DNA of 45,796 nucleotides, taken from the IMG/VR virus record IMGVR_UViG_3300025941_000040, positions 1 to 45,796 of that record, one strand, 5' to 3'. Positions 1 to 45,796 of this stretch are shown here, one piece after another. A program made the position numbers and the translations under genes. This DNA is from a virus. Within the stretch, counting starts at the first letter, position 1. Each line of letters starts with the position of its first letter. Below the pieces are notes generated by a model. The model had not been told where the DNA came from, did not search any database, and worked only from the letters and a program-made list of their open reading frames with translations.

Positions 1-148
1 TTGAGATTCGGCGTACCGAGATTGGCAAGCGTAGCCAACGCATACGTCGCTGAAATGCTCGGGATATCCGCCGCTACCAGCGCACGGAATGCAGGCGCAG
101 CAGCCCCGCCGCTCGTGGGACCGGCATAGACGTAATTGGCCGTAACGC
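1..148. repeat. Left copy of 148-bp terminal redundancy
   Basis: Bases 1-148 match 45649-45796 at 146 of 148 positions. The differences are at base 11 (G here, T at 45659) and base 138 (G here, A at 45786). On the coding minus strand the first changes a proline codon (here) to a threonine codon (right end); the second is silent. The usual explanation is a circular assembly cut open with an overlap. The mismatches could come from strain mixture or from low-quality contig ends. A true direct terminal repeat is less likely because it would split a coding gene. Confidence 0.9.
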
Positions 149-446
149 TAGACTGGCCCGCAAGCGTGCCCCCTGGAACATTGTCCACGGTTCGCAGAAG
201 AACGCCGTTAGAATCATACAGATCAAAGCGGTAGGAGGCTCCTGGGGTGAGCCATACATTCGCATTTCCCGTACTGTCAAGCACCACAGGATTCGTGTTG
301 GCCGACACGCCCGTTTCATCGGTGAAGGTGTTCTGCGGCGTGGTCCCGCCCGCAGCATAGGTATACAACACGCCACCCGGCACGGCTAATCCGCCCGTTC
401 CCAGCGGCGAGAACGTCAGATTCGGTATGGGTAGCTTAGCCGCCAT
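1..446 (-). CDS. Tail fibre, N-terminal part (continues across circle join at 45648)
   Basis: This is the first 148 codons of a tail-fibre protein. It starts at ATG 446 and is still open at base 1. Because bases 1-148 repeat at the window end, the frame continues in phase into 45648-44946, giving a 382-residue protein. Residues about 1-90 fit the virion-attachment domain common in podovirus tail spikes: a short proline-rich start, a YTYAAG turn, TTPQNTFTDE, a NPVVLDSTGNANVWL core and an SYRFDLYDSNG strand. No signal peptide is seen, unlike the secreted fibre-like proteins farther along the operon. The start overlaps the end of the Tat-signal gene by 11 bases. The product probably binds the tail and contacts the host surface. 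Confidence 0.8.
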   Translation of the reverse strand, partial: MAAKLPIPNLTFSPLGTGGLAVPGGVLYTYAAGGTTPQNTFTDETGVSANTNPVVLDSTGNANVWLTPGASYRFDLYDSNGVLLRTVDNVPGGTLAGQSSVTANYVYAGPTSGGAAAPAFRALVAADIPSISATYALATLANLGTPNL

Positions 447-738
447 AGCTCAAAATTGGCCCTCCTGAATCAAGCGAGATGACTGTGAATCTCTGAAGAG
501 ATATGGGCGTACCAGTCGGAGGGTTGATTGCATACATTCCCTCAATAGTGAGAATGTCTCCCACGTTGTACGCGAGGTCGCCTCCGCTCCAATACGAGAT
601 TGTTCCGGGCTCGGACCCCAGCATTGGCCTTGGAATGCTGATGAGCTTTTCTCCCGGCTTCCAAAGCAGGCGCTCGGGATCGAGCGAGGCTCCAGCAATG
701 GCCGCGCCAAGAAATCCCAGGAAGCCACGTCTGTTCAC
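436..738 (-). CDS. Small Tat-signal protein with a coat-like domain
   Basis: This 100-residue protein begins with a twin-arginine signal: NRRGFLGFLG followed by a short hydrophobic AAIAGAS stretch. The start is GTG 738, sharing TAGTG with the upstream stop. After the leader, residues about 45-85 contain TISYWSGGDLAYN and GDILTIEGMYAINP. These resemble two segments of the coat protein in this window, SISYWRGGDFIYN and GDRFTIAGVYKVNP. It therefore looks like a piece of coat-type domain fused behind a Tat leader. It lies between a propeller-like protein and the tail fibre. Whether it is exported folded, or the RR motif is incidental, cannot be told from sequence. The function is unknown. Confidence 0.75.
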   Translation of the reverse strand: MNRRGFLGFLGAAIAGASLDPERLLWKPGEKLISIPRPMLGSEPGTISYWSGGDLAYNVGDILTIEGMYAINPPTGTPISLQRFTVISLDSGGPILSYGG

Positions 739-1886
739 TAGCTCACATCCTCAGTTATCCCGACGATCACTCCCGTGGTTCCGTCGTTTAAAGTATTGGC
801 TGATAAAGGAAACATACCATCAAACGTGGGCGCAGGGGTAGGGGGATTCGCCTGCTGATCATAAAATAGCGTCTTGGCTCCCCATCCAGACGCCAGAAGC
901 GCGGAAAGGGAGAACTGTATAAGGTCCTCCCCATCCGATGCCCTGCGCTGATACCAGAGCAGCGAAAAGTTTCCCCCGCTCGCTTGCCCTGCCAGCCAAG
1001 GCCATCCCGTAGTGTCTGTGGAATTGAACGTAACCGCGCTTACCAGGCTGAAGGTGGGCGTATTGCTCGTAGTCGCCAGCACGATTCCGTGAAACTGCGT
1101 CGAATCGGAGTGCAGGAACATCGCCAGCGGCAAGCCCACGCCATCGGAGGCCACATCATAGAGCGCGGAGTACTGCGTGCGGTCAATGATGCGATTGTCT
1201 CCATCCGGCATCGTCAATGCTGTATGCGTTGCCACGACCGCACCGTTAGAAATCAGCGTGTAATAGATTGATCCGCTCCCGCCGTCGCCATAAACCGTGG
1301 AGTCCGCCGACCACATGGCGAAATTACCCGATCCGGCGCGCGCCAAGGGAAGAATGGTATCCCCCGCCGCCGCTACGGTGTTCGGCCCGGTCCAGAGTGC
1401 TCCATTCCAGTAAAGCGATTGGAGCCCCGCATTATCCTTCCAGCTAATCTGAATGGCTGTGCCGTGATTTGCGCACCACATCTGCGTTACCGCAGCGGAC
1501 CCGCCCGTAGGCGTTACCGTGGGCGAGGTAACCTGCACGCTCCCCCACGTTCCGCCAAGCACATTCATGTCGAAGCGCGCGAACTTGATATATCCGTCGC
1601 TTGGAGAAATGAAGGAGATGTAAATCTTGCTCCCGGTATTGTCATAGGAGACACAGGTCGTATCGGGGGAATAGACCGCCAGCGTATCCGGCACGGCGGT
1701 AAACGTCACACCATTATCCGTGCTCTTGTAGGCCATCGCCTCATAGCTCAGATCGGCCAATTGCTGCGTGCAGAAATACCACAGCGTCGTAAAGTTCTTG
1801 AACGGCCCCATGTTTCCGAGCGCGCGCGTAGCTACCGGGTAGGTAAGCCCTGAAAGCGAATTAGGCGCTGTTTCTGGTATCGGCAT
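738..1886 (-). CDS. Propeller-like virion protein B (paralogue of 1886-3445)
   Basis: This 382-residue protein is rich in repeated beta-strand stretches such as STDNGVTFTAV, DNTGSKIYISF and GNFSLLWYQ, as in sialidase/BNR-like propellers, but canonical Asp-box motifs are not clear. I chose ATG 1886 because it overlaps the upstream stop as TGATG; a longer reading from 1928 would run back into the neighbouring gene. Its C-terminus (LFYDQQANPPTP, then MFPLSANTLNDG) parallels IYYDEIANPPVN and FIHTLNP in the upstream protein, so the two look like a tandem duplication. It sits after the tail-needle gene and before the fibre, which suggests a tail appendage that recognises surface glycans. Confidence 0.7.
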   Translation of the reverse strand: MPIPETAPNSLSGLTYPVATRALGNMGPFKNFTTLWYFCTQQLADLSYEAMAYKSTDNGVTFTAVPDTLAVYSPDTTCVSYDNTGSKIYISFISPSDGYIKFARFDMNVLGGTWGSVQVTSPTVTPTGGSAAVTQMWCANHGTAIQISWKDNAGLQSLYWNGALWTGPNTVAAAGDTILPLARAGSGNFAMWSADSTVYGDGGSGSIYYTLISNGAVVATHTALTMPDGDNRIIDRTQYSALYDVASDGVGLPLAMFLHSDSTQFHGIVLATTSNTPTFSLVSAVTFNSTDTTGWPWLAGQASGGNFSLLWYQRRASDGEDLIQFSLSALLASGWGAKTLFYDQQANPPTPAPTFDGMFPLSANTLNDGTTGVIVGITEDVS

Positions 1887-3445
1887 CAGATGATCGAGCG
1901 CGTTCCGGGACAGCGCCCCGCGCTGCAACTTCCCGTACTCGCGGTCGCTCCCGTAGAGTCAGTAACCGTAATAGTAAATGAAAACGGCCCCGTAGCTGAA
2001 GGCGTTCCCGTAATCTCCCCTGTCGATGCGTTGAGGCTCAAGCCGGTAGGCAAGGAGCCCGCAGTCACCGCGAATGTATACGGCCCTGTGCCGCCAGTAA
2101 CCGTCACGAAGGAATCATAGGGCGTTCCCACAACATAGATCGGGCTTGGGCATCCAGCACTGAAGGTCCCAGGAGGCGGCGTGGGACTGCCAAGTAGGAT
2201 TGGAGGCCACGCATAAAGCGTGCGCGTTGGATTAGTGGATGACGATTCCAGGAAAAGCCCGGTACACCAGTTCGTAGGTGGAGGCCCCTCGGGAGTCCCC
2301 TGGTTCGCCGTCTCCATCGCCGTGGGCGTAACCCACCCCTGGGCCACCTCGATGGGATTCAGCGTGTGAATGAATTGCGCATTTGCCCCTGGAGGCGTTA
2401 CACCATTCACGGGGGGATTGGCGATTTCGTCATAATAGATCGCAGGAGCGGACCACGTAGAAACGCCATCGAACGTGCTCTGCATGACCTGATCGATGGG
2501 CTGATCGTGATCCAGGTCCACGAAAAATACGTTGAGTGTGACGCCATCCAGCGCCACTACCGGCGTCATGTAAGAAACGGTTTCGTTCAGGAAGGGACCG
2601 GATGGCGTGTAGATCGTGTAATTCGTGAATACCGGAGCCGTCGCTATCGGCGCAATACTGACGATGCCAGGAGCCGCTCCGGAACTGGTAACCCAGCCCA
2701 CGGCTATGCCGGTTGCTCCAAAGAAGGTGAAGGCGGGACGATGCGCAGCGGTTGCCCGCGTGGTCGTGATTACAACGGAGGAACTAAGCGTGTTCCCTGA
2801 ATCCAAGTGCCGCAGGGACATGGCCGAGCCTGTCTCATTGAGCAGAACAAAACTATTATCTGAGGCGTCGATCAACCCGCCCGCAACCACGTTCGCCGTA
2901 GCCGCAAGGCTCGTATCTATAATCGATCCCCATGTGCCGGTAGTATTGAGGATGTAATAGAGATGCCCCGTGCGCGTGCCGATGACAACATACACGCTAT
3001 CAGATCTGCGAGTAAATCCGAACTTGTTGCTTACATTCGCAACCGTCACGGCTGCGGTGGGTGTTCCCCACGTGTCGGTAGCAGTATCGAACTCGCAAAT
3101 CTTGAGGCTAGTTAAATCGTCCAGCAGGTAGAGAACGGCTATCTTGCCGGTTGTCGCCGTATCATCGAACACCTGCAAGCGCCCGCTCTGTGAGCCGCTA
3201 TCGGGCGCATTGGCGCTATCCAGTCCATCGGGCTGAGAGGACCAGCCGCCGCCGATATTCGATATCGCACGCTTGAACATGCCGATGCGCTTCGCCGTGG
3301 TGCTCTGCACCTCAGCGAGCAGCATGTAGAAATCGGTTCCGACCTTGAAAAAGAAGGGATTCAGTTCCCCGAAGTTCGTCCCCCCGGCTTGCCGATAAGG
3401 GGGATCGGTGGATATCTGAACCGGCGTGCTGGTGACCGTGGGCAT
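1886..3445 (-). CDS. Propeller-like virion protein A with C-terminal He_PIG-like Ig domain
   Basis: This is a 519-residue protein. Residues about 1-390 are beta-rich with repeated bladed segments (KRIGMFKRAIS, GKIAVLYLLDD, TLNVFFVDLDHD), consistent with a beta-propeller. The last about 90 residues form an Ig-like putative-Ig (He_PIG) unit with the hallmarks GGTGPYTFAVTAGSLPTGLS, then GEITGTP, then FTITVTDS. Such domains are abundant in secreted proteins of Acidobacteria and Planctomycetes. The start is ATG 3445, sharing TAATG with the upstream stop; the end overlaps the next gene as TGATG. It is most likely a tail or fibre component involved in adsorption. No signal peptide is present. Confidence 0.7.
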   Translation of the reverse strand: MPTVTSTPVQISTDPPYRQAGGTNFGELNPFFFKVGTDFYMLLAEVQSTTAKRIGMFKRAISNIGGGWSSQPDGLDSANAPDSGSQSGRLQVFDDTATTGKIAVLYLLDDLTSLKICEFDTATDTWGTPTAAVTVANVSNKFGFTRRSDSVYVVIGTRTGHLYYILNTTGTWGSIIDTSLAATANVVAGGLIDASDNSFVLLNETGSAMSLRHLDSGNTLSSSVVITTTRATAAHRPAFTFFGATGIAVGWVTSSGAAPGIVSIAPIATAPVFTNYTIYTPSGPFLNETVSYMTPVVALDGVTLNVFFVDLDHDQPIDQVMQSTFDGVSTWSAPAIYYDEIANPPVNGVTPPGANAQFIHTLNPIEVAQGWVTPTAMETANQGTPEGPPPTNWCTGLFLESSSTNPTRTLYAWPPILLGSPTPPPGTFSAGCPSPIYVVGTPYDSFVTVTGGTGPYTFAVTAGSLPTGLSLNASTGEITGTPSATGPFSFTITVTDSTGATASTGSCSAGRCPGTRSII

Positions 3446-4209
3446 TATGTGAATATCCCCAATGCTGCCGCAGCGGGAGGAATCGGAATCAAGTTCACGA
3501 GCGCCGCATCCGCGTTCACCGTAGTCGCCTGCACCGCCGATACGATCATCTGCTCCCACCAGAACTTAAATACCTGTGCGGAGCCATCCCATAGCACATC
3601 GAACGATGGATCGAGCATCCGATAGAAGTTGCCGGTATGCGCCGCGCGCACCATGCCGAAGTACGATCCGACCTTCTGCCCCGTCTGCGAGCGCGAAAGC
3701 GTGAATACTTGCCCATTCACGGCAACGATTCGATCAATTTCGTATTGGTAGCGCCCATTCACGAGCGCCGGATCATCCCAAATGACGTAATCCCCAACGG
3801 CAAAGGCTCGTCCATAGATGCTGGTGCCGGTTACGGGAGCCGTGATCGTCACCGGGTCCGTCAGCGCGTCAATCGTGCCGGTGGCGAACCATGCCATATC
3901 GGTGGTATCGAGCGAGGGAGCCTCGAAGCGCAGCAATTGCAGATTGGTTGCCCCGCCCAGTGCATTCAGGCGATTCGTGACCGGCGTAGCCCAGCCGATG
4001 CCCCAGGAGCGCGACATAAGATTCTGTCCGGTGGTTGCCTGCGCATCGCCTATGGCCGTCTGCGGCTGGCCCGTGACGGGCTCACGCAAGGGAGGATAGA
4101 TCACGGGCGGGCGATTCTGCGTTAACAGCGGCACCGCCTGAATCTCAATCGTGAGCGTGCCGGGAAGCGCCGGAACGCCAGCGCGAACCGCAAAGGACAG
4201 GTCTGGCAT
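3445..4209 (-). CDS. Hypothetical virion protein (254 aa)
   Basis: I do not recognise the family. The protein is mixed beta with a proline-rich region near residues 30-45 (NRPPVIYPPLREP) and ends in an alanine-rich LIPIPPAAAALGIF tail. It contains no membrane segment or signal peptide. It overlaps both neighbours by one base (TAATG), is expressed directly after the gp10-like stabilisation protein, and precedes the two propeller-like proteins. A tail or neck accessory role is likely by position only. Confidence 0.65.
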   Translation of the reverse strand: MPDLSFAVRAGVPALPGTLTIEIQAVPLLTQNRPPVIYPPLREPVTGQPQTAIGDAQATTGQNLMSRSWGIGWATPVTNRLNALGGATNLQLLRFEAPSLDTTDMAWFATGTIDALTDPVTITAPVTGTSIYGRAFAVGDYVIWDDPALVNGRYQYEIDRIVAVNGQVFTLSRSQTGQKVGSYFGMVRAAHTGNFYRMLDPSFDVLWDGSAQVFKFWWEQMIVSAVQATTVNADAALVNLIPIPPAAAALGIFT

Positions 4210-6032
4210 TATCCATCCCCCGGTAACGTCTCAATGTAGGCATCCGCAATGACGATATCCAGAGGCTCGCAGCAGGACCACTCAAATACACGATCCCGCC
4301 CACGTCCCAGGTGATACCACTCGACCATCTTTTTATACTGGCCAGTCAATCCCATCGGCATATCCAGGTAGGAGCCCCAGGTATAGCCGCCATCGTTTGA
4401 AATTCTCAGGCTGCACACCGGGGTGAGTGTAGGTGGACACGCCCCGGTAAGCATGTGCATCCTGAATCGGGTATAGAAGTGCCACTTCTTTTCATCTACC
4501 AGGTGCGGGCAAACGCGAATCCTACGGATGCAATTGCAGTTTTCGTCCACGAACTCCATCGATTGCAGATAGAGATTATTATTGTTGGGATCGCCCACAC
4601 AGTGCATGTTGGCCGTGAAGCCGTGGTAGCGCCCGCGATCCGCATGGAACGCCGCACCATCCCAGGACAGCCGCTTATGCCAGCCAATCGCAGGCCCAAT
4701 GGTTGAATCGTATACCCACGTCTCATCCGGGATCGGGAAATGGAAGCACGCGAACACATGGCCATTCTCGACATAGCTATAAATGCTAGCGCCGCTCACG
4801 TCGAAATTAGACCAGTGGTTCTCAATGGCGTGATTCGAGATGCGCACCGGCGTAGCGCCCTGAAGCTGCCATGCCGTATATTGGCCGCGGGCATCGAATC
4901 CCAGCCAAGCTACTGTGCCGTCCATCTTGCAGATTGCCCAGGAATTGACGATGCCGGTATCGATCACGCCGCCGCCCGGCAAGCGCTGGAACGGAAACAG
5001 AGCATTCCCGGTGTTCTGCCATAACTCGGTAGTCTGCGAGCCCTGAAGCGCCAAGATTTCGTAGGCCGCGAACACGTTCATGATCGGGTCAGGATTCGAC
5101 TCCTTGACGCCGAAATCGAGCGGATTCCAGATGTTGGGGTCGTTCAGATTCGAGATGAAAAACGTGCGGCGATCCGGGTCGGGATCATTTGGAGCTACGG
5201 AGATGATGACATAGCCATCCATGTAGGTCGCAGAGCGCACGAATACCGTATCGTTGATGGCGCTATCGAAGTCTGTACCGTTCAGCAGGTAAACCAGCCA
5301 TGCAGCCGTAGCCACGGCGCTGATATCGATACTGAAGCCCGAGCCGTTGCCCTCCTGCGGTCCCGCTACAGTGGTCTGAATATTGGTATCGATACTGTAG
5401 CCCGTTCCGCCTGAGAGCGAGTAGGATGTTACGCCGCCCGATCCATCGACGCCGGTGATGGTATAGCGCGCATGGATTAGCCCGCTCAGAATCATGCCGG
5501 TATCTCCCACGGCATAGCCCACGCCTGCGCTATTAACGGCTGAAGCCGTAATGGCCGAGCCCCATGCCGCAAGATAGGCATTGCCGTTGGCCGTAATCGC
5601 CATCAGGAAGGTAGGCTGGAACACGATCAGGCTGACCGGGAATAGCTGCCCACCCGTGCCAGCGATAACCTTCTTGTCGATGGTACCGATGGTAGTTGCT
5701 ATACCTTGCGATTGCGGCCCTTGCGGAGCTTGGCCGCGCACAGCATAGAGCGTCTGTCCGCCCACGGCAAAGAAATGCGGATCGCCCGCGCCGCCGAAGG
5801 TGGTTTCATTGCTCGGCTCGGTTACGGTCGAATTGGCGATAGCCGCAATTGGGCCGTCAGAGAGCGTGCAGAATAGCACCTTGCCGGGGGTAGCGATTAG
5901 CTGGTAATTGACCGGACGCGCCGCTCCCATGCCGGACTCGATGCGCTCCAGGCACAGATTGATAAGATCCTCGCACTCCCCCACTTTTCCACGTGAAACA
6001 TAGGATGGGCCGATGAAGCCGAAAGATGGCAT
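4209..6032 (-). CDS. P22 gp10-like tail accessory / packaged-DNA stabilisation protein
   Basis: This 607-residue protein has the layout of P22 gp10, a tail-hub protein that plugs the portal after packaging. The start region (GPSYVSRGKVGECEDLINLC) sets a parameter-like N-terminus, followed by a propeller-like core. Central hallmarks are ILALQGSQTTELWQNTG, then GTVAWLGFDARGQ and NGHVFACFHFP, which parallel the gp10 segments about a fixed test of identity, display of values, and a fit to FHLP. It is longer than P22 gp10 (about 470 residues), with an insertion near residues 150-250 (glycine/serine-rich, GVDGSGGVTSYSLSGG). It follows two gp4-like adaptor genes, the expected order for P22-type neck genes. 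Confidence 0.8.
   Translation of the reverse strand: MPSFGFIGPSYVSRGKVGECEDLINLCLERIESGMGAARPVNYQLIATPGKVLFCTLSDGPIAAIANSTVTEPSNETTFGGAGDPHFFAVGGQTLYAVRGQAPQGPQSQGIATTIGTIDKKVIAGTGGQLFPVSLIVFQPTFLMAITANGNAYLAAWGSAITASAVNSAGVGYAVGDTGMILSGLIHARYTITGVDGSGGVTSYSLSGGTGYSIDTNIQTTVAGPQEGNGSGFSIDISAVATAAWLVYLLNGTDFDSAINDTVFVRSATYMDGYVIISVAPNDPDPDRRTFFISNLNDPNIWNPLDFGVKESNPDPIMNVFAAYEILALQGSQTTELWQNTGNALFPFQRLPGGGVIDTGIVNSWAICKMDGTVAWLGFDARGQYTAWQLQGATPVRISNHAIENHWSNFDVSGASIYSYVENGHVFACFHFPIPDETWVYDSTIGPAIGWHKRLSWDGAAFHADRGRYHGFTANMHCVGDPNNNNLYLQSMEFVDENCNCIRRIRVCPHLVDEKKWHFYTRFRMHMLTGACPPTLTPVCSLRISNDGGYTWGSYLDMPMGLTGQYKKMVEWYHLGRGRDRVFEWSCCEPLDIVIADAYIETLPGDG
5985..6000 (-). other. parS-like 16-mer inside the gp10-like gene
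   Basis: The minus strand reads TGTTTCACGTGGAAAA. The bacterial chromosome ParB site parS is a 16-mer; in the orientation TGTTTCACGTGGAACA it matches at 15 of 16 positions. It lies in the first codons of the gp10-like gene (Y-V-S-R-G-K-V). It could be a chance match or codon-driven, and only binding data would make it a site. Confidence 0.3.
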
Positions 6033-6033
6033 G

Positions 6034-7017
6034 TCAGTATGGCGTACCCGTTAAGAGCAATCCCCAATCACATACAGGCACATTCCCGCCGCTTCTACCC
6101 CAGGCGAAGTCGTTTACCAGCTTGGGCATGGGGGCGTTGACGGCTTTGATCTTATCGCGGGCAATCTTGGCTTGGCCGCGCAGCCACATGATCGACTCTT
6201 TGCTGTTCACCAGTTGATTCTTGGTGAGCATCGGCCACAAGCGAACCGCCAGCGTGTAAGTAATCGCGTCCTGGTACGCAGGAGGCTCCATCACGACGGT
6301 AGAAAGACTCGTGGGGGGCGTCAGGAAGCCCCAGGTAAAGATTTCGAGCGAGTTCCCGTTGAGCGGTGGCCATACATTGATGATGCCCTGCGGGAATTGC
6401 GGGTCGTAGTAAAAAACCGTTGTAACGTTGATGGCCTGCAACTGTATCACGCTAATGTTCGCCCACTGCTCGACGCTAATAGGCGAGAGCGGAATGCGGG
6501 TGGGCTGCGATGCGTTGACGGATGTCATATACAGATTCATCCGCAAAATTGCCTCGGGGCGGGGACCGCTGAACGAAGGAGGAATCGTCAAGGTCACTCC
6601 GGTCCCCGAGGCTGTCGCGGCTAACGACAATGTAATGCTCGTATTGACCGTTAAGGCCGTAATATAGCTGTTCGCTGCAATCCCGGTTCCGGTCACGTAC
6701 TGGCCGACGTATAACCCGTTCGTGTTCGCTACGGCTACCACGTCAGAGCTAATGGTCGTGTCGCCCAGCACGGTGAACGAGGGGCCGATGGACCACTGGA
6801 CGTTCTGCCCATAGATCCCGTTCAGGCTGGTATTGGTCGAGCAAGAGTAGATCGCGTCCGGGATGGTGTAGTTCAGCGTGCGCTCGGCGTTCCAGTTGTC
6901 GTACATGCTCTGGTATTCGCGCAGGGCGTCCGAGAGAAGCTCGGGATTGGACATATACCCAGGCCTCAACTGCCCGCAGTATCGAAGCGCGGTATAGATG
7001 CGATCTTGCGCTGTCAC
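6034..7017 (-). CDS. gp4-like head-to-tail adaptor with inserted beta domain
   Basis: This 327-residue protein starts at GTG 7017, directly after the stop of its upstream neighbour. The N-terminus (RIYTALRYCGQLRPG, SDALREYQSMYDNWNAE) and C-terminus (YQDAITYTLAVRLWP, IMWLRGQAKIARDKI) follow the P22 gp4-type adaptor pattern: an N-terminal helical pair and a C-terminal helical segment flanking a beta core. It resembles the next gene upstream in layout, so the pair are probable paralogues. Residues about 75-135 hold an extra domain (TTISSDVVAVANTNGLYVGQ, VTGTGIAANSYI) absent from that neighbour. It probably forms a ring below the portal. Confidence 0.7.
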   Translation of the reverse strand: MTAQDRIYTALRYCGQLRPGYMSNPELLSDALREYQSMYDNWNAERTLNYTIPDAIYSCSTNTSLNGIYGQNVQWSIGPSFTVLGDTTISSDVVAVANTNGLYVGQYVTGTGIAANSYITALTVNTSITLSLAATASGTGVTLTIPPSFSGPRPEAILRMNLYMTSVNASQPTRIPLSPISVEQWANISVIQLQAINVTTVFYYDPQFPQGIINVWPPLNGNSLEIFTWGFLTPPTSLSTVVMEPPAYQDAITYTLAVRLWPMLTKNQLVNSKESIMWLRGQAKIARDKIKAVNAPMPKLVNDFAWGRSGGNVPVCDWGLLLTGTPY

Positions 7018-7749
7018 TTAAACCCTCGGCGCTCCCGGCTGCGCGGGTGGAGCTAGCATCTCAGTTCCGGGCTGCAAGAGCCTGTTGGCCTTGTTCATTT
7101 CGCGGATGCGCAGTTCCGACTTCTCGCCCAGCATCGCCACTTCCTGCGCAATCTGCTGCGGAACGACCACGCCAAAGCGCGGGATCAGACGCCACGCAAG
7201 GGCGTATTGGATCGCATCGAGGAAGCCCTGCGGCACATAGTAGGTGCCGTTCAGCGTCCAGGTGGTAAATTCGGCCCCGGTGATCAATTGGAGCGTAGGC
7301 GTCCCGCTGGGAACCGGCCATAGGTAGATCGTCACGAGCCCGGTGGATGAGATTACGTTGAAGTCGGGGTAAACCTCGTCAGGGGTCACGGCAGAGGCCG
7401 CTAGGTCGTTGTGCGCGTAATAGCGCGCCGCGTTTACGACCTCGATTTCGTTGCGACTCCCATCGGAAGCCACGATGAATGCCTGATAAATCTTGCTTGG
7501 CGCAGGCGTGACGAACGCCCCGGCAGGCCCCACCGTGTAGCTGGGAACCGCCGCCGTGAGCGCCTTGGTAATCGACTGAACGCCAAAAATCAGGCCCTCA
7601 TCGATTCCCCAGGCATTCCACATGCCATTGAGTTCATAGAGGCCATCTTGAGATTCAGACGCCGATGGTGTTCCGCCCTGCTCCAAGATCCCGAGGATCG
7701 TGAGGGCGGAATTGACCATCTGCTGGCCGGTTACGGCGATAGTAGGCAA
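7018..7749 (-). CDS. gp4-like head-to-tail adaptor (243 aa)
   Basis: The protein begins MVNSALTILG after a short leader, then LYELNGMWNAWGIDEG, and ends with YALAWRLIPRFG followed by helices (LGEKSELRIREMNKANR). This is the pattern of P22 gp4-like tail accessory proteins that join portal to tail. The start is an unusual TTG at 7749, supported by a strong ribosome site AGGAGGG a few bases upstream. It directly precedes its larger paralogue at 6034-7017, with stop and start adjacent. The role as a neck protein rests on pattern and position. Confidence 0.7.
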   Translation of the reverse strand: MPTIAVTGQQMVNSALTILGILEQGGTPSASESQDGLYELNGMWNAWGIDEGLIFGVQSITKALTAAVPSYTVGPAGAFVTPAPSKIYQAFIVASDGSRNEIEVVNAARYYAHNDLAASAVTPDEVYPDFNVISSTGLVTIYLWPVPSGTPTLQLITGAEFTTWTLNGTYYVPQGFLDAIQYALAWRLIPRFGVVVPQQIAQEVAMLGEKSELRIREMNKANRLLQPGTEMLAPPAQPGAPRV

Positions 7750-7764
7750 TGCGCCCTCCTGGGA

Positions 7765-8256
7765 TTATTTATTCGGATCGGTCGCGGCGGATTCGAGCGC
7801 TTCCATGCGTTCGAGCAGCCGTGCGGTCTGATCACGCAGCGTGGCTAGTTCTCCGTCCTTCTCGCGCAATTCGCGCTGCAAGGCGGCTTTCTCCTGCCGG
7901 GGATCTTCCAAATGCACGGCAGGCTTGGGATATGGCTGCATACGATAGCCCTTGGCGAGCAACGCATCCAGTTCTGCTTGATCAATCGCCACGGCTTCGC
8001 CCGCTTCACAGACGCCGATAGCAGGCTTTTTCTCGGCATGGTAGACCATGACCGGGAAGTTCTGATGCACGTAGGGCATCCGGGGATCATCCTTGTCTAC
8101 GGGCACGTTCTTGTTCCCCCTTTCATCCACCGTGTCGATGCCGCTGATGTTTAGAAGCTGCCCTGCCTCCTCCTGATGGTGGCGGTTGAACTTCGCTAGG
8201 CTTTCCTTGATGCCCCCGGTTTTCATATCTCCCCGGTAGGCTTGAATCACTGCCAT
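7765..8256 (-). CDS. Hypothetical protein with C-terminal coiled coil
   Basis: I chose ATG 8256 because GGGAGG precedes it by about ten bases; an upstream in-frame start at 8316 has no such site. The 163-residue product has a mixed N-terminal half (QAYRGDMKTGGIKES, VHQNFPVMVYHAEKK) and a charged heptad-type C-terminus (REKDGELATLRDQTARLLER) that should form a coiled coil. It lies between a possible decoration protein and the neck genes, interrupted upstream by an antisense HNH gene. It is probably a head-associated protein; the family is not recognised. Confidence 0.65.
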   Translation of the reverse strand: MAVIQAYRGDMKTGGIKESLAKFNRHHQEEAGQLLNISGIDTVDERGNKNVPVDKDDPRMPYVHQNFPVMVYHAEKKPAIGVCEAGEAVAIDQAELDALLAKGYRMQPYPKPAVHLEDPRQEKAALQRELREKDGELATLRDQTARLLERMEALESAATDPNK

Positions 8257-8331
8257 ATCTTCGTCCTCCCTTTGCGGATTTCTGCTATATTCTCTCGGTA
8301 CTTGAATAACGCGCATGTGGTATCGTTACGT

Positions 8332-8775
8332 ATGCCCCATAGCAAGCACATTCACGGCCCCCTGGAAGTCAGATTTTGGCCCAAGGTCGATAAGTCTGGA
8401 GAGTGCTGGATTTGGACCGGAGCCAAGCTCCCCAAGGGATACGGAAAGATCAACGACGGAGAGGGGCGGACCCAATGCGCCCATCGCGTTGCTTGGAAAC
8501 TCCATCATGGATCGTATCCCATACTGAATGTCCTTCATCGCTGCGACAACCCGGCGTGCGTGCGGATAGACCATCTTTTCCTTGGAACGCTTGCCGACAA
8601 CAACGAAGACATGCGCAACAAGGGCCGAAAATGGAGCAAGTTGACCCAGGAAGCGGTTGCCCAGATACGTCAGCGCCTTCCATACACGACCGGCCAAGCC
8701 TTGGCGGATGAGTTCGGCGTTAGCCAAGGTTTGATCTTTCATATTAAGCACGGTCGCGCATGGAAGAATCGCTAA
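8332..8775 (+). CDS. HNH homing endonuclease
   Basis: The 147-residue protein has an HNH fold: QCAHRVAWKLHHG, then HRCDNPACVRIDHLFLGT and NNEDM, with paired cysteines C71/C76, H81 and N90-N91 as likely metal and catalytic positions. Residues about 103-145 form a helix-turn-helix (LTQEAVAQIRQ, ALADEFGVSQGLIFHI) that would contact DNA. ATG 8332 is the most domain-consistent start; longer readings from 8242 enter the RBS of the opposite gene. It is on the plus strand inside the minus-strand late operon, between the coiled-coil gene and the decoration-like gene. This is how a free-standing mobile endonuclease would insert. Confidence 0.85.
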   Translation: MPHSKHIHGPLEVRFWPKVDKSGECWIWTGAKLPKGYGKINDGEGRTQCAHRVAWKLHHGSYPILNVLHRCDNPACVRIDHLFLGTLADNNEDMRNKGRKWSKLTQEAVAQIRQRLPYTTGQALADEFGVSQGLIFHIKHGRAWKNR

Positions 8776-8785
8776 GTTGTTGATT

Positions 8786-9484
8786 CTAAACGTACGAAGG
8801 CGTAAATTTACCGGCGTTCGAGTCCCACGTAAACGTGAGATTCCGTCCGGTAACCGCCGTGCCAGCGAGCGCGATATTGCCCGCCGTAGTCCAGGTGAAA
8901 TTGCCATCCGGGATGACCGTAAACGATCCGCCCGTAAAGCCCACCGGGAGCGTCCAGCCCGTAATGGCGTTGGTGCCGGTGACGTGGAACAGGGGGCCGG
9001 ATGGCAGGGTTGCGCCCGCTACCGATGCCACTGTCGCGCTAAGTCCCGCTGGCTGGGTGTTGTTCCCGAATCCGGGAATCCAGAGGCCATCGACCGACCG
9101 CAGCCACTGGTTGCCGTTGGTGACGTTGATCCAGGGGGTAATCGGCACGTTGACTGCCGTGACCGCTCCCACCGGATCGTACTCGAAGAACGACGGGCCG
9201 AGCCCAATCGCTTCGTTCCCCGGAGACTGGCCGATGATGACGTAAGCCCCGCTTATGAACGCCTGACGGAACAGCGCCAAGCGGGACACGCTGACGGCTA
9301 CCCCATTGATTGCGGTTACGTCCATGAGTTCGCCCCGCACGGTTTCGGGGTTGATCACATAGAGCTTCTGCGAGATGCCGCCGTTGGACGGGGCATAGAT
9401 GCCCGAGCCCGAGGCAACGGTTAGCTGGCTGGACTGATTCGAGAGTGCGGCTGCAAGAGTCGTTGAAGTTAAGGCTGTGCTCAT
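8786..9484 (-). CDS. Putative head decoration or structural protein (232 aa)
   Basis: The gene is directly downstream of the coat gene and has a strong ribosome site (AAAGGAG) before ATG 9484. The protein is beta-rich, with serine/threonine/glycine-rich segments (TSTTLAAALSNQSSQLTVAS) and a C-terminal strand set (GSFTVIPDGNFTWTTAGNIA, NLTFTWDSNAGKFTPSY). A turn of PGNEAIGLGP lies near the middle. I cannot assign a named family. Position beside the coat suggests a capsid-decorating or head-surface protein. Its 3-prime end lies 10 bases from the stop of the antisense HNH gene. Confidence 0.65.
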   Translation of the reverse strand: MSTALTSTTLAAALSNQSSQLTVASGSGIYAPSNGGISQKLYVINPETVRGELMDVTAINGVAVSVSRLALFRQAFISGAYVIIGQSPGNEAIGLGPSFFEYDPVGAVTAVNVPITPWINVTNGNQWLRSVDGLWIPGFGNNTQPAGLSATVASVAGATLPSGPLFHVTGTNAITGWTLPVGFTGGSFTVIPDGNFTWTTAGNIALAGTAVTGRNLTFTWDSNAGKFTPSYV

Positions 9485-9495
9485 AATAGGCTCCT

Positions 9496-10734
9496 TTAGC
9501 CGTAGATCACACCGGCCATGTAGTCCGCATACTGCGCGGCAAAGCCGTAGATCACGTCCATCCTTTCGGTTTCATAGCCCTGGTAGGGGCCGCTCGATTG
9601 CCACTGCCGGATGCTACGGATGTAGATGCCCGGTGCGCCATCTTCCGCGCCGCCCATCACTTCGCATTCGACGTTTGAAGGCCGGTGCAACTTGATGAAT
9701 GCGGCGGTGTAGGCGTCCTTCTGGAAGTAGAAGGCCGTATTGACCTGCTGGCCGGTCGATCCGACTACCGTGATCGCCGCGTTATCAGCAGGCGAATTGG
9801 AGGCATTCTGGAACTGGCCCGAGGGGATCAGCGGCGGATAAAACTGAAGCGTTGCCGCTCCGGTCGAATCCGTCACCGATTGCGTGATGACGAACTGCAA
9901 GAGGTTCTGCGTCCCGGTGTAGGCGGTATGGAGGCCCGAGGGGTTGACTTTGTAGACGCCCGCGATGGTGAAGCGGTCACCGGGATTCAGCGCCAAGCTG
10001 GAGGATGTCCAGCCATCGGTAACCAGGCTGGTACCGGCTTGATTTGCGCCATTCACCAGCGGAGTACCCGCGTAGGTTCCGACCGTAAAGGCCGGAATCT
10101 GCTCATCCCGCATCATGTCGAAGCCTGCGTAGCGCCCTACCTTGCCAGTCAGGAACTCTTTCCCGATAATGTCACCGGGGTTGAACAGAGTTTGGTTTTG
10201 TCCGACCATGTTCTGCTCATAGTCCGAGGTCCAGATCACGGAACGGTCCGGGTCGGGAGCGAGCAGCTTGTTCAAGCTGGTGCGCGCCTGATTGTAGGTC
10301 GCCGTCGATGTCGGCAGCACGCCGGGAGTTCCGACGAAGTTCGGAGCCGTCGCCTGAATGAACGCCGCCGCATCCGCGTCGATCTGATTAGCGATCATCA
10401 GCGCCATCGGGCGGATATATTCTTCCTTGAACCTCGGCATGTCCAGAAACAAGGCTTCATCGGTGTCGTTGTAGATAAAGTCCCCGCCGCGCCAGTAGGA
10501 AATCGACAGCGGCACGGTGGTCTGAACGATGGGTTCGGGCTGGAAGGCTTGCCCTTGCCGTCCCTGCGGACGCCACGGGCGTTTAATCTGGAGCGTTGTC
10601 CCAATGGGAGTGCTCTGCTGGAAATACGTCTGGTGCTCGCGCCCAATCGAGCGAATGATCGCTAGATTGTTGTACAGCATGCGCAGAGCCTCAGCCGTCA
10701 CTTCCAGTCTTACTGGAACTGAATTGATGGGCAT
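9496..10734 (-). CDS. Major capsid protein, P22 coat-like
   Basis: This 412-residue protein matches the P22 gp5 coat pattern. It has an N-terminal helix (VTAEALRMLYNNLAIIRSIG), a WRPQGRQGQAFQP loop, LSISYWRGGDFIYND, and an SIRQWQSSG segment near the C-terminal end. A later segment has GDRFTIAGVYKVNP, as in the region around the P22 inserted domain. The length is close to the P22 coat (430). ATG 10734 follows a GGTGAGGGA ribosome site. It lies between scaffold and a decoration-like gene, as expected. It assembles the icosahedral head. Confidence 0.9.
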   Translation of the reverse strand: MPINSVPVRLEVTAEALRMLYNNLAIIRSIGREHQTYFQQSTPIGTTLQIKRPWRPQGRQGQAFQPEPIVQTTVPLSISYWRGGDFIYNDTDEALFLDMPRFKEEYIRPMALMIANQIDADAAAFIQATAPNFVGTPGVLPTSTATYNQARTSLNKLLAPDPDRSVIWTSDYEQNMVGQNQTLFNPGDIIGKEFLTGKVGRYAGFDMMRDEQIPAFTVGTYAGTPLVNGANQAGTSLVTDGWTSSSLALNPGDRFTIAGVYKVNPSGLHTAYTGTQNLLQFVITQSVTDSTGAATLQFYPPLIPSGQFQNASNSPADNAAITVVGSTGQQVNTAFYFQKDAYTAAFIKLHRPSNVECEVMGGAEDGAPGIYIRSIRQWQSSGPYQGYETERMDVIYGFAAQYADYMAGVIYG

Positions 10735-10790
10735 TCCCTCACCTCGGTTAAAGGATTACCGGGGCTCTAGGGAAATCAGCGCTTTAGGGA

Positions 10791-11792
10791 TCAGCGCCCG
10801 CGCATTTCGCGCTCGCGCTCGTTCTCCCGCCTGTGCCACTCGGGTGATCCTATGCGGATATCTCCGGGTGGTGCGGAACCTCCCCGAGCAGCAACTTCCG
10901 TTGATGGCCTCGGTTTGCCGGAATCTCTCACGGCTGAGTTCCGCCCGGCTTGCGCCTCTGCGGGGTGCGTGCGGTCTTTAAGAGTTTCCTCTACGGCTTG
11001 CGCGGCCACTTCCTTTTTAGGTTCTTCTGAACTATACAACTTTTCAATGCGTCCTTCAAGTCTTGCGAAGGCACGGATCTGCGCTTGGGGGTCTTTCGAC
11101 ATCTCCAGCATCCGCTGAAGCTCCTCGGGATGCTTGGCGAAATGATATGTCACGGTCGCCTGAATATCGCTCGAAGCGATCAGTCCCATGAGCGTCGGGT
11201 GCTGGTCAGGAAACCACTCAATCGCATCCTCGGATTCGGCGGCTGCCTTGGCTACCTCATCCCAATCCTTGAACTGCTTAATGTCTTCCTGCGCTTTGGC
11301 GCTCATGGCGCGCAGGTGCGATTCCCACTGTTCGCGCTGCTCTTTGGCTGTGGCTTCCTCACGGACAGCGCTTACTTCTTTCTTGGCTTCCTGGCGGGCA
11401 TCCCAGCGCCCCAGCGCACGGTTGTAGTCCGCGTCCGAGGAGTACGCCGTGCGCAAGGGCTCGGGATCGTCCTGACCGCTCGGAGGTGCGGCTTCGGATT
11501 TGTTGCCCCCTAGTCTATCAACAATTGATTGGAGGGCTTCAGCCTTGCCCTTCCATTCGGCGGCTTCCTCAAATGCCTTGAGCCTGCGCCGGTCAGAGCG
11601 CGAGATACGGCGCTCCTTTTCGGTGTCCGTTTCCTCGCCTGCGGCCTCCTTGGGCTTTTCCGGCTCTTTGGGCTTCTCGGCAACGGGCGGCTCCAGCGGT
11701 TTTCCATTACGGTGCGCCTGCTCCTGCTCGTTCGCCTGCTTTTGATAGGCTATGGGATCGAATTTCGGTGTTTCGGTTTGCGTGTCAGCCAT
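10791..11792 (-). CDS. Scaffolding protein
   Basis: The 333-residue product is highly charged and low in hydrophobic content. It has a proline/lysine/glutamate N-terminus (EPPVAEKPKEPEKPKEAAGE), a helical stretch rich in E, K, A and Q (residues about 70-240), and a basic arginine-rich C-terminal end (ENEREREMRGR). This is the composition of P22-type scaffold, whose basic C-terminal helix-loop-helix binds coat. The start ATG 11792 shares TAATG with the upstream gene. It is placed between portal-side genes and coat, the canonical location. No protease is seen nearby. Confidence 0.75.
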   Translation of the reverse strand: MADTQTETPKFDPIAYQKQANEQEQAHRNGKPLEPPVAEKPKEPEKPKEAAGEETDTEKERRISRSDRRRLKAFEEAAEWKGKAEALQSIVDRLGGNKSEAAPPSGQDDPEPLRTAYSSDADYNRALGRWDARQEAKKEVSAVREEATAKEQREQWESHLRAMSAKAQEDIKQFKDWDEVAKAAAESEDAIEWFPDQHPTLMGLIASSDIQATVTYHFAKHPEELQRMLEMSKDPQAQIRAFARLEGRIEKLYSSEEPKKEVAAQAVEETLKDRTHPAEAQAGRNSAVRDSGKPRPSTEVAARGGSAPPGDIRIGSPEWHRRENEREREMRGR

Positions 11793-12058
11793 TAGAAAAT
11801 TCCCTCCATGTGATCCACTGGCCCATTATAAAATTGGGCCACGATAGGAGGCATCTGGTTTATCGGCCTGACCATACCATACATGGGCATGACCTGAGCG
11901 GCCAGCCACGCTGCTCCGTCTACCTCAGCAGGACACCTGTGCAGTATTTTCAACGCCATAAGAAAATCATCGGATGATGGCACCTCTCCCGGCCTTGTCA
12001 GACCGGCCATATTGAAGGCTAGTCGTACAGTCTCGCAATCCGTGTCTGATTTCGTCAT
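11792..12058 (-). CDS. Hypothetical small protein between portal and scaffold
   Basis: The 88-residue protein overlaps the portal stop as ATGA (start 12058) and shares TAATG with the scaffold gene. The sequence (KSDTDCETVRLAFNMAGL, WLAAQVMPMYGMVRPI) contains no membrane segment or known motif. Tight coupling on both sides supports a real gene made with the head proteins. The function is unknown. Confidence 0.6.
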   Translation of the reverse strand: MTKSDTDCETVRLAFNMAGLTRPGEVPSSDDFLMALKILHRCPAEVDGAAWLAAQVMPMYGMVRPINQMPPIVAQFYNGPVDHMEGIF

Positions 12059-14259
12059 TCCGTTTCCCCCTGTGATGCTTCGGCCTGCTGCGCTTGTGCC
12101 GCTTGGTCGCTTACCTGGCTGGCGGCTTCGTGTTCCTGCTGGGCCTGCTGTGTGGCCTGCGCATGATCGTGCTCTTCTTTCTGCATCCCATGCTCGTGAG
12201 CCATCCCTAGCAAGGTTTCGAGCAGTTCCGCCTCGCGGTTCGCCGCTTCGTTGTCCAAATCCTTTGAGGCCGAAATCTCAGCCACGCGGATCTGCGTAGC
12301 GGCCTTGAGCATGTCGGACCACTTTTTGTACTCGATTTCGGGCAGTTTCGATTTCAGTTCGTTGGCCAGCCGTTGCGCGGCCTGCATCAACTGCTGATTC
12401 TGCTGCTGTAGCTGCATCAATTGCTGCTGTTGCTGCTGCGGCGTAACATCGGCACCCGGTTTCGGGTCCAGAATATCGGCAATCGCCTCGATCTGCGGAT
12501 TCCCCTGCCCGATCCAGCGCAGGGCTTTACCCGCTACGCCGGGGGCCTGCACGATCTGCGGGTCAATCTTCATGAACTCGGTGAATTGCGCAATAGCCTG
12601 CTCATTGCGGGTTTCATAGCTCGGGCCGACCGTCACGCGCACCGAATACTCCCCGATGCAGATATTGTTGGCCTTGCCCTTTTTGCCGGTTTTTGGGTCG
12701 ATGCCGTCTCCGGGGAAATCCCGGTTGATTTCGACTAGTTCATGCTGCGTATCGGGCTTGACGATGGTAACGACTCTCTGCCCATCGAGAATCTTGGGGA
12801 AAATGCAGCACATCTCGCCATACAGGACCTCGACGGCGCGATGCAGGTTGTCCGAATAGCTAAAGTTGCCAACGTTAGACTCAGATCGTAACTGTTCGAT
12901 AGCTTTCCCTGACTGATCGCCTTTTTGCTGGCCGAGCGAAGGATCGTAGATGTTGGTCGTGGCCTTGATGTGGTCAGAAAACCACGATCCCAGGCCGATC
13001 ATCCACTGAATCGCGGCCTCGAACATGTTTTTCGTCGGCGGCGGCGCTAGCTGCTGGGCTCCAGTGACCTCATCGGTGACGAAAACCGGCTTGTATTCGA
13101 GATAGGCGTACATCTCGGTATTCGCGTCTTTCCAGCGGGGATCGTCAAACGTGCCGGTAGGCCCGATCCAAGGGGCACGCGACATCGAGCCCATCGTTTC
13201 CGCCGCCGTGGTCGCTGCGTAATTGAGTCCCCGCTGCCCGTCAATTGCGCCCGCAATCAGCGAAAGCCGGTGCAGCTTGCCATCGATATAGACCTCGGGG
13301 CCTAGGACCGGGAAAAGCGGGATCAGCGTGCCCAGCCACTCGGTTTCATCGAGTACTTCGAGCGCATCGACCACGTATTTCTTGATCTTGCGCCGGGGAA
13401 CCATGCGCGTGTAGCGCTTTTCATCGTCCGGATCGGTCAGCGGGCGGAATCCAGCAGGAATCTTCTCATCCTCGAAAAACGCGATTTCCGCGCCCGAGGC
13501 CGAACGGTACATCTGGAGCTTGATCGGGTCGATTTCGACCATGTAGAACTCGCAGACGTAAAACGGCCCTTTGCCTGAGCCTGTCCATTCGTTGATCTGC
13601 GCCATTTCGCCCGGTGTGCCGATGGCGTCCTGCATCCAGCCGATAGCGTTGCCCAGGCCGCGCTTCTGGAGCACTTTGCGGTTCTTCCCGAACGCCGCAA
13701 TGTAATCCACCTCGTTGTACATCTTGAGTTTCCCGGCATGGCCCGCGTCCTGGCGGTTCGCCATGCGGGAGGTGGCATCGAAAAAGACGCAGTTGGGATC
13801 TTCGACCGATTGAATGACTAGCTGCTGGCCGAAATCGCGCTCCCCGCTATACTCCGTCGCAAGTTCAAGCACTCCGTAACCCGACGCAGCGGCATATTTG
13901 CCTGCGGTGGAGTATGCAGTCTTAGCGCCAGATCGGTACTCACACTCACGTATGAGCCCCTCGATGATATCTGCGGTATCTGTGTCAGCACCCGATCCCA
14001 CCGGATGACATTGGGGTCCCGGAGGGTTAAGACGTATGTCCCCTTCGATCTGATCAACGGCGGGCTTGCACTTGTTGACGACGAGGAAGGGCCGTCCCTG
14101 AGACTTGCGCTTGCTTTTTTCTTCTCCACGCCATTGCTCCCCGATGTAGAACTCCAGGCGTTCTTTTTCGGCCCTGCGGTTATCCTCGCCCGACTTGCGC
14201 GAGGCGTCGTAGCAGGCCCGAACGAAGCGCGGTAAGTCTTTCTTAGGGATCGACCCCAT
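12055..14259 (-). CDS. Portal protein, P22 gp1-like
   Basis: The 734-residue product is close in length to P22 gp1 (725). It has the typical portal N-terminus (RFVRACYDASRKSGEDNR, RLEFYIGEQW) and RPFLVVNKCKPAVDQIEGD, then DPNCVFFDATSRM and a KYVVDALEVL segment in the wing. A long glutamine-rich C-terminal tail (residues about 620-650, Q-rich) continues into helices, resembling the P22 barrel extension. It forms the dodecameric DNA entry channel at one vertex. It is followed by the small 88-residue gene and then scaffold. ATG 14259 is two bases downstream of the upstream gene's stop codon. Confidence 0.88.
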   Translation of the reverse strand: MGSIPKKDLPRFVRACYDASRKSGEDNRRAEKERLEFYIGEQWRGEEKSKRKSQGRPFLVVNKCKPAVDQIEGDIRLNPPGPQCHPVGSGADTDTADIIEGLIRECEYRSGAKTAYSTAGKYAAASGYGVLELATEYSGERDFGQQLVIQSVEDPNCVFFDATSRMANRQDAGHAGKLKMYNEVDYIAAFGKNRKVLQKRGLGNAIGWMQDAIGTPGEMAQINEWTGSGKGPFYVCEFYMVEIDPIKLQMYRSASGAEIAFFEDEKIPAGFRPLTDPDDEKRYTRMVPRRKIKKYVVDALEVLDETEWLGTLIPLFPVLGPEVYIDGKLHRLSLIAGAIDGQRGLNYAATTAAETMGSMSRAPWIGPTGTFDDPRWKDANTEMYAYLEYKPVFVTDEVTGAQQLAPPPTKNMFEAAIQWMIGLGSWFSDHIKATTNIYDPSLGQQKGDQSGKAIEQLRSESNVGNFSYSDNLHRAVEVLYGEMCCIFPKILDGQRVVTIVKPDTQHELVEINRDFPGDGIDPKTGKKGKANNICIGEYSVRVTVGPSYETRNEQAIAQFTEFMKIDPQIVQAPGVAGKALRWIGQGNPQIEAIADILDPKPGADVTPQQQQQQLMQLQQQNQQLMQAAQRLANELKSKLPEIEYKKWSDMLKAATQIRVAEISASKDLDNEAANREAELLETLLGMAHEHGMQKEEHDHAQATQQAQQEHEAASQVSDQAAQAQQAEASQGETE

Positions 14260-14613
14260 TTAGTTGCTGAATTTCTTCCCCACCGGGCTCATATGCGGCC
14301 CGAATCCAGGCAGTTCTAGCGAGTCGTCGGGCACATAGAGACCATGTGCCTCCCCATCCCGTTCCTCAAGCATGGGCGCTTCGGTTTCCCGTCCCTGTTT
14401 CTTCAGGTCGAGCACGGGATAGGCTTTGAGCCACGCCGCAGCCGCCTTGTCATCGATGAAGGTATAGGAGTTCTTGTCTTTGGGGTTGTCGCCATAGACG
14501 CAAACCTCGCGCTGCTGCATACACACTAGAATGCCCGTATCGGCACGGAACAGCAGGCAGGCCCGCTGCGATTTATGCGTCACCAGAATATGCGTGTTCT
14601 TGGTCGATTCCAA
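14260..14613 (-). CDS. Hypothetical protein upstream of portal
   Basis: This 117-residue protein starts at TTG 14613 because the strong site AAAGGAGAATC precedes it by about 8 bases; the same leader string occurs before 22058 and 16522. The N-terminal half is beta-rich (ESTKNTHILVTHKSQRACLL, DTGILVCMQQREVCVYGD) and resembles a small domain; the C-terminus (ELPGFGPHMSPVGKKF) is flexible. I do not recognise it. It is packed directly in front of the portal gene. Confidence 0.6.
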   Translation of the reverse strand: MESTKNTHILVTHKSQRACLLFRADTGILVCMQQREVCVYGDNPKDKNSYTFIDDKAAAAWLKAYPVLDLKKQGRETEAPMLEERDGEAHGLYVPDDSLELPGFGPHMSPVGKKFSN

Positions 14614-14752
14614 TGGATTCTCCTTTGAATGCCGCCACCTTCATGTGGAAGTCAATTTCTCTATCGATGCACTTCAGACACTTCCGCTTGTTGGCGGATA
14701 CGGTAGCCCCGCACCCGCCCTCACAGAGCTTCGATCCCGAATTAGGCCGCAT
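14573..14752 (-). CDS. Small zinc-binding protein (59 aa)
   Basis: A 59-residue reading from ATG 14752 contains LCEGGCGATVSANKRKCLKC, four cysteines arranged as a knuckle, followed by an ending of charged residues. It overlaps the end of the beta-helix gene by 11 bases, with GGGAG very close in front of the start, and the start of the next gene by 41 bases. Longer readings exist but lie inside the beta-helix gene. Likely function: zinc ribbon, DNA- or protein-binding. The overlap is unusual, so confidence is moderate. Confidence 0.5.
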   Translation of the reverse strand: MRPNSGSKLCEGGCGATVSANKRKCLKCIDREIDFHMKVAAFKGESIGIDQEHAYSGDA

Positions 14753-15740
14753 CCACTCCCTGTGCGATTCCGATGAGATGGCCGGTCGCCGTGCCATCGA
14801 GTCCCAATACCTGCACGTAGGCATTGTCGGCGGTGACGATCTGCGCAAAGCCGTACACGTAGGGGTTTTTCATCACTACCTGCCCGTTCATGGTCGTGAT
14901 CCCGATCACGCCGGTGGGCGCGACGGCCGAGGTGATATTCTGAATCGCCAGAAAGTTGCAATCCAGGAACTTCATGTAGCGGTCGCAGCCGGTGGCAATC
15001 GAAACCATTTTGAACGTCGAAAGCGATGTATACGTCTCGAAATCGCATCCACGGAACAGGTTGCGTGCGCCCGCCGAGATTTCGACTTCGGTGGTCATGG
15101 TGGCGCGGAGCGTGGTGGTGAGCCCGATGGTGCAGCCGTCGAAGGTGTTTTCTGAGCCGGAAATCTTGAGTGACCGCGACCCGGCGACATCGGCCACGGC
15201 GGTCAGGTCGCCCATTCCCGCGATCTGGCAGTTGACGAAGTGATTGCGCTGGCCGGTAACCTGGACGCAAATGCTCGTTGTTCCCGATCCCGGCGTGCCC
15301 TGGAAGAACTCCAGATTGGCGAACAAGCACCCGTTGCCGGTCACGTTCACCATGGGAGCCATCGCAGCGGTTCCGGCGAGATTCGAGATGCGTGAGCGCT
15401 GGCCGATGGCAGGCCCGCCGTTCACGCCGATCAGGTGGACTAGATCCTTTGACCACGTGAGCACGCTTGAAAGGTAGTTGGTGGTCGCGCTGGCGGTATT
15501 CGAGTGCGCCATCAGGTAAATGATGTCGTTCTGCCCGGAGGTGGCTAGGGCATAGGCCATCCCGATAGATGCAAATGGAGACCCGACCGAACCATTACCC
15601 CCTTGGTCGGAGCCCGTTCCGGGGCTGACGAAGAAAATATTCCCCTGTGTCGGATAGACGCCTGAACCTACTGCATTCAATGCGGCGAGAGTTTGCGGCT
15701 GAAGTGTGCCGCCCGAGGTCTGTACTCCAAATCCAGGCAT
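14742..15740 (-). CDS. Right-handed beta-helix protein (332 aa)
   Basis: The 332-residue protein opens MPGFGVQTSGGTLQPQTL, then an FFVSPGTGSDQGGNGSVGSP segment typical of the start of pectate-lyase-like/DUF1565-type helices. Repeated short strands follow: NGCLFANLEFFQG, NHFVNCQIAGMG, NTFDGCTIGL, NLFRGCDFETY, KFLDCNFLAI. The regular spacing of N/C-F-x-x-C positions about every 25-30 residues marks coils of a parallel beta-helix. No signal peptide. It lies between terminase and portal, not near the fibres, so it might be a head-associated or adsorption protein. Confidence 0.75.
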   Translation of the reverse strand: MPGFGVQTSGGTLQPQTLAALNAVGSGVYPTQGNIFFVSPGTGSDQGGNGSVGSPFASIGMAYALATSGQNDIIYLMAHSNTASATTNYLSSVLTWSKDLVHLIGVNGGPAIGQRSRISNLAGTAAMAPMVNVTGNGCLFANLEFFQGTPGSGTTSICVQVTGQRNHFVNCQIAGMGDLTAVADVAGSRSLKISGSENTFDGCTIGLTTTLRATMTTEVEISAGARNLFRGCDFETYTSLSTFKMVSIATGCDRYMKFLDCNFLAIQNITSAVAPTGVIGITTMNGQVVMKNPYVYGFAQIVTADNAYVQVLGLDGTATGHLIGIAQGVDAA

Positions 15741-15752
15741 CTAGTTGCTCCT

Positions 15753-15932
15753 TTATTTGCGTTTCATCAAATCCGAAATGTTGATCTTGGCTTTGTGCTT
15801 GGCTTCCATCGCACGGCCCTTCGCGGTTTCTTTATTCCCTCGCATCGCGCCGATAGAGTTCATGACCTTGTAGGGGATCGAGGAATGCTGGCCATACTCG
15901 CTTTTGAGCTTTTTTTCAAGAAACGCAGGCAT
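15753..15932 (-). CDS. Small basic protein ending in DLMKRK
   Basis: The 59-residue product starts at ATG 15932, sharing TAATG with the upstream gene; AAAGGAG for the following gene lies at its stop. It is lysine- and alanine-rich (KKLKSEYGQHSSIPYKVM, EAKHKAKI) and ends ISDLMKRK. The 441-residue internal protein at 40343 ends in ISIADLMKR, so the two share a C-terminal tail motif. Unknown function; possibly a capsid internal or packaging peptide. Confidence 0.6.
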   Translation of the reverse strand: MPAFLEKKLKSEYGQHSSIPYKVMNSIGAMRGNKETAKGRAMEAKHKAKINISDLMKRK

Positions 15933-16078
15933 TACTTGAAGGCCCCCCAGAAGGAATCATGTGCGTCTTTGAGGCTCAGCACTCTCTTGGAGCGCCGTGC
16001 ATCCGCTATTTCCTTACCGGCCCACAGAAGCGTGACGATCCACGCGAAAATCACACCAGCGATGATGGCGTAGCTCAT
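15932..16078 (-). CDS. Small single-pass membrane protein (48 aa)
   Basis: ATG 16078 overlaps the preceding stop as ATGA and the end shares TAATG with the next gene. The product is 48 residues: SYAIIAGVIFAWIVTLLWAG forms one membrane span, followed by a basic cytosolic tail (ADARRSKRVLSLKDAHDS). Charge rules place the N-terminus outside. Family not recognised. It lies among small genes between terminase and the beta-helix protein. Confidence 0.6.
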   Translation of the reverse strand: MSYAIIAGVIFAWIVTLLWAGKEIADARRSKRVLSLKDAHDSFWGAFK

Positions 16079-16305
16079 GGAAACAGCATCTCCATTCTTT
16101 CGCGCTCCTCGGGTTGGTTAAGGAACGCCAGATCCAGGGGATCATTATAGAGGCGAGAAAGCGCGACTTGATTCTCGCCCTTGGGCGTTAGCGGAAATAT
16201 CGGCACCATGTAATTATCTGGCGAGTACTCCATGTTGCTCGTGACGACGTGCTGCGTCCCCAATGGGGCCACCCGCACGATATCGCCAGACCAAAGAACG
16301 ATCAT
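16075..16305 (-). CDS. Hypothetical protein (76 aa)
   Basis: The 76-residue product (VLWSGDIVRVAPLGTQHVV, then RLYNDPLDLAFLNQPEERER) is soluble and mixed. It is tightly coupled to the membrane protein after it (ATGA) and follows the coiled-coil gene by five bases. A proline-rich NYMVPIFPLTP patch lies near residues 30-40. No family recognised. Confidence 0.55.
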   Translation of the reverse strand: MIVLWSGDIVRVAPLGTQHVVTSNMEYSPDNYMVPIFPLTPKGENQVALSRLYNDPLDLAFLNQPEERERMEMLFP

Positions 16306-16309
16306 AATA

Positions 16310-16627
16310 TTACGCGGCGGGCAATGCCGCAGTGATCGCCGCTACATTCGATTTCGCATCCGCGTCATCGGCGTTCATCTGATCGACCAGCGCTTGCGCC
16401 TGCGCAGGTGTAAGGTTGCCAGCGGCGAAGGCGGTGAGTAGTTGCTTAATTAGGCCGTTTTCGGCCACCAGATCGTCATGCAGGGTAGTCTGTGCGCTTT
16501 GTACGTCGGATACTCCAGCCATAAGGGTTGATTCTCCTTTTGCTATTCGGTCGAGTCGATTGATTATACAGCGAGTTGCCACCAGGATTGCAACCACTAT
16601 TGTGAAGGTGGAGGCGATAAGGGGCAT
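16310..16627 (-). CDS. Coiled-coil protein with possible second start (16522) and N-terminal membrane span
   Basis: Two in-frame starts are possible. ATG 16627 gives 105 residues with an N-terminal membrane span (LIASTFTIVVAILVATRCII). ATG 16522 gives 70 soluble residues (AGVSDVQSAQTTLHDDLVAE onward) and is preceded by AAAGGAG about eleven bases away. The second part resembles the short virion-associated helical proteins with repeated A/Q/D heptads found in many podophages. The first start has no strong ribosome site but lies just after the terminase stop, where translational coupling is plausible. Products of both starts, one membrane-anchored, could exist; this is inference. Confidence 0.55.
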   Translation of the reverse strand: MPLIASTFTIVVAILVATRCIINRLDRIAKGESTLMAGVSDVQSAQTTLHDDLVAENGLIKQLLTAFAAGNLTPAQAQALVDQMNADDADAKSNVAAITAALPAA

Positions 16628-16635
16628 GACTCATT

Positions 16636-17952
16636 CTATGCAAACGGCGCGTACACCTTTCGGGTGGGCTCGTAGAGCGGCTTATCCTGATTCTTGGGCT
16701 TGGGCTCCTTGATCGCCAGCGCCGCGCCTCGGAACGCATCGGCGGCGTGGGATGCCCAATTGTGCAGGGGATCGCGCTTGGTGACGCCGTGCTCGTTGAG
16801 CGGCCCCCACTGATAATGCCGGAGCGCCTGAATGCCATCGGCGCATTTACGCTCATCGAAGCGGCATTGGGAAAAGAACGTACGGGCGGCATTAATGCCG
16901 TGGATCTTATGGAGCTTCGGGATGACGCGCACTTTTCGGCCTGCGGCACGCATGAGCATCTCGATGGACTTTTCCTTGGTAGCGGCTAGTTTCTGGTGAA
17001 CAATGGCGTCCACAGCGTCATGTGGAACGAAGTCTAGTCCGTAGAGGTACTGTTTGTTCTGGAGGTCGATGAGGTAGTCGGCGATGGTTCTTCCTTCGCC
17101 TTCCAGGTAGTCAATAAAGTTATAAAATCCTCCATATGCCTGCACGAACCAGATAGCCGTTTTATCTCCATATCCGAGATCCCAAGCCGTATCCACGGGT
17201 TTTGATCGATCATAGGGCACCTGACAAATCCTTCCTTCGTCTGTAGCCTGCTGGAGCTCCGCCGCGAAGATCGCGCCCTCTACATTCGATCCAGGCTCGC
17301 CCATCCAGATATGGGCATACTTGGCCGGGTCTGACAAGCGGCAATCCTCCGCGAGCACGCGCATGGTTTCCGGCAACCAGGGATTTTCCAAATAGTTCGT
17401 GTGGATGTGAATCGTATTCGACGGCGGCTTGAGCATGAACATCTTGTACACCGGGTCTGATGTATACTCAGGATTCCAGATAAACCACATCTGGGCCCCC
17501 TCGGTACGCATCACTGTAGGCACGAATACATCAAGCGAATCCTGGCTGACTTTCGCCGCTTCCTCGATGATCGTTCTATTAATTCCTTTTAACGATTTAC
17601 TGTCGCGGACGTTCTCCCGGATGCCGATGAAGATAAATTCAGAGACGGCAATGTCTTTTTCCTTGCGCAAAATGCGCGATTCCTGCACCTCATACGGCCC
17701 GTTCTGCGAAATCGCCATCCCGTGCTCATAAATGCAATCGGCCAGCAGCTTGTGCGAGCTATCCCGAATGGATGCCATCGTTTCCCGCGCGCAGCAGGTG
17801 CGGATAGGCCGCTGGATCGCATCGAGCAGGGCTACCTTATGCGTCTGCTCCGATTTCATCCCGCCACGACCTCCGTAGATATTCGCAAAGCTATGTCTAA
17901 CTTGTAGCAAAGGCAGGAATTTTGGATGAATATCCACGGGGATCTGGGGCAT
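16636..17952 (-). CDS. Terminase large subunit
   Basis: This 438-residue ATPase/nuclease packages DNA into the head. The Walker A is GGRGGMKS at residues 27-34; Walker B is INRTIIEEA at 124-132 with E130-E131; the coupling motif follows near WFIWNPE (156-162). The RNase H-type nuclease has D258 in TAWDLGYGDKT, a second acidic site in FVPHDAVD (D312), and D405 in HAADAFRGA. Length and order fit the Terminase_6 group. ATG 17952 overlaps nothing but lies two bases after the upstream stop. It is placed downstream of the small terminase, as expected. Confidence 0.92.
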   Translation of the reverse strand: MPQIPVDIHPKFLPLLQVRHSFANIYGGRGGMKSEQTHKVALLDAIQRPIRTCCARETMASIRDSSHKLLADCIYEHGMAISQNGPYEVQESRILRKEKDIAVSEFIFIGIRENVRDSKSLKGINRTIIEEAAKVSQDSLDVFVPTVMRTEGAQMWFIWNPEYTSDPVYKMFMLKPPSNTIHIHTNYLENPWLPETMRVLAEDCRLSDPAKYAHIWMGEPGSNVEGAIFAAELQQATDEGRICQVPYDRSKPVDTAWDLGYGDKTAIWFVQAYGGFYNFIDYLEGEGRTIADYLIDLQNKQYLYGLDFVPHDAVDAIVHQKLAATKEKSIEMLMRAAGRKVRVIPKLHKIHGINAARTFFSQCRFDERKCADGIQALRHYQWGPLNEHGVTKRDPLHNWASHAADAFRGAALAIKEPKPKNQDKPLYEPTRKVYAPFA

Positions 17953-17953
17953 G

Positions 17954-18133
17954 CTAATTTCTCGCGCGGCGCTTTTCCGCTAGGCCGTTGGTAGCCATAA
18001 CACCAGTCGGCTCAATGTAATCGTGATAGAAACGCTCCGGGTTGGAATTGAGCAAGCCGAGGTCTACTCCGCCGACGCGAAACTCAAATTCGACCCGATC
18101 TTCCCCAATTTCGATGAATATCTTGATCCGCAT
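17954..18133 (-). CDS. Small hypothetical protein upstream of terminase (59 aa)
   Basis: A 59-residue reading from ATG 18133 begins RIKIFIEIGEDRVEFEFRVG, a likely two-strand start, then continues GLLNSNPERFYHDYIEP and ends AEKRRARN. The stop lies two bases before the terminase start, as in an operon. The nearest ribosome site (AGG) is far, about 16 bases upstream. A same-region plus-strand reading (18023-18208) is likely its shadow. Function unknown. Confidence 0.5.
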   Translation of the reverse strand: MRIKIFIEIGEDRVEFEFRVGGVDLGLLNSNPERFYHDYIEPTGVMATNGLAEKRRARN

Positions 18134-18285
18134 GCTAAAAACTTAGCACCTTTCCCTGAAATCGAAATTTTCTATTGGTATGGCGTGGAAAATCGAGCGC
18201 GAATGTGAGGGGAGTGACCCCCTGCCGCACCCGGGTGGGGTCGGATCGATCTGGGTTTTGGTTTGGCATCGCGTCAATAGCGTTT

Positions 18286-18399
18286 TCAGCCCCTATATGC
18301 CATCCATAGCATGATTGCGATCATCGTAAGGCCCAGCGCGACAGGGATGTACTCTATGCCGCCTAACCATGCGCGCCTACGTGGTGAGTGGAATAGCAT
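18286..18399 (-). CDS. Candidate 37-residue membrane protein
   Basis: From ATG 18399 the reading has a basic N-terminus (HSPRRRAWLGG) and a single membrane span (IPVALGLTMIAIMLWMAY). It has no ribosome site that I can see and is very short. It fits the many small single-span membrane proteins elsewhere in this window, but could be chance. Confidence 0.3.
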   Translation of the reverse strand: MLFHSPRRRAWLGGIEYIPVALGLTMIAIMLWMAYRG

Positions 18400-18428
18400 G
18401 ATGGAATCATACGCCACTTGACGCGCGT

Positions 18429-18447
18429 TGTACACTGGTAGTGCACA
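18429..18447. promoter_or_regulatory. Operator-like inverted repeat
   Basis: The bases TGTACACTGGTAGTGCACA form two 8-bp arms matching at 7 of 8 positions around a 3-base centre. They lie about 55 bases before the rightward gene at 18502, just after a TTGACG (18418-18423). The size and symmetry suit a repressor site, but no matching second copy was found. Confidence 0.35.
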
Positions 18448-18501
18448 CTCATCAGGGGCATGGCTGCGGCCTGCCCCGCCTGAGTGGGCCAGGAGTACTG
18501 A

Positions 18502-18765
18502 GTGCGTAACACAAGACCATTCAAGATCGTACCGAACGACCCTAAGGACGCTGACTGCGTAGGCATCGCAAGCGACCTACTCAACTACGTCTGGGAGAAG
18601 CATGAGGCTGAGATCGTCAAGATCTATATGCGCCATTGGATTGCCAAAACCGATCCAATCGCGGATATACAAGCCCTACTCACCTCGTCGGAAGGTTCAC
18701 CCGTGGACGCCGATGTTACTGATAGGCCGCAAGCGCGCAACGAAGGCCGCGAGCGAAATCCCTAA
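18502..18765 (+). CDS. Hypothetical protein between terminase genes (87 aa)
   Basis: The GTG start at 18502 is preceded by AGGAG at a spacing of seven bases. The 87-residue product (RPFKIVPNDPKDADCVGIAS, then VWEKHEAEIVKIYMRHWIAK) has a helical centre and an acid/basic C-terminal end. I do not recognise the family. It is encoded on the plus strand between the small (18890-19351) and large (16636-17952) terminase genes, so it interrupts the usual pair and looks like an inserted extra gene. Confidence 0.55.
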   Translation: MRNTRPFKIVPNDPKDADCVGIASDLLNYVWEKHEAEIVKIYMRHWIAKTDPIADIQALLTSSEGSPVDADVTDRPQARNEGRERNP

Positions 18766-18779
18766 GGCCGCCGCGAGAG

Positions 18780-18801
18780 CCTTGGGGTGAATGACCCAAG
18801 G
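18780..18801. terminator. Hairpin after rightward gene
   Basis: CCTTGGG (18780-18786) and CCCAAGG (18795-18801) form a perfect 7-bp stem with an 8-base loop, 15 bases after the stop of the 87-residue gene. No T-run follows on the plus strand, so it is at best an atypical terminator. Confidence 0.3.
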
Positions 18802-18889
18802 CGAGCGGGAGAGGCTAAGAGTGCTCCGAAAGGACACGCTCCAGGCGCAAACCTGCTTGGGGGGTAGGGGGGCTATTTCTTCAAGGAAA

Positions 18890-19351
18890 TTACTGTATCT
18901 CATCCTTAGGCACATCCAACACGCGCGGATGTGCTTTCGTATCTATCGCTTGCGGCTGTTTCACCTCTTGCGCGACGTTCACCACCCAGATAGGACGGTT
19001 GCTACCGTCGCTTGAGGTGTGATCGACCTGCTTGAGCTTGGACTCGCAATACTGCATTAATTCTCCGGCAGCCCAGGCGCGTTCTTTGGGCGCTAGGCGC
19101 TCTAAGCCTGATCCCCAGCAGGATTGGCATGTACGCTCTTTAGGGCTAGTATCGCCGTTAGCTGGCTGAAACTGAGTTTTCCCCTTACCCCTGCAAACTC
19201 CGCAAGTAACTTCGTTGTTTACAGTGCTTGCGAGGTACCCGATATAATCGCATCCCATGCGCCTTAAGCGCTCTTTGATGGTAGCCGTTGAGCGATTCGG
19301 CACACCTTTCTTACGGCCCCCTAAGCGCAAACCTTTCGGTTGATGATTCAT
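18890..19351 (-). CDS. Terminase small subunit with DnaJ-type zinc finger
   Basis: The N-terminus (LRLGGRKKGVPNRSTATIKE, residues 8-27) is the basic GGRxKG-xPN start common in phage small-terminase-like proteins. The C-terminal half (APKERAWAAGELMQYCESKL, then IWVVNVAQEV) matches the usual small-terminase ending with E-L-x-x-Y and a short beta tail. Between them lie two DnaJ-type knuckles, CGVCRGKG (50-57) and CQSCWGSG (75-82), which should bind one zinc. The large terminase lies downstream on the same strand. I infer DNA recognition for packaging. No clear ribosome site precedes ATG 19351. Confidence 0.65.
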   Translation of the reverse strand: MNHQPKGLRLGGRKKGVPNRSTATIKERLRRMGCDYIGYLASTVNNEVTCGVCRGKGKTQFQPANGDTSPKERTCQSCWGSGLERLAPKERAWAAGELMQYCESKLKQVDHTSSDGSNRPIWVVNVAQEVKQPQAIDTKAHPRVLDVPKDEIQ

Positions 19352-19455
19352 AGCTACTTGAGGCTACTTTATCAGAAAATCAACATTTGTAGCGTTTTTC
19401 CTTGACTTTCGCCTTCTGTTCAACAAATCTTTGCGGGAATAGCATTATTCTCTTG

Positions 19456-19482
19456 CACTCATCATCATGATGATGTAGAGTG
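19456..19482. promoter_or_regulatory. Palindrome between divergent genes
   Basis: The core CATCATCATGATGATG (19460-19475) is a perfect 16-bp palindrome. It is flanked by CACTC (19456-19460) and its complement GAGTG (19478-19482). It lies six bases before the ATG of a rightward gene (19488) and about 105 bases before the leftward small-terminase start (19351). It may be a regulator site for one or both transcripts. Confidence 0.4.
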
Positions 19483-19487
19483 AGTGT

Positions 19488-19595
19488 ATGAGCAAAACAC
19501 AAAAAGACGCAGCGGGAATGGCGATATTGATTATCTTCGGGGCTTGCGTTCTTGTGGCGCTGGCCACGTTGGCGATGTCGGGAACTTCGATCTAG
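19488..19595 (+). CDS. Small membrane protein (35 aa)
   Basis: The 35-residue product has a short polar start (SKTQKDAAGM) and one membrane span (AILIIFGACVLVALATLA). A weak GAG ribosome-like site precedes ATG 19488. It opens a cluster of six small rightward genes. Unknown function. Confidence 0.5.
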   Translation: MSKTQKDAAGMAILIIFGACVLVALATLAMSGTSI

Positions 19596-19613
19596 CAGCT
19601 TAGGGAGGCACAC

Positions 19614-19856
19614 ATGGCAAACACAATGGCTTACTTCGCAGTTCGGCTCAAGGGCACCGATAGATTCTTGACGATGAGCAAGCTTGAGCCCGGAACATCC
19701 AATCCGGTCACGGGTCCCGAGACTCAGGCATGGATTGCCGACAGTAAAGAGCAGGCATGGGCGCAAGCGCTGCTGCTGGATCGTGAATCTCCCACGCTGA
19801 TCGATGCGAAGTGGGAAGCAGTAGAAGTGCTGCCGAGTCAAGGGAGCGTGATGTAA
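19614..19856 (+). CDS. Hypothetical protein (80 aa)
   Basis: A strong ribosome site (AGGGAGG) precedes ATG 19614. The 80-residue product begins AYFAVRLKGTDRFLTMSKLE and has a helical QAWAQALLLD segment, ending EAVEVLPSQG. It looks like a small folded protein with a beta start (a substrate-binding or DUF-type domain), but I cannot name it. The stop overlaps the next start as TAATG. Confidence 0.65.
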   Translation: MANTMAYFAVRLKGTDRFLTMSKLEPGTSNPVTGPETQAWIADSKEQAWAQALLLDRESPTLIDAKWEAVEVLPSQGSVM

Positions 19857-19990
19857 TGCAGTGCCCCCGCTGCGCCTACTCCTGGGTCCCGCGCGTCGAA
19901 TGCCCGAAGTGCTGTCCAGCTTGCAACTGTAGGCTAGGCAAGCAGTTGCCCAAGAAATACGCCACGAGCGAGAAGGGGAAAAGTGCATGA
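19856..19990 (+). CDS. Zinc-ribbon protein (44 aa)
   Basis: The start ATG 19856 shares TAATG with the previous gene. The product has CPRC, then CPKC, CPAC and a further cysteine (QCPRCAYSW, ECPKCCPACNCR), ample to bind one or two zinc ions. The end overlaps the next start as ATGA. Too small for a catalytic role; likely DNA-, RNA- or protein-binding. Confidence 0.55.
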   Translation: MQCPRCAYSWVPRVECPKCCPACNCRLGKQLPKKYATSEKGKSA

Positions 19991-20193
19991 ATGACTACTG
20001 GCTGTATCTACGCCTACTTACGGAACTTCACGCAGTGCATAGCGACCGCTCAATAGGGGCCACACGCGCCCACCTGCAGGATGTCTTGCAGGAACTCCAT
20101 GGACGCGTATGTAGGGAGCGTGGCGACACCGGAGACGGCCAGGAAATACAAGATCAGGCCGAATATGAAGCCTCGCGGGAGGTTCGCGCATGA
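19987..20193 (+). CDS. Hypothetical protein (68 aa)
   Basis: The start ATG 19987 overlaps the stop before it (ATGA). The 68-residue product is helical (DYWLYLRLLTELHAVHSD, ATRAHLQDVLQELHGRV) with a charged C-terminus. Overlaps on both ends support it. Unknown function. Confidence 0.55.
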   Translation: MNDYWLYLRLLTELHAVHSDRSIGATRAHLQDVLQELHGRVCRERGDTGDGQEIQDQAEYEASREVRA

Positions 20194-20267
20194 CCTTCGC
20201 CGCTTGCTGCCTCATCCTCGCCGCCTTCCTCCTGATCCTGGCTTGCTTCAAACGAGCGTGGCGGTAG
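20190..20267 (+). CDS. Tiny membrane protein (25 aa)
   Basis: A 25-residue reading begins at ATG 20190 overlapping the stop before it (ATGA). It is one hydrophobic span (TFAACCLILAAFLLILACF) with a short basic end (KRAWR). Seen also as small membrane ORFs elsewhere in this window; function unknown. Confidence 0.45.
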   Translation: MTFAACCLILAAFLLILACFKRAWR

Positions 20268-20271
20268 CGCG

Positions 20272-20436
20272 ATGAGCGATCTTGAAGATTTCATCGATGA
20301 TGTTAACTTCTCGCCTTCGGATTGCCCGAATGATGAGACATGCAACGGCTTAATCTGCTTGCGCTTTATGCGCTGTACGCGCCATTGCGAATGCCCTTCC
20401 TGCTGCGAGGATCGGCAGTGGGCCTACAAGCCCTAG
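20272..20436 (+). CDS. Cysteine-rich small protein (54 aa)
   Basis: ATG 20272 follows the tiny membrane gene by four bases. The 54-residue product has an acidic start (DLEDFIDDV) and eight cysteines after residue 18 (CPNDETCNGLICLRFMRC, then HCECPSCCED), suggesting metal binding or disulphides. Last of the rightward cluster, ending before the convergent HNH gene at 20467. Unknown function. Confidence 0.5.
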   Translation: MSDLEDFIDDVNFSPSDCPNDETCNGLICLRFMRCTRHCECPSCCEDRQWAYKP

Positions 20437-20466
20437 AATCGCGCGCTAGGCACCAAAGCGGGCATC

Positions 20467-20976
20467 CTAAACCGGGATACGATTCTTTTTACTCCTGCGA
20501 GTGTTGAGCATCTGCTCTTGGTGAGTGGCCCACTTGCAGTTCCCCGGCCCATAATTGCCTTCGTTGTCGATACGCTCAATCTCATGTTTGGGCGTGGGTC
20601 TGGGGCCAAGTTCATAGAAGAACGTCGGAAACGATGTAACCCATTCGGGATGCATCGTAATGCCACGCCCTCCGTAATGCTTATAGGCGATGTGATTTGC
20701 TTCGAAACAACGCCGCTTCATGCGCTTCCACACGCGATATTCTGGAAGCTTGGACAGACCGTGGGTAGTCGATCTTGAGATTATGGATTCCTTGGTGGCG
20801 CATCCACAGGATTGCGTATGGCCCCTAACTAGATTGGATTCAATGACAATGCGAGTTTCGCCGCAATCGCATAAGCATTTCCACATGTAGTCATACCCGC
20901 GCTTAGGAGCGGGCGCGATAACTGTCAGCCGTCCGTATCTGCGGCCTGCTTGATTAGGAAGTTTGCGAAGGGCCAT
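20467..20976 (-). CDS. HNH-type homing endonuclease with zinc-binding N-terminus
   Basis: This 169-residue protein is a common free-standing phage type. The N-terminus (AGRRYGRLTVIAPAPKRG, then CLCDCGETR and SCGC) is a zinc-binding clasp. The C-terminal half (KHYGGRGITMHPEW, LGPRPTPKHEIERIDNEGNY, GPGNCKWATHQEQ) has the GRGI, RID and NCxWAT features of this nuclease group. I used ATG 20976; longer readings run into the endolysin gene, which it overlaps by 23 bases. It is inserted at the downstream end of the leftward operon next to the endolysin. Confidence 0.82.
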   Translation of the reverse strand: MALRKLPNQAGRRYGRLTVIAPAPKRGYDYMWKCLCDCGETRIVIESNLVRGHTQSCGCATKESIISRSTTHGLSKLPEYRVWKRMKRRCFEANHIAYKHYGGRGITMHPEWVTSFPTFFYELGPRPTPKHEIERIDNEGNYGPGNCKWATHQEQMLNTRRSKKNRIPV

Positions 20977-21379
20977 CGTTTTCGATGTAACACCATAGGG
21001 GTAGATTTGTATTTGGAATACCAGCCCATGCGGCAACATTCTTGATGTAAATTTCAGTTTGATTCTCACTCGGTGGGGCCCAGCTGGAGATAAGCTCTCG
21101 CAAGCTCTCCCCCTTGGCAATATGCAGCGCCACCACGTGAGCCGCGCCTGCGATGCCCTCGGCCCTGCTACGGGGCACCCAGAATCCGCCACTGCTGGAA
21201 TACTTCAGAAACTCGGGGACGATATTGGCCGTATTTGGATCAACCGGGTAGTAACGCCTTCCTTGCAGCCCCTTTGGAAACCATGGCGCATCGCGCAAAT
21301 TCCCAGGATTTGGCATCGTGGACGATTCACCTTCCTGCCGGAATATTGCGTTTGTTATCCGCGAGATAAGATCGCTCAT
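20954..21379 (-). CDS. Endolysin-like lysozyme domain protein
   Basis: This 141-residue protein (ATG 21379, ATGA overlap with the upstream stop) has the features of a phage peptidoglycan hydrolase: ITNAIFRQEG with candidate catalytic E16, PNPGNLR at 23-29, a GFWVPRSRAEGIAGA turn, and LRELISSWAPPSEN (93-106) then YIKNVAAWAGIP. These blocks recur in lysozyme-like or transglycosylase-like phage endolysins. No signal peptide is present, so it would need a holin; holin-like proteins are encoded far away at 30316-31009. No cell-wall-binding module is seen. Confidence 0.72.
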   Translation of the reverse strand: MSDLISRITNAIFRQEGESSTMPNPGNLRDAPWFPKGLQGRRYYPVDPNTANIVPEFLKYSSSGGFWVPRSRAEGIAGAAHVVALHIAKGESLRELISSWAPPSENQTEIYIKNVAAWAGIPNTNLPLWCYIENDGPSQTS

Positions 21380-21765
21380 TGCGCGGGCGGTAAATCCACA
21401 ATCTTCCATGCCGCCTTGAATGCCGCCGCATCCGAATAGGCCGTAACGAAATCCGCGATCACCTTCTCGTACAAGGCTTTATCGTACTGGATCGTCTTTC
21501 CCATTACCGCCAGCGCATCCTGCGCCGTTTGTAGGCCGTTCTCGAAATCCTGAATCACGGCGGATTGCTTCAGCCCACCCGCCTTGGCATCGGTGAACGT
21601 AAGCTCTGCCGATTGAACCGCCGTTTGTGTGCGCGCCAACCACCCGTCGAGCTTGGCCAGGAATGGCGCAACGGCAGGATCAGCCGCGCTGATGATGGGC
21701 ACCGCGATATGCTCGATGCCGATAGCGACTGAACCTATTTTCTTGAGAACGCTGAGGAAGCTCAC
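21376..21765 (-). CDS. Hypothetical helical protein before endolysin
   Basis: A 129-residue product from GTG 21765, overlapping the previous stop as GTGA. It has an N-terminal hydrophobic stretch (GSVAIGIEHIAVPIISAA) that is too irregular for a sure membrane span, then alternate helices (AKLDGWLARTQTAVQSAELT, QTAQDALAVMGKT). The position directly before the endolysin gene suggests a lysis-related or accessory protein. Family not recognised. Confidence 0.6.
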   Translation of the reverse strand: MSFLSVLKKIGSVAIGIEHIAVPIISAADPAVAPFLAKLDGWLARTQTAVQSAELTFTDAKAGGLKQSAVIQDFENGLQTAQDALAVMGKTIQYDKALYEKVIADFVTAYSDAAAFKAAWKIVDLPPAQ

Positions 21766-22058
21766 TTGCCGCCGCTTTCTCTCGGCCAGTCCGGCAGAAC
21801 CGGGTTGACTGCGGCGCGGAACTTCGCAAGGCAGGTTACGCAATTGTCGACAATCTTACGGATTCCATCGACCGTGGGCGAATCCGGAACGAAGGGCGAA
21901 CTGAACGCATCCCATTCCTTAACCTGCTTCGATGCAATCGCTTCAAGCTCTGTCCGCAGTTGATCCGGAGTATAGCCATCATACTGCTGCTGGTTTAGCT
22001 CGCAAGCGCGCGTTGTCTCGGATGCTTCGAGATAAAACCGTCCCAGGACATCTTCCAT
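21762..22058 (-). CDS. Hypothetical protein (98 aa)
   Basis: Start ATG 22058 is preceded by AAAGGAGAATC. The 98-residue product (EDVLGRFYLEASETTRACEL, then VKEWDAFSSPFVPDSP) is helical with two conserved-looking cysteines (NCVTCLAKF). A GTGA overlap with the following gene supports it. No family recognised; it lies in the leftward operon two genes before the endolysin. Confidence 0.6.
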   Translation of the reverse strand: MEDVLGRFYLEASETTRACELNQQQYDGYTPDQLRTELEAIASKQVKEWDAFSSPFVPDSPTVDGIRKIVDNCVTCLAKFRAAVNPVLPDWPRESGGK

Positions 22059-22092
22059 GTTGATTCTCCTTTGTCCTCCACAGTCTAACTGA

Positions 22093-22341
22093 TTAGTCGA
22101 TGAATTTCGCAGGAACTTTTTGCAGAAAGCTCTCCTGCCCCAGCTCTTCGAGCTTCTTGCCGCGCACGGCGCGATGCCGCATGCCTTCGAGCGTTTCCCC
22201 GCCGCCTGCCTCAATCGCGCATTCTTCGCACGCAATCCGGGGATTCTTGATCTCCGCGCCGTTGACATCGTAGCCGCCATTCAACTGAATCACATGGCCC
22301 TTGCTGCAATACTTGGTGGGTACATCGAATCTTTCAGCCAT
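22093..22341 (-). CDS. Zinc-finger protein (82 aa)
   Basis: The start at ATG 22341 overlaps the previous gene's end by 8 bases and follows AAAGGAAA. The 82-residue product has YCSKGHVIQLNG and IACEECAIEAG, i.e. C-x-x-x-H and C-x-x-C pairs likely to bind zinc. The C-terminus is charged and helical (RHRAVRGKKLEELGQES). Likely a nucleic-acid-binding accessory. Confidence 0.6.
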   Translation of the reverse strand: MAERFDVPTKYCSKGHVIQLNGGYDVNGAEIKNPRIACEECAIEAGGGETLEGMRHRAVRGKKLEELGQESFLQKVPAKFID

Positions 22342-22618
22342 TGCCGTATTTCCTTTCATATTCAGCATCTTCCAGCGCATATAGGCGCTTCCTCACGCTC
22401 TCGCATAGGAACAGCTTCATCTCGCTCTCAGGCACCAGCCGGTTCCACGGCTTATCGGCGTAACGCTCGATCTTGCGCTTTGCCACCTTCCGCGCGATTT
22501 GAGCGTTCGTTCGCTTGTGGCGCTCGGAATCCTTGCGCGCCTGCTTCTGCTTCTTTCTGAAGGCGTTATAGCGCATTTGGGCTACCTCCATCACGATTTG
22601 CGCGGCCAGGTAGCTCAT
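22334..22618 (-). CDS. Basic hypothetical protein (94 aa)
   Basis: This 94-residue protein is strongly basic (RKKQKQARKDSERHKRTN, then ARKVAKRKIERYADKPW) with helical character. The start overlaps the previous stop as ATGA. The basic helices suggest DNA or RNA binding; it is translated with the replication-initiator-like protein just upstream. Family not recognised. Confidence 0.6.
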   Translation of the reverse strand: MSYLAAQIVMEVAQMRYNAFRKKQKQARKDSERHKRTNAQIARKVAKRKIERYADKPWNRLVPESEMKLFLCESVRKRLYALEDAEYERKYGNG

Positions 22619-23037
22619 ACGCCTTCCTCCACGCCAGCGAGAACGCCGGGAAGATTACCAGCGGCACAGTCGCAGCAGGCCAAGTCGATCAGCACATCTT
22701 GTCCGATCCATTCCACATTCCCTGAAACAAGCACCACGCCAGTATCGGCGCACTTCTCGCAGGCAATGACGCGCTGTACGGACGCTGTACGGACGCTGGC
22801 TTCATCCTCGAACCTGCGGCCATTCAGCCACGTTGCCGGATGCGGCACCATCGACCGGTCGCGCTTGTAAGTTTTTAGCAATTCAGGCAATTGCGCCCTC
22901 AGCCCCGCCATGATCTGCTCCTGAAGGGCTTCAGTCCAATCCAGCTTGAACCAAGCCTTGAGCGCAGCGCGCTTGGCTACCCTTCGAGGGTAAAGCTGCC
23001 AAAATTCGTCAAACCATTGCGGGTCTATTTGCGGCAT
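22615..23037 (-). CDS. Replication initiator-like protein
   Basis: The 140-residue product has the C-terminal replication/helicase-loading signature of many phages: WFDEFWQLYPRRVAKRAALK, later MVPHPATWLNGRRFEDE. After this lies a zinc knuckle pair (CEKCADTG, then CCDCAAG). A GGAGGAAAGA site lies before ATG 23037. It may recruit the host helicase, which would fit the absence of a phage helicase or polymerase. It is a short version lacking the N-terminal winged-helix domain of phage O proteins. Confidence 0.65.
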   Translation of the reverse strand: MPQIDPQWFDEFWQLYPRRVAKRAALKAWFKLDWTEALQEQIMAGLRAQLPELLKTYKRDRSMVPHPATWLNGRRFEDEASVRTASVQRVIACEKCADTGVVLVSGNVEWIGQDVLIDLACCDCAAGNLPGVLAGVEEGV

Positions 23038-23237
23038 TCTTTCCTCCCAGCACCGAGCGCGGCTACTTCAGTACAAAAAAATCTCTCCATGGGGTCTTGT
23101 AAAAACCCCTGCTGCATTTAGCAGAATACACAAAAGAATCTAAGGTTTGCAGGTTCTGGTCTACGGCTCCCCATATCCGCCGCATCCCTCAGGCTCTTTA
23201 ACCTGCACTTCCAGAGCAGGTGGCCCAGCGCTCCCCG
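23038..23237. other. Intergenic leader with inverted repeats
   Basis: This 200-base stretch before the replication initiator-like gene holds no convincing gene. It contains GGGGT (23091-23095) paired with ACCCC (23105-23109), CTGCT (23109-23113) paired with AGCAG (23120-23124), and TGCAGGTT (23148-23155) paired with AACCTGCA (23200-23207). A T-run on the minus strand lies 3-prime of the first hairpin. It could be an attenuator, promoter region or origin; I cannot decide. Confidence 0.45.
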
Positions 23238-23498
23238 TCAGGGGTTGGGTTTCCTGCTTACCTCAAAACTCAACTCGTCAGCCCTCGATTGGATATCTAC
23301 CGCTGTAATCAGGAAGGGCCAGCCTCGCGGGATCGCTCTAGGCTCCAGGCGAAGTACAGCGGAGTTCTTCTGCGGGTTTGGTTGGATGCCGCTACAGCGG
23401 CGATGAGTAAATATGCGCATGCGCCCCGCGAAGGACCGGGGCAGGTGTTCGCGCACGCTGCCCCAAAAGCTTTGTATGCTACGTCCATAGAATATCAC
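23238..23498 (-). CDS. Uncertain hypothetical protein (86 aa)
   Basis: A GTG reading of 86 residues (IFYGRSIQSFWGSVREHLPR, later GWPFLITAVDIQSRADELSF) with only a weak upstream site. An opposing plus-strand reading covers the same bases. The C-terminal part has alternating hydrophobic residues plausible for a fold. It fills an otherwise empty 300-base gap. Low confidence. Confidence 0.3.
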   Translation of the reverse strand: MIFYGRSIQSFWGSVREHLPRSFAGRMRIFTHRRCSGIQPNPQKNSAVLRLEPRAIPRGWPFLITAVDIQSRADELSFEVSRKPNP

Positions 23499-23540
23499 GC
23501 CTCGGCCTAAAATAATCCATCCATCCGCACTTTTTCTGCA

Positions 23541-23837
23541 TCACCACAGATTTCCCTGCTTCGGTTCGTTTATTTCCCACAGAACTGCACGCCGCCCGCT
23601 CTTGGTTAGCGCAGTAGCACCAGAATCCTTAACGTGTCCGGAATCAACCAGTTCAATGCGCCGTGGCCGCTCAGTCGATGGATTCATTTCAAGCGCATCT
23701 TGGATTTGCTCATCGGTGGCTCGCGTTACTTTACGCATATATTCCAATACCTTACGGCGCAGGGTTAGCTTTTTGGGCTCGATCCATTCCGCAGCTTCCT
23801 TGGATGTATCGCTATGCGATTGGTATGGGGCGTCCAT
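23541..23837 (-). CDS. Winged-helix regulatory-type protein
   Basis: The 98-residue product from ATG 23837 has a common phage layout: SHSDTSKEAAEWIEPKKLTL start, RRKVLEYMRKVTRATDEQIQ, then ALEMNPSTERPRRIELVDSG and SGRRAVLWEI. The middle is a typical helix-turn-helix with a wing. Such proteins are widespread in phage genomes, role usually unknown; DNA binding is likely. It follows the coiled-coil zinc-finger gene by two bases. Confidence 0.7.
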   Translation of the reverse strand: MDAPYQSHSDTSKEAAEWIEPKKLTLRRKVLEYMRKVTRATDEQIQDALEMNPSTERPRRIELVDSGHVKDSGATALTKSGRRAVLWEINEPKQGNLW

Positions 23838-23839
23838 CG

Positions 23840-24379
23840 TCAATCTTTGCTTGCCTCCCCGCCGTTGCATCCAGCGTGCGGTTGTGCGGAGATTGCGGCG
23901 TCTAGGGCTTCGCGGAGCGTGGCGAATGTGCCGTAGGGTTTACCCTTTGGATCGACAGGCAGGCATTGCAGGCTCGGCTCACCGGCCAACACAGCCCACG
24001 ACTTGTTGCGCCACGCTACCTCATCCTTTGAGTGCTCGATAAAATCCAGCCGAACCTTGTCCGCCTCCAGCGCCTCGCATCGCTGGCGTAGGTTCGCAGC
24101 ATCACGCTCTGCCTGTTCCCGCAGCCCATGCAGTTCGTTGATAGACTCGCGGAATCCAGCAGCCTGCCGCGATGCCATGCCAGTGCCGCCGCACACGCAA
24201 GGCTTGCCCGTCCCAGGGTTGCCTTTGCCACAGCAAGCATCGCAGATATTTTCGCGCCGTAGCTGCTCTACCTCGGCCTGGAGTTTCCGCACCATCTGCC
24301 CCAGTTCCGCCCGTTGGTTGCGGCACACCAATAGCAGCCTATCTGCGGATGGTTCTACATCGTCATATGCTTGGCTCAT
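23840..24379 (-). CDS. Coiled-coil protein with zinc knuckle
   Basis: ATG 24379 is preceded by AGGAGG and overlaps the HTH gene's stop as ATGA. The 179-residue product has heptads (GQMVRKLQAEVEQLRREN), then a zinc region (CDACCGKGNPGTGKPCVCGG) like DnaJ-type knuckles, then a second coiled coil (ERDAANLRQRCEALEADKVR). The C-terminal end (GTFATLREALDAAISAQ) resembles the tail of many phage short-patch proteins. Function unknown. Confidence 0.65.
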   Translation of the reverse strand: MSQAYDDVEPSADRLLLVCRNQRAELGQMVRKLQAEVEQLRRENICDACCGKGNPGTGKPCVCGGTGMASRQAAGFRESINELHGLREQAERDAANLRQRCEALEADKVRLDFIEHSKDEVAWRNKSWAVLAGEPSLQCLPVDPKGKPYGTFATLREALDAAISAQPHAGCNGGEASKD

Positions 24380-24588
24380 TCCCCTACCTCCTGTTTCGCA
24401 GCGTCCTTGGGTGGCTTCCAGTCGGACAGTATCCAGCGAAGGATTGCAGCCAGCGTCTTGCCATCTGGATTCTCGCCACGCTCGATGCGGGACAGCGTTG
24501 CCGTGCTGGTGCCCATCATCTTCGCGGCGGTCCTGAGATTCAATTCGCTCATCACTCGCCAACGCTTCAGGATTTGACCAAGCCTCAT
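24376..24588 (-). CDS. Cro/CI-type HTH regulator (70 aa)
   Basis: The 70-residue product has an HTH_XRE-like domain (NLRTAAKMMGTSTATLSRIE, then RGENPDGKTLAAIL). It lacks the C-terminal domain of a CI repressor, so it is closer in size to a Cro or small repressor. The start overlaps the upstream gene's stop as ATGA. It is in the leftward operon, transcribed from the divergent switch near 25767-25843, so it may bind the tandem TTGTTG repeats there. Confidence 0.75.
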   Translation of the reverse strand: MRLGQILKRWRVMSELNLRTAAKMMGTSTATLSRIERGENPDGKTLAAILRWILSDWKPPKDAAKQEVGE

Positions 24589-24896
24589 TTTTCGGGCTCC
24601 TGTTTCGTAGCGGGCGCAGCGGCGAGGGCGCGGTCAGCCGTTTCTATAGCCCTCGATAGATCGTTCCAATCGATAGCCCATGCATGCTCGAATGCGCCCA
24701 AGGCCGATTCGTTCGCCGCTTTAGATAAACGCAGCGCCTCCCGTAGTGCGGTGATCTGAGCCAGTGCTGCATCGGCCTTGGAACACCCCACGCATTTGTC
24801 GCCAGCTATTGCCGTGGTGTACTGACGGCACGCGCCGCACAGATAGCCCAGAACGGTTGCCTGCGATGGTATTTCTTCACCTGTCCAGTTTTTCAT
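24585..24896 (-). CDS. Zinc-ribbon protein with helical tail
   Basis: The 103-residue product (ATG 24896 with AAAGGAAA upstream) has CGACRQYTTAIAGDKCVGC near residues 19-37, a zinc ribbon, and a long helical C-terminus (AALAQITALREALRLSKA, DWNDLSRAIETADRALA). The start shares TGATG with the upstream stop. Likely a regulatory or nucleic-acid-binding protein; family not recognised. Confidence 0.6.
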   Translation of the reverse strand: MKNWTGEEIPSQATVLGYLCGACRQYTTAIAGDKCVGCSKADAALAQITALREALRLSKAANESALGAFEHAWAIDWNDLSRAIETADRALAAAPATKQEPEK

Positions 24897-25087
24897 CAGG
24901 CTTTCCTTTCGCGGAGGATACTGGATTCGCATCCTGCGTCTACGCATAGACGGTGAACGTGGACCCACTCAAGATAAGCCGCGTGAGCGCGTAACTCGTC
25001 GGCCTCCCGTGAGCATGCCGCTCGATACTCTATCGACTCAGCGATTTGCAATAATTCGGCAGGCGTAAGGCGCTGCGGCGTCACCAT
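24896..25087 (-). CDS. Hypothetical protein overlapping VRR-NUC gene (63 aa)
   Basis: A 63-residue helical product (TPQRLTPAELLQIAESIEYR, then ADELRAHAAYLEW) with AAGGAG before ATG 25087. It overlaps the nuclease gene by 50 bases and shares TGATG with the next gene. It has an acid/basic helical pattern. Function unknown. Confidence 0.55.
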   Translation of the reverse strand: MVTPQRLTPAELLQIAESIEYRAACSREADELRAHAAYLEWVHVHRLCVDAGCESSILRERKA

Positions 25088-25403
25088 GCATCTCCTTCAT
25101 CTTGGCTTGCAGCATCTCAAGCGAGTCAGCCCATAGGCAAAGAATGCCTCGCTCTCCAGCTAAGAACATCCATAGATCCTGATTCGTGTTGGGCTGCTTG
25201 CCGGTAGCCTTAAGCTCCAGAAAGAAGCAATTTCGCCCATTCACGACTACCCAATCGGGGAGCCCCGGCGTCCCTACGCGCATCTTGCGATCACCCGGCA
25301 GATTCACGAGGCCGGATTGCAGGCGGATGCAGGTATAGCCCTTCAGCCTAAGCCATTGAATGCAGGCTTGCGTAACCTGCGCCTCTGTCAGTTTGAGCTT
25401 CAC
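25038..25403 (-). CDS. VRR-NUC domain nuclease
   Basis: The 121-residue protein has the VRR-NUC pattern: KLTEAQVTQACIQWLRLKGY, a LPGDRKMRVGTPGLPDWVVV block (G46-D50), LELKATGKQPN (E63, K65) and TNQDLWMFLAG. This fold includes stand-alone Holliday-junction or structure-specific nucleases in phages. The start is GTG 25403, overlapping the tiny membrane gene as GTGA. It probably helps recombination or replication fork processing. Confidence 0.85.
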   Translation of the reverse strand: MKLKLTEAQVTQACIQWLRLKGYTCIRLQSGLVNLPGDRKMRVGTPGLPDWVVVNGRNCFFLELKATGKQPNTNQDLWMFLAGERGILCLWADSLEMLQAKMKEMHGDAAAPYACRIIANR

Positions 25404-25483
25404 CGCAGCTTATCCCGATGGCTCTGCACGGCCACAATGAGTGCTAGGGCGATGAGCGCTAGGCCGATGACGGTGCCGATCAT
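25400..25483 (-). CDS. Tiny membrane protein (27 aa)
   Basis: A 27-residue product with a single membrane span (GTVIGLALIALALIVAVQ) and basic C-terminus (SHRDKLR), preceded by GGGAG and overlapping both neighbours (ATGA, GTGA). Too short for an enzyme. Function unknown. Confidence 0.5.
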   Translation of the reverse strand: MIGTVIGLALIALALIVAVQSHRDKLR

Positions 25484-25641
25484 GCGGGCTCCCTGGAATT
25501 ATCCGGCCAGGGCGAATAGGCCAGCAAGCTCCATGTCGGCACGGATCTGCCGTGCATGTCTAGCTCGTACACGTCGCCCGTCTCGGCGATCATGAGGATG
25601 CGGCCTTCGTAATGGATTGCGGTGATAAATTTGGGATTCAT
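25480..25641 (-). CDS. Hypothetical protein (53 aa)
   Basis: The 53-residue reading from ATG 25641 begins NPKFITAIHYEGRILMIAE and ends SLLAYSPWPDNSREPA. It looks like a small beta-rich protein. AGGTGG precedes the start and ATGA overlaps join it to both neighbours. No family recognised. Confidence 0.55.
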   Translation of the reverse strand: MNPKFITAIHYEGRILMIAETGDVYELDMHGRSVPTWSLLAYSPWPDNSREPA

Positions 25642-25766
25642 GCGGCCACCTTGCGCTTCGGGCATCGCGGCAAATGCTCCCGAAATTTAGCGGATCCGTT
25701 CACCTTGACCTTGCAGTACGGGCAACACGTTACGGCTGGCGGTCTCCCGCGCTTTGGTTTGCTCAT
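25638..25766 (-). CDS. AT-hook and zinc-finger protein (42 aa)
   Basis: First gene of the leftward early operon. The 42-residue product has an AT-hook-like KPKRGRPP followed by CCPYCKVKVNGSAKFREHLP and a final cysteine, consistent with a C2HC zinc finger. It would bind DNA. A promoter (-35 TTGACA, -10 CATACT on the minus strand) places its transcription start near the ATG, so it may be translated from a leaderless message. Confidence 0.6.
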   Translation of the reverse strand: MSKPKRGRPPAVTCCPYCKVKVNGSAKFREHLPRCPKRKVAA

Positions 25767-25772
25767 GGATTC

Positions 25773-25800
25773 AGTATGAACCTTTTTTCGTTGTTGTCAA
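25773..25800 (-). promoter_or_regulatory. Leftward early promoter
   Basis: The minus strand has a perfect TTGACA (25795-25800) and a CATACT -10 (25773-25778) separated by 16 bases. The expected start point lies close to the ATG at 25766. A TACTGA hexamer two bases downstream of this is a weaker alternative -10. Confidence 0.5.
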
Positions 25801-25820
25801 GAATAATTGTTGACATGAAT
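25791..25820. repeat. Tandem operator-like repeats at divergent switch
   Basis: TTGTTGTCAAGAAT (25791-25804) and TTGTTGACATGAAT (25807-25820) match at 12 of 14 positions with a 16-base period. Each includes a TTGWCAW palindrome. They overlap the -35 elements of both promoters, so a bound repressor could block both. Confidence 0.5.
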
Positions 25821-25838
25821 CCGGAAAGGGTTTAGTCT
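25810..25838 (+). promoter_or_regulatory. Rightward early promoter
   Basis: A perfect TTGACA (25810-25815) is followed after 17 bases by TAGTCT (25833-25838), a weak -10. The expected start point is close to ATG 25844, which suggests a leaderless or very short-leader message. The weak -10 may mean it needs an activator. Confidence 0.4.
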
Positions 25839-25843
25839 TGGGT

Positions 25844-26053
25844 ATGGCAACCGAACTTCAATTCTCAGATAGACCGCTCCGCTGCTCAGAGTGCGGCGGC
25901 GGCTGTGGCGATGGTTACATCATCAAGGGAGGCGGCCAGCGCGAGCGCGATACGGATTATTGCGACGATGAGGTTGTCTGTGCCGCTTGTTTAGAGGACG
26001 AAGGGCGCTTCGACGCGGCTGATATGGCTATGGATATGCAGGAGGGGTGCTGA
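25844..26053 (+). CDS. Zinc-finger protein (69 aa)
   Basis: First gene of the rightward operon. From ATG 25844 the product has CSECGGGCGDGYIIKGGG, then CDDEVVCAACLEDEG, i.e. two metal-binding pairs, and an acidic end. A TTG reading from 25838 adds two residues. The next gene starts inside its stop (TGATG). Nucleic-acid or protein binding is likely. No family name. Confidence 0.6.
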   Translation: MATELQFSDRPLRCSECGGGCGDGYIIKGGGQRERDTDYCDDEVVCAACLEDEGRFDAADMAMDMQEGC

Positions 26054-26334
26054 TGCGTCTCATTTTTCCGGGCGTGTTAATGATCGCGGCCTTGGCTGGG
26101 CAGACCTATATCATCAATGACCAGACCCATACAATTAGGAATCTTCTCAAAGGCGAAAATGATCTACTGGCTGCCGATGCCGAGCTTAAATCGGCAAATG
26201 ATCGGCTGATGAAGGCCACCAAAACCCTACAAGACTCAGACTTGGAGCTTCGTTCTGTCTGCAACGAGCTAGCGGCGAACTCCGAGAAGATGGCCGCGCG
26301 GTTGCATACATTCGCGCAATTGGGGCTACGATGA
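26053..26334 (+). CDS. Signal-anchored coiled-coil protein (93 aa)
   Basis: An N-terminal hydrophobic segment (LIFPGVLMIAALAGQTYII) is followed by a coiled coil (NDLLAADAELKSANDRLMKA, then ELAANSEKMAARLH). The start is ATG 26053, with AGGAGG in front. The layout resembles an inner-membrane spanin, but it sits in the early operon rather than beside the endolysin or holin genes, so the assignment is open. Anchoring to the membrane is the safest statement. Confidence 0.55.
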   Translation: MRLIFPGVLMIAALAGQTYIINDQTHTIRNLLKGENDLLAADAELKSANDRLMKATKTLQDSDLELRSVCNELAANSEKMAARLHTFAQLGLR

Positions 26335-26498
26335 CCAACGACGATTACGAGCGCGAGACGGAAGCGATGCTGGATGTGCTGATCTTGTATCCCAACGATT
26401 TGCTGGAACTCGTGGCTTATGTGGCCGAGGATACCGCTAAGGGCTCCGGTACTGCCATTCCGGGGCCTTCTTTTGGAGGAACGAATGACGCTAGATGA
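26331..26498 (+). CDS. Hypothetical protein (55 aa)
   Basis: A 55-residue acidic product (TNDDYERETEAMLDVLILYP, then LVAYVAEDTAKGSG). ATGA overlaps the preceding stop; the end overlaps the next gene by 14 bases. Unknown function. Confidence 0.5.
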   Translation: MTNDDYERETEAMLDVLILYPNDLLELVAYVAEDTAKGSGTAIPGPSFGGTNDAR

Positions 26499-26682
26499 AG
26501 TGATTGATCGCGTGAACCAAATCTCTCGCCTCGCTGGAGATCCAGAGGCGGCACATTCCAAAGAGGACGATCTATACGAGGACGTTCTTAAGCACGTGGC
26601 GTGGGCCAACCATGAATGCAGCGCGCTTGCCGCAGCGGCCCTAAAGACGAAAGATATCGATTTCGAGCGGTGGTGTGCATGA
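26485..26682 (+). CDS. Hypothetical protein (65 aa)
   Basis: GGAGGAACGA precedes ATG 26485. The product (TLDEVIDRVNQISRLAGDPE, then YEDVLKHVAWANHECSALAA) is helical and acidic. ATGA overlap leads into the annealing protein, so it may be translated with it. Unknown function. Confidence 0.55.
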   Translation: MTLDEVIDRVNQISRLAGDPEAAHSKEDDLYEDVLKHVAWANHECSALAAAALKTKDIDFERWCA

Positions 26683-27764
26683 GCACGTCCCTAACTGCCC
26701 CGCAGCCTCTCGCTGAAGAAATCGAGCGCGTGCTCGTTCAGGGCGATATCGGCAAACTGACGCCAGATCAGCGCATGGACTACTACCGCAATATGTGCGC
26801 CAGTCTCGGGCTGAATCCCATGACTCGCCCCTTCGAGTACCTGACGCTTCAGGGCAAGACGCTGCTCTACGCCAAAAAGGATGCGACCGACCAGCTTCGC
26901 AAGATCCACGGCGTCAGTATCAACATCGTCAGCCGCGAGACTATAGATGGTGTCTACGTGGTCACTGCGCGAGCCACGGATGCCAAAGGCAGGCAGGATG
27001 AAAGCTTGGGGGCCTTGCCCCTCCCCGGATCGCCCGTAGAGCGCGCAAACGCCATTATGAAGTGTGAGACGAAAGCGAAGCGCCGAGTAACGCTGTCCAT
27101 CTGCGGCCTTGGGATGCTAGACGAGACGGAACTGGAAACCATCGGGAGCAAGGAAGCGCAGGCCCAATATCTCGCATCGAAGAATCTGGAGCCCTACGTC
27201 TCAGATAAGAAGCTCCCCCCTGTATCCACCGTGCCCGATGCCACGATACGCGAGCTTGCCGACGAGTTGGATAAGCCGCCGCAGATATCCGATATTGAGC
27301 GACGGCAGGCCGTGAAGGATGCCGAGGCGAGAGATGCGATCAAGCCCATCGATGGAAACAAGGGCAAGTCGGGCGCTCACGGCATCATCCGGCTGGAGAA
27401 GCTGAAGGACTGGAAGGCGCTGAAAGACGAGATCCGCTCATATACCGGCACGGATGATATCTATAAGTCCGTGCTGCAAAGCAAGGGCTATGCCCATGCG
27501 AACGAAATACAGACCGAAGCGCACGCACGTTCCATATGGGCAGTGCTCGGGGCGGAGCGCAATCGTCTGAAACTGCGCGATGAGAATATCAAGGTGCTCG
27601 AAGCCGCCAGCGAAGTAATCGGCGCTAGGGCGTTCGCCAATTGCCTAGGCATTCACGGAGCAGAAACCATCGAGGATGCACTGGCGCTCTCTGGAGATGC
27701 ATGGCAGGCACTTCTAGGCGAGCTTAAGGATCTGGTAGACGCTCGCAAGGCTAGCTCAGTATAA
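26679..27764 (+). CDS. Single-strand annealing protein (RecT/Red-beta-like)
   Basis: The start ATG 26679 overlaps the previous stop as ATGA; longer readings enter that gene. The 361-residue product has YYRNMCASLGLNPMTRPFEY, then TLLYAKKDATDQLRKIHGVS, AKGRQDESLGALPL, RANAIMKCETKAKRRVTLSI and CGLGMLDETELETI. Phages widely carry this family, and the LGLNP and KKDATDQL blocks parallel the Bet/RecT recombinases. It would anneal single strands in recombination. A C-terminal part (from residue about 190) is variable and charged. I cannot separate RecT from a related clan. Confidence 0.6.
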   Translation: MSTSLTAPQPLAEEIERVLVQGDIGKLTPDQRMDYYRNMCASLGLNPMTRPFEYLTLQGKTLLYAKKDATDQLRKIHGVSINIVSRETIDGVYVVTARATDAKGRQDESLGALPLPGSPVERANAIMKCETKAKRRVTLSICGLGMLDETELETIGSKEAQAQYLASKNLEPYVSDKKLPPVSTVPDATIRELADELDKPPQISDIERRQAVKDAEARDAIKPIDGNKGKSGAHGIIRLEKLKDWKALKDEIRSYTGTDDIYKSVLQSKGYAHANEIQTEAHARSIWAVLGAERNRLKLRDENIKVLEAASEVIGARAFANCLGIHGAETIEDALALSGDAWQALLGELKDLVDARKASSV

Positions 27765-27846
27765 GTTTCCGTTGCAAAGCCGTCCCGCAGAGTGAAGGAA
27801 GCCGACGCCGCCCCGGCAAGTGGGCGGCATAATCCGAAGGGGGAGC

Positions 27847-28104
27847 ATGCGTAAAGAATTGGAAGCGCTCAAGAAATACTTGGCGGAATGTCGCCCTGAT
27901 ATGCATGAGCCTGATGAGCAGGGCATAAGGGCTCACGTGATCGGAGATCATTTAGATAACGCCTGTGGCGAATCGATACGCGAGCATGCCATAGCGAATC
28001 GCTATCAGGAGTATGTGGTGATTCTTGTAAAGGACGGTGGCGAACCGCATCGGATCAATCTAGCTACGCTCCTAGCATTGGCAAGAATGGCGAAGCTATC
28101 ATGA
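27847..28104 (+). CDS. Hypothetical protein (85 aa)
   Basis: GGGGGAGC precedes ATG 27847. The product (RKELEALKKYLAECRPDM, then VIGDHLDNACGESIREHAIA, EYVVILVKDGG) is an 85-residue acidic, helical protein. ATGA overlaps the next gene. No family recognised. The 80 bases between the annealing gene and this one hold no other gene that I can support. Confidence 0.55.
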   Translation: MRKELEALKKYLAECRPDMHEPDEQGIRAHVIGDHLDNACGESIREHAIANRYQEYVVILVKDGGEPHRINLATLLALARMAKLS

Positions 28105-28244
28105 GAATCTACGAATGCAGCTACAGCAACCGACTCACGCTCTGGAAGCAGCTACGCAGGCGTTCTGAGCATCCGCCAGAGCCGCAGCCATCGGGCATCC
28201 GCGCGTGGTTTGCGATGCTCGTAGCGGCGTGGCAGAAGGATTAG
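28101..28244 (+). CDS. Hypothetical small protein (47 aa)
   Basis: ATGA joins it to the gene before it. The 47-residue product (RIYECSYSNRLTLWKQLRRR, then GIRAWFAMLVAAWQKD) is basic with an aromatic hydrophobic end that could lie on a membrane surface. Unknown function. Confidence 0.45.
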   Translation: MRIYECSYSNRLTLWKQLRRRSEHPPEPQPSGIRAWFAMLVAAWQKD

Positions 28245-28253
28245 CGATGAGCC

Positions 28254-28334
28254 ATGAGGCTTGGCGCTATTTGGGCAGAATGGATTCCAGTGTATTTATG
28301 CTGGATCTTCCTGCTTCACTGGATGTTTCCCTAA
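28254..28334 (+). CDS. Candidate tiny membrane protein (26 aa)
   Basis: The 26-residue reading (RLGAIWAEWIPVYLCWIFLL, then HWMFP) is one membrane span. It ends TAA at 28332-28334, sharing CTAA with the TAG of the opposed gene (28331-28333). The overlap of stops favours it over a longer reading in another frame (28247-28402). Ribosome site weak. Confidence 0.4.
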   Translation: MRLGAIWAEWIPVYLCWIFLLHWMFP

Positions 28335-28537
28335 CGCAACCGTGGCGCAAATATCGGTCCGTTGTAGCCGAACATGCCAGCGATGACGAACACCGCCCAT
28401 AGGCTTACGACCACCACGATGATGACGCGGATCACCTTGCTGATGAATGGATCGATGCTGAACTGCGAGAGCGCCCATAGCAGGATTCCTACAACCACCA
28501 ACGCTATGACGAGGTTAATCAAGGCCGCAGGAAACAT
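28331..28537 (-). CDS. Small two-span membrane protein (68 aa)
   Basis: A GGAGG site lies 8 bases before ATG 28537. The protein has two membrane spans (ALINLVIALVVVGILLWALS and VIRVIIVVVVSLWAVFVIAG) around a short FSIDPFISK turn. It resembles widespread small phage/bacterial membrane proteins with a proline turn. It is the only leftward gene within the rightward operon and begins just 18 bases from the divergent gene at 28556. Confidence 0.6.
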   Translation of the reverse strand: MFPAALINLVIALVVVGILLWALSQFSIDPFISKVIRVIIVVVVSLWAVFVIAGMFGYNGPIFAPRLR

Positions 28538-28555
28538 GGTAGAGCCTCCAGCCCT

Positions 28556-29098
28556 ATGGTAGCCTACAAGGCCCTTACGGGGGTGAACATCGCATTGATG
28601 TGCCTACTGGCCTATCGAACCCCGCAGCCGTTCTTCCGCTGCTACCTGATTGTGATGGCGATAGCTGCCGCGCTCCAGAACAGCACGCATTGGGGCATGT
28701 GGGGCGAAGTGTCGCTGGCGATCTTTAGCGCGTTGTGGCTGGTAAGCGAACTTCCGCGAGGCCGCAGGGCGGTCACCGAGGCGCTGGCGCTCGGACTGTT
28801 CGTCGCGGCGGTCCTGATGCTAATGGTGGTTGCGGCATGGCCCAACTACCCTTCCGCGATGTATTACACGCGGCTGTATTCTACAGCGCTTTGCATGGGG
28901 CTAGCCCCCCCCCTGGCGTTAATCGACTGGCGAAAGAGCCTTATCTTGATATGGTTCGCCGCCGTGCTCGTAGCGGGATCGCAGCGCGGGTGGAATTACG
29001 TTACCGTGGCGGTAGCGTGCAATGCGGCATGGACGGCGATACTTATCGCATGGAATTGGATGGAGGGAAAGAAGCATGAAATATTTCATCGATACTGA
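28556..29098 (+). CDS. Multi-span membrane protein (180 aa)
   Basis: The 180-residue protein has about five hydrophobic spans, including NIALMCLLAYRT, LIVMAIAAALQNS, LALGLFVAAVLMLMVVAAW and LIWFAAVLVAG. No strong ribosome site precedes ATG 28556, so the start is uncertain; a later ATG at 28598 is possible. The last 23 bases overlap the exoribonuclease gene. No family recognised; could be a membrane-modifying or superinfection-exclusion protein. Confidence 0.55.
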   Translation: MVAYKALTGVNIALMCLLAYRTPQPFFRCYLIVMAIAAALQNSTHWGMWGEVSLAIFSALWLVSELPRGRRAVTEALALGLFVAAVLMLMVVAAWPNYPSAMYYTRLYSTALCMGLAPPLALIDWRKSLILIWFAAVLVAGSQRGWNYVTVAVACNAAWTAILIAWNWMEGKKHEIFHRY

Positions 29099-29576
29099 GT
29101 TTCTTGAGAATGGGCCTGCGTATCCGATCCAGCTTGTCAGCATCGGGATCGTGGCTGAGGACGGGAGAGAATTATATTTGGAGCTTGATGGATTTCCCTC
29201 TGGCTTGGCTAATGATTGGGTCAAGGCTAACGTTCTACCGCATCTTCTTGGGCATCCCTATTCAGTAGATCGGGATGAGGTCAAGAGGGCCATTACGCAA
29301 TTCGTCCAAGGCGATGATGCGCCTGAGTTCTGGGGATACTACGCCGATTATGATTGGGTGGTTTTCGCGCAAATATTCGGCACGATGATGGATCTTCCGA
29401 AAGGCTGGCCGATGTATTGCCGCGATCTAAAGCAATACTGCGATCAGCTAGGCAATCCTACACTTCCTAAGCAGGCTTCCACGGAGCACAACGCGCTTCA
29501 CGATGCGCGCTGGAACAAGACGGCCTTCGAGTTCTTAAGAGATCACGTAGATTGCGCGCTTGGAGCAGAACGCTAG
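29076..29576 (+). CDS. DEDDh 3-prime to 5-prime exoribonuclease, Rv2179c-like
   Basis: The 166-residue protein starts at ATG 29076 after GGAGG. Catalytic residues are visible: D6 and E8 in FIDTEF, D93 in YYADYDWVVF, H138 and D143 in TEHNALHDARWN. This matches the DEDDh exoribonuclease family found in phages and bacteria. The stop TAG shares CTAG with the opposed stop of the gene at 29573-29785. It may process host or phage RNA during infection. Confidence 0.85.
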   Translation: MKYFIDTEFLENGPAYPIQLVSIGIVAEDGRELYLELDGFPSGLANDWVKANVLPHLLGHPYSVDRDEVKRAITQFVQGDDAPEFWGYYADYDWVVFAQIFGTMMDLPKGWPMYCRDLKQYCDQLGNPTLPKQASTEHNALHDARWNKTAFEFLRDHVDCALGAER

Positions 29577-29785
29577 GGCTTCCCAAACCTCCACGCAATC
29601 TCCGCAGCCACTTCATCCCGAATGATCCGGCGTATCTCGCGCTCTGATAAGCCCTTCTCGCGCTTCAGCTTGGCGATCCAGGCGGACAAGGCGGCGACGA
29701 GCGCAAGAAAGCCACCCACGACCTGCTGAAGTATCGTCTGATTCGGGTCGTGGTCAGCTAGCATTTTCTGCGGAGTTGTACTCAT
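29573..29785 (-). CDS. Membrane protein with basic tail (70 aa)
   Basis: The 70-residue product has one span (LQQVVGGFLALVAALSAWIA) and a helical, basic C-terminal tail (KLKREKGLSEREIRRIIRDE). The stop shares CTAG with the convergent exoribonuclease stop. Last gene of the late operon. Holin- or spanin-type involvement is possible but not shown. No clear ribosome site precedes ATG 29785. Confidence 0.5.
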   Translation of the reverse strand: MSTTPQKMLADHDPNQTILQQVVGGFLALVAALSAWIAKLKREKGLSEREIRRIIRDEVAAEIAWRFGKP

Positions 29786-29822
29786 ATATAGCGTATTTGC
29801 GGCATCCAGGGGGCCACATTAT

Positions 29823-30128
29823 TTAACCAGGCCAAGGCGGAGGACAAGGATCCTCGGTAACTAGTCCCAAATCAACCCAATAGACGTGTCCGCAGCGGAT
29901 CACTTTTCCGGGGTGAGGCCAATTTCCGGGATAGAGAATACTTACCGAAACCGTGTAGTACTTACCGTCCGGACTATGCCCGGGCTCCCCATTCGGTCCT
30001 GGTATATCTACCTGGTGGATGATGCAATCGTACAGATCGCCGTTTTCCTCACGATAGACGGACTTTTGCCGCTCCTTGGGAGGATGATTCTTCTGTGTCA
30101 TCGGCGGATTCTGCGTGTAATCGACCAT
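29823..30128 (-). CDS. Hypothetical protein (101 aa)
   Basis: A GGGAG site precedes ATG 30128, five bases from the upstream stop. The product (KERQKSVYREENGDLYDCII, then PGPNGEPGHSPDGKYYTVSV) is beta-rich with proline-rich ends (EDPCPPPWPG). The centre (ILYPGNWPHPGKVIRCGHVY) has alternating strands. No recognised family. Confidence 0.55.
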   Translation of the reverse strand: MVDYTQNPPMTQKNHPPKERQKSVYREENGDLYDCIIHQVDIPGPNGEPGHSPDGKYYTVSVSILYPGNWPHPGKVIRCGHVYWVDLGLVTEDPCPPPWPG

Positions 30129-30130
30129 GG

Positions 30131-30319
30131 CTATTCTCCCTTCGGCAACTTGTTCAACTGATCGCGCCGCGTTTCCGCCTGCGCGCGTTTCCGAAACGGC
30201 ATCTTATCGAGATTGCCCAGCAGTCCCGGCTCGTTCATAAGGCGATTCTTCATCTCTTCGCCGGTCATCTCCATGACGGCCCACTCCGAGCCCACCTTGA
30301 CCACGTAGAAGAGGTTCAT
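30131..30319 (-). CDS. Hypothetical protein (62 aa)
   Basis: ATGA overlaps the preceding stop. The 62-residue product (LFYVVKVGSEWAVMEMTGEE, then MPFRKRAQAETRRDQLNKL) is a small beta-start and helical-end protein. It looks like a late accessory gene beside the holin genes. Unknown function. Confidence 0.5.
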   Translation of the reverse strand: MNLFYVVKVGSEWAVMEMTGEEMKNRLMNEPGLLGNLDKMPFRKRAQAETRRDQLNKLPKGE

Positions 30320-30702
30320 TCTTTTGGCGGCGTAACAACCGGTTCTACTTTAGTTTCCTTAATCGTGGTAGTAACCACCGGAGGCGGCGGGATCGGCTTG
30401 CTCTCGGTAGCTTCTACCTCGACGCGCTTGGTGGTAGTCTCCGTTTGCACCAGCGCAGGAAGTGGCTTATTGTGCAGGTATTGCATGGTTGCCATGAGAG
30501 CGCTCAGTGCGAACGTGATCGCCATGAGGATGTATAGCTTGCGATCATAAATATTGAAGTCCTTGGAGTCTACCAGGATGCTGCCGAATCCGGCGTAAAC
30601 GGAATTGGCCCCGCCGCTGATCGCGCCGGAAAAAAGACCATAGAGCCAATTCGACCAATCCAGGTACCCCAGCTTCCCGCCCATCAGTTGAGTCTGCGCC
30701 AT
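30316..30702 (-). CDS. Membrane protein with proline-rich tail (128 aa)
   Basis: Residues about 15-35 are hydrophobic-amphipathic (SNWLYGLFSGAISGGANSVY), and about 55-75 form one membrane span (LYILMAITFALSALMATMQY). The C-terminal 50 residues are proline/threonine-rich and charged (TTTKRVEVEATESKPIPPPP). It follows the holin-like gene, so it may be a second holin or antiholin. Function inferred from position. Confidence 0.55.
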   Translation of the reverse strand: MAQTQLMGGKLGYLDWSNWLYGLFSGAISGGANSVYAGFGSILVDSKDFNIYDRKLYILMAITFALSALMATMQYLHNKPLPALVQTETTTKRVEVEATESKPIPPPPVVTTTIKETKVEPVVTPPKE

Positions 30703-30715
30703 CTATGGTTGCTCC

Positions 30716-31009
30716 CTATCTTCCCGTGTAATCCGACTCTGGCTTCTTCCCGATCCCCCCAATGGCTGCATGGTTCGTTCGGCTAAAGTAAAACCCCACG
30801 ATGAGGAACATGGCGTTCGTAAGTCCCTCTGGTATCTTGACTTCTTTTCCTAAAAGGCTAGCACTTACCCACACGATAATGTTGGCACCCACCACCATTA
30901 CGGCTACGGACGCCTGCGTATATTCCCAAATGAGATTGACCTTGCGCTGCCCCGCAGTGGTAATGTCCTGCTGTGCCGTCGTGGTGGGCGGCAGCGAGGG
31001 CTGCGTCAT
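30716..31009 (-). CDS. Putative holin (97 aa)
   Basis: The 97-residue product has two spans: YTQASVAVMVVGANIIVWVS and LTNAMFLIVGFYFSRTNHAA, with an N-terminal soluble start and a polar end (GGIGKKPESDY). A VGFYFxRTNH ending is typical of a group of phage two-span holin-type proteins. It is near the end of the late operon, after the last secreted gene, but not near the endolysin. Confidence 0.6.
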   Translation of the reverse strand: MTQPSLPPTTTAQQDITTAGQRKVNLIWEYTQASVAVMVVGANIIVWVSASLLGKEVKIPEGLTNAMFLIVGFYFSRTNHAAIGGIGKKPESDYTGR

Positions 31010-31010
31010 A

Positions 31011-33800
31011 TCAATGGATTACGGCCCTTCCTGAGATTGTGACGGCTCCAGAGATGCGCGTGCTGACGCCCGAAGATCCCAGCGTCGTGAAGCTATCCCC
31101 CGCCAAGAGCCACGTGGACATATCCGCCGCTACGCAGGAAAGCTTGTAGTAGTAGGTGGTCGCGGGAGTTAGGGGGCTATTGAATCCCAGGTTGAACGTG
31201 ACGTTCGATCCAACCACCGTATTCCCCGTGCGCGTATCCAGTTTCTTGCCGCTGGTATTGGTATCGGCATTCTCGTTCGCCGTGGTCCGCGCTGGCGCGT
31301 TATAGAGCGTCATGCTGCACGCGGTTGATCCGGGGCGGGTGTAGGTAGCTACCGCACTCGTAGAGCCGGGTGTGATCGTAAAGCTTTCCTGGACTGCCCA
31401 CGTAGGTGTGCCCGCTACGGCTCCAGAGATAGCCGCATTGATGGCCTCCACGTCCGCCCCGAGGTCCGTACCATCGGAGGACGTGAACGCGCACCCCGAG
31501 GAGCACGACGCGCTATAGGGGCTCGTAGGGGCTAGCCGGTAATCCCCTGTGGACGTGTTGACGAAACCAATCGCGGCGTTGTTCGCCGGGAGGCTCGTAT
31601 TGGTCATCGTGTTGCCGGTGCCCGCGCCCCCGGTGGTATAGTCGCCCACCGCGCCCTTGAGCGCCATGCGGTTCCAGGTGGTATTGGTGAAGTTGGTAGA
31701 AAAGTAGCTGCGCTGGCCGAAGAAATCATACCCGTCGATGGAGTTGGTGAACGTATCCAGGTTGTGCAGCGTGGCCGTCATCAGCGTGTCATAGAGGAAA
31801 CTCTGAGGCGTGTAGGGTGATCCGGTAGGCCCATCGGTCTGCACCACCGTGTTGTGGTCCCAGGTGTTCTGGAGCGTTGCCCGCCCTGACCATAGGTGGT
31901 TCCACATATTAAACCCGCATCCCACGCTCGTGAATAGGACGGTACAGTAGGCAGGCCCGCCCAATACCGCCAGGTTGTTCCTTACACTGAGGTTGTTCGT
32001 GACGCCGTTGACGCAGGGCGTGTTTCCCGTGCTGGTCCCCGTGCAGATCGATCCCCAGGAGAACACGCGATACGCCTTGGTGATCTTGTTGTTTGCGATG
32101 CTGAAGTGGTCCAATGCATCCCCAGGACCGCTATCGGTGCGCTGTCCGAACGCGAAAGCGTTCCCGGCTTGCCCGTCCGTCCAGTTCCCCTCGAATACGT
32201 TGCCGGTAACGGTCATGTTTCGACAGTTTTTGCATTCCAGGAGATTCTTGACCGGGTAATGCGTGGGCGTAGTTCCGGTCATTGTCCATGTGCCAGAGAC
32301 ACAGAGCCAGCCTTGGGAATTGACCGTATCGAACATATACTCGCCGCCCCGGTGACGCGGATCGGGAGAGTTGGCCGCATCCGACAGGCAAGCGCCCGAG
32401 GCGTTGCCATAAGCGCCCGAAGTCCACTTCCAGATGTAGGGCTTGTAGAAGTAGTTCCCCGTGATGGTCTTGTTCTGATTCGAGAGCGGATAATAGGGAG
32501 AAATAGAACCGCCGTAAAGGACGTTCTCTCCAGAGCCTTCAAGGAAATTGTTGATGATCCGCGTTGGTCCGTAGCTCCCCCACCCTGCGATGCACTGCGC
32601 CTCGCCGGTCGATTTCATCCCGTCGCACCAGCTATCGTGCATGTAGAAGTTCGTCCCGTTCTCGGCGACGCCGCGATTCGGCCCGTTCTCAGACTGCGAG
32701 AAATCGTGTATCCATACGCGGTCAAGCTCCATGCTGTCGGGCATCGATAGCGGGCTGGTTTCCTTGCCGCCGCCGAAGATCAGTACATTGCTCATGAAGT
32801 TGCCGGTAGTCGGGGCGAACTCAATGCCGCTGAACTTCCAGCCGTGCGGGACAAGCTGATTGGAGAACGTCTGCATCCCGGTTCCGACATTGGTTAAATC
32901 GATGGCGGCTCCTCCCGGAGTAGCTGATACCTGAAAGCCGTTGCCGCTGAGATTCTTGACGTAATAGATCGTGTCCTGCGCTAATGGAGCGCACAGGGAG
33001 GATGCGAGGCGCAGTCCTCCTGATCCGAACGTAATGGGGGCACTGTTGACGTAAACCGCCCCTAGCGTGTCTGGTGCCGTAACTGTATCCGCCGTTGCAT
33101 TGCACTGCATCGGCAAGCCATAGGTAACATAGGTCGCACAGTCCGAATCGCAGGCCGTGATGTCGATGGCTGATCCGCCAGCGGTTAATGCTAGCTGGAA
33201 TGTCCCACCGTTGCTGCCACAAGAACTGCAATTGATGATCCAGTAGTGCTGAAGAGCCACCAGGGGAGTGGGACAAGCCGTGCTAGTGGGCATCGCATTG
33301 GGTACGCCGAACTCATTGTAAAGCTCGCATTCGATCTGCGTTCCGTTGGCCACGGTCAAGCCGTTAGGCGTCCATCCGGGGCCGGTCACCGTGAACGTAT
33401 TCGTTGCCAGGTTCACCGAGGCTTGCTGATAGGTGTTGCCCTGGTTGAATCCGTGCGCCTCGCCCGAGGCGATAATCCCCGTTCCCGAGAACTGACACTT
33501 TCCGAAGTTGGCCGAATCCGTAGCCGGATTGACGCGATAACCCACGGCAGGAAGAGACGCGAGCGCCGAAGATTGCACGGTAATGTTGGTTACCGTAGCC
33601 GGGAGCGTAGCATCGCAGGTCACCCGCGATCCGTTGGCTACGATGATGATTGTGTCGCCTGTCGCCACCGTCTGCGCCGCCTTGTTAAACGTGAGCCACG
33701 GAGAGCCGATAGAGCCGGGGTTGCTATCGTTCCCGGTGCTAGACACGTAGTACGTGGCTCCCTGAAGCGATAGAGCGGCGAGAAAGAGAGCGATCCTCAT
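31011..33800 (-). CDS. Secreted 929-residue right-handed beta-helix protein
   Basis: A Sec signal peptide opens the protein (RIALFLAALSLQGATYYVSS), followed by STGNDSNPGSIGSPWLTFNK, the usual start of secreted beta-helix proteins. Helix coils run to about residue 700 (YYPLSNQNKTITGNYFYKPY, NCRNMTVTGNVFEGNW, HFSIANNKITKAYRVF). The C-terminal 200 residues contain YRLAPTSPYSASCSSGCAF, a Fn3-like segment (TYTRPGSTACSMTLYNA) and a surface-type end (AVTISGRAVIH). It resembles cell-surface proteins of soil bacteria. The role may be carbohydrate binding or adhesion; active-site residues are not evident. ATGA links it to the collagen-like gene upstream. Confidence 0.72.
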   Translation of the reverse strand: MRIALFLAALSLQGATYYVSSTGNDSNPGSIGSPWLTFNKAAQTVATGDTIIIVANGSRVTCDATLPATVTNITVQSSALASLPAVGYRVNPATDSANFGKCQFSGTGIIASGEAHGFNQGNTYQQASVNLATNTFTVTGPGWTPNGLTVANGTQIECELYNEFGVPNAMPTSTACPTPLVALQHYWIINCSSCGSNGGTFQLALTAGGSAIDITACDSDCATYVTYGLPMQCNATADTVTAPDTLGAVYVNSAPITFGSGGLRLASSLCAPLAQDTIYYVKNLSGNGFQVSATPGGAAIDLTNVGTGMQTFSNQLVPHGWKFSGIEFAPTTGNFMSNVLIFGGGKETSPLSMPDSMELDRVWIHDFSQSENGPNRGVAENGTNFYMHDSWCDGMKSTGEAQCIAGWGSYGPTRIINNFLEGSGENVLYGGSISPYYPLSNQNKTITGNYFYKPYIWKWTSGAYGNASGACLSDAANSPDPRHRGGEYMFDTVNSQGWLCVSGTWTMTGTTPTHYPVKNLLECKNCRNMTVTGNVFEGNWTDGQAGNAFAFGQRTDSGPGDALDHFSIANNKITKAYRVFSWGSICTGTSTGNTPCVNGVTNNLSVRNNLAVLGGPAYCTVLFTSVGCGFNMWNHLWSGRATLQNTWDHNTVVQTDGPTGSPYTPQSFLYDTLMTATLHNLDTFTNSIDGYDFFGQRSYFSTNFTNTTWNRMALKGAVGDYTTGGAGTGNTMTNTSLPANNAAIGFVNTSTGDYRLAPTSPYSASCSSGCAFTSSDGTDLGADVEAINAAISGAVAGTPTWAVQESFTITPGSTSAVATYTRPGSTACSMTLYNAPARTTANENADTNTSGKKLDTRTGNTVVGSNVTFNLGFNSPLTPATTYYYKLSCVAADMSTWLLAGDSFTTLGSSGVSTRISGAVTISGRAVIH

Positions 33801-34171
33801 GGGCAGGTAATCACCATCGAAGTGGTGTTAGACGCTGGATTCGTGGGCGAGAACTTCACCGTGCATGGCTGACCATCGGAGCGGGTGATCTGCCACACCG
33901 TAGGCGAAGCGGGAGCGCCAGTTGATATGCTTCCCGTAACCACTAACGGCCCCGTGATCGTGGTTACTCCATTCGCCACGGTGATCGTGGAGATACCCGC
34001 GCCCGCTGGACCGGGAGGCCCTTGCGCCCCGGTTGCGCCGGTAGCTCCGGTATCGCCCTTGTCTCCCTTGGGACCCTGTAGGCATACTGTTCCAGTTGCG
34101 CTTGTCGCGGTAAGTGAGCAGGTTTGCCCGAAGGCCGCGATGGAGAAGGTGAGAAGGAGCAGGAGTTTCAT
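33797..34171 (-). CDS. Secreted collagen-like protein (124 aa)
   Basis: The product has a signal peptide (KLLLLLTFSIAAFGQ), a linker (TCSLTATSATGTVCLQ), nine G-x-y triplets (GPKGDKGDTGATGATGAQGP then GPAG) and a C-terminal beta part (GISTITVANGVTTITGPLVV). Two cysteines lie in the linker and two near the C-terminal part. G-x-y repeats form a collagen triple helix that can trimerise. I started at ATG 34171 because longer readings enter the upstream gene. It is in the secreted cassette and links by ATGA to the 929-residue gene. Confidence 0.75.
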   Translation of the reverse strand: MKLLLLLTFSIAAFGQTCSLTATSATGTVCLQGPKGDKGDTGATGATGAQGPPGPAGAGISTITVANGVTTITGPLVVTGSISTGAPASPTVWQITRSDGQPCTVKFSPTNPASNTTSMVITCP

Positions 34172-34172
34172 A

Positions 34173-35336
34173 TTAGTTCCGAATCGTCGCCTGCATTCCG
34201 GCCTGCGTTCCATCGGCTCCGGAATCCCCATACCAAGTAGTAGTGCCGCTTCCCGATCCCTTCTGTAACCAAGCTAGGAAGTGATATCCGGCAGTAGTAA
34301 AATTTCCACTATAGAATCCAACAGTAGGAACCCCGGGACCGCCCGTCGCGAAATTAAACACTCTCACGCTGCCAGCGGGGGAACTGGTTGAATCCACCCC
34401 AATGCCCATATAGCCAACGCCGCTGGCTACCGTCACTACGCTCTCATCCATCGCCCAAACCGAATCCTCGGGTTGGCCGATCACAAATTCAACCTTATTC
34501 CCAGCGGCTCCATTGAACTGCTGCCAGGTATTCGTGGAGTAATTGAAATTATCTACCGTGTCGATCACCGACAGGGATCGATTTACGCGATTACAATAGC
34601 TCCATACAAACCTCTGACCGCCAACCTGCGTAGTTCCCGTCGCCCCTCCGCTATCCGCCGTTACATTCGTCCCGCTGGCGCGGATTGTCCCTATGTAGCG
34701 CCGGGTGGTCGCCCCGCTCTTGACATATACGCCGTCCTGGGTTGTTAGCGCATCGGCCCGCACGTTGTCACTCGTCCATGCTGCGGAAAGCTCCAGGGTT
34801 AGCGTCCCGGAGTTATTGAAAACGAACACATCATAGTTTTTCCCTGATGTAACCGAAAGGGCCAGGGACAATTCAGAGAATGAATATGCAGCCCATGCGC
34901 TGCCACTATAGAGCGATATCGTAGACCCGAGATAGGGCGTGTAATAAATCGTTCCCTGCGCCGTGCGATCAGACGTGGATACGGCTACGCCCGTTTCGGT
35001 GGTTAGCCTCCCGCTACATACCGAAGGAAGCAGCAGGTTAGCTAGCGGGAGCAATGATCCAGCCTTGGCGCTCGCCACCGGGATATTGGTCAGATTAGAG
35101 GCATCGCCACTGGCAGGGGTTCCTAGAACCGGAGCCACGAGGGTTACGGCGGTGCCGTTAGTGGTGCAACCTGTGATGCCTCCAAAGACTCCCGCGTTAT
35201 TGTATTGGCATTGGGTGGTAGACCCTCCAGGAGTTCCGCCGCCGCCGCCGCTGCCAGAGAAGGAAGGCAGTGGCGCTTGCGAGAACGCCGAGACCACAAC
35301 TGCGAAAAACAGGGCGAATACGTTTTTCATCTTCAT
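34173..35336 (-). CDS. Secreted fibre-like protein (387 aa)
   Basis: The N-terminus is a Sec signal peptide (NVFALFFAVVVSAFSQ) followed by APLPSFSGSGGGGG, a linker shared almost exactly with the 306-residue protein in this cassette, and CQYNNAGVFGGITG, a motif of phage fibre coats. Later segments (YTPYLGSTISLYSGSAWAAY, then YDVFVFNNSGTLTLELS and GTIRASGTNVTADSGG) match a domain common in tail-fibre proteins. The C-terminal end (GYHFLAWLQKGSG, TTTWYGDSG) is a beta-rich cap. Thus a fibre-type protein that carries a signal peptide. Confidence 0.75.
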   Translation of the reverse strand: MKMKNVFALFFAVVVSAFSQAPLPSFSGSGGGGGTPGGSTTQCQYNNAGVFGGITGCTTNGTAVTLVAPVLGTPASGDASNLTNIPVASAKAGSLLPLANLLLPSVCSGRLTTETGVAVSTSDRTAQGTIYYTPYLGSTISLYSGSAWAAYSFSELSLALSVTSGKNYDVFVFNNSGTLTLELSAAWTSDNVRADALTTQDGVYVKSGATTRRYIGTIRASGTNVTADSGGATGTTQVGGQRFVWSYCNRVNRSLSVIDTVDNFNYSTNTWQQFNGAAGNKVEFVIGQPEDSVWAMDESVVTVASGVGYMGIGVDSTSSPAGSVRVFNFATGGPGVPTVGFYSGNFTTAGYHFLAWLQKGSGSGTTTWYGDSGADGTQAGMQATIRN

Positions 35337-36892
35337 CTTAAGCCACCATTCCCTCTAAGCGTCATTGCGCCCCCACTCTGCGAAGAGTTCAGCACGGCAT
35401 ATACCTGAATCTTATGATCCAACGTGGATATGTATGCCTTCTTGTTCGCTATTACCGCAACGGAAAATTTAGAAATCGTTCCGAGAGGGGCGCTCATGAT
35501 TTCATTAAGGCTCATATCAAAGGCCCTTATGACCCCGACCGTGGGAGTTACCACCGCGCTCGTCGGCACGGTTACGGCCCACAGGATTCCCCCAGCATCA
35601 GTGCCGTCGCCAGAAATCGATAGCTGCGCCCCTGGAAAGGCATAGCTGTTGGTGCTGGTGGTCGGAGTTTGATTAAATGTCGTTCCGCTCAGATCGAATC
35701 GATAAATCTTCCCGGCGACGTTCGGAAAGAAGGCGTGATTGTTATAAAACGCGCCCCCATAGATGCCAGATCGATCACCCAGCACGCCACCGGCATTCGT
35801 TGGGAAGACTTGCGCTGCGGGGCATCCGCTACCGCTCCCCTGCTGGTGTCCCATGCAGGTCGTATCTACTGCATATACATTGAAGTCCTTGGCCCCACCC
35901 ACCACCCACGTCGTGCCCGGTATAAGCATGGCGCGACCGCTCGAAAAGTCTGAGTCATTCGCATTCAGGGTTGCGATTGTAGCATCGGTGGGAGCGTACC
36001 AGTCCACAATCGCCAGCGTCGAACTCAGCTTTATAATGCTAAAACTGAACGCCGTTGTGCCGTTGTATGCCCCGTTCCCGGTGAGCATGTATAGATTTCC
36101 GCTTCCGTCTACACTTAAACCTCCGCTAGATCCCCATAGTCCCGCCCCCCAATCATTCGGAGACGTGCACAGGATCGCCGTCTGATTCAGGGACTCGTCA
36201 TACGCAAAGGCCCATCCATGCCACGGTCTGGCATCGGCATAAGAGGCGAAGGTGATATACACCCTGTTATTGGCAAGTGTCAAGGCCGAACGCTGAAGCT
36301 CAAAGGCTGGATAGAAAAGCAGATTCGCTCCGCTGGTAGTGTCTCCATGTCCCACGTCTCCGGTGCCGACCACCTGCCCGCTAATGGTTGTAGATGCGAT
36401 AGTGGCCCCTGTCAGCAGGTTTAACTTATAGAGGATATGGGACGGCACCGAGGTATGGCAAACGGCAAACAACCAGCCGTTTGCAATGTCAGCCACGGGA
36501 GCGGACAGGCATCCTATTTCGCGCCCATAAAACAAAGGCCCCGAATCCGGGTAGCTGGTTCTCGGCGTGCATATTCCCAAGCGGCTCCAAAATACAACGC
36601 CTGAATGGTCCGCATCGAGTGCGTAAATCGAGCAGTGCATCGTAACTACGATCAGAATGTTGAGGCTCAATCCCGCAACTGATGGACCGGGAAGATATAG
36701 CGATTGCCCAAAAATATCCCCATCCAGGAGGTATGAGCCCACCAATCCAAACCTGCCCGACACTACCTGACTCGGAACGATTGAGGAGTCGTGGATATAT
36801 CCCGTCCTTGAGTTATCCGCATGGGCGGTGAATAGGGCGGGCTGGGCCGAAAGGCCCCAACAGGAAACCAATAGCAGCAAGGCTCGTATCAT
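35333..36892 (-). CDS. Secreted PQQ-type beta-propeller (519 aa)
   Basis: A signal peptide (IRALLLLVSCWGLSAQ) precedes a beta-propeller with typical PQQ-like segments: HSGVVFWSRLGI, YKLNLLTGATIASTTISGQV, LSVDGSGNLYMLTGNGAYNG, FDMSLNEIMSAPLGTI, KAYISTLDHKIQVY. Secreted PQQ-like propellers are abundant in Acidobacteria. No catalytic residues are evident, so carbohydrate or surface binding is a fair guess. The start is ATG 36892 with an ATGA overlap; the ATGA at its end overlaps the fibre-like gene. In a phage late operon this is unusual. Confidence 0.75.
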   Translation of the reverse strand: MIRALLLLVSCWGLSAQPALFTAHADNSRTGYIHDSSIVPSQVVSGRFGLVGSYLLDGDIFGQSLYLPGPSVAGLSLNILIVVTMHCSIYALDADHSGVVFWSRLGICTPRTSYPDSGPLFYGREIGCLSAPVADIANGWLFAVCHTSVPSHILYKLNLLTGATIASTTISGQVVGTGDVGHGDTTSGANLLFYPAFELQRSALTLANNRVYITFASYADARPWHGWAFAYDESLNQTAILCTSPNDWGAGLWGSSGGLSVDGSGNLYMLTGNGAYNGTTAFSFSIIKLSSTLAIVDWYAPTDATIATLNANDSDFSSGRAMLIPGTTWVVGGAKDFNVYAVDTTCMGHQQGSGSGCPAAQVFPTNAGGVLGDRSGIYGGAFYNNHAFFPNVAGKIYRFDLSGTTFNQTPTTSTNSYAFPGAQLSISGDGTDAGGILWAVTVPTSAVVTPTVGVIRAFDMSLNEIMSAPLGTISKFSVAVIANKKAYISTLDHKIQVYAVLNSSQSGGAMTLRGNGGLR

Positions 36893-38685
36893 TTGCTTAA
36901 CCCGTAGCAATAAATGGTTCCCGATGCCACGTTGCCGGTGGACATAAAGAATTGAACAGCGTTGACGGCGGTAGCGCTCTGATAGGCGCTACTTGACGGA
37001 ATGCCTACTATCCTGTTAGTGCTGGCCGTATAGCCAAGCATCCCCGTAATGCGTTTCCAATTCGCTGCGCTTAGGGGATTTCCGAGAATGAGTTCCCCGG
37101 TGAGTCCCCCAGTGGATGCATTAGACAATCCATCCGCTATGCGCGCAAACGTGGCTCCCGAATTGGCTCCAGGGGGAGCCCCAGCAGCCCCCGGAATGAA
37201 TCCGTAGGTAGTCCAAGCGTAATTCGCTCCGCTATCATAGGACATTCCCCCATTGGTCGATGCGCGCCAATAAAGGTTCGCCGCGTCCGTGGCGGGAAGG
37301 ATGTTCTCGAATATGAAATAGTAATTGTTGTAGGTGCTCGAAATACAGGCCGAGAAGTCGAGACTTGCAGATCCCGAGGCCGTATGCTCCTCAATCAGAG
37401 TAAATCCTCCCCCGCTGCCGCTGCATGCCGATCCAGAAGCTAGGCAAAAGTTTCCAGTTCCGCTGAATCCTTTAATTGATAGCGCCCCCGCCCCATCGCT
37501 AACGATGCCGCCTGCTGCATCCGCCGCTGGGACTTTCCATTGATAGGACGTTCCAATGGAAGTCGGGGCATAGAGCGAGAATGAATTTGCCGGGAAAGAC
37601 GCGGGAAGTGTGCCTTGCGTCAGGTCGATGACTCCAGCCACGCCCGTACCGCTGCCTGATGTTACTCCGCCCGTGAGTACCAGGCTGGTCCCCGTGGCCG
37701 CGCCGATTACCGGCGTTATAAGCGTTGGTGTCGTGTCGCGCACCACGTTTCCCGTGCCTGTGAATCCCACGAAGCTGAGCGTATCCACATTCGCCGCATT
37801 GGTCCCCAGCATGAAGCCCGTACCGGCTGCGGAAGGAAGCAAGAAAGCATATGACGTAACCGAAGTGGGAGCATAAATTCCAACGCTCGTAGTGCCTAGA
37901 GAATAAGCGGTGCCCTGCGTAAGCTCGATGGCTCCCGCGGCGGTGCCGCCGACCCCAGCCGATATGGTTCCAGGTGTCGAGAGATCGCCCCCTGCGCTCA
38001 ATGTTGCCGTGGAGCTTGGCGTTTGGATGGCCTGCGCCCCTCCTCCCGTAACCAGAGCCGAGCTCATCAGGGTTCCCGCCCCTACTACCGTGACGGTTCC
38101 GCTCCCGCTGGAACATGCCGCCGAGGTTCCATCAACATGCACACAATTAGAGCCGGTTCCGGTAACCGCAAGCGCGTTTCCCGCCCCGTCTCCCCTTAAT
38201 GCAGAGGTTGTGCTGGGGATCGTGCCGCCTCCGCTGCCGGTTGCTGGTACCCACGTATTCCCGTCCCACTTTGCAAACTGCCCCGTGGTCGCCCCGCTCT
38301 GCGTGATATAGGACAAGGGAATGGTATTCGGCAGGGGAGGTGGAGGGGCCACGCTACGAACGCTCGAAACATCTACAGGAGTGGCTGATACCGGAACACT
38401 CCAGAACTCCGTTGGCGGAGCGCATCCTGACGGAGCAGTTACATAAGTGACTGTATAGTATGGCCCCGGCTCCAGCGACACGCTAAACGTGCCCGTTGCG
38501 GCATTGATCGGCGTGGTGAATGATCCGCCTGCAAAAAAACCATCCGAGTTGGTAAAGGGCGGATTGCTGATCGAGAGCGTACCCGAGCAGAACGAACCAT
38601 TCGCCAGTTGCAGCGTGCCCGTAACGGTAGTGCGTGCGGCAAATGCCGGGAACGCCAAGGCCAGCAATAGGAGGAGGCGCTTCAT
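36889..38685 (-). CDS. Secreted tail-fibre-like protein (598 aa)
   Basis: Starts with a signal peptide (KRLLLLLALAFPAFA) and a beta-rich TVTGTLQLANGSFCSGTLSI segment. Then comes SYITQSGATTGQFAKWDGN, a fibre-type repeat, and two tandem repeat units (ELTQGTAYSLGTTSVGIYAP and DLTQGTLPASFPANSFSLYA) with PTLITPVIGAATGTSLVLTG between them. The C-terminal 150 residues (IEEHTASGSASLDFSACISS, NNYYFIFENILPATDAAN, RITGMLGYTASTNRIVG) match a common tail-fibre tip domain. Hence a fibre-like domain set behind a signal peptide. Overlaps both neighbours as ATGA. Confidence 0.78.
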   Translation of the reverse strand: MKRLLLLLALAFPAFAARTTVTGTLQLANGSFCSGTLSISNPPFTNSDGFFAGGSFTTPINAATGTFSVSLEPGPYYTVTYVTAPSGCAPPTEFWSVPVSATPVDVSSVRSVAPPPPLPNTIPLSYITQSGATTGQFAKWDGNTWVPATGSGGGTIPSTTSALRGDGAGNALAVTGTGSNCVHVDGTSAACSSGSGTVTVVGAGTLMSSALVTGGGAQAIQTPSSTATLSAGGDLSTPGTISAGVGGTAAGAIELTQGTAYSLGTTSVGIYAPTSVTSYAFLLPSAAGTGFMLGTNAANVDTLSFVGFTGTGNVVRDTTPTLITPVIGAATGTSLVLTGGVTSGSGTGVAGVIDLTQGTLPASFPANSFSLYAPTSIGTSYQWKVPAADAAGGIVSDGAGALSIKGFSGTGNFCLASGSACSGSGGGFTLIEEHTASGSASLDFSACISSTYNNYYFIFENILPATDAANLYWRASTNGGMSYDSGANYAWTTYGFIPGAAGAPPGANSGATFARIADGLSNASTGGLTGELILGNPLSAANWKRITGMLGYTASTNRIVGIPSSSAYQSATAVNAVQFFMSTGNVASGTIYCYGLSK

Positions 38686-38945
38686 TTCTTCTCGGGAGCC
38701 CTGGGGGTGCATGCCGGATCACCCGCAGCATTCTTGACTAGCTGACGATCCCCGCACTTGCGCGCGAGTTCGTTGGTCTTATCCTGATATGCCTTGGCTG
38801 CGGCCTCGGCGGATGCTTTGGATTCGAGCATATCCGCACGCGCACGCTGCCAATCGTGCTGCTCCTCTGGAGTGATCTGCGGCTCGGGCGGCTTGGCATC
38901 GTCGGCATAGAGAGAAGCGGCGATCAGAAGGAATAGAGTTTTCAT
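38682..38945 (-). CDS. Secreted small coiled-coil protein (87 aa)
   Basis: A short signal peptide (KTLFLLIAASLYA) leads to a helical part (PEEQHDWQRARADMLESKAS, then AAKAYQDKTNELARKCGD) and a C-terminal cysteine (DPACTPRAPEKK). Two cysteines could bridge. It lies between two fibre-like genes; translation is coupled by ATGA. Perhaps a chaperone or linker. Confidence 0.6.
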   Translation of the reverse strand: MKTLFLLIAASLYADDAKPPEPQITPEEQHDWQRARADMLESKASAEAAAKAYQDKTNELARKCGDRQLVKNAAGDPACTPRAPEKK

Positions 38946-38946
38946 G

Positions 38947-39867
38947 TTAGTTCACAATGAAATAGCTGAAGCATGCTGGATTCGTGGTTGGCGCAGCCTC
39001 TAGCGTAAATGTGAAACTCGTCCCAGCCGTTCGCGCAGTAACTCTACCAGCCCCCAACGTAAGACTGCTTTGCGTGTTGCACGTAACTCCCAATACGGCC
39101 CCCAAGGAAGAGTCTTCCTGGACGAAAATTTGTGACCCTGCCGTTACGGCAGTCGTGCTCACAGTAGCGGTAGAAGACGCCGCAGCCACCGAAAAAGATC
39201 CTATAATGTTAGCTCCGCACGTTCCCCCAGCGCTATAACATGCGGTATTGGTATCGAGATGCGCCCCTATGATTACCCGAGGGTATGAGATCTCAGTATT
39301 AATGCCATCAAGGGATAGCGGCGTATCCGAGGAGCCATCTTGATTGCTGACCGTGAAGGTAATATCAGAAGCAAAACTGCTCGTGCTGGGAGTATCTGCC
39401 ACGTGTATAGCAATAGAACTTCCCGTACGAAAAGCACCATTCTTGTACCCAAACGAGTTTACCTTTAGAAGCGTATCCCCAGAGTTCACGTCTGCCGGAG
39501 ACGCCAGAGTGCCATTGTCGGAATATGACTGAAGGGTTGGGACGTAGCCATTTGAGCCTCGTATTCCAAAAATCGGATCGCTGGCACCCGTATCTATGGC
39601 AATTTGCGCCACCGGCAGTCCGCCCCCGACGCTGGGCGTTGCGCTCCCAGGATTTTGCTTAATGAATAACTGTGAGGTCGCCGCATTCCATAGCAGTCCG
39701 GTGGCTCCCCCGAACGTCCCGGCATTGTTGTAGCAAATCGTCTTGTCGGTTGCGCCGCAGGTAACCGCTCCGATTCCGCCGCCCCCGCCACTGCCGGGGA
39801 ATGATGGTAACGGAGCTTGCGCCTGAAGCGCAATTGCAAAAACGAACGTAATAAGCGCCTTCATCAT
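38947..39867 (-). CDS. Secreted fibre-like protein (306 aa)
   Basis: A signal peptide (KALITFVFAIALQAQ) is followed by APLPSFPGSGGGGG and CYNNAGTFGGATGLLWNAAT, as in the 387-residue protein. Later segments (GIRGSNGYVPTLQSYSDNG, then ITFTVSNQDGSSDTPLSLDG) look like tail-fibre shaft, and the C-terminus (SFSVAAASSTATVSTTAV, then FTFTLEAAPTTNPACFSYF) is a cap-like beta domain. It belongs to the same export-and-display group. The domain order parallels the 387-residue protein. Confidence 0.75.
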   Translation of the reverse strand: MMKALITFVFAIALQAQAPLPSFPGSGGGGGIGAVTCGATDKTICYNNAGTFGGATGLLWNAATSQLFIKQNPGSATPSVGGGLPVAQIAIDTGASDPIFGIRGSNGYVPTLQSYSDNGTLASPADVNSGDTLLKVNSFGYKNGAFRTGSSIAIHVADTPSTSSFASDITFTVSNQDGSSDTPLSLDGINTEISYPRVIIGAHLDTNTACYSAGGTCGANIIGSFSVAAASSTATVSTTAVTAGSQIFVQEDSSLGAVLGVTCNTQSSLTLGAGRVTARTAGTSFTFTLEAAPTTNPACFSYFIVN

Positions 39868-39872
39868 GCCTC

Positions 39873-40334
39873 CTAGGTGGCCGAGTAGTAAAATGTAATC
39901 GTGCAGGTCCCATCGGCTGATATGGTGAGATTGCTGGCCGTGCCGTTTGCCGCCAAGCGGAAATTGTAAAGATCCAGCAAGAGCGTCCCGCCCGCCGCCA
40001 CCACATAGCTAGGCCCCGTGGTGCCCGTGCCCACATTGCTGCCCGTCCATAGCGTCATGCCAGAGGCTTGCTGCGTTCCGGGGAGTTTCTTTTCCGTGGC
40101 GCTCGTGGTTGCCGTCGCTGCCGCCCCGTTCCATTTAAGCGTCACCGTCTGAGCCGATGCGCAATAGATAGACGCGCCTGCGGTTGTGGCGCTGCCGAAC
40201 ACAATCGCGCGTCCATTGCTGGCAGGTGCTTGGATGGTATATGCAGTGGTCGATGCGGAAGCCGTGTAGCGATCCGGCGGCGGCTGCGCTATTAGCACGC
40301 AAGCAAGAAACAGCAGGGCAAGCAGTTTACGCAT
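39873..40334 (-). CDS. Secreted small beta-rich protein (153 aa)
   Basis: First gene of the secreted cassette. A signal peptide (RKLLALLFLACVLIAQ) precedes a beta-rich protein (YTASASTTAYTIQAPASNG, IYCASAQTVTLKWNGAAA, GTLLLDLYNFRLAANG, LTISADGTCTITFYYSA). It resembles small structural proteins of phage tails or adhesive subunits. No catalytic motif. It follows the ejection-protein genes by eight bases. Confidence 0.65.
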   Translation of the reverse strand: MRKLLALLFLACVLIAQPPPDRYTASASTTAYTIQAPASNGRAIVFGSATTAGASIYCASAQTVTLKWNGAAATATTSATEKKLPGTQQASGMTLWTGSNVGTGTTGPSYVVAAGGTLLLDLYNFRLAANGTASNLTISADGTCTITFYYSAT

Positions 40335-40342
40335 GGTCTATT

Positions 40343-41668
40343 CTACCTTTTCATTAAGTCGGCAATGCTGATCGTCGTGGGTGCCGTTACTTCCGAACTT
40401 TTGGCCGCAATCCTGCGCCGGATCATCTTGATTAACGCCGCATCCGGCTCAATTCCGTACTGGCGCGTGATGACCGCGAGCGCCTTGGGATTCTTACTCA
40501 TACTGTCAAATTGTTCCGTGGTGATGCGCCCCGCCAACTTCTCGCCAATATCCTTAGCGATGAGCGATGGATTCGCGGGCTCCGTGCTGGTGGATGTTGG
40601 CTTACGAAGCTGCGATTGGATAACCGGAGCCTCGCCGCCGCCTTCATCGAACTTGGCGAGATAACGCCCGCCTTTAACTTCGCCTAGGGGGAGGTCTGGA
40701 TCTAGCCCCGCCTTGATCTTCTCTTTCCGCAGCAGATCGTTTAGCTTGCCCGTCAGATCAGCATTCTCGGCAGGCTTGGCAGGAGCCTCTGCGGGCTTCT
40801 CGGCAAGCGGAGGACGCACGGGCGTGTTGGGCTCAGAGCCTACGCCGTAGTAGCTCGGATCGCGCGGGGCTTGGGGAGCGGGGGCACTGCGCGAACTAGT
40901 AGATGCGCCGCTTGTCTTGAGCCGCAATTGCTCCTGCATCGCAGGCGGGAGCGCTTCCCATACTTTCGGATCAACGCCTTCGGGGACGGGAATATCCGGA
41001 GGCGTGGCCTCTACCGGCGCTGATTCCGGAATGGGGGCCTTGGCCTTGCCGATGGATTTGGATAATTCCGCCCCCACCTTGCGACCAATATAGGCTCCCG
41101 CATAGCCCGCATAGGGAATGCCTAGAGACTCACCGGCAAGATGCCCAGCGATTCCACCCGCTGCGGTTCCTGCCGCTTTAACCACAGAGGGCTTGGTGGC
41201 CATCTCCGCTACTTTACTGGCCGCACTACTGGCAATGTCTCCAACGGCGCTAGCCGCTTCCCCTACTGCGGGTCCAGCTTTGCCCAACAGGAAGGGCAGG
41301 GCGATATCCGTTGCGCCTTCTGCGCGTTGCCCTGGAGTCGCCAACTTATCCGCCGTCCGGTTAATCAGCGGCCCAATGATCGGCACTGCGGCCCCGAGTG
41401 CGCCCGTCACGGCCCCTAGATAGTCACCCTTGGCGTAGTTCTCTTTGGCTCGATCCCACTCGTGCAACTGCGCCCCAAGCATTTCATCGCCCTGCTTAAC
41501 CGCCGCGCGCGGATCGAATATGCCGTGGATGGTTTCAAATAACCCCTTGGCTTGGTTCTGAATCGAGGTCATCACCTGCTCTGGTACGCCAGGGAGTTCC
41601 TTTTGGGAAGATTCAGGAACGGGCTTCCATGCGGATTCGTCTACGGGAGTCCATGCGGATGCTGCCAT
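40343..41668 (-). CDS. Internal / ejection protein C (441 aa)
   Basis: The N-terminus (ASAWTPVDESAWKPVPESSQ) is acidic and repeated; residues about 85-115 and 120-190 are hydrophobic and glycine/alanine-rich (GALGAAVPIIGPLINR, GTAAGGIAGHLAGESLGIPY, YAGAYIGRKVG). Such weakly membrane-active helices suit P22 gp7/gp16/gp20-type ejection proteins. The second half is proline-rich and disordered, and it ends TTISIADLMKR, like the small basic protein at 15753. Located after two other internal protein genes, TAATG-linked. Confidence 0.65.
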   Translation of the reverse strand: MAASAWTPVDESAWKPVPESSQKELPGVPEQVMTSIQNQAKGLFETIHGIFDPRAAVKQGDEMLGAQLHEWDRAKENYAKGDYLGAVTGALGAAVPIIGPLINRTADKLATPGQRAEGATDIALPFLLGKAGPAVGEAASAVGDIASSAASKVAEMATKPSVVKAAGTAAGGIAGHLAGESLGIPYAGYAGAYIGRKVGAELSKSIGKAKAPIPESAPVEATPPDIPVPEGVDPKVWEALPPAMQEQLRLKTSGASTSSRSAPAPQAPRDPSYYGVGSEPNTPVRPPLAEKPAEAPAKPAENADLTGKLNDLLRKEKIKAGLDPDLPLGEVKGGRYLAKFDEGGGEAPVIQSQLRKPTSTSTEPANPSLIAKDIGEKLAGRITTEQFDSMSKNPKALAVITRQYGIEPDAALIKMIRRRIAAKSSEVTAPTTISIADLMKR

Positions 41669-43104
41669 TATGGTTCCGCCTTCCAGCCGGGAGGTAGGGG
41701 AGTACCGGCAGGAGCCTCATGGAGTTTACCTTGTGGATCACGCGCCCGAATGGTTGTTCCCGCATTGGCCTTCTTAATCGTTTCTGCCGGGTCCTGATAT
41801 GCGTTGCCAGAGGCTCGCTTGAATGCGGCGAACTGCAATTCCCGATTATTTTTCTTCTGCTGGAGCACTTCCGGCGAATCGCCCGTCTTGGGGATGTATT
41901 GCTTGTAAGCGTTATCGAACTCGCCCGAATTGATGACTGCCCCGGACTCCCGCCGTAGAACGGCATTGATGAAATCGCGCTGCGCCTGATCGAACTGCTG
42001 GCCCTTGGCCGTGTTCATGAAGTTGGGCGCATTGCGCTCATACATATTCACGTCGAGGCGATCCAATTCATCCGAGGCATTACGGATACGTGCGGCATAG
42101 GCGGCAACGGTATTCTGTGCCGCCGTGGACGGTTGCAGATTCATCTTGGCGGCTTGCTGCTTGGTGGTTCCGTAGGCAACGCCAAGCGTAGCCGCCTCTA
42201 CCGGAGAAAGAATCTTATCGTCATCCTTCTCTTTGGCTAGCCTTGCCGCCGACAAGCCTTCCTCGGCGCGATTGTGACGCTGAGATTCAACGAAGCGCTT
42301 CTGCTCTAGGGCAAACGCATCCGCCTGGTGCTGCTCGGTGGCCTTGCGTGCATCTTCTACGGCGCGCTGTTCTGGCGTTAGCAATCCCTGATCTGTAAGC
42401 GTGGCCTCCGCAATAGCCTTTTTAACGGGTGCCTCCACCGCCGCAGTAGCCGCATCCGTTATTTTCTTCTCGGTTTCGGCCTGCTTTTCCTTAAATGCGA
42501 GCGCCTTATTCGTGACCGCCTGCGCCACTCCAACGCCCGCCTCCCATTTCTTCAGGTCCGAGACATCGTTCACGTTCGGAATGGCGTTAGGGTCGATACC
42601 GGCATTCTTGAACAGAAGCGCATTCGCAGGATTGGCCTTGAATGCGGAGAGGTTCGCATTGATGCTGGCGGGATCTTCCCCGAGCCCCTGAATGCCTTCC
42701 GCTAGCGCATTTAGCGCCGTACTGCGATTCGCAAGATCATCCTTGCTGGCCAGCGCTGCCGCCTGATGAATCTTTGCCGTATTCTCCTCGATCTTTTGGC
42801 GGAAATCGTCTTGCACCTTACCGAACAGGGGCGAGGTATCGCCAGCGGCGATCTTGGGCGCAATCGTCGGATCGGCCATCATCTCTTTCAGCGTGCTTTC
42901 GTCCTGCATCTGCCGCTGCTTTTGCTCGGTTACGAGCGCTTCCCGTGCCGCCTGCTGGCGTGCATGCTCGGCTTGCGCCAGCCGCAACGGAATCTCGGCC
43001 ATCTGCCCGCGTAATTGCATAAGCGTAGCGATAGACTGAAGCGGAGAAACCTGCTCCACCTGGGGAGAATGGAACTGTAGCGGGATGCTGGGGTCGATAG
43101 GCAT
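41668..43104 (-). CDS. Internal / ejection protein B (478 aa)
   Basis: This helical protein has long coiled-coil stretches (LRLAQAEHARQQAAREALV, DAFALEQKRFVESQRHN, IRNASDELDRLDVNMYERNA) and a short GAVINSGEFDN element near residue 390. The composition is close to P22 gp20-type DNA-injection proteins. It overlaps its neighbours by one base (TAATG). No signal peptide. It is packaged with the genome and released at infection in comparable phages; here that is inference. Confidence 0.65.
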   Translation of the reverse strand: MPIDPSIPLQFHSPQVEQVSPLQSIATLMQLRGQMAEIPLRLAQAEHARQQAAREALVTEQKQRQMQDESTLKEMMADPTIAPKIAAGDTSPLFGKVQDDFRQKIEENTAKIHQAAALASKDDLANRSTALNALAEGIQGLGEDPASINANLSAFKANPANALLFKNAGIDPNAIPNVNDVSDLKKWEAGVGVAQAVTNKALAFKEKQAETEKKITDAATAAVEAPVKKAIAEATLTDQGLLTPEQRAVEDARKATEQHQADAFALEQKRFVESQRHNRAEEGLSAARLAKEKDDDKILSPVEAATLGVAYGTTKQQAAKMNLQPSTAAQNTVAAYAARIRNASDELDRLDVNMYERNAPNFMNTAKGQQFDQAQRDFINAVLRRESGAVINSGEFDNAYKQYIPKTGDSPEVLQQKKNNRELQFAAFKRASGNAYQDPAETIKKANAGTTIRARDPQGKLHEAPAGTPLPPGWKAEP

Positions 43105-43964
43105 TAGCCGCTAGTCTCCGCAGCATCAACGAATGGGGGAGTCGCGATCATGGGTCCATTGCCCATCATGGGCGGACTGTAATTAACGGCACCGCTGGCA
43201 TCTTTCCAGGTATTTAGACCGCCGCCTGTCGCCCCGAGTCCTAGCTGACTGAGGAGCAATGCACTGCTCAGTCCGTTCGTAGCGCCGCTAATCCCTCCGC
43301 TGATCGCATTCGCCCCGCCGATGATCCCCGAGGCTTGCGCATTGCCGATTCCGGTCATCAGGTTGCCCACGTTCGTAGCCGTCTGCGTGCCGGTATTATT
43401 GAGAGACTGCACGGCGGTTTGGCCCGTGTTGGCCACGCCCGCAAGCTGGTTATAAGCCTGCCCTTGGCCTGCTAATTGGGCTTGGTAGGATTGGAGCGCT
43501 CGATTAAAGGTATCACCGTAGGTCGTATCGGCCAAGCCGGTGTTATATCGATCAATGGCCTTGAGAGTTCCACCGGAGAGAGATCGGCCACCAGCGGACG
43601 CCGCCGCCATGACGCCGCGATTGCCTTCCTGCTGGGTGAACTGGTAGCCAGGCGTAGCCCGTGCCTGCTCTGCCGTGGGCGCAGTGAAGGGCGCAATTGA
43701 TCCGGGGCCGAAGGTTCCATTCGATAGCCCCTCCATGAGCTTCGAGAGCGAGGTTTTCCCAGCCTCAAGCCAAGGGGCTTGATTCTGCTGCTGGGTTTCC
43801 CACATCTGCTTTTGGAAATCGAGAGCGCTTTGACCGGCCTGAGCCTGCTTATCCGCTGCGCTGCCTGCGGCGTGCGCTCCAATCGCAGAACTAGCGACAG
43901 CGCCGCCCGCCGAGGCAATACCGCCAATGAGTGCCGCTGTGCCAAGCGAAACGCCTACGCTCAT
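43104..43964 (-). CDS. Internal / ejection protein A (286 aa)
   Basis: A glycine/alanine-rich N-terminal helix (AALIGGIASAGGAVASSAIG) precedes QQNQAPWLEAGKTSLSKLM and GYQFTQQEGNRGVMAAASAG, GGTLKAIDRYNTGLADTTYG, a pattern shared by injection proteins of many podophages. The C-terminus is glycine-rich (SGIIGGANAISGGISGATNG). The start ATG 43964 overlaps the previous stop as ATGA. It is probably released from the head to form part of the DNA conduit. Confidence 0.7.
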   Translation of the reverse strand: MSVGVSLGTAALIGGIASAGGAVASSAIGAHAAGSAADKQAQAGQSALDFQKQMWETQQQNQAPWLEAGKTSLSKLMEGLSNGTFGPGSIAPFTAPTAEQARATPGYQFTQQEGNRGVMAAASAGGRSLSGGTLKAIDRYNTGLADTTYGDTFNRALQSYQAQLAGQGQAYNQLAGVANTGQTAVQSLNNTGTQTATNVGNLMTGIGNAQASGIIGGANAISGGISGATNGLSSALLLSQLGLGATGGGLNTWKDASGAVNYSPPMMGNGPMIATPPFVDAAETSG

Positions 43965-44500
43965 TGGAGTACCCCCGTTCCGAATACTACCTGCACCAGA
44001 CGCGCATCGTCGCCCTCGCCCCAATTCTCATGGATCGCCCGCGAATGAAAGTAAGTTGAGGGAAACATCAGGACACGGTTAAATGCTCCCCCCACCAGTT
44101 CGCGCAAGGTCCAGCTATCCGGGATTCTGCCCTCCTCGGATCGCTCGTGCGGAATCGAGCTTTCAATGGCTCCGGTGCGATGGGTCCAGAACGCCGTGCC
44201 GTCGCCCTCTTTGGGATCGGGATTCAGGTAGAGAAGCGCCGTCCAGTGCCCCATATCCACATCGGTATGGATGAAATGCGGCTCCTGCTGTCCTAGCGGA
44301 CTCTTGCGGAAGAACGTCAGGATCGGCGTCAGTTCCGGGAACATGACCGCAATCCATTGGCAGAGATCGCAGGATAAACCAGCGGGAGCGATGCCGTGGA
44401 ATACACAATGGCCGAAATCGAAGGTCTTGAACTCCAGTTTCAGCGCAGCCTCGCGGTATGCCATCGGATTGTTCAGCGCATTATCGAATACCTGGATCAT
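43961..44500 (-). CDS. 2-oxoglutarate/Fe(II) oxygenase-like protein (DUF6445-type)
   Basis: This 179-residue protein has an HxD pair (H78, D80 in FIHTDVDMGHWTALLYL), then NPDPKEGDGTAFW, a distal H152 (PSTYFHSRAIHENWG) and R167 before a final strand (RLVQVVFG). These are the iron- and co-substrate-binding positions of cupin-type 2OG oxygenases, and the gene resembles a phage-specific DUF6445 group. The substrate is unknown; position beside the fibre and ejection genes suggests modification of a virion protein or of small molecules in the infected cell. Confidence 0.72.
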   Translation of the reverse strand: MIQVFDNALNNPMAYREAALKLEFKTFDFGHCVFHGIAPAGLSCDLCQWIAVMFPELTPILTFFRKSPLGQQEPHFIHTDVDMGHWTALLYLNPDPKEGDGTAFWTHRTGAIESSIPHERSEEGRIPDSWTLRELVGGAFNRVLMFPSTYFHSRAIHENWGEGDDARLVQVVFGTGVLQ

Positions 44501-44946
44501 GCCGCTAGATCCTTGGAATACAGCGTCTCCACCTGCTCATAACCCAAGCGCTTATAGATGCGCGCCAGCTTTTCTGGCATGGAGTCCATCAGGTGTACCA
44601 TGCGCATGGTCTTGGCTCCCTTTTGGCGTGCCCAGTATTCGAGCGCTTCATAGAGCCGCAGGCCCGCCGATCCCCGATGACCGGGGCGCACGAACCAAAA
44701 GAACTCAGAAACCACCAGATCGCCCGAATAGGGCTCGGGAACCGCCATCCCCGCGATAGCGCCGATGATTTCGCCGTCATCTTCCGCGATGAAGATTACC
44801 CCTAGCTCGCTTGCGATAATCGGACGCCAGAACTCCACGAATCGATCAATCTCAAAAGAACGCAGGAACTTCGAGGATGCGTAAAACTCCTTCGCTCCCG
44901 CCGCCAGCGCGCGGAGCTTGAATCGGCAGATGGGCTTAATTTCCAT
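44497..44946 (-). CDS. GNAT-family N-acetyltransferase
   Basis: The 149-residue protein begins EIKPICRFKLRALAAGAKEF and has ELGVIFIAEDDGEIIGAIAG (beta4), then EFFWFVRPGHRGSAGLRLYE (86-100), the acetyl-CoA-binding motif A with Q/RxxGxG/A variant, and RIYKRLGYEQVETLYSKDL near the end. I chose ATG 44946, sharing TAATG with the fibre stop; longer starts enter the fibre gene. The acceptor is not known. It may modify the fibre or another virion protein. Confidence 0.75.
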   Translation of the reverse strand: MEIKPICRFKLRALAAGAKEFYASSKFLRSFEIDRFVEFWRPIIASELGVIFIAEDDGEIIGAIAGMAVPEPYSGDLVVSEFFWFVRPGHRGSAGLRLYEALEYWARQKGAKTMRMVHLMDSMPEKLARIYKRLGYEQVETLYSKDLAA

Positions 44947-45796
44947 TAGGCAAATGTTTGCGCATTCTGGGAGAGCACGTTCCACTTCCCCTGATAGGCG
45001 ATGAGCGTTAGGCTGGCCCCCGCAAAGGCTGCGCAGGTTGCCGTGTTTACTGTTGCCGCTCCCGTCTGGAGCAAGCCTGTCGCGGTAATCACATGAGCGA
45101 AGGCGCTATTTGAGGTAATCACGATCTGGATAAAGTCATCGGTGGTCACCGTTGGCGCTGCCAATGTCAGGTTGCAAATGCTGCCCTTGGTAATAACGTA
45201 GGCCGCTGCTGTATGGGGATCAATCGCACCATCCACGCTCAAGACATTCGGCGTAGACCGGATCGGCGGCAATAGCCCGCCCGTCGCTGCCGATTGATGC
45301 GTATGCGTGGCATTGGCAAAGCTGGCGATTGTGGGCGTGACGATAGTAGGGGAGGTCGTGCGAACCATCGCCCCGGTGCCCGTGTTGGCAGTCACCGCCA
45401 CGCCCGCAATAGAAAAGCTGTTTCCCGTGCCTGCCGTGTCGAACGTCTTATTGGTGAGAGTATCGGTGGTTGCCTTCCCGACGAGGGTATCTGTTGCGTT
45501 CGGAAGCGTTAAGACGCGCGCTCCGGTAGGAACGCCCGTTAGCTGGATCGACGTGCTCCCATAAGTCCCCGATCCCCATAGATAGAGACTCCGGAAGGGC
45601 TTGGCCGTCGATCCTAGGTCAATGCCGGTTTGCGCCAAAAGTGCCGCATTGAGATTCGTCGTACCGAGATTGGCAAGCGTAGCCAACGCATACGTCGCTG
45701 AAATGCTCGGGATATCCGCCGCTACCAGCGCACGGAATGCAGGCGCAGCAGCCCCGCCGCTCGTGGGACCGGCATAGACGTAATTAGCCGTAACGC
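44946..45796 (-). CDS. Tail fibre, C-terminal part (begins at 446 across circle join)
   Basis: This holds the rest of the 382-residue fibre whose N-terminus lies at 446-1. The frame is open to the window edge through the repeated 148 bases. Segments: a SISATYALATLANLGT hinge, GIDLGSTAKPFRSLYLWGSG, RVLTLPNATDTLVGKATTDT, then GTGAMVRTTSPTIVTPTIAS and ATHTHQSAATGGLLPPI, repeated in other fibre tails, and a small C-terminal beta cap (HVITATGLLQTGAATVN, then ASLTLIAYQGKWNVLS). It lacks a signal peptide. It is the likely main receptor-binding protein. Confidence 0.78.
   Translation of the reverse strand, partial: VTANYVYAGPTSGGAAAPAFRALVAADIPSISATYALATLANLGTTNLNAALLAQTGIDLGSTAKPFRSLYLWGSGTYGSTSIQLTGVPTGARVLTLPNATDTLVGKATTDTLTNKTFDTAGTGNSFSIAGVAVTANTGTGAMVRTTSPTIVTPTIASFANATHTHQSAATGGLLPPIRSTPNVLSVDGAIDPHTAAAYVITKGSICNLTLAAPTVTTDDFIQIVITSNSAFAHVITATGLLQTGAATVNTATCAAFAGASLTLIAYQGKWNVLSQNAQTFA
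45649..45796. repeat. Right copy of 148-bp terminal redundancy
   Basis: Matches bases 1-148 except at 45659 (T for G) and 45786 (A for G). The fibre frame is continuous through both copies in the same phase. Removing one copy gives a closed 45,648-bp circle. Confidence 0.9.

Follow-up and report, generated by a model that had tools for sequence, protein, structure and literature searches.

The window, the whole stretch of 45,796 bp of virus DNA that we analyzed, contained eight consecutive minus-strand genes, from position 40334 down to 31011, whose predicted products all began with a Sec-type signal peptide (SP). The run was located in the late operon of a P22-like soil phage. We regard export of the eight proteins as highly probable, and export accompanied by oxidative folding appeared probable. 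The whole chain, in which a late cassette of surface proteins would be exported by Sec, folded in the periplasm, and docked on particles at lysis, was in our judgment evenly balanced between right and wrong. To our knowledge, tailed phages are held to assemble wholly in the cytoplasm, and we found no precedent for periplasmic assembly among them.

The virus contig was recorded as linear. A terminal repeat of 148 bp (positions 1 to 148 and 45649 to 45796; 146/148 identical, with two mismatches) indicated that the genome is complete, at about 45,648 bp, and circular or circularly permuted. The window is a complete P22-like podovirus genome; P22-type genes for terminase, portal (phrog_156, 5e-97), coat (phrog_283), head closure (Hc3, phrog_578), and DNA ejection (positions 43104 to 44024, phrog_598, 5e-35) were all found in it. 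The minus-strand order, read across the contig ends, was head closure, a fibre with a head-binding domain, the ejection genes, the eight SP genes, and two membrane proteins. The tailspike gene of P22 is located in the region that follows the ejection genes. The ejection-type genes (positions 40343 to 44024, minus strand) were directly upstream of the eight genes, and two of them were called from their position and from weak tape-measure or lysin matches. No relatives were found in a search with the 441-aa ejection-type protein encoded upstream of the cassette. Two small membrane proteins (positions 30316 to 31009, minus strand) followed the eight genes, and one of these, with 128 aa, was common to other phages with SP-bearing fibres. 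No endolysin gene adjoining the cassette was recognized; a possible endolysin (positions 20954 to 21409, minus strand; phrog_873, 1e-9) was distant from where the late operon ends. In the interval between terminase and portal, we also observed a 332-aa protein (positions 14742 to 15740, minus strand) with a beta-helix-like start, FFVSPGTGSDQGGNGSVGSPF, seven cysteines, and no SP.

SPs were identified with a heuristic filter of our own rather than with SignalP. Specifically, the filter required lysine or arginine in the n-region, an uncharged hydrophobic core of 9 aa, and a -3/-1 cleavage site. All eight genes passed at their preferred starts, in keeping with the original prediction of eight consecutive Sec-type leaders. 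For comparison, the filter was passed by 6.5% of 979 open reading frames from about 110 other viral loci, and by 0.1 to 2.3% of whole-protein shuffles. The longest run of SP genes in those other loci was three, a conservative contrast because the background loci were already enriched in SP-bearing fibres. Elsewhere in the window, 2 of about 46 open reading frames passed. One was a membrane protein (positions 28556 to 29098), and the other was a 100-aa protein in the late region, among the fibre-region genes (positions 436 to 738, minus strand), with a twin-arginine-like leader, MNRRGFLGFLGAAIAGASL. This leader scored 16.4 bits against TIGR01409 (cut-off, 16.7 bits) and was also below the cut-off for PF10518; the protein is possibly a Tat-exported phage protein.

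Leader sequences had diverged but kept the SP form and a cleavage motif, and no clear transmembrane segment was found in the mature parts of the eight proteins. In five of the eight, cleavage would most likely fall before a glutamine (LIA/QPP, LQA/QAP, LSA/QPA, AFS/QAP, and AFG/QTC). Thus, the F-x-Q ending that was originally read as a cleavage site needs correction, as the predicted cut precedes the glutamine rather than following it. A lipobox with a cysteine at +1, as read by eye, was absent from seven of the eight leaders. In the case of the 519-aa protein, the leader contained LVSC, an early, short, and ambiguous lipobox candidate that was not clearly kept in the homologue from L014, described below.

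The first protein of the cassette (153 aa, positions 39873 to 40334, minus strand; leader MRKLLALLFLACVLIA followed by QPPPD) was small, with a beta-rich mature part and two cysteines, and no homologue was found in the phage collection. The second (306 aa, positions 38947 to 39867, minus strand; leader MMKALITFVFAIALQA followed by QAPLPSF) showed a match to the K1-lyase C-terminal domain that was weak and below the cut-off (9e-4). Its mature N-terminus, QAPLPSF[PS]GSGGGGG, was shared with the 387-aa protein, and a scan of viral contigs with the motif QAPLPSFxGSGGGGG found no match. The third (87 aa, positions 38682 to 38945, minus strand; leader MKTLFLLIAASLYA followed by DDAKP) was small, charged, and probably helical, with two cysteines. 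The fourth (598 aa, positions 36889 to 38685, minus strand; leader MKRLLLLLALAFPAFA followed by ARTTV) had fibre repeats and a C-terminal domain that matched phrog_14820 (1.6e-19), a phage family without an assigned function that is also present in Pelagibacter phage proteins. The fifth (519 aa, positions 35333 to 36892, minus strand; leader MIRALLLLVSCWGLSA followed by QPALF) appeared propeller-like and had a 46% identical homologue in the phage L014. It had no match in Pfam, which left the original assignment to the PQQ type without support from that source.

The C-terminal part of the sixth protein (387 aa, positions 34173 to 35336, minus strand; leader MKMKNVFALFFAVVVSAFS followed by QAPLPSF) was homologous to the Pam5 tailspike (5e-24) and to Rhizobium phage proteins; these homologues had no SP, and neither did the Pelagibacter phage homologues of the 598-aa protein. 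The seventh (124 aa, positions 33797 to 34171, minus strand; leader MKLLLLLTFSIAAFG followed by QTCSL) contained a collagen-like stretch and four cysteines, and it matched tail fibre PHROGs (about 1e-7) and, just under the cut-off, PF01391. Fibre- or tailspike-type homology within the cassette was found for the 387-, 124-, and 598-aa proteins only. The original fibre-tip label held up for the 387- and 598-aa proteins, and the collagen-like label held up for the 124-aa protein. The eighth (929 aa, positions 31011 to 33800, minus strand; leader MRIALFLAALSLQG followed by ATYYV) was a probable beta-helix protein with 24 cysteines; the beta-helix label drew weak support from a match between its N-terminus and the pectate lyase PelN (1.2e-8). 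An AlphaFold model of this protein, built from two sequences, had a pLDDT of 28 and was not used. The 929-aa protein had a 63 to 65% identical homologue in L015, another phage with a different portal type, where the homologue was preceded by three other SP genes. L015 also encoded, at positions 4241 to 5649, two neighboring proteins, an SP-less one of 238 aa and an SP-bearing one of 231 aa, with a common C-terminal domain that was 60.6% identical over 94 aa.

A phage locus that encodes host-like secreted proteins could also be read as a set of lysogenic-conversion genes, or morons, through which a lysogen would acquire new proteins on its surface, and the 519-aa protein does have a distant relative that resembles a bacterial lipoprotein. 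The layout of the locus argued against this explanation, which we consider improbable. The eight genes tiled the late operon right behind the ejection genes and left no space for promoters of their own. Each gene adjoined its neighbors or shared at most 4 nt with them, which indicated that the eight form one coupled block. Promoter-like and terminator-like sites in the block showed no excess over shuffled sequences; thus, the block had neither the promoter and terminator of its own nor the separation from an operon that mark a moron. No integrase or repressor was found among the window genes that were scanned, and fibre-type domains were present in the block. Scans of genome contigs yielded no prophage and matched one distant bacterial gene.

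A 382-aa fibre without an SP runs over the contig ends (3' part at positions 44946 to 45796 and 5' part at positions 1 to 446, minus strand), and its 5' part encodes a tailspike head-binding domain without cysteines (hhalign, 99.8%; profile, 7.8e-32). This fibre was the sole match when the whole window was scanned with the head-binding domain profile, and none of the eight SP proteins matched. The N-terminus of the 598-aa protein, which looked by eye like such a domain, was ruled out (hhalign, 0.3%), and the 153-aa protein gave an hhalign value of 0.2%.

Phages that were found via the 128-aa membrane protein included several with SP genes near that protein or behind the ejection genes. In one of them, L041, an SP stood immediately ahead of the domain that forms the tailspike N-terminus in isolated phages. 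A scan for the domain yielded 80 loci, of which 6 had an SP ahead of it (two with identical sequence) and 74 did not; the SP was directly ahead of the tailspike head-binding domain in six distinct P22-like phages, L041 included. An AlphaFold model of the domain (pLDDT, 82) matched the Pan3, Pam1, and P22 tailspikes in their head-binding domains, and a profile matched the Pam1 head-binding domain at 4.6e-13. In each of the six phages, the SP-tagged domain was the sole head-binding domain in the record, and two of these records appeared complete because their ends overlapped by 127 bp. In L057 and L117, the SP-tagged gene immediately preceded the ejection gene, in the position that the SP-less fibre occupies in the window. 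The SP-bearing domains clustered on the tree, so that one or two changes account for the SP and the number of independent origins would be one or two; the tree ruled out many independent gains. Large SP genes by our filter (1360, 828, 1372, 647, and 836 aa) were also observed at G010:C1:10876-17441 and G011:C1:14784-24092, in phages with SP-tagged head-binding domains.

The cysteine patterns provided evidence on export that was independent of the SP filter. Cysteines made up 1.9% of the eight mature proteins versus 0.8% of the other virion-type genes in the window (Fisher P = 6e-6), and their number was even in seven of the eight. Between the 929-aa protein and its homologue in L015, 14 cysteines were shared, and the remaining 10 window cysteines formed neighboring pairs in all five cases (P = 0.006); the two extra cysteines of the homologue were also neighbors. 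Paired differences of this kind would be expected if disulfides were gained and lost as units. In the head-binding family, all SP-tagged domains contained exactly two cysteines, whereas the 74 SP-less domains contained none (70 domains) or one (4 domains). The Fisher value for this association (1.9e-5) is descriptive only because independence is limited, with one or two changes on the tree and a paired test that rests on two pairs. The cysteine pair of L096 was at a different place in the domain, and L111, which branched with the SP-bearing L108, had neither an SP nor the pair.

A second family gave a similar picture. In four phages, the protein encoded after the coat gene began with an SP and contained a conserved pair of cysteines. 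The window copy (232 aa, positions 8786 to 9484, minus strand), which was 38% identical to the copy in G012 (E = 7e-32), had no SP and no cysteine, and the copy in G008 had no SP and one cysteine. The contrast did not extend to the tip domains of the 387- and 598-aa proteins, where some SP-less homologues also had cysteines, and this counted against the proposed mechanism. The tracking of cysteine pairs with SPs in two families, together with the paired changes in the 929-aa protein, supported export without reliance on the SP predictor. The export on which the proposed export-dependent appendage depends was strengthened accordingly by these two observations.

It could be argued that the leaders are not export signals and that the hydrophobic N-termini are uncleaved docking or trimerization tags on proteins that assemble in the cytoplasm. 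Phage fibres are normally regarded as cytoplasmic, one survey states that SPs are absent from phage-encoded hypervariable proteins (PMC6199706), and our SP calls come from a heuristic filter. A literature search, which covered mainly papers outside subscription journals, found none describing SPs on tail fibres. Three observations led us to regard such tags as quite improbable: the leaders diverged while keeping their SP form and cleavage motif, leaderless homologues kept the whole mature domain, and the cysteine pairs tracked the leader. The leaders, the retention of their form despite sequence divergence, and the cysteine pattern were most simply explained by export with oxidative folding.

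In the mechanism that we infer, the cassette would supply fibre tips, a stalk of collagen-like type, and two further surface proteins, one probably a beta-helix and the other propeller-like, all made as Sec precursors. Late in infection, these proteins would be translocated across the inner membrane, and the leader would be cut off before glutamine, alanine, or aspartate. They would fold in the periplasm, where their cysteine pairs would become disulfides, and heads with their short tails would follow the usual cytoplasmic route of maturation. Once the inner membrane is breached by the lysis proteins, particles would encounter the folded periplasmic proteins, and docking would be the last assembly step. 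P22 tailspikes can be added in vitro to finished particles; therefore, docking at lysis is feasible. Mounting on virions is suggested by analogy with the SP-tagged head-binding domains of the relatives and not by the eight proteins themselves. The lack of a profile match in the eight and the SP-less state of the window's own head-binding fibre counted against docking; the idea that the eight join released particles gained support from the relatives. More generally, there may be a tailed-phage branch with a secretory assembly arm, in which exterior proteins, including a head-binding tailspike and a coat-adjacent protein, would pass through Sec, become disulfide bonded in the periplasm, and be mounted at or after lysis; we hold this at slightly short of an even chance.

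These same observations bear on a less probable explanation, which we nevertheless weigh seriously: the eight proteins might be exported and never join the virion, with a late role outside the cell or in the envelope. They might be soluble receptor binders that mask receptors and thereby prevent progeny from sticking to debris or sister phages from entering. As enzymes or adhesins, they might also loosen or alter the matrix that surrounds the cell. Such roles would fit a phage that already has a complete, SP-less head-binding fibre and eight SP proteins in which no head-binding domain was found. They would also fit the resemblance of the 929-aa N-terminus to a secreted lyase and the C-terminal domain that an L015 SP protein shares with its SP-less neighbor, a pattern expected if the former were the secreted duplicate of a tip. 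However, six relatives carry the SP on the only head-binding domain in their records, a domain that a decoy would not need, and the coat-adjacent family is SP tagged in relatives as well.

If docking after export is correct, these viruses complete their outer parts outside the cytoplasm. The export and oxidation of tailspikes before mounting would alter the assembly map, the timing of lysis would be tied to the completion of particles, and SP and cysteine patterns would offer a new route to the receptor-binding proteins of uncultured phages.

Among known systems, the P22-type tailspikes (P22 gp9, Pam1, and Pan3) are similar in genome layout and in the head-binding domain, which is found in the 382-aa window fibre and in the SP-tagged fibres of the six relatives. 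They differ in that known members begin at the head-binding domain without an SP, and in that the domain was not found in the eight window SP proteins. Filamentous phages make Sec-dependent virion proteins as SP precursors, and their particles assemble in the membrane; the SP precursors are similar, but the phage in the window is a tailed dsDNA virus that has a head. Llp of T5 represents single, small, exported phage lipoproteins that mask receptors. The window proteins resemble it as exported phage proteins that could block receptors and differ in having large fibre-type domains and no clear lipobox apart from the ambiguous LVSC of the 519-aa leader. Cultured parallels in type and position were orf035 of Xanthomonas phage PBR31 and gp19 of Burkholderia phage BcepC6B, SP-bearing fibre-like proteins encoded between the holin gene and a tailspike or fibre gene. 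In the text searched, the PBR31 paper remarks on an SP only in the esterase gp40 (PMC10975493). PBR31 and BcepC6B have one such SP gene each, unlike the run of eight in the window, and as cultured phages they make the question testable now.
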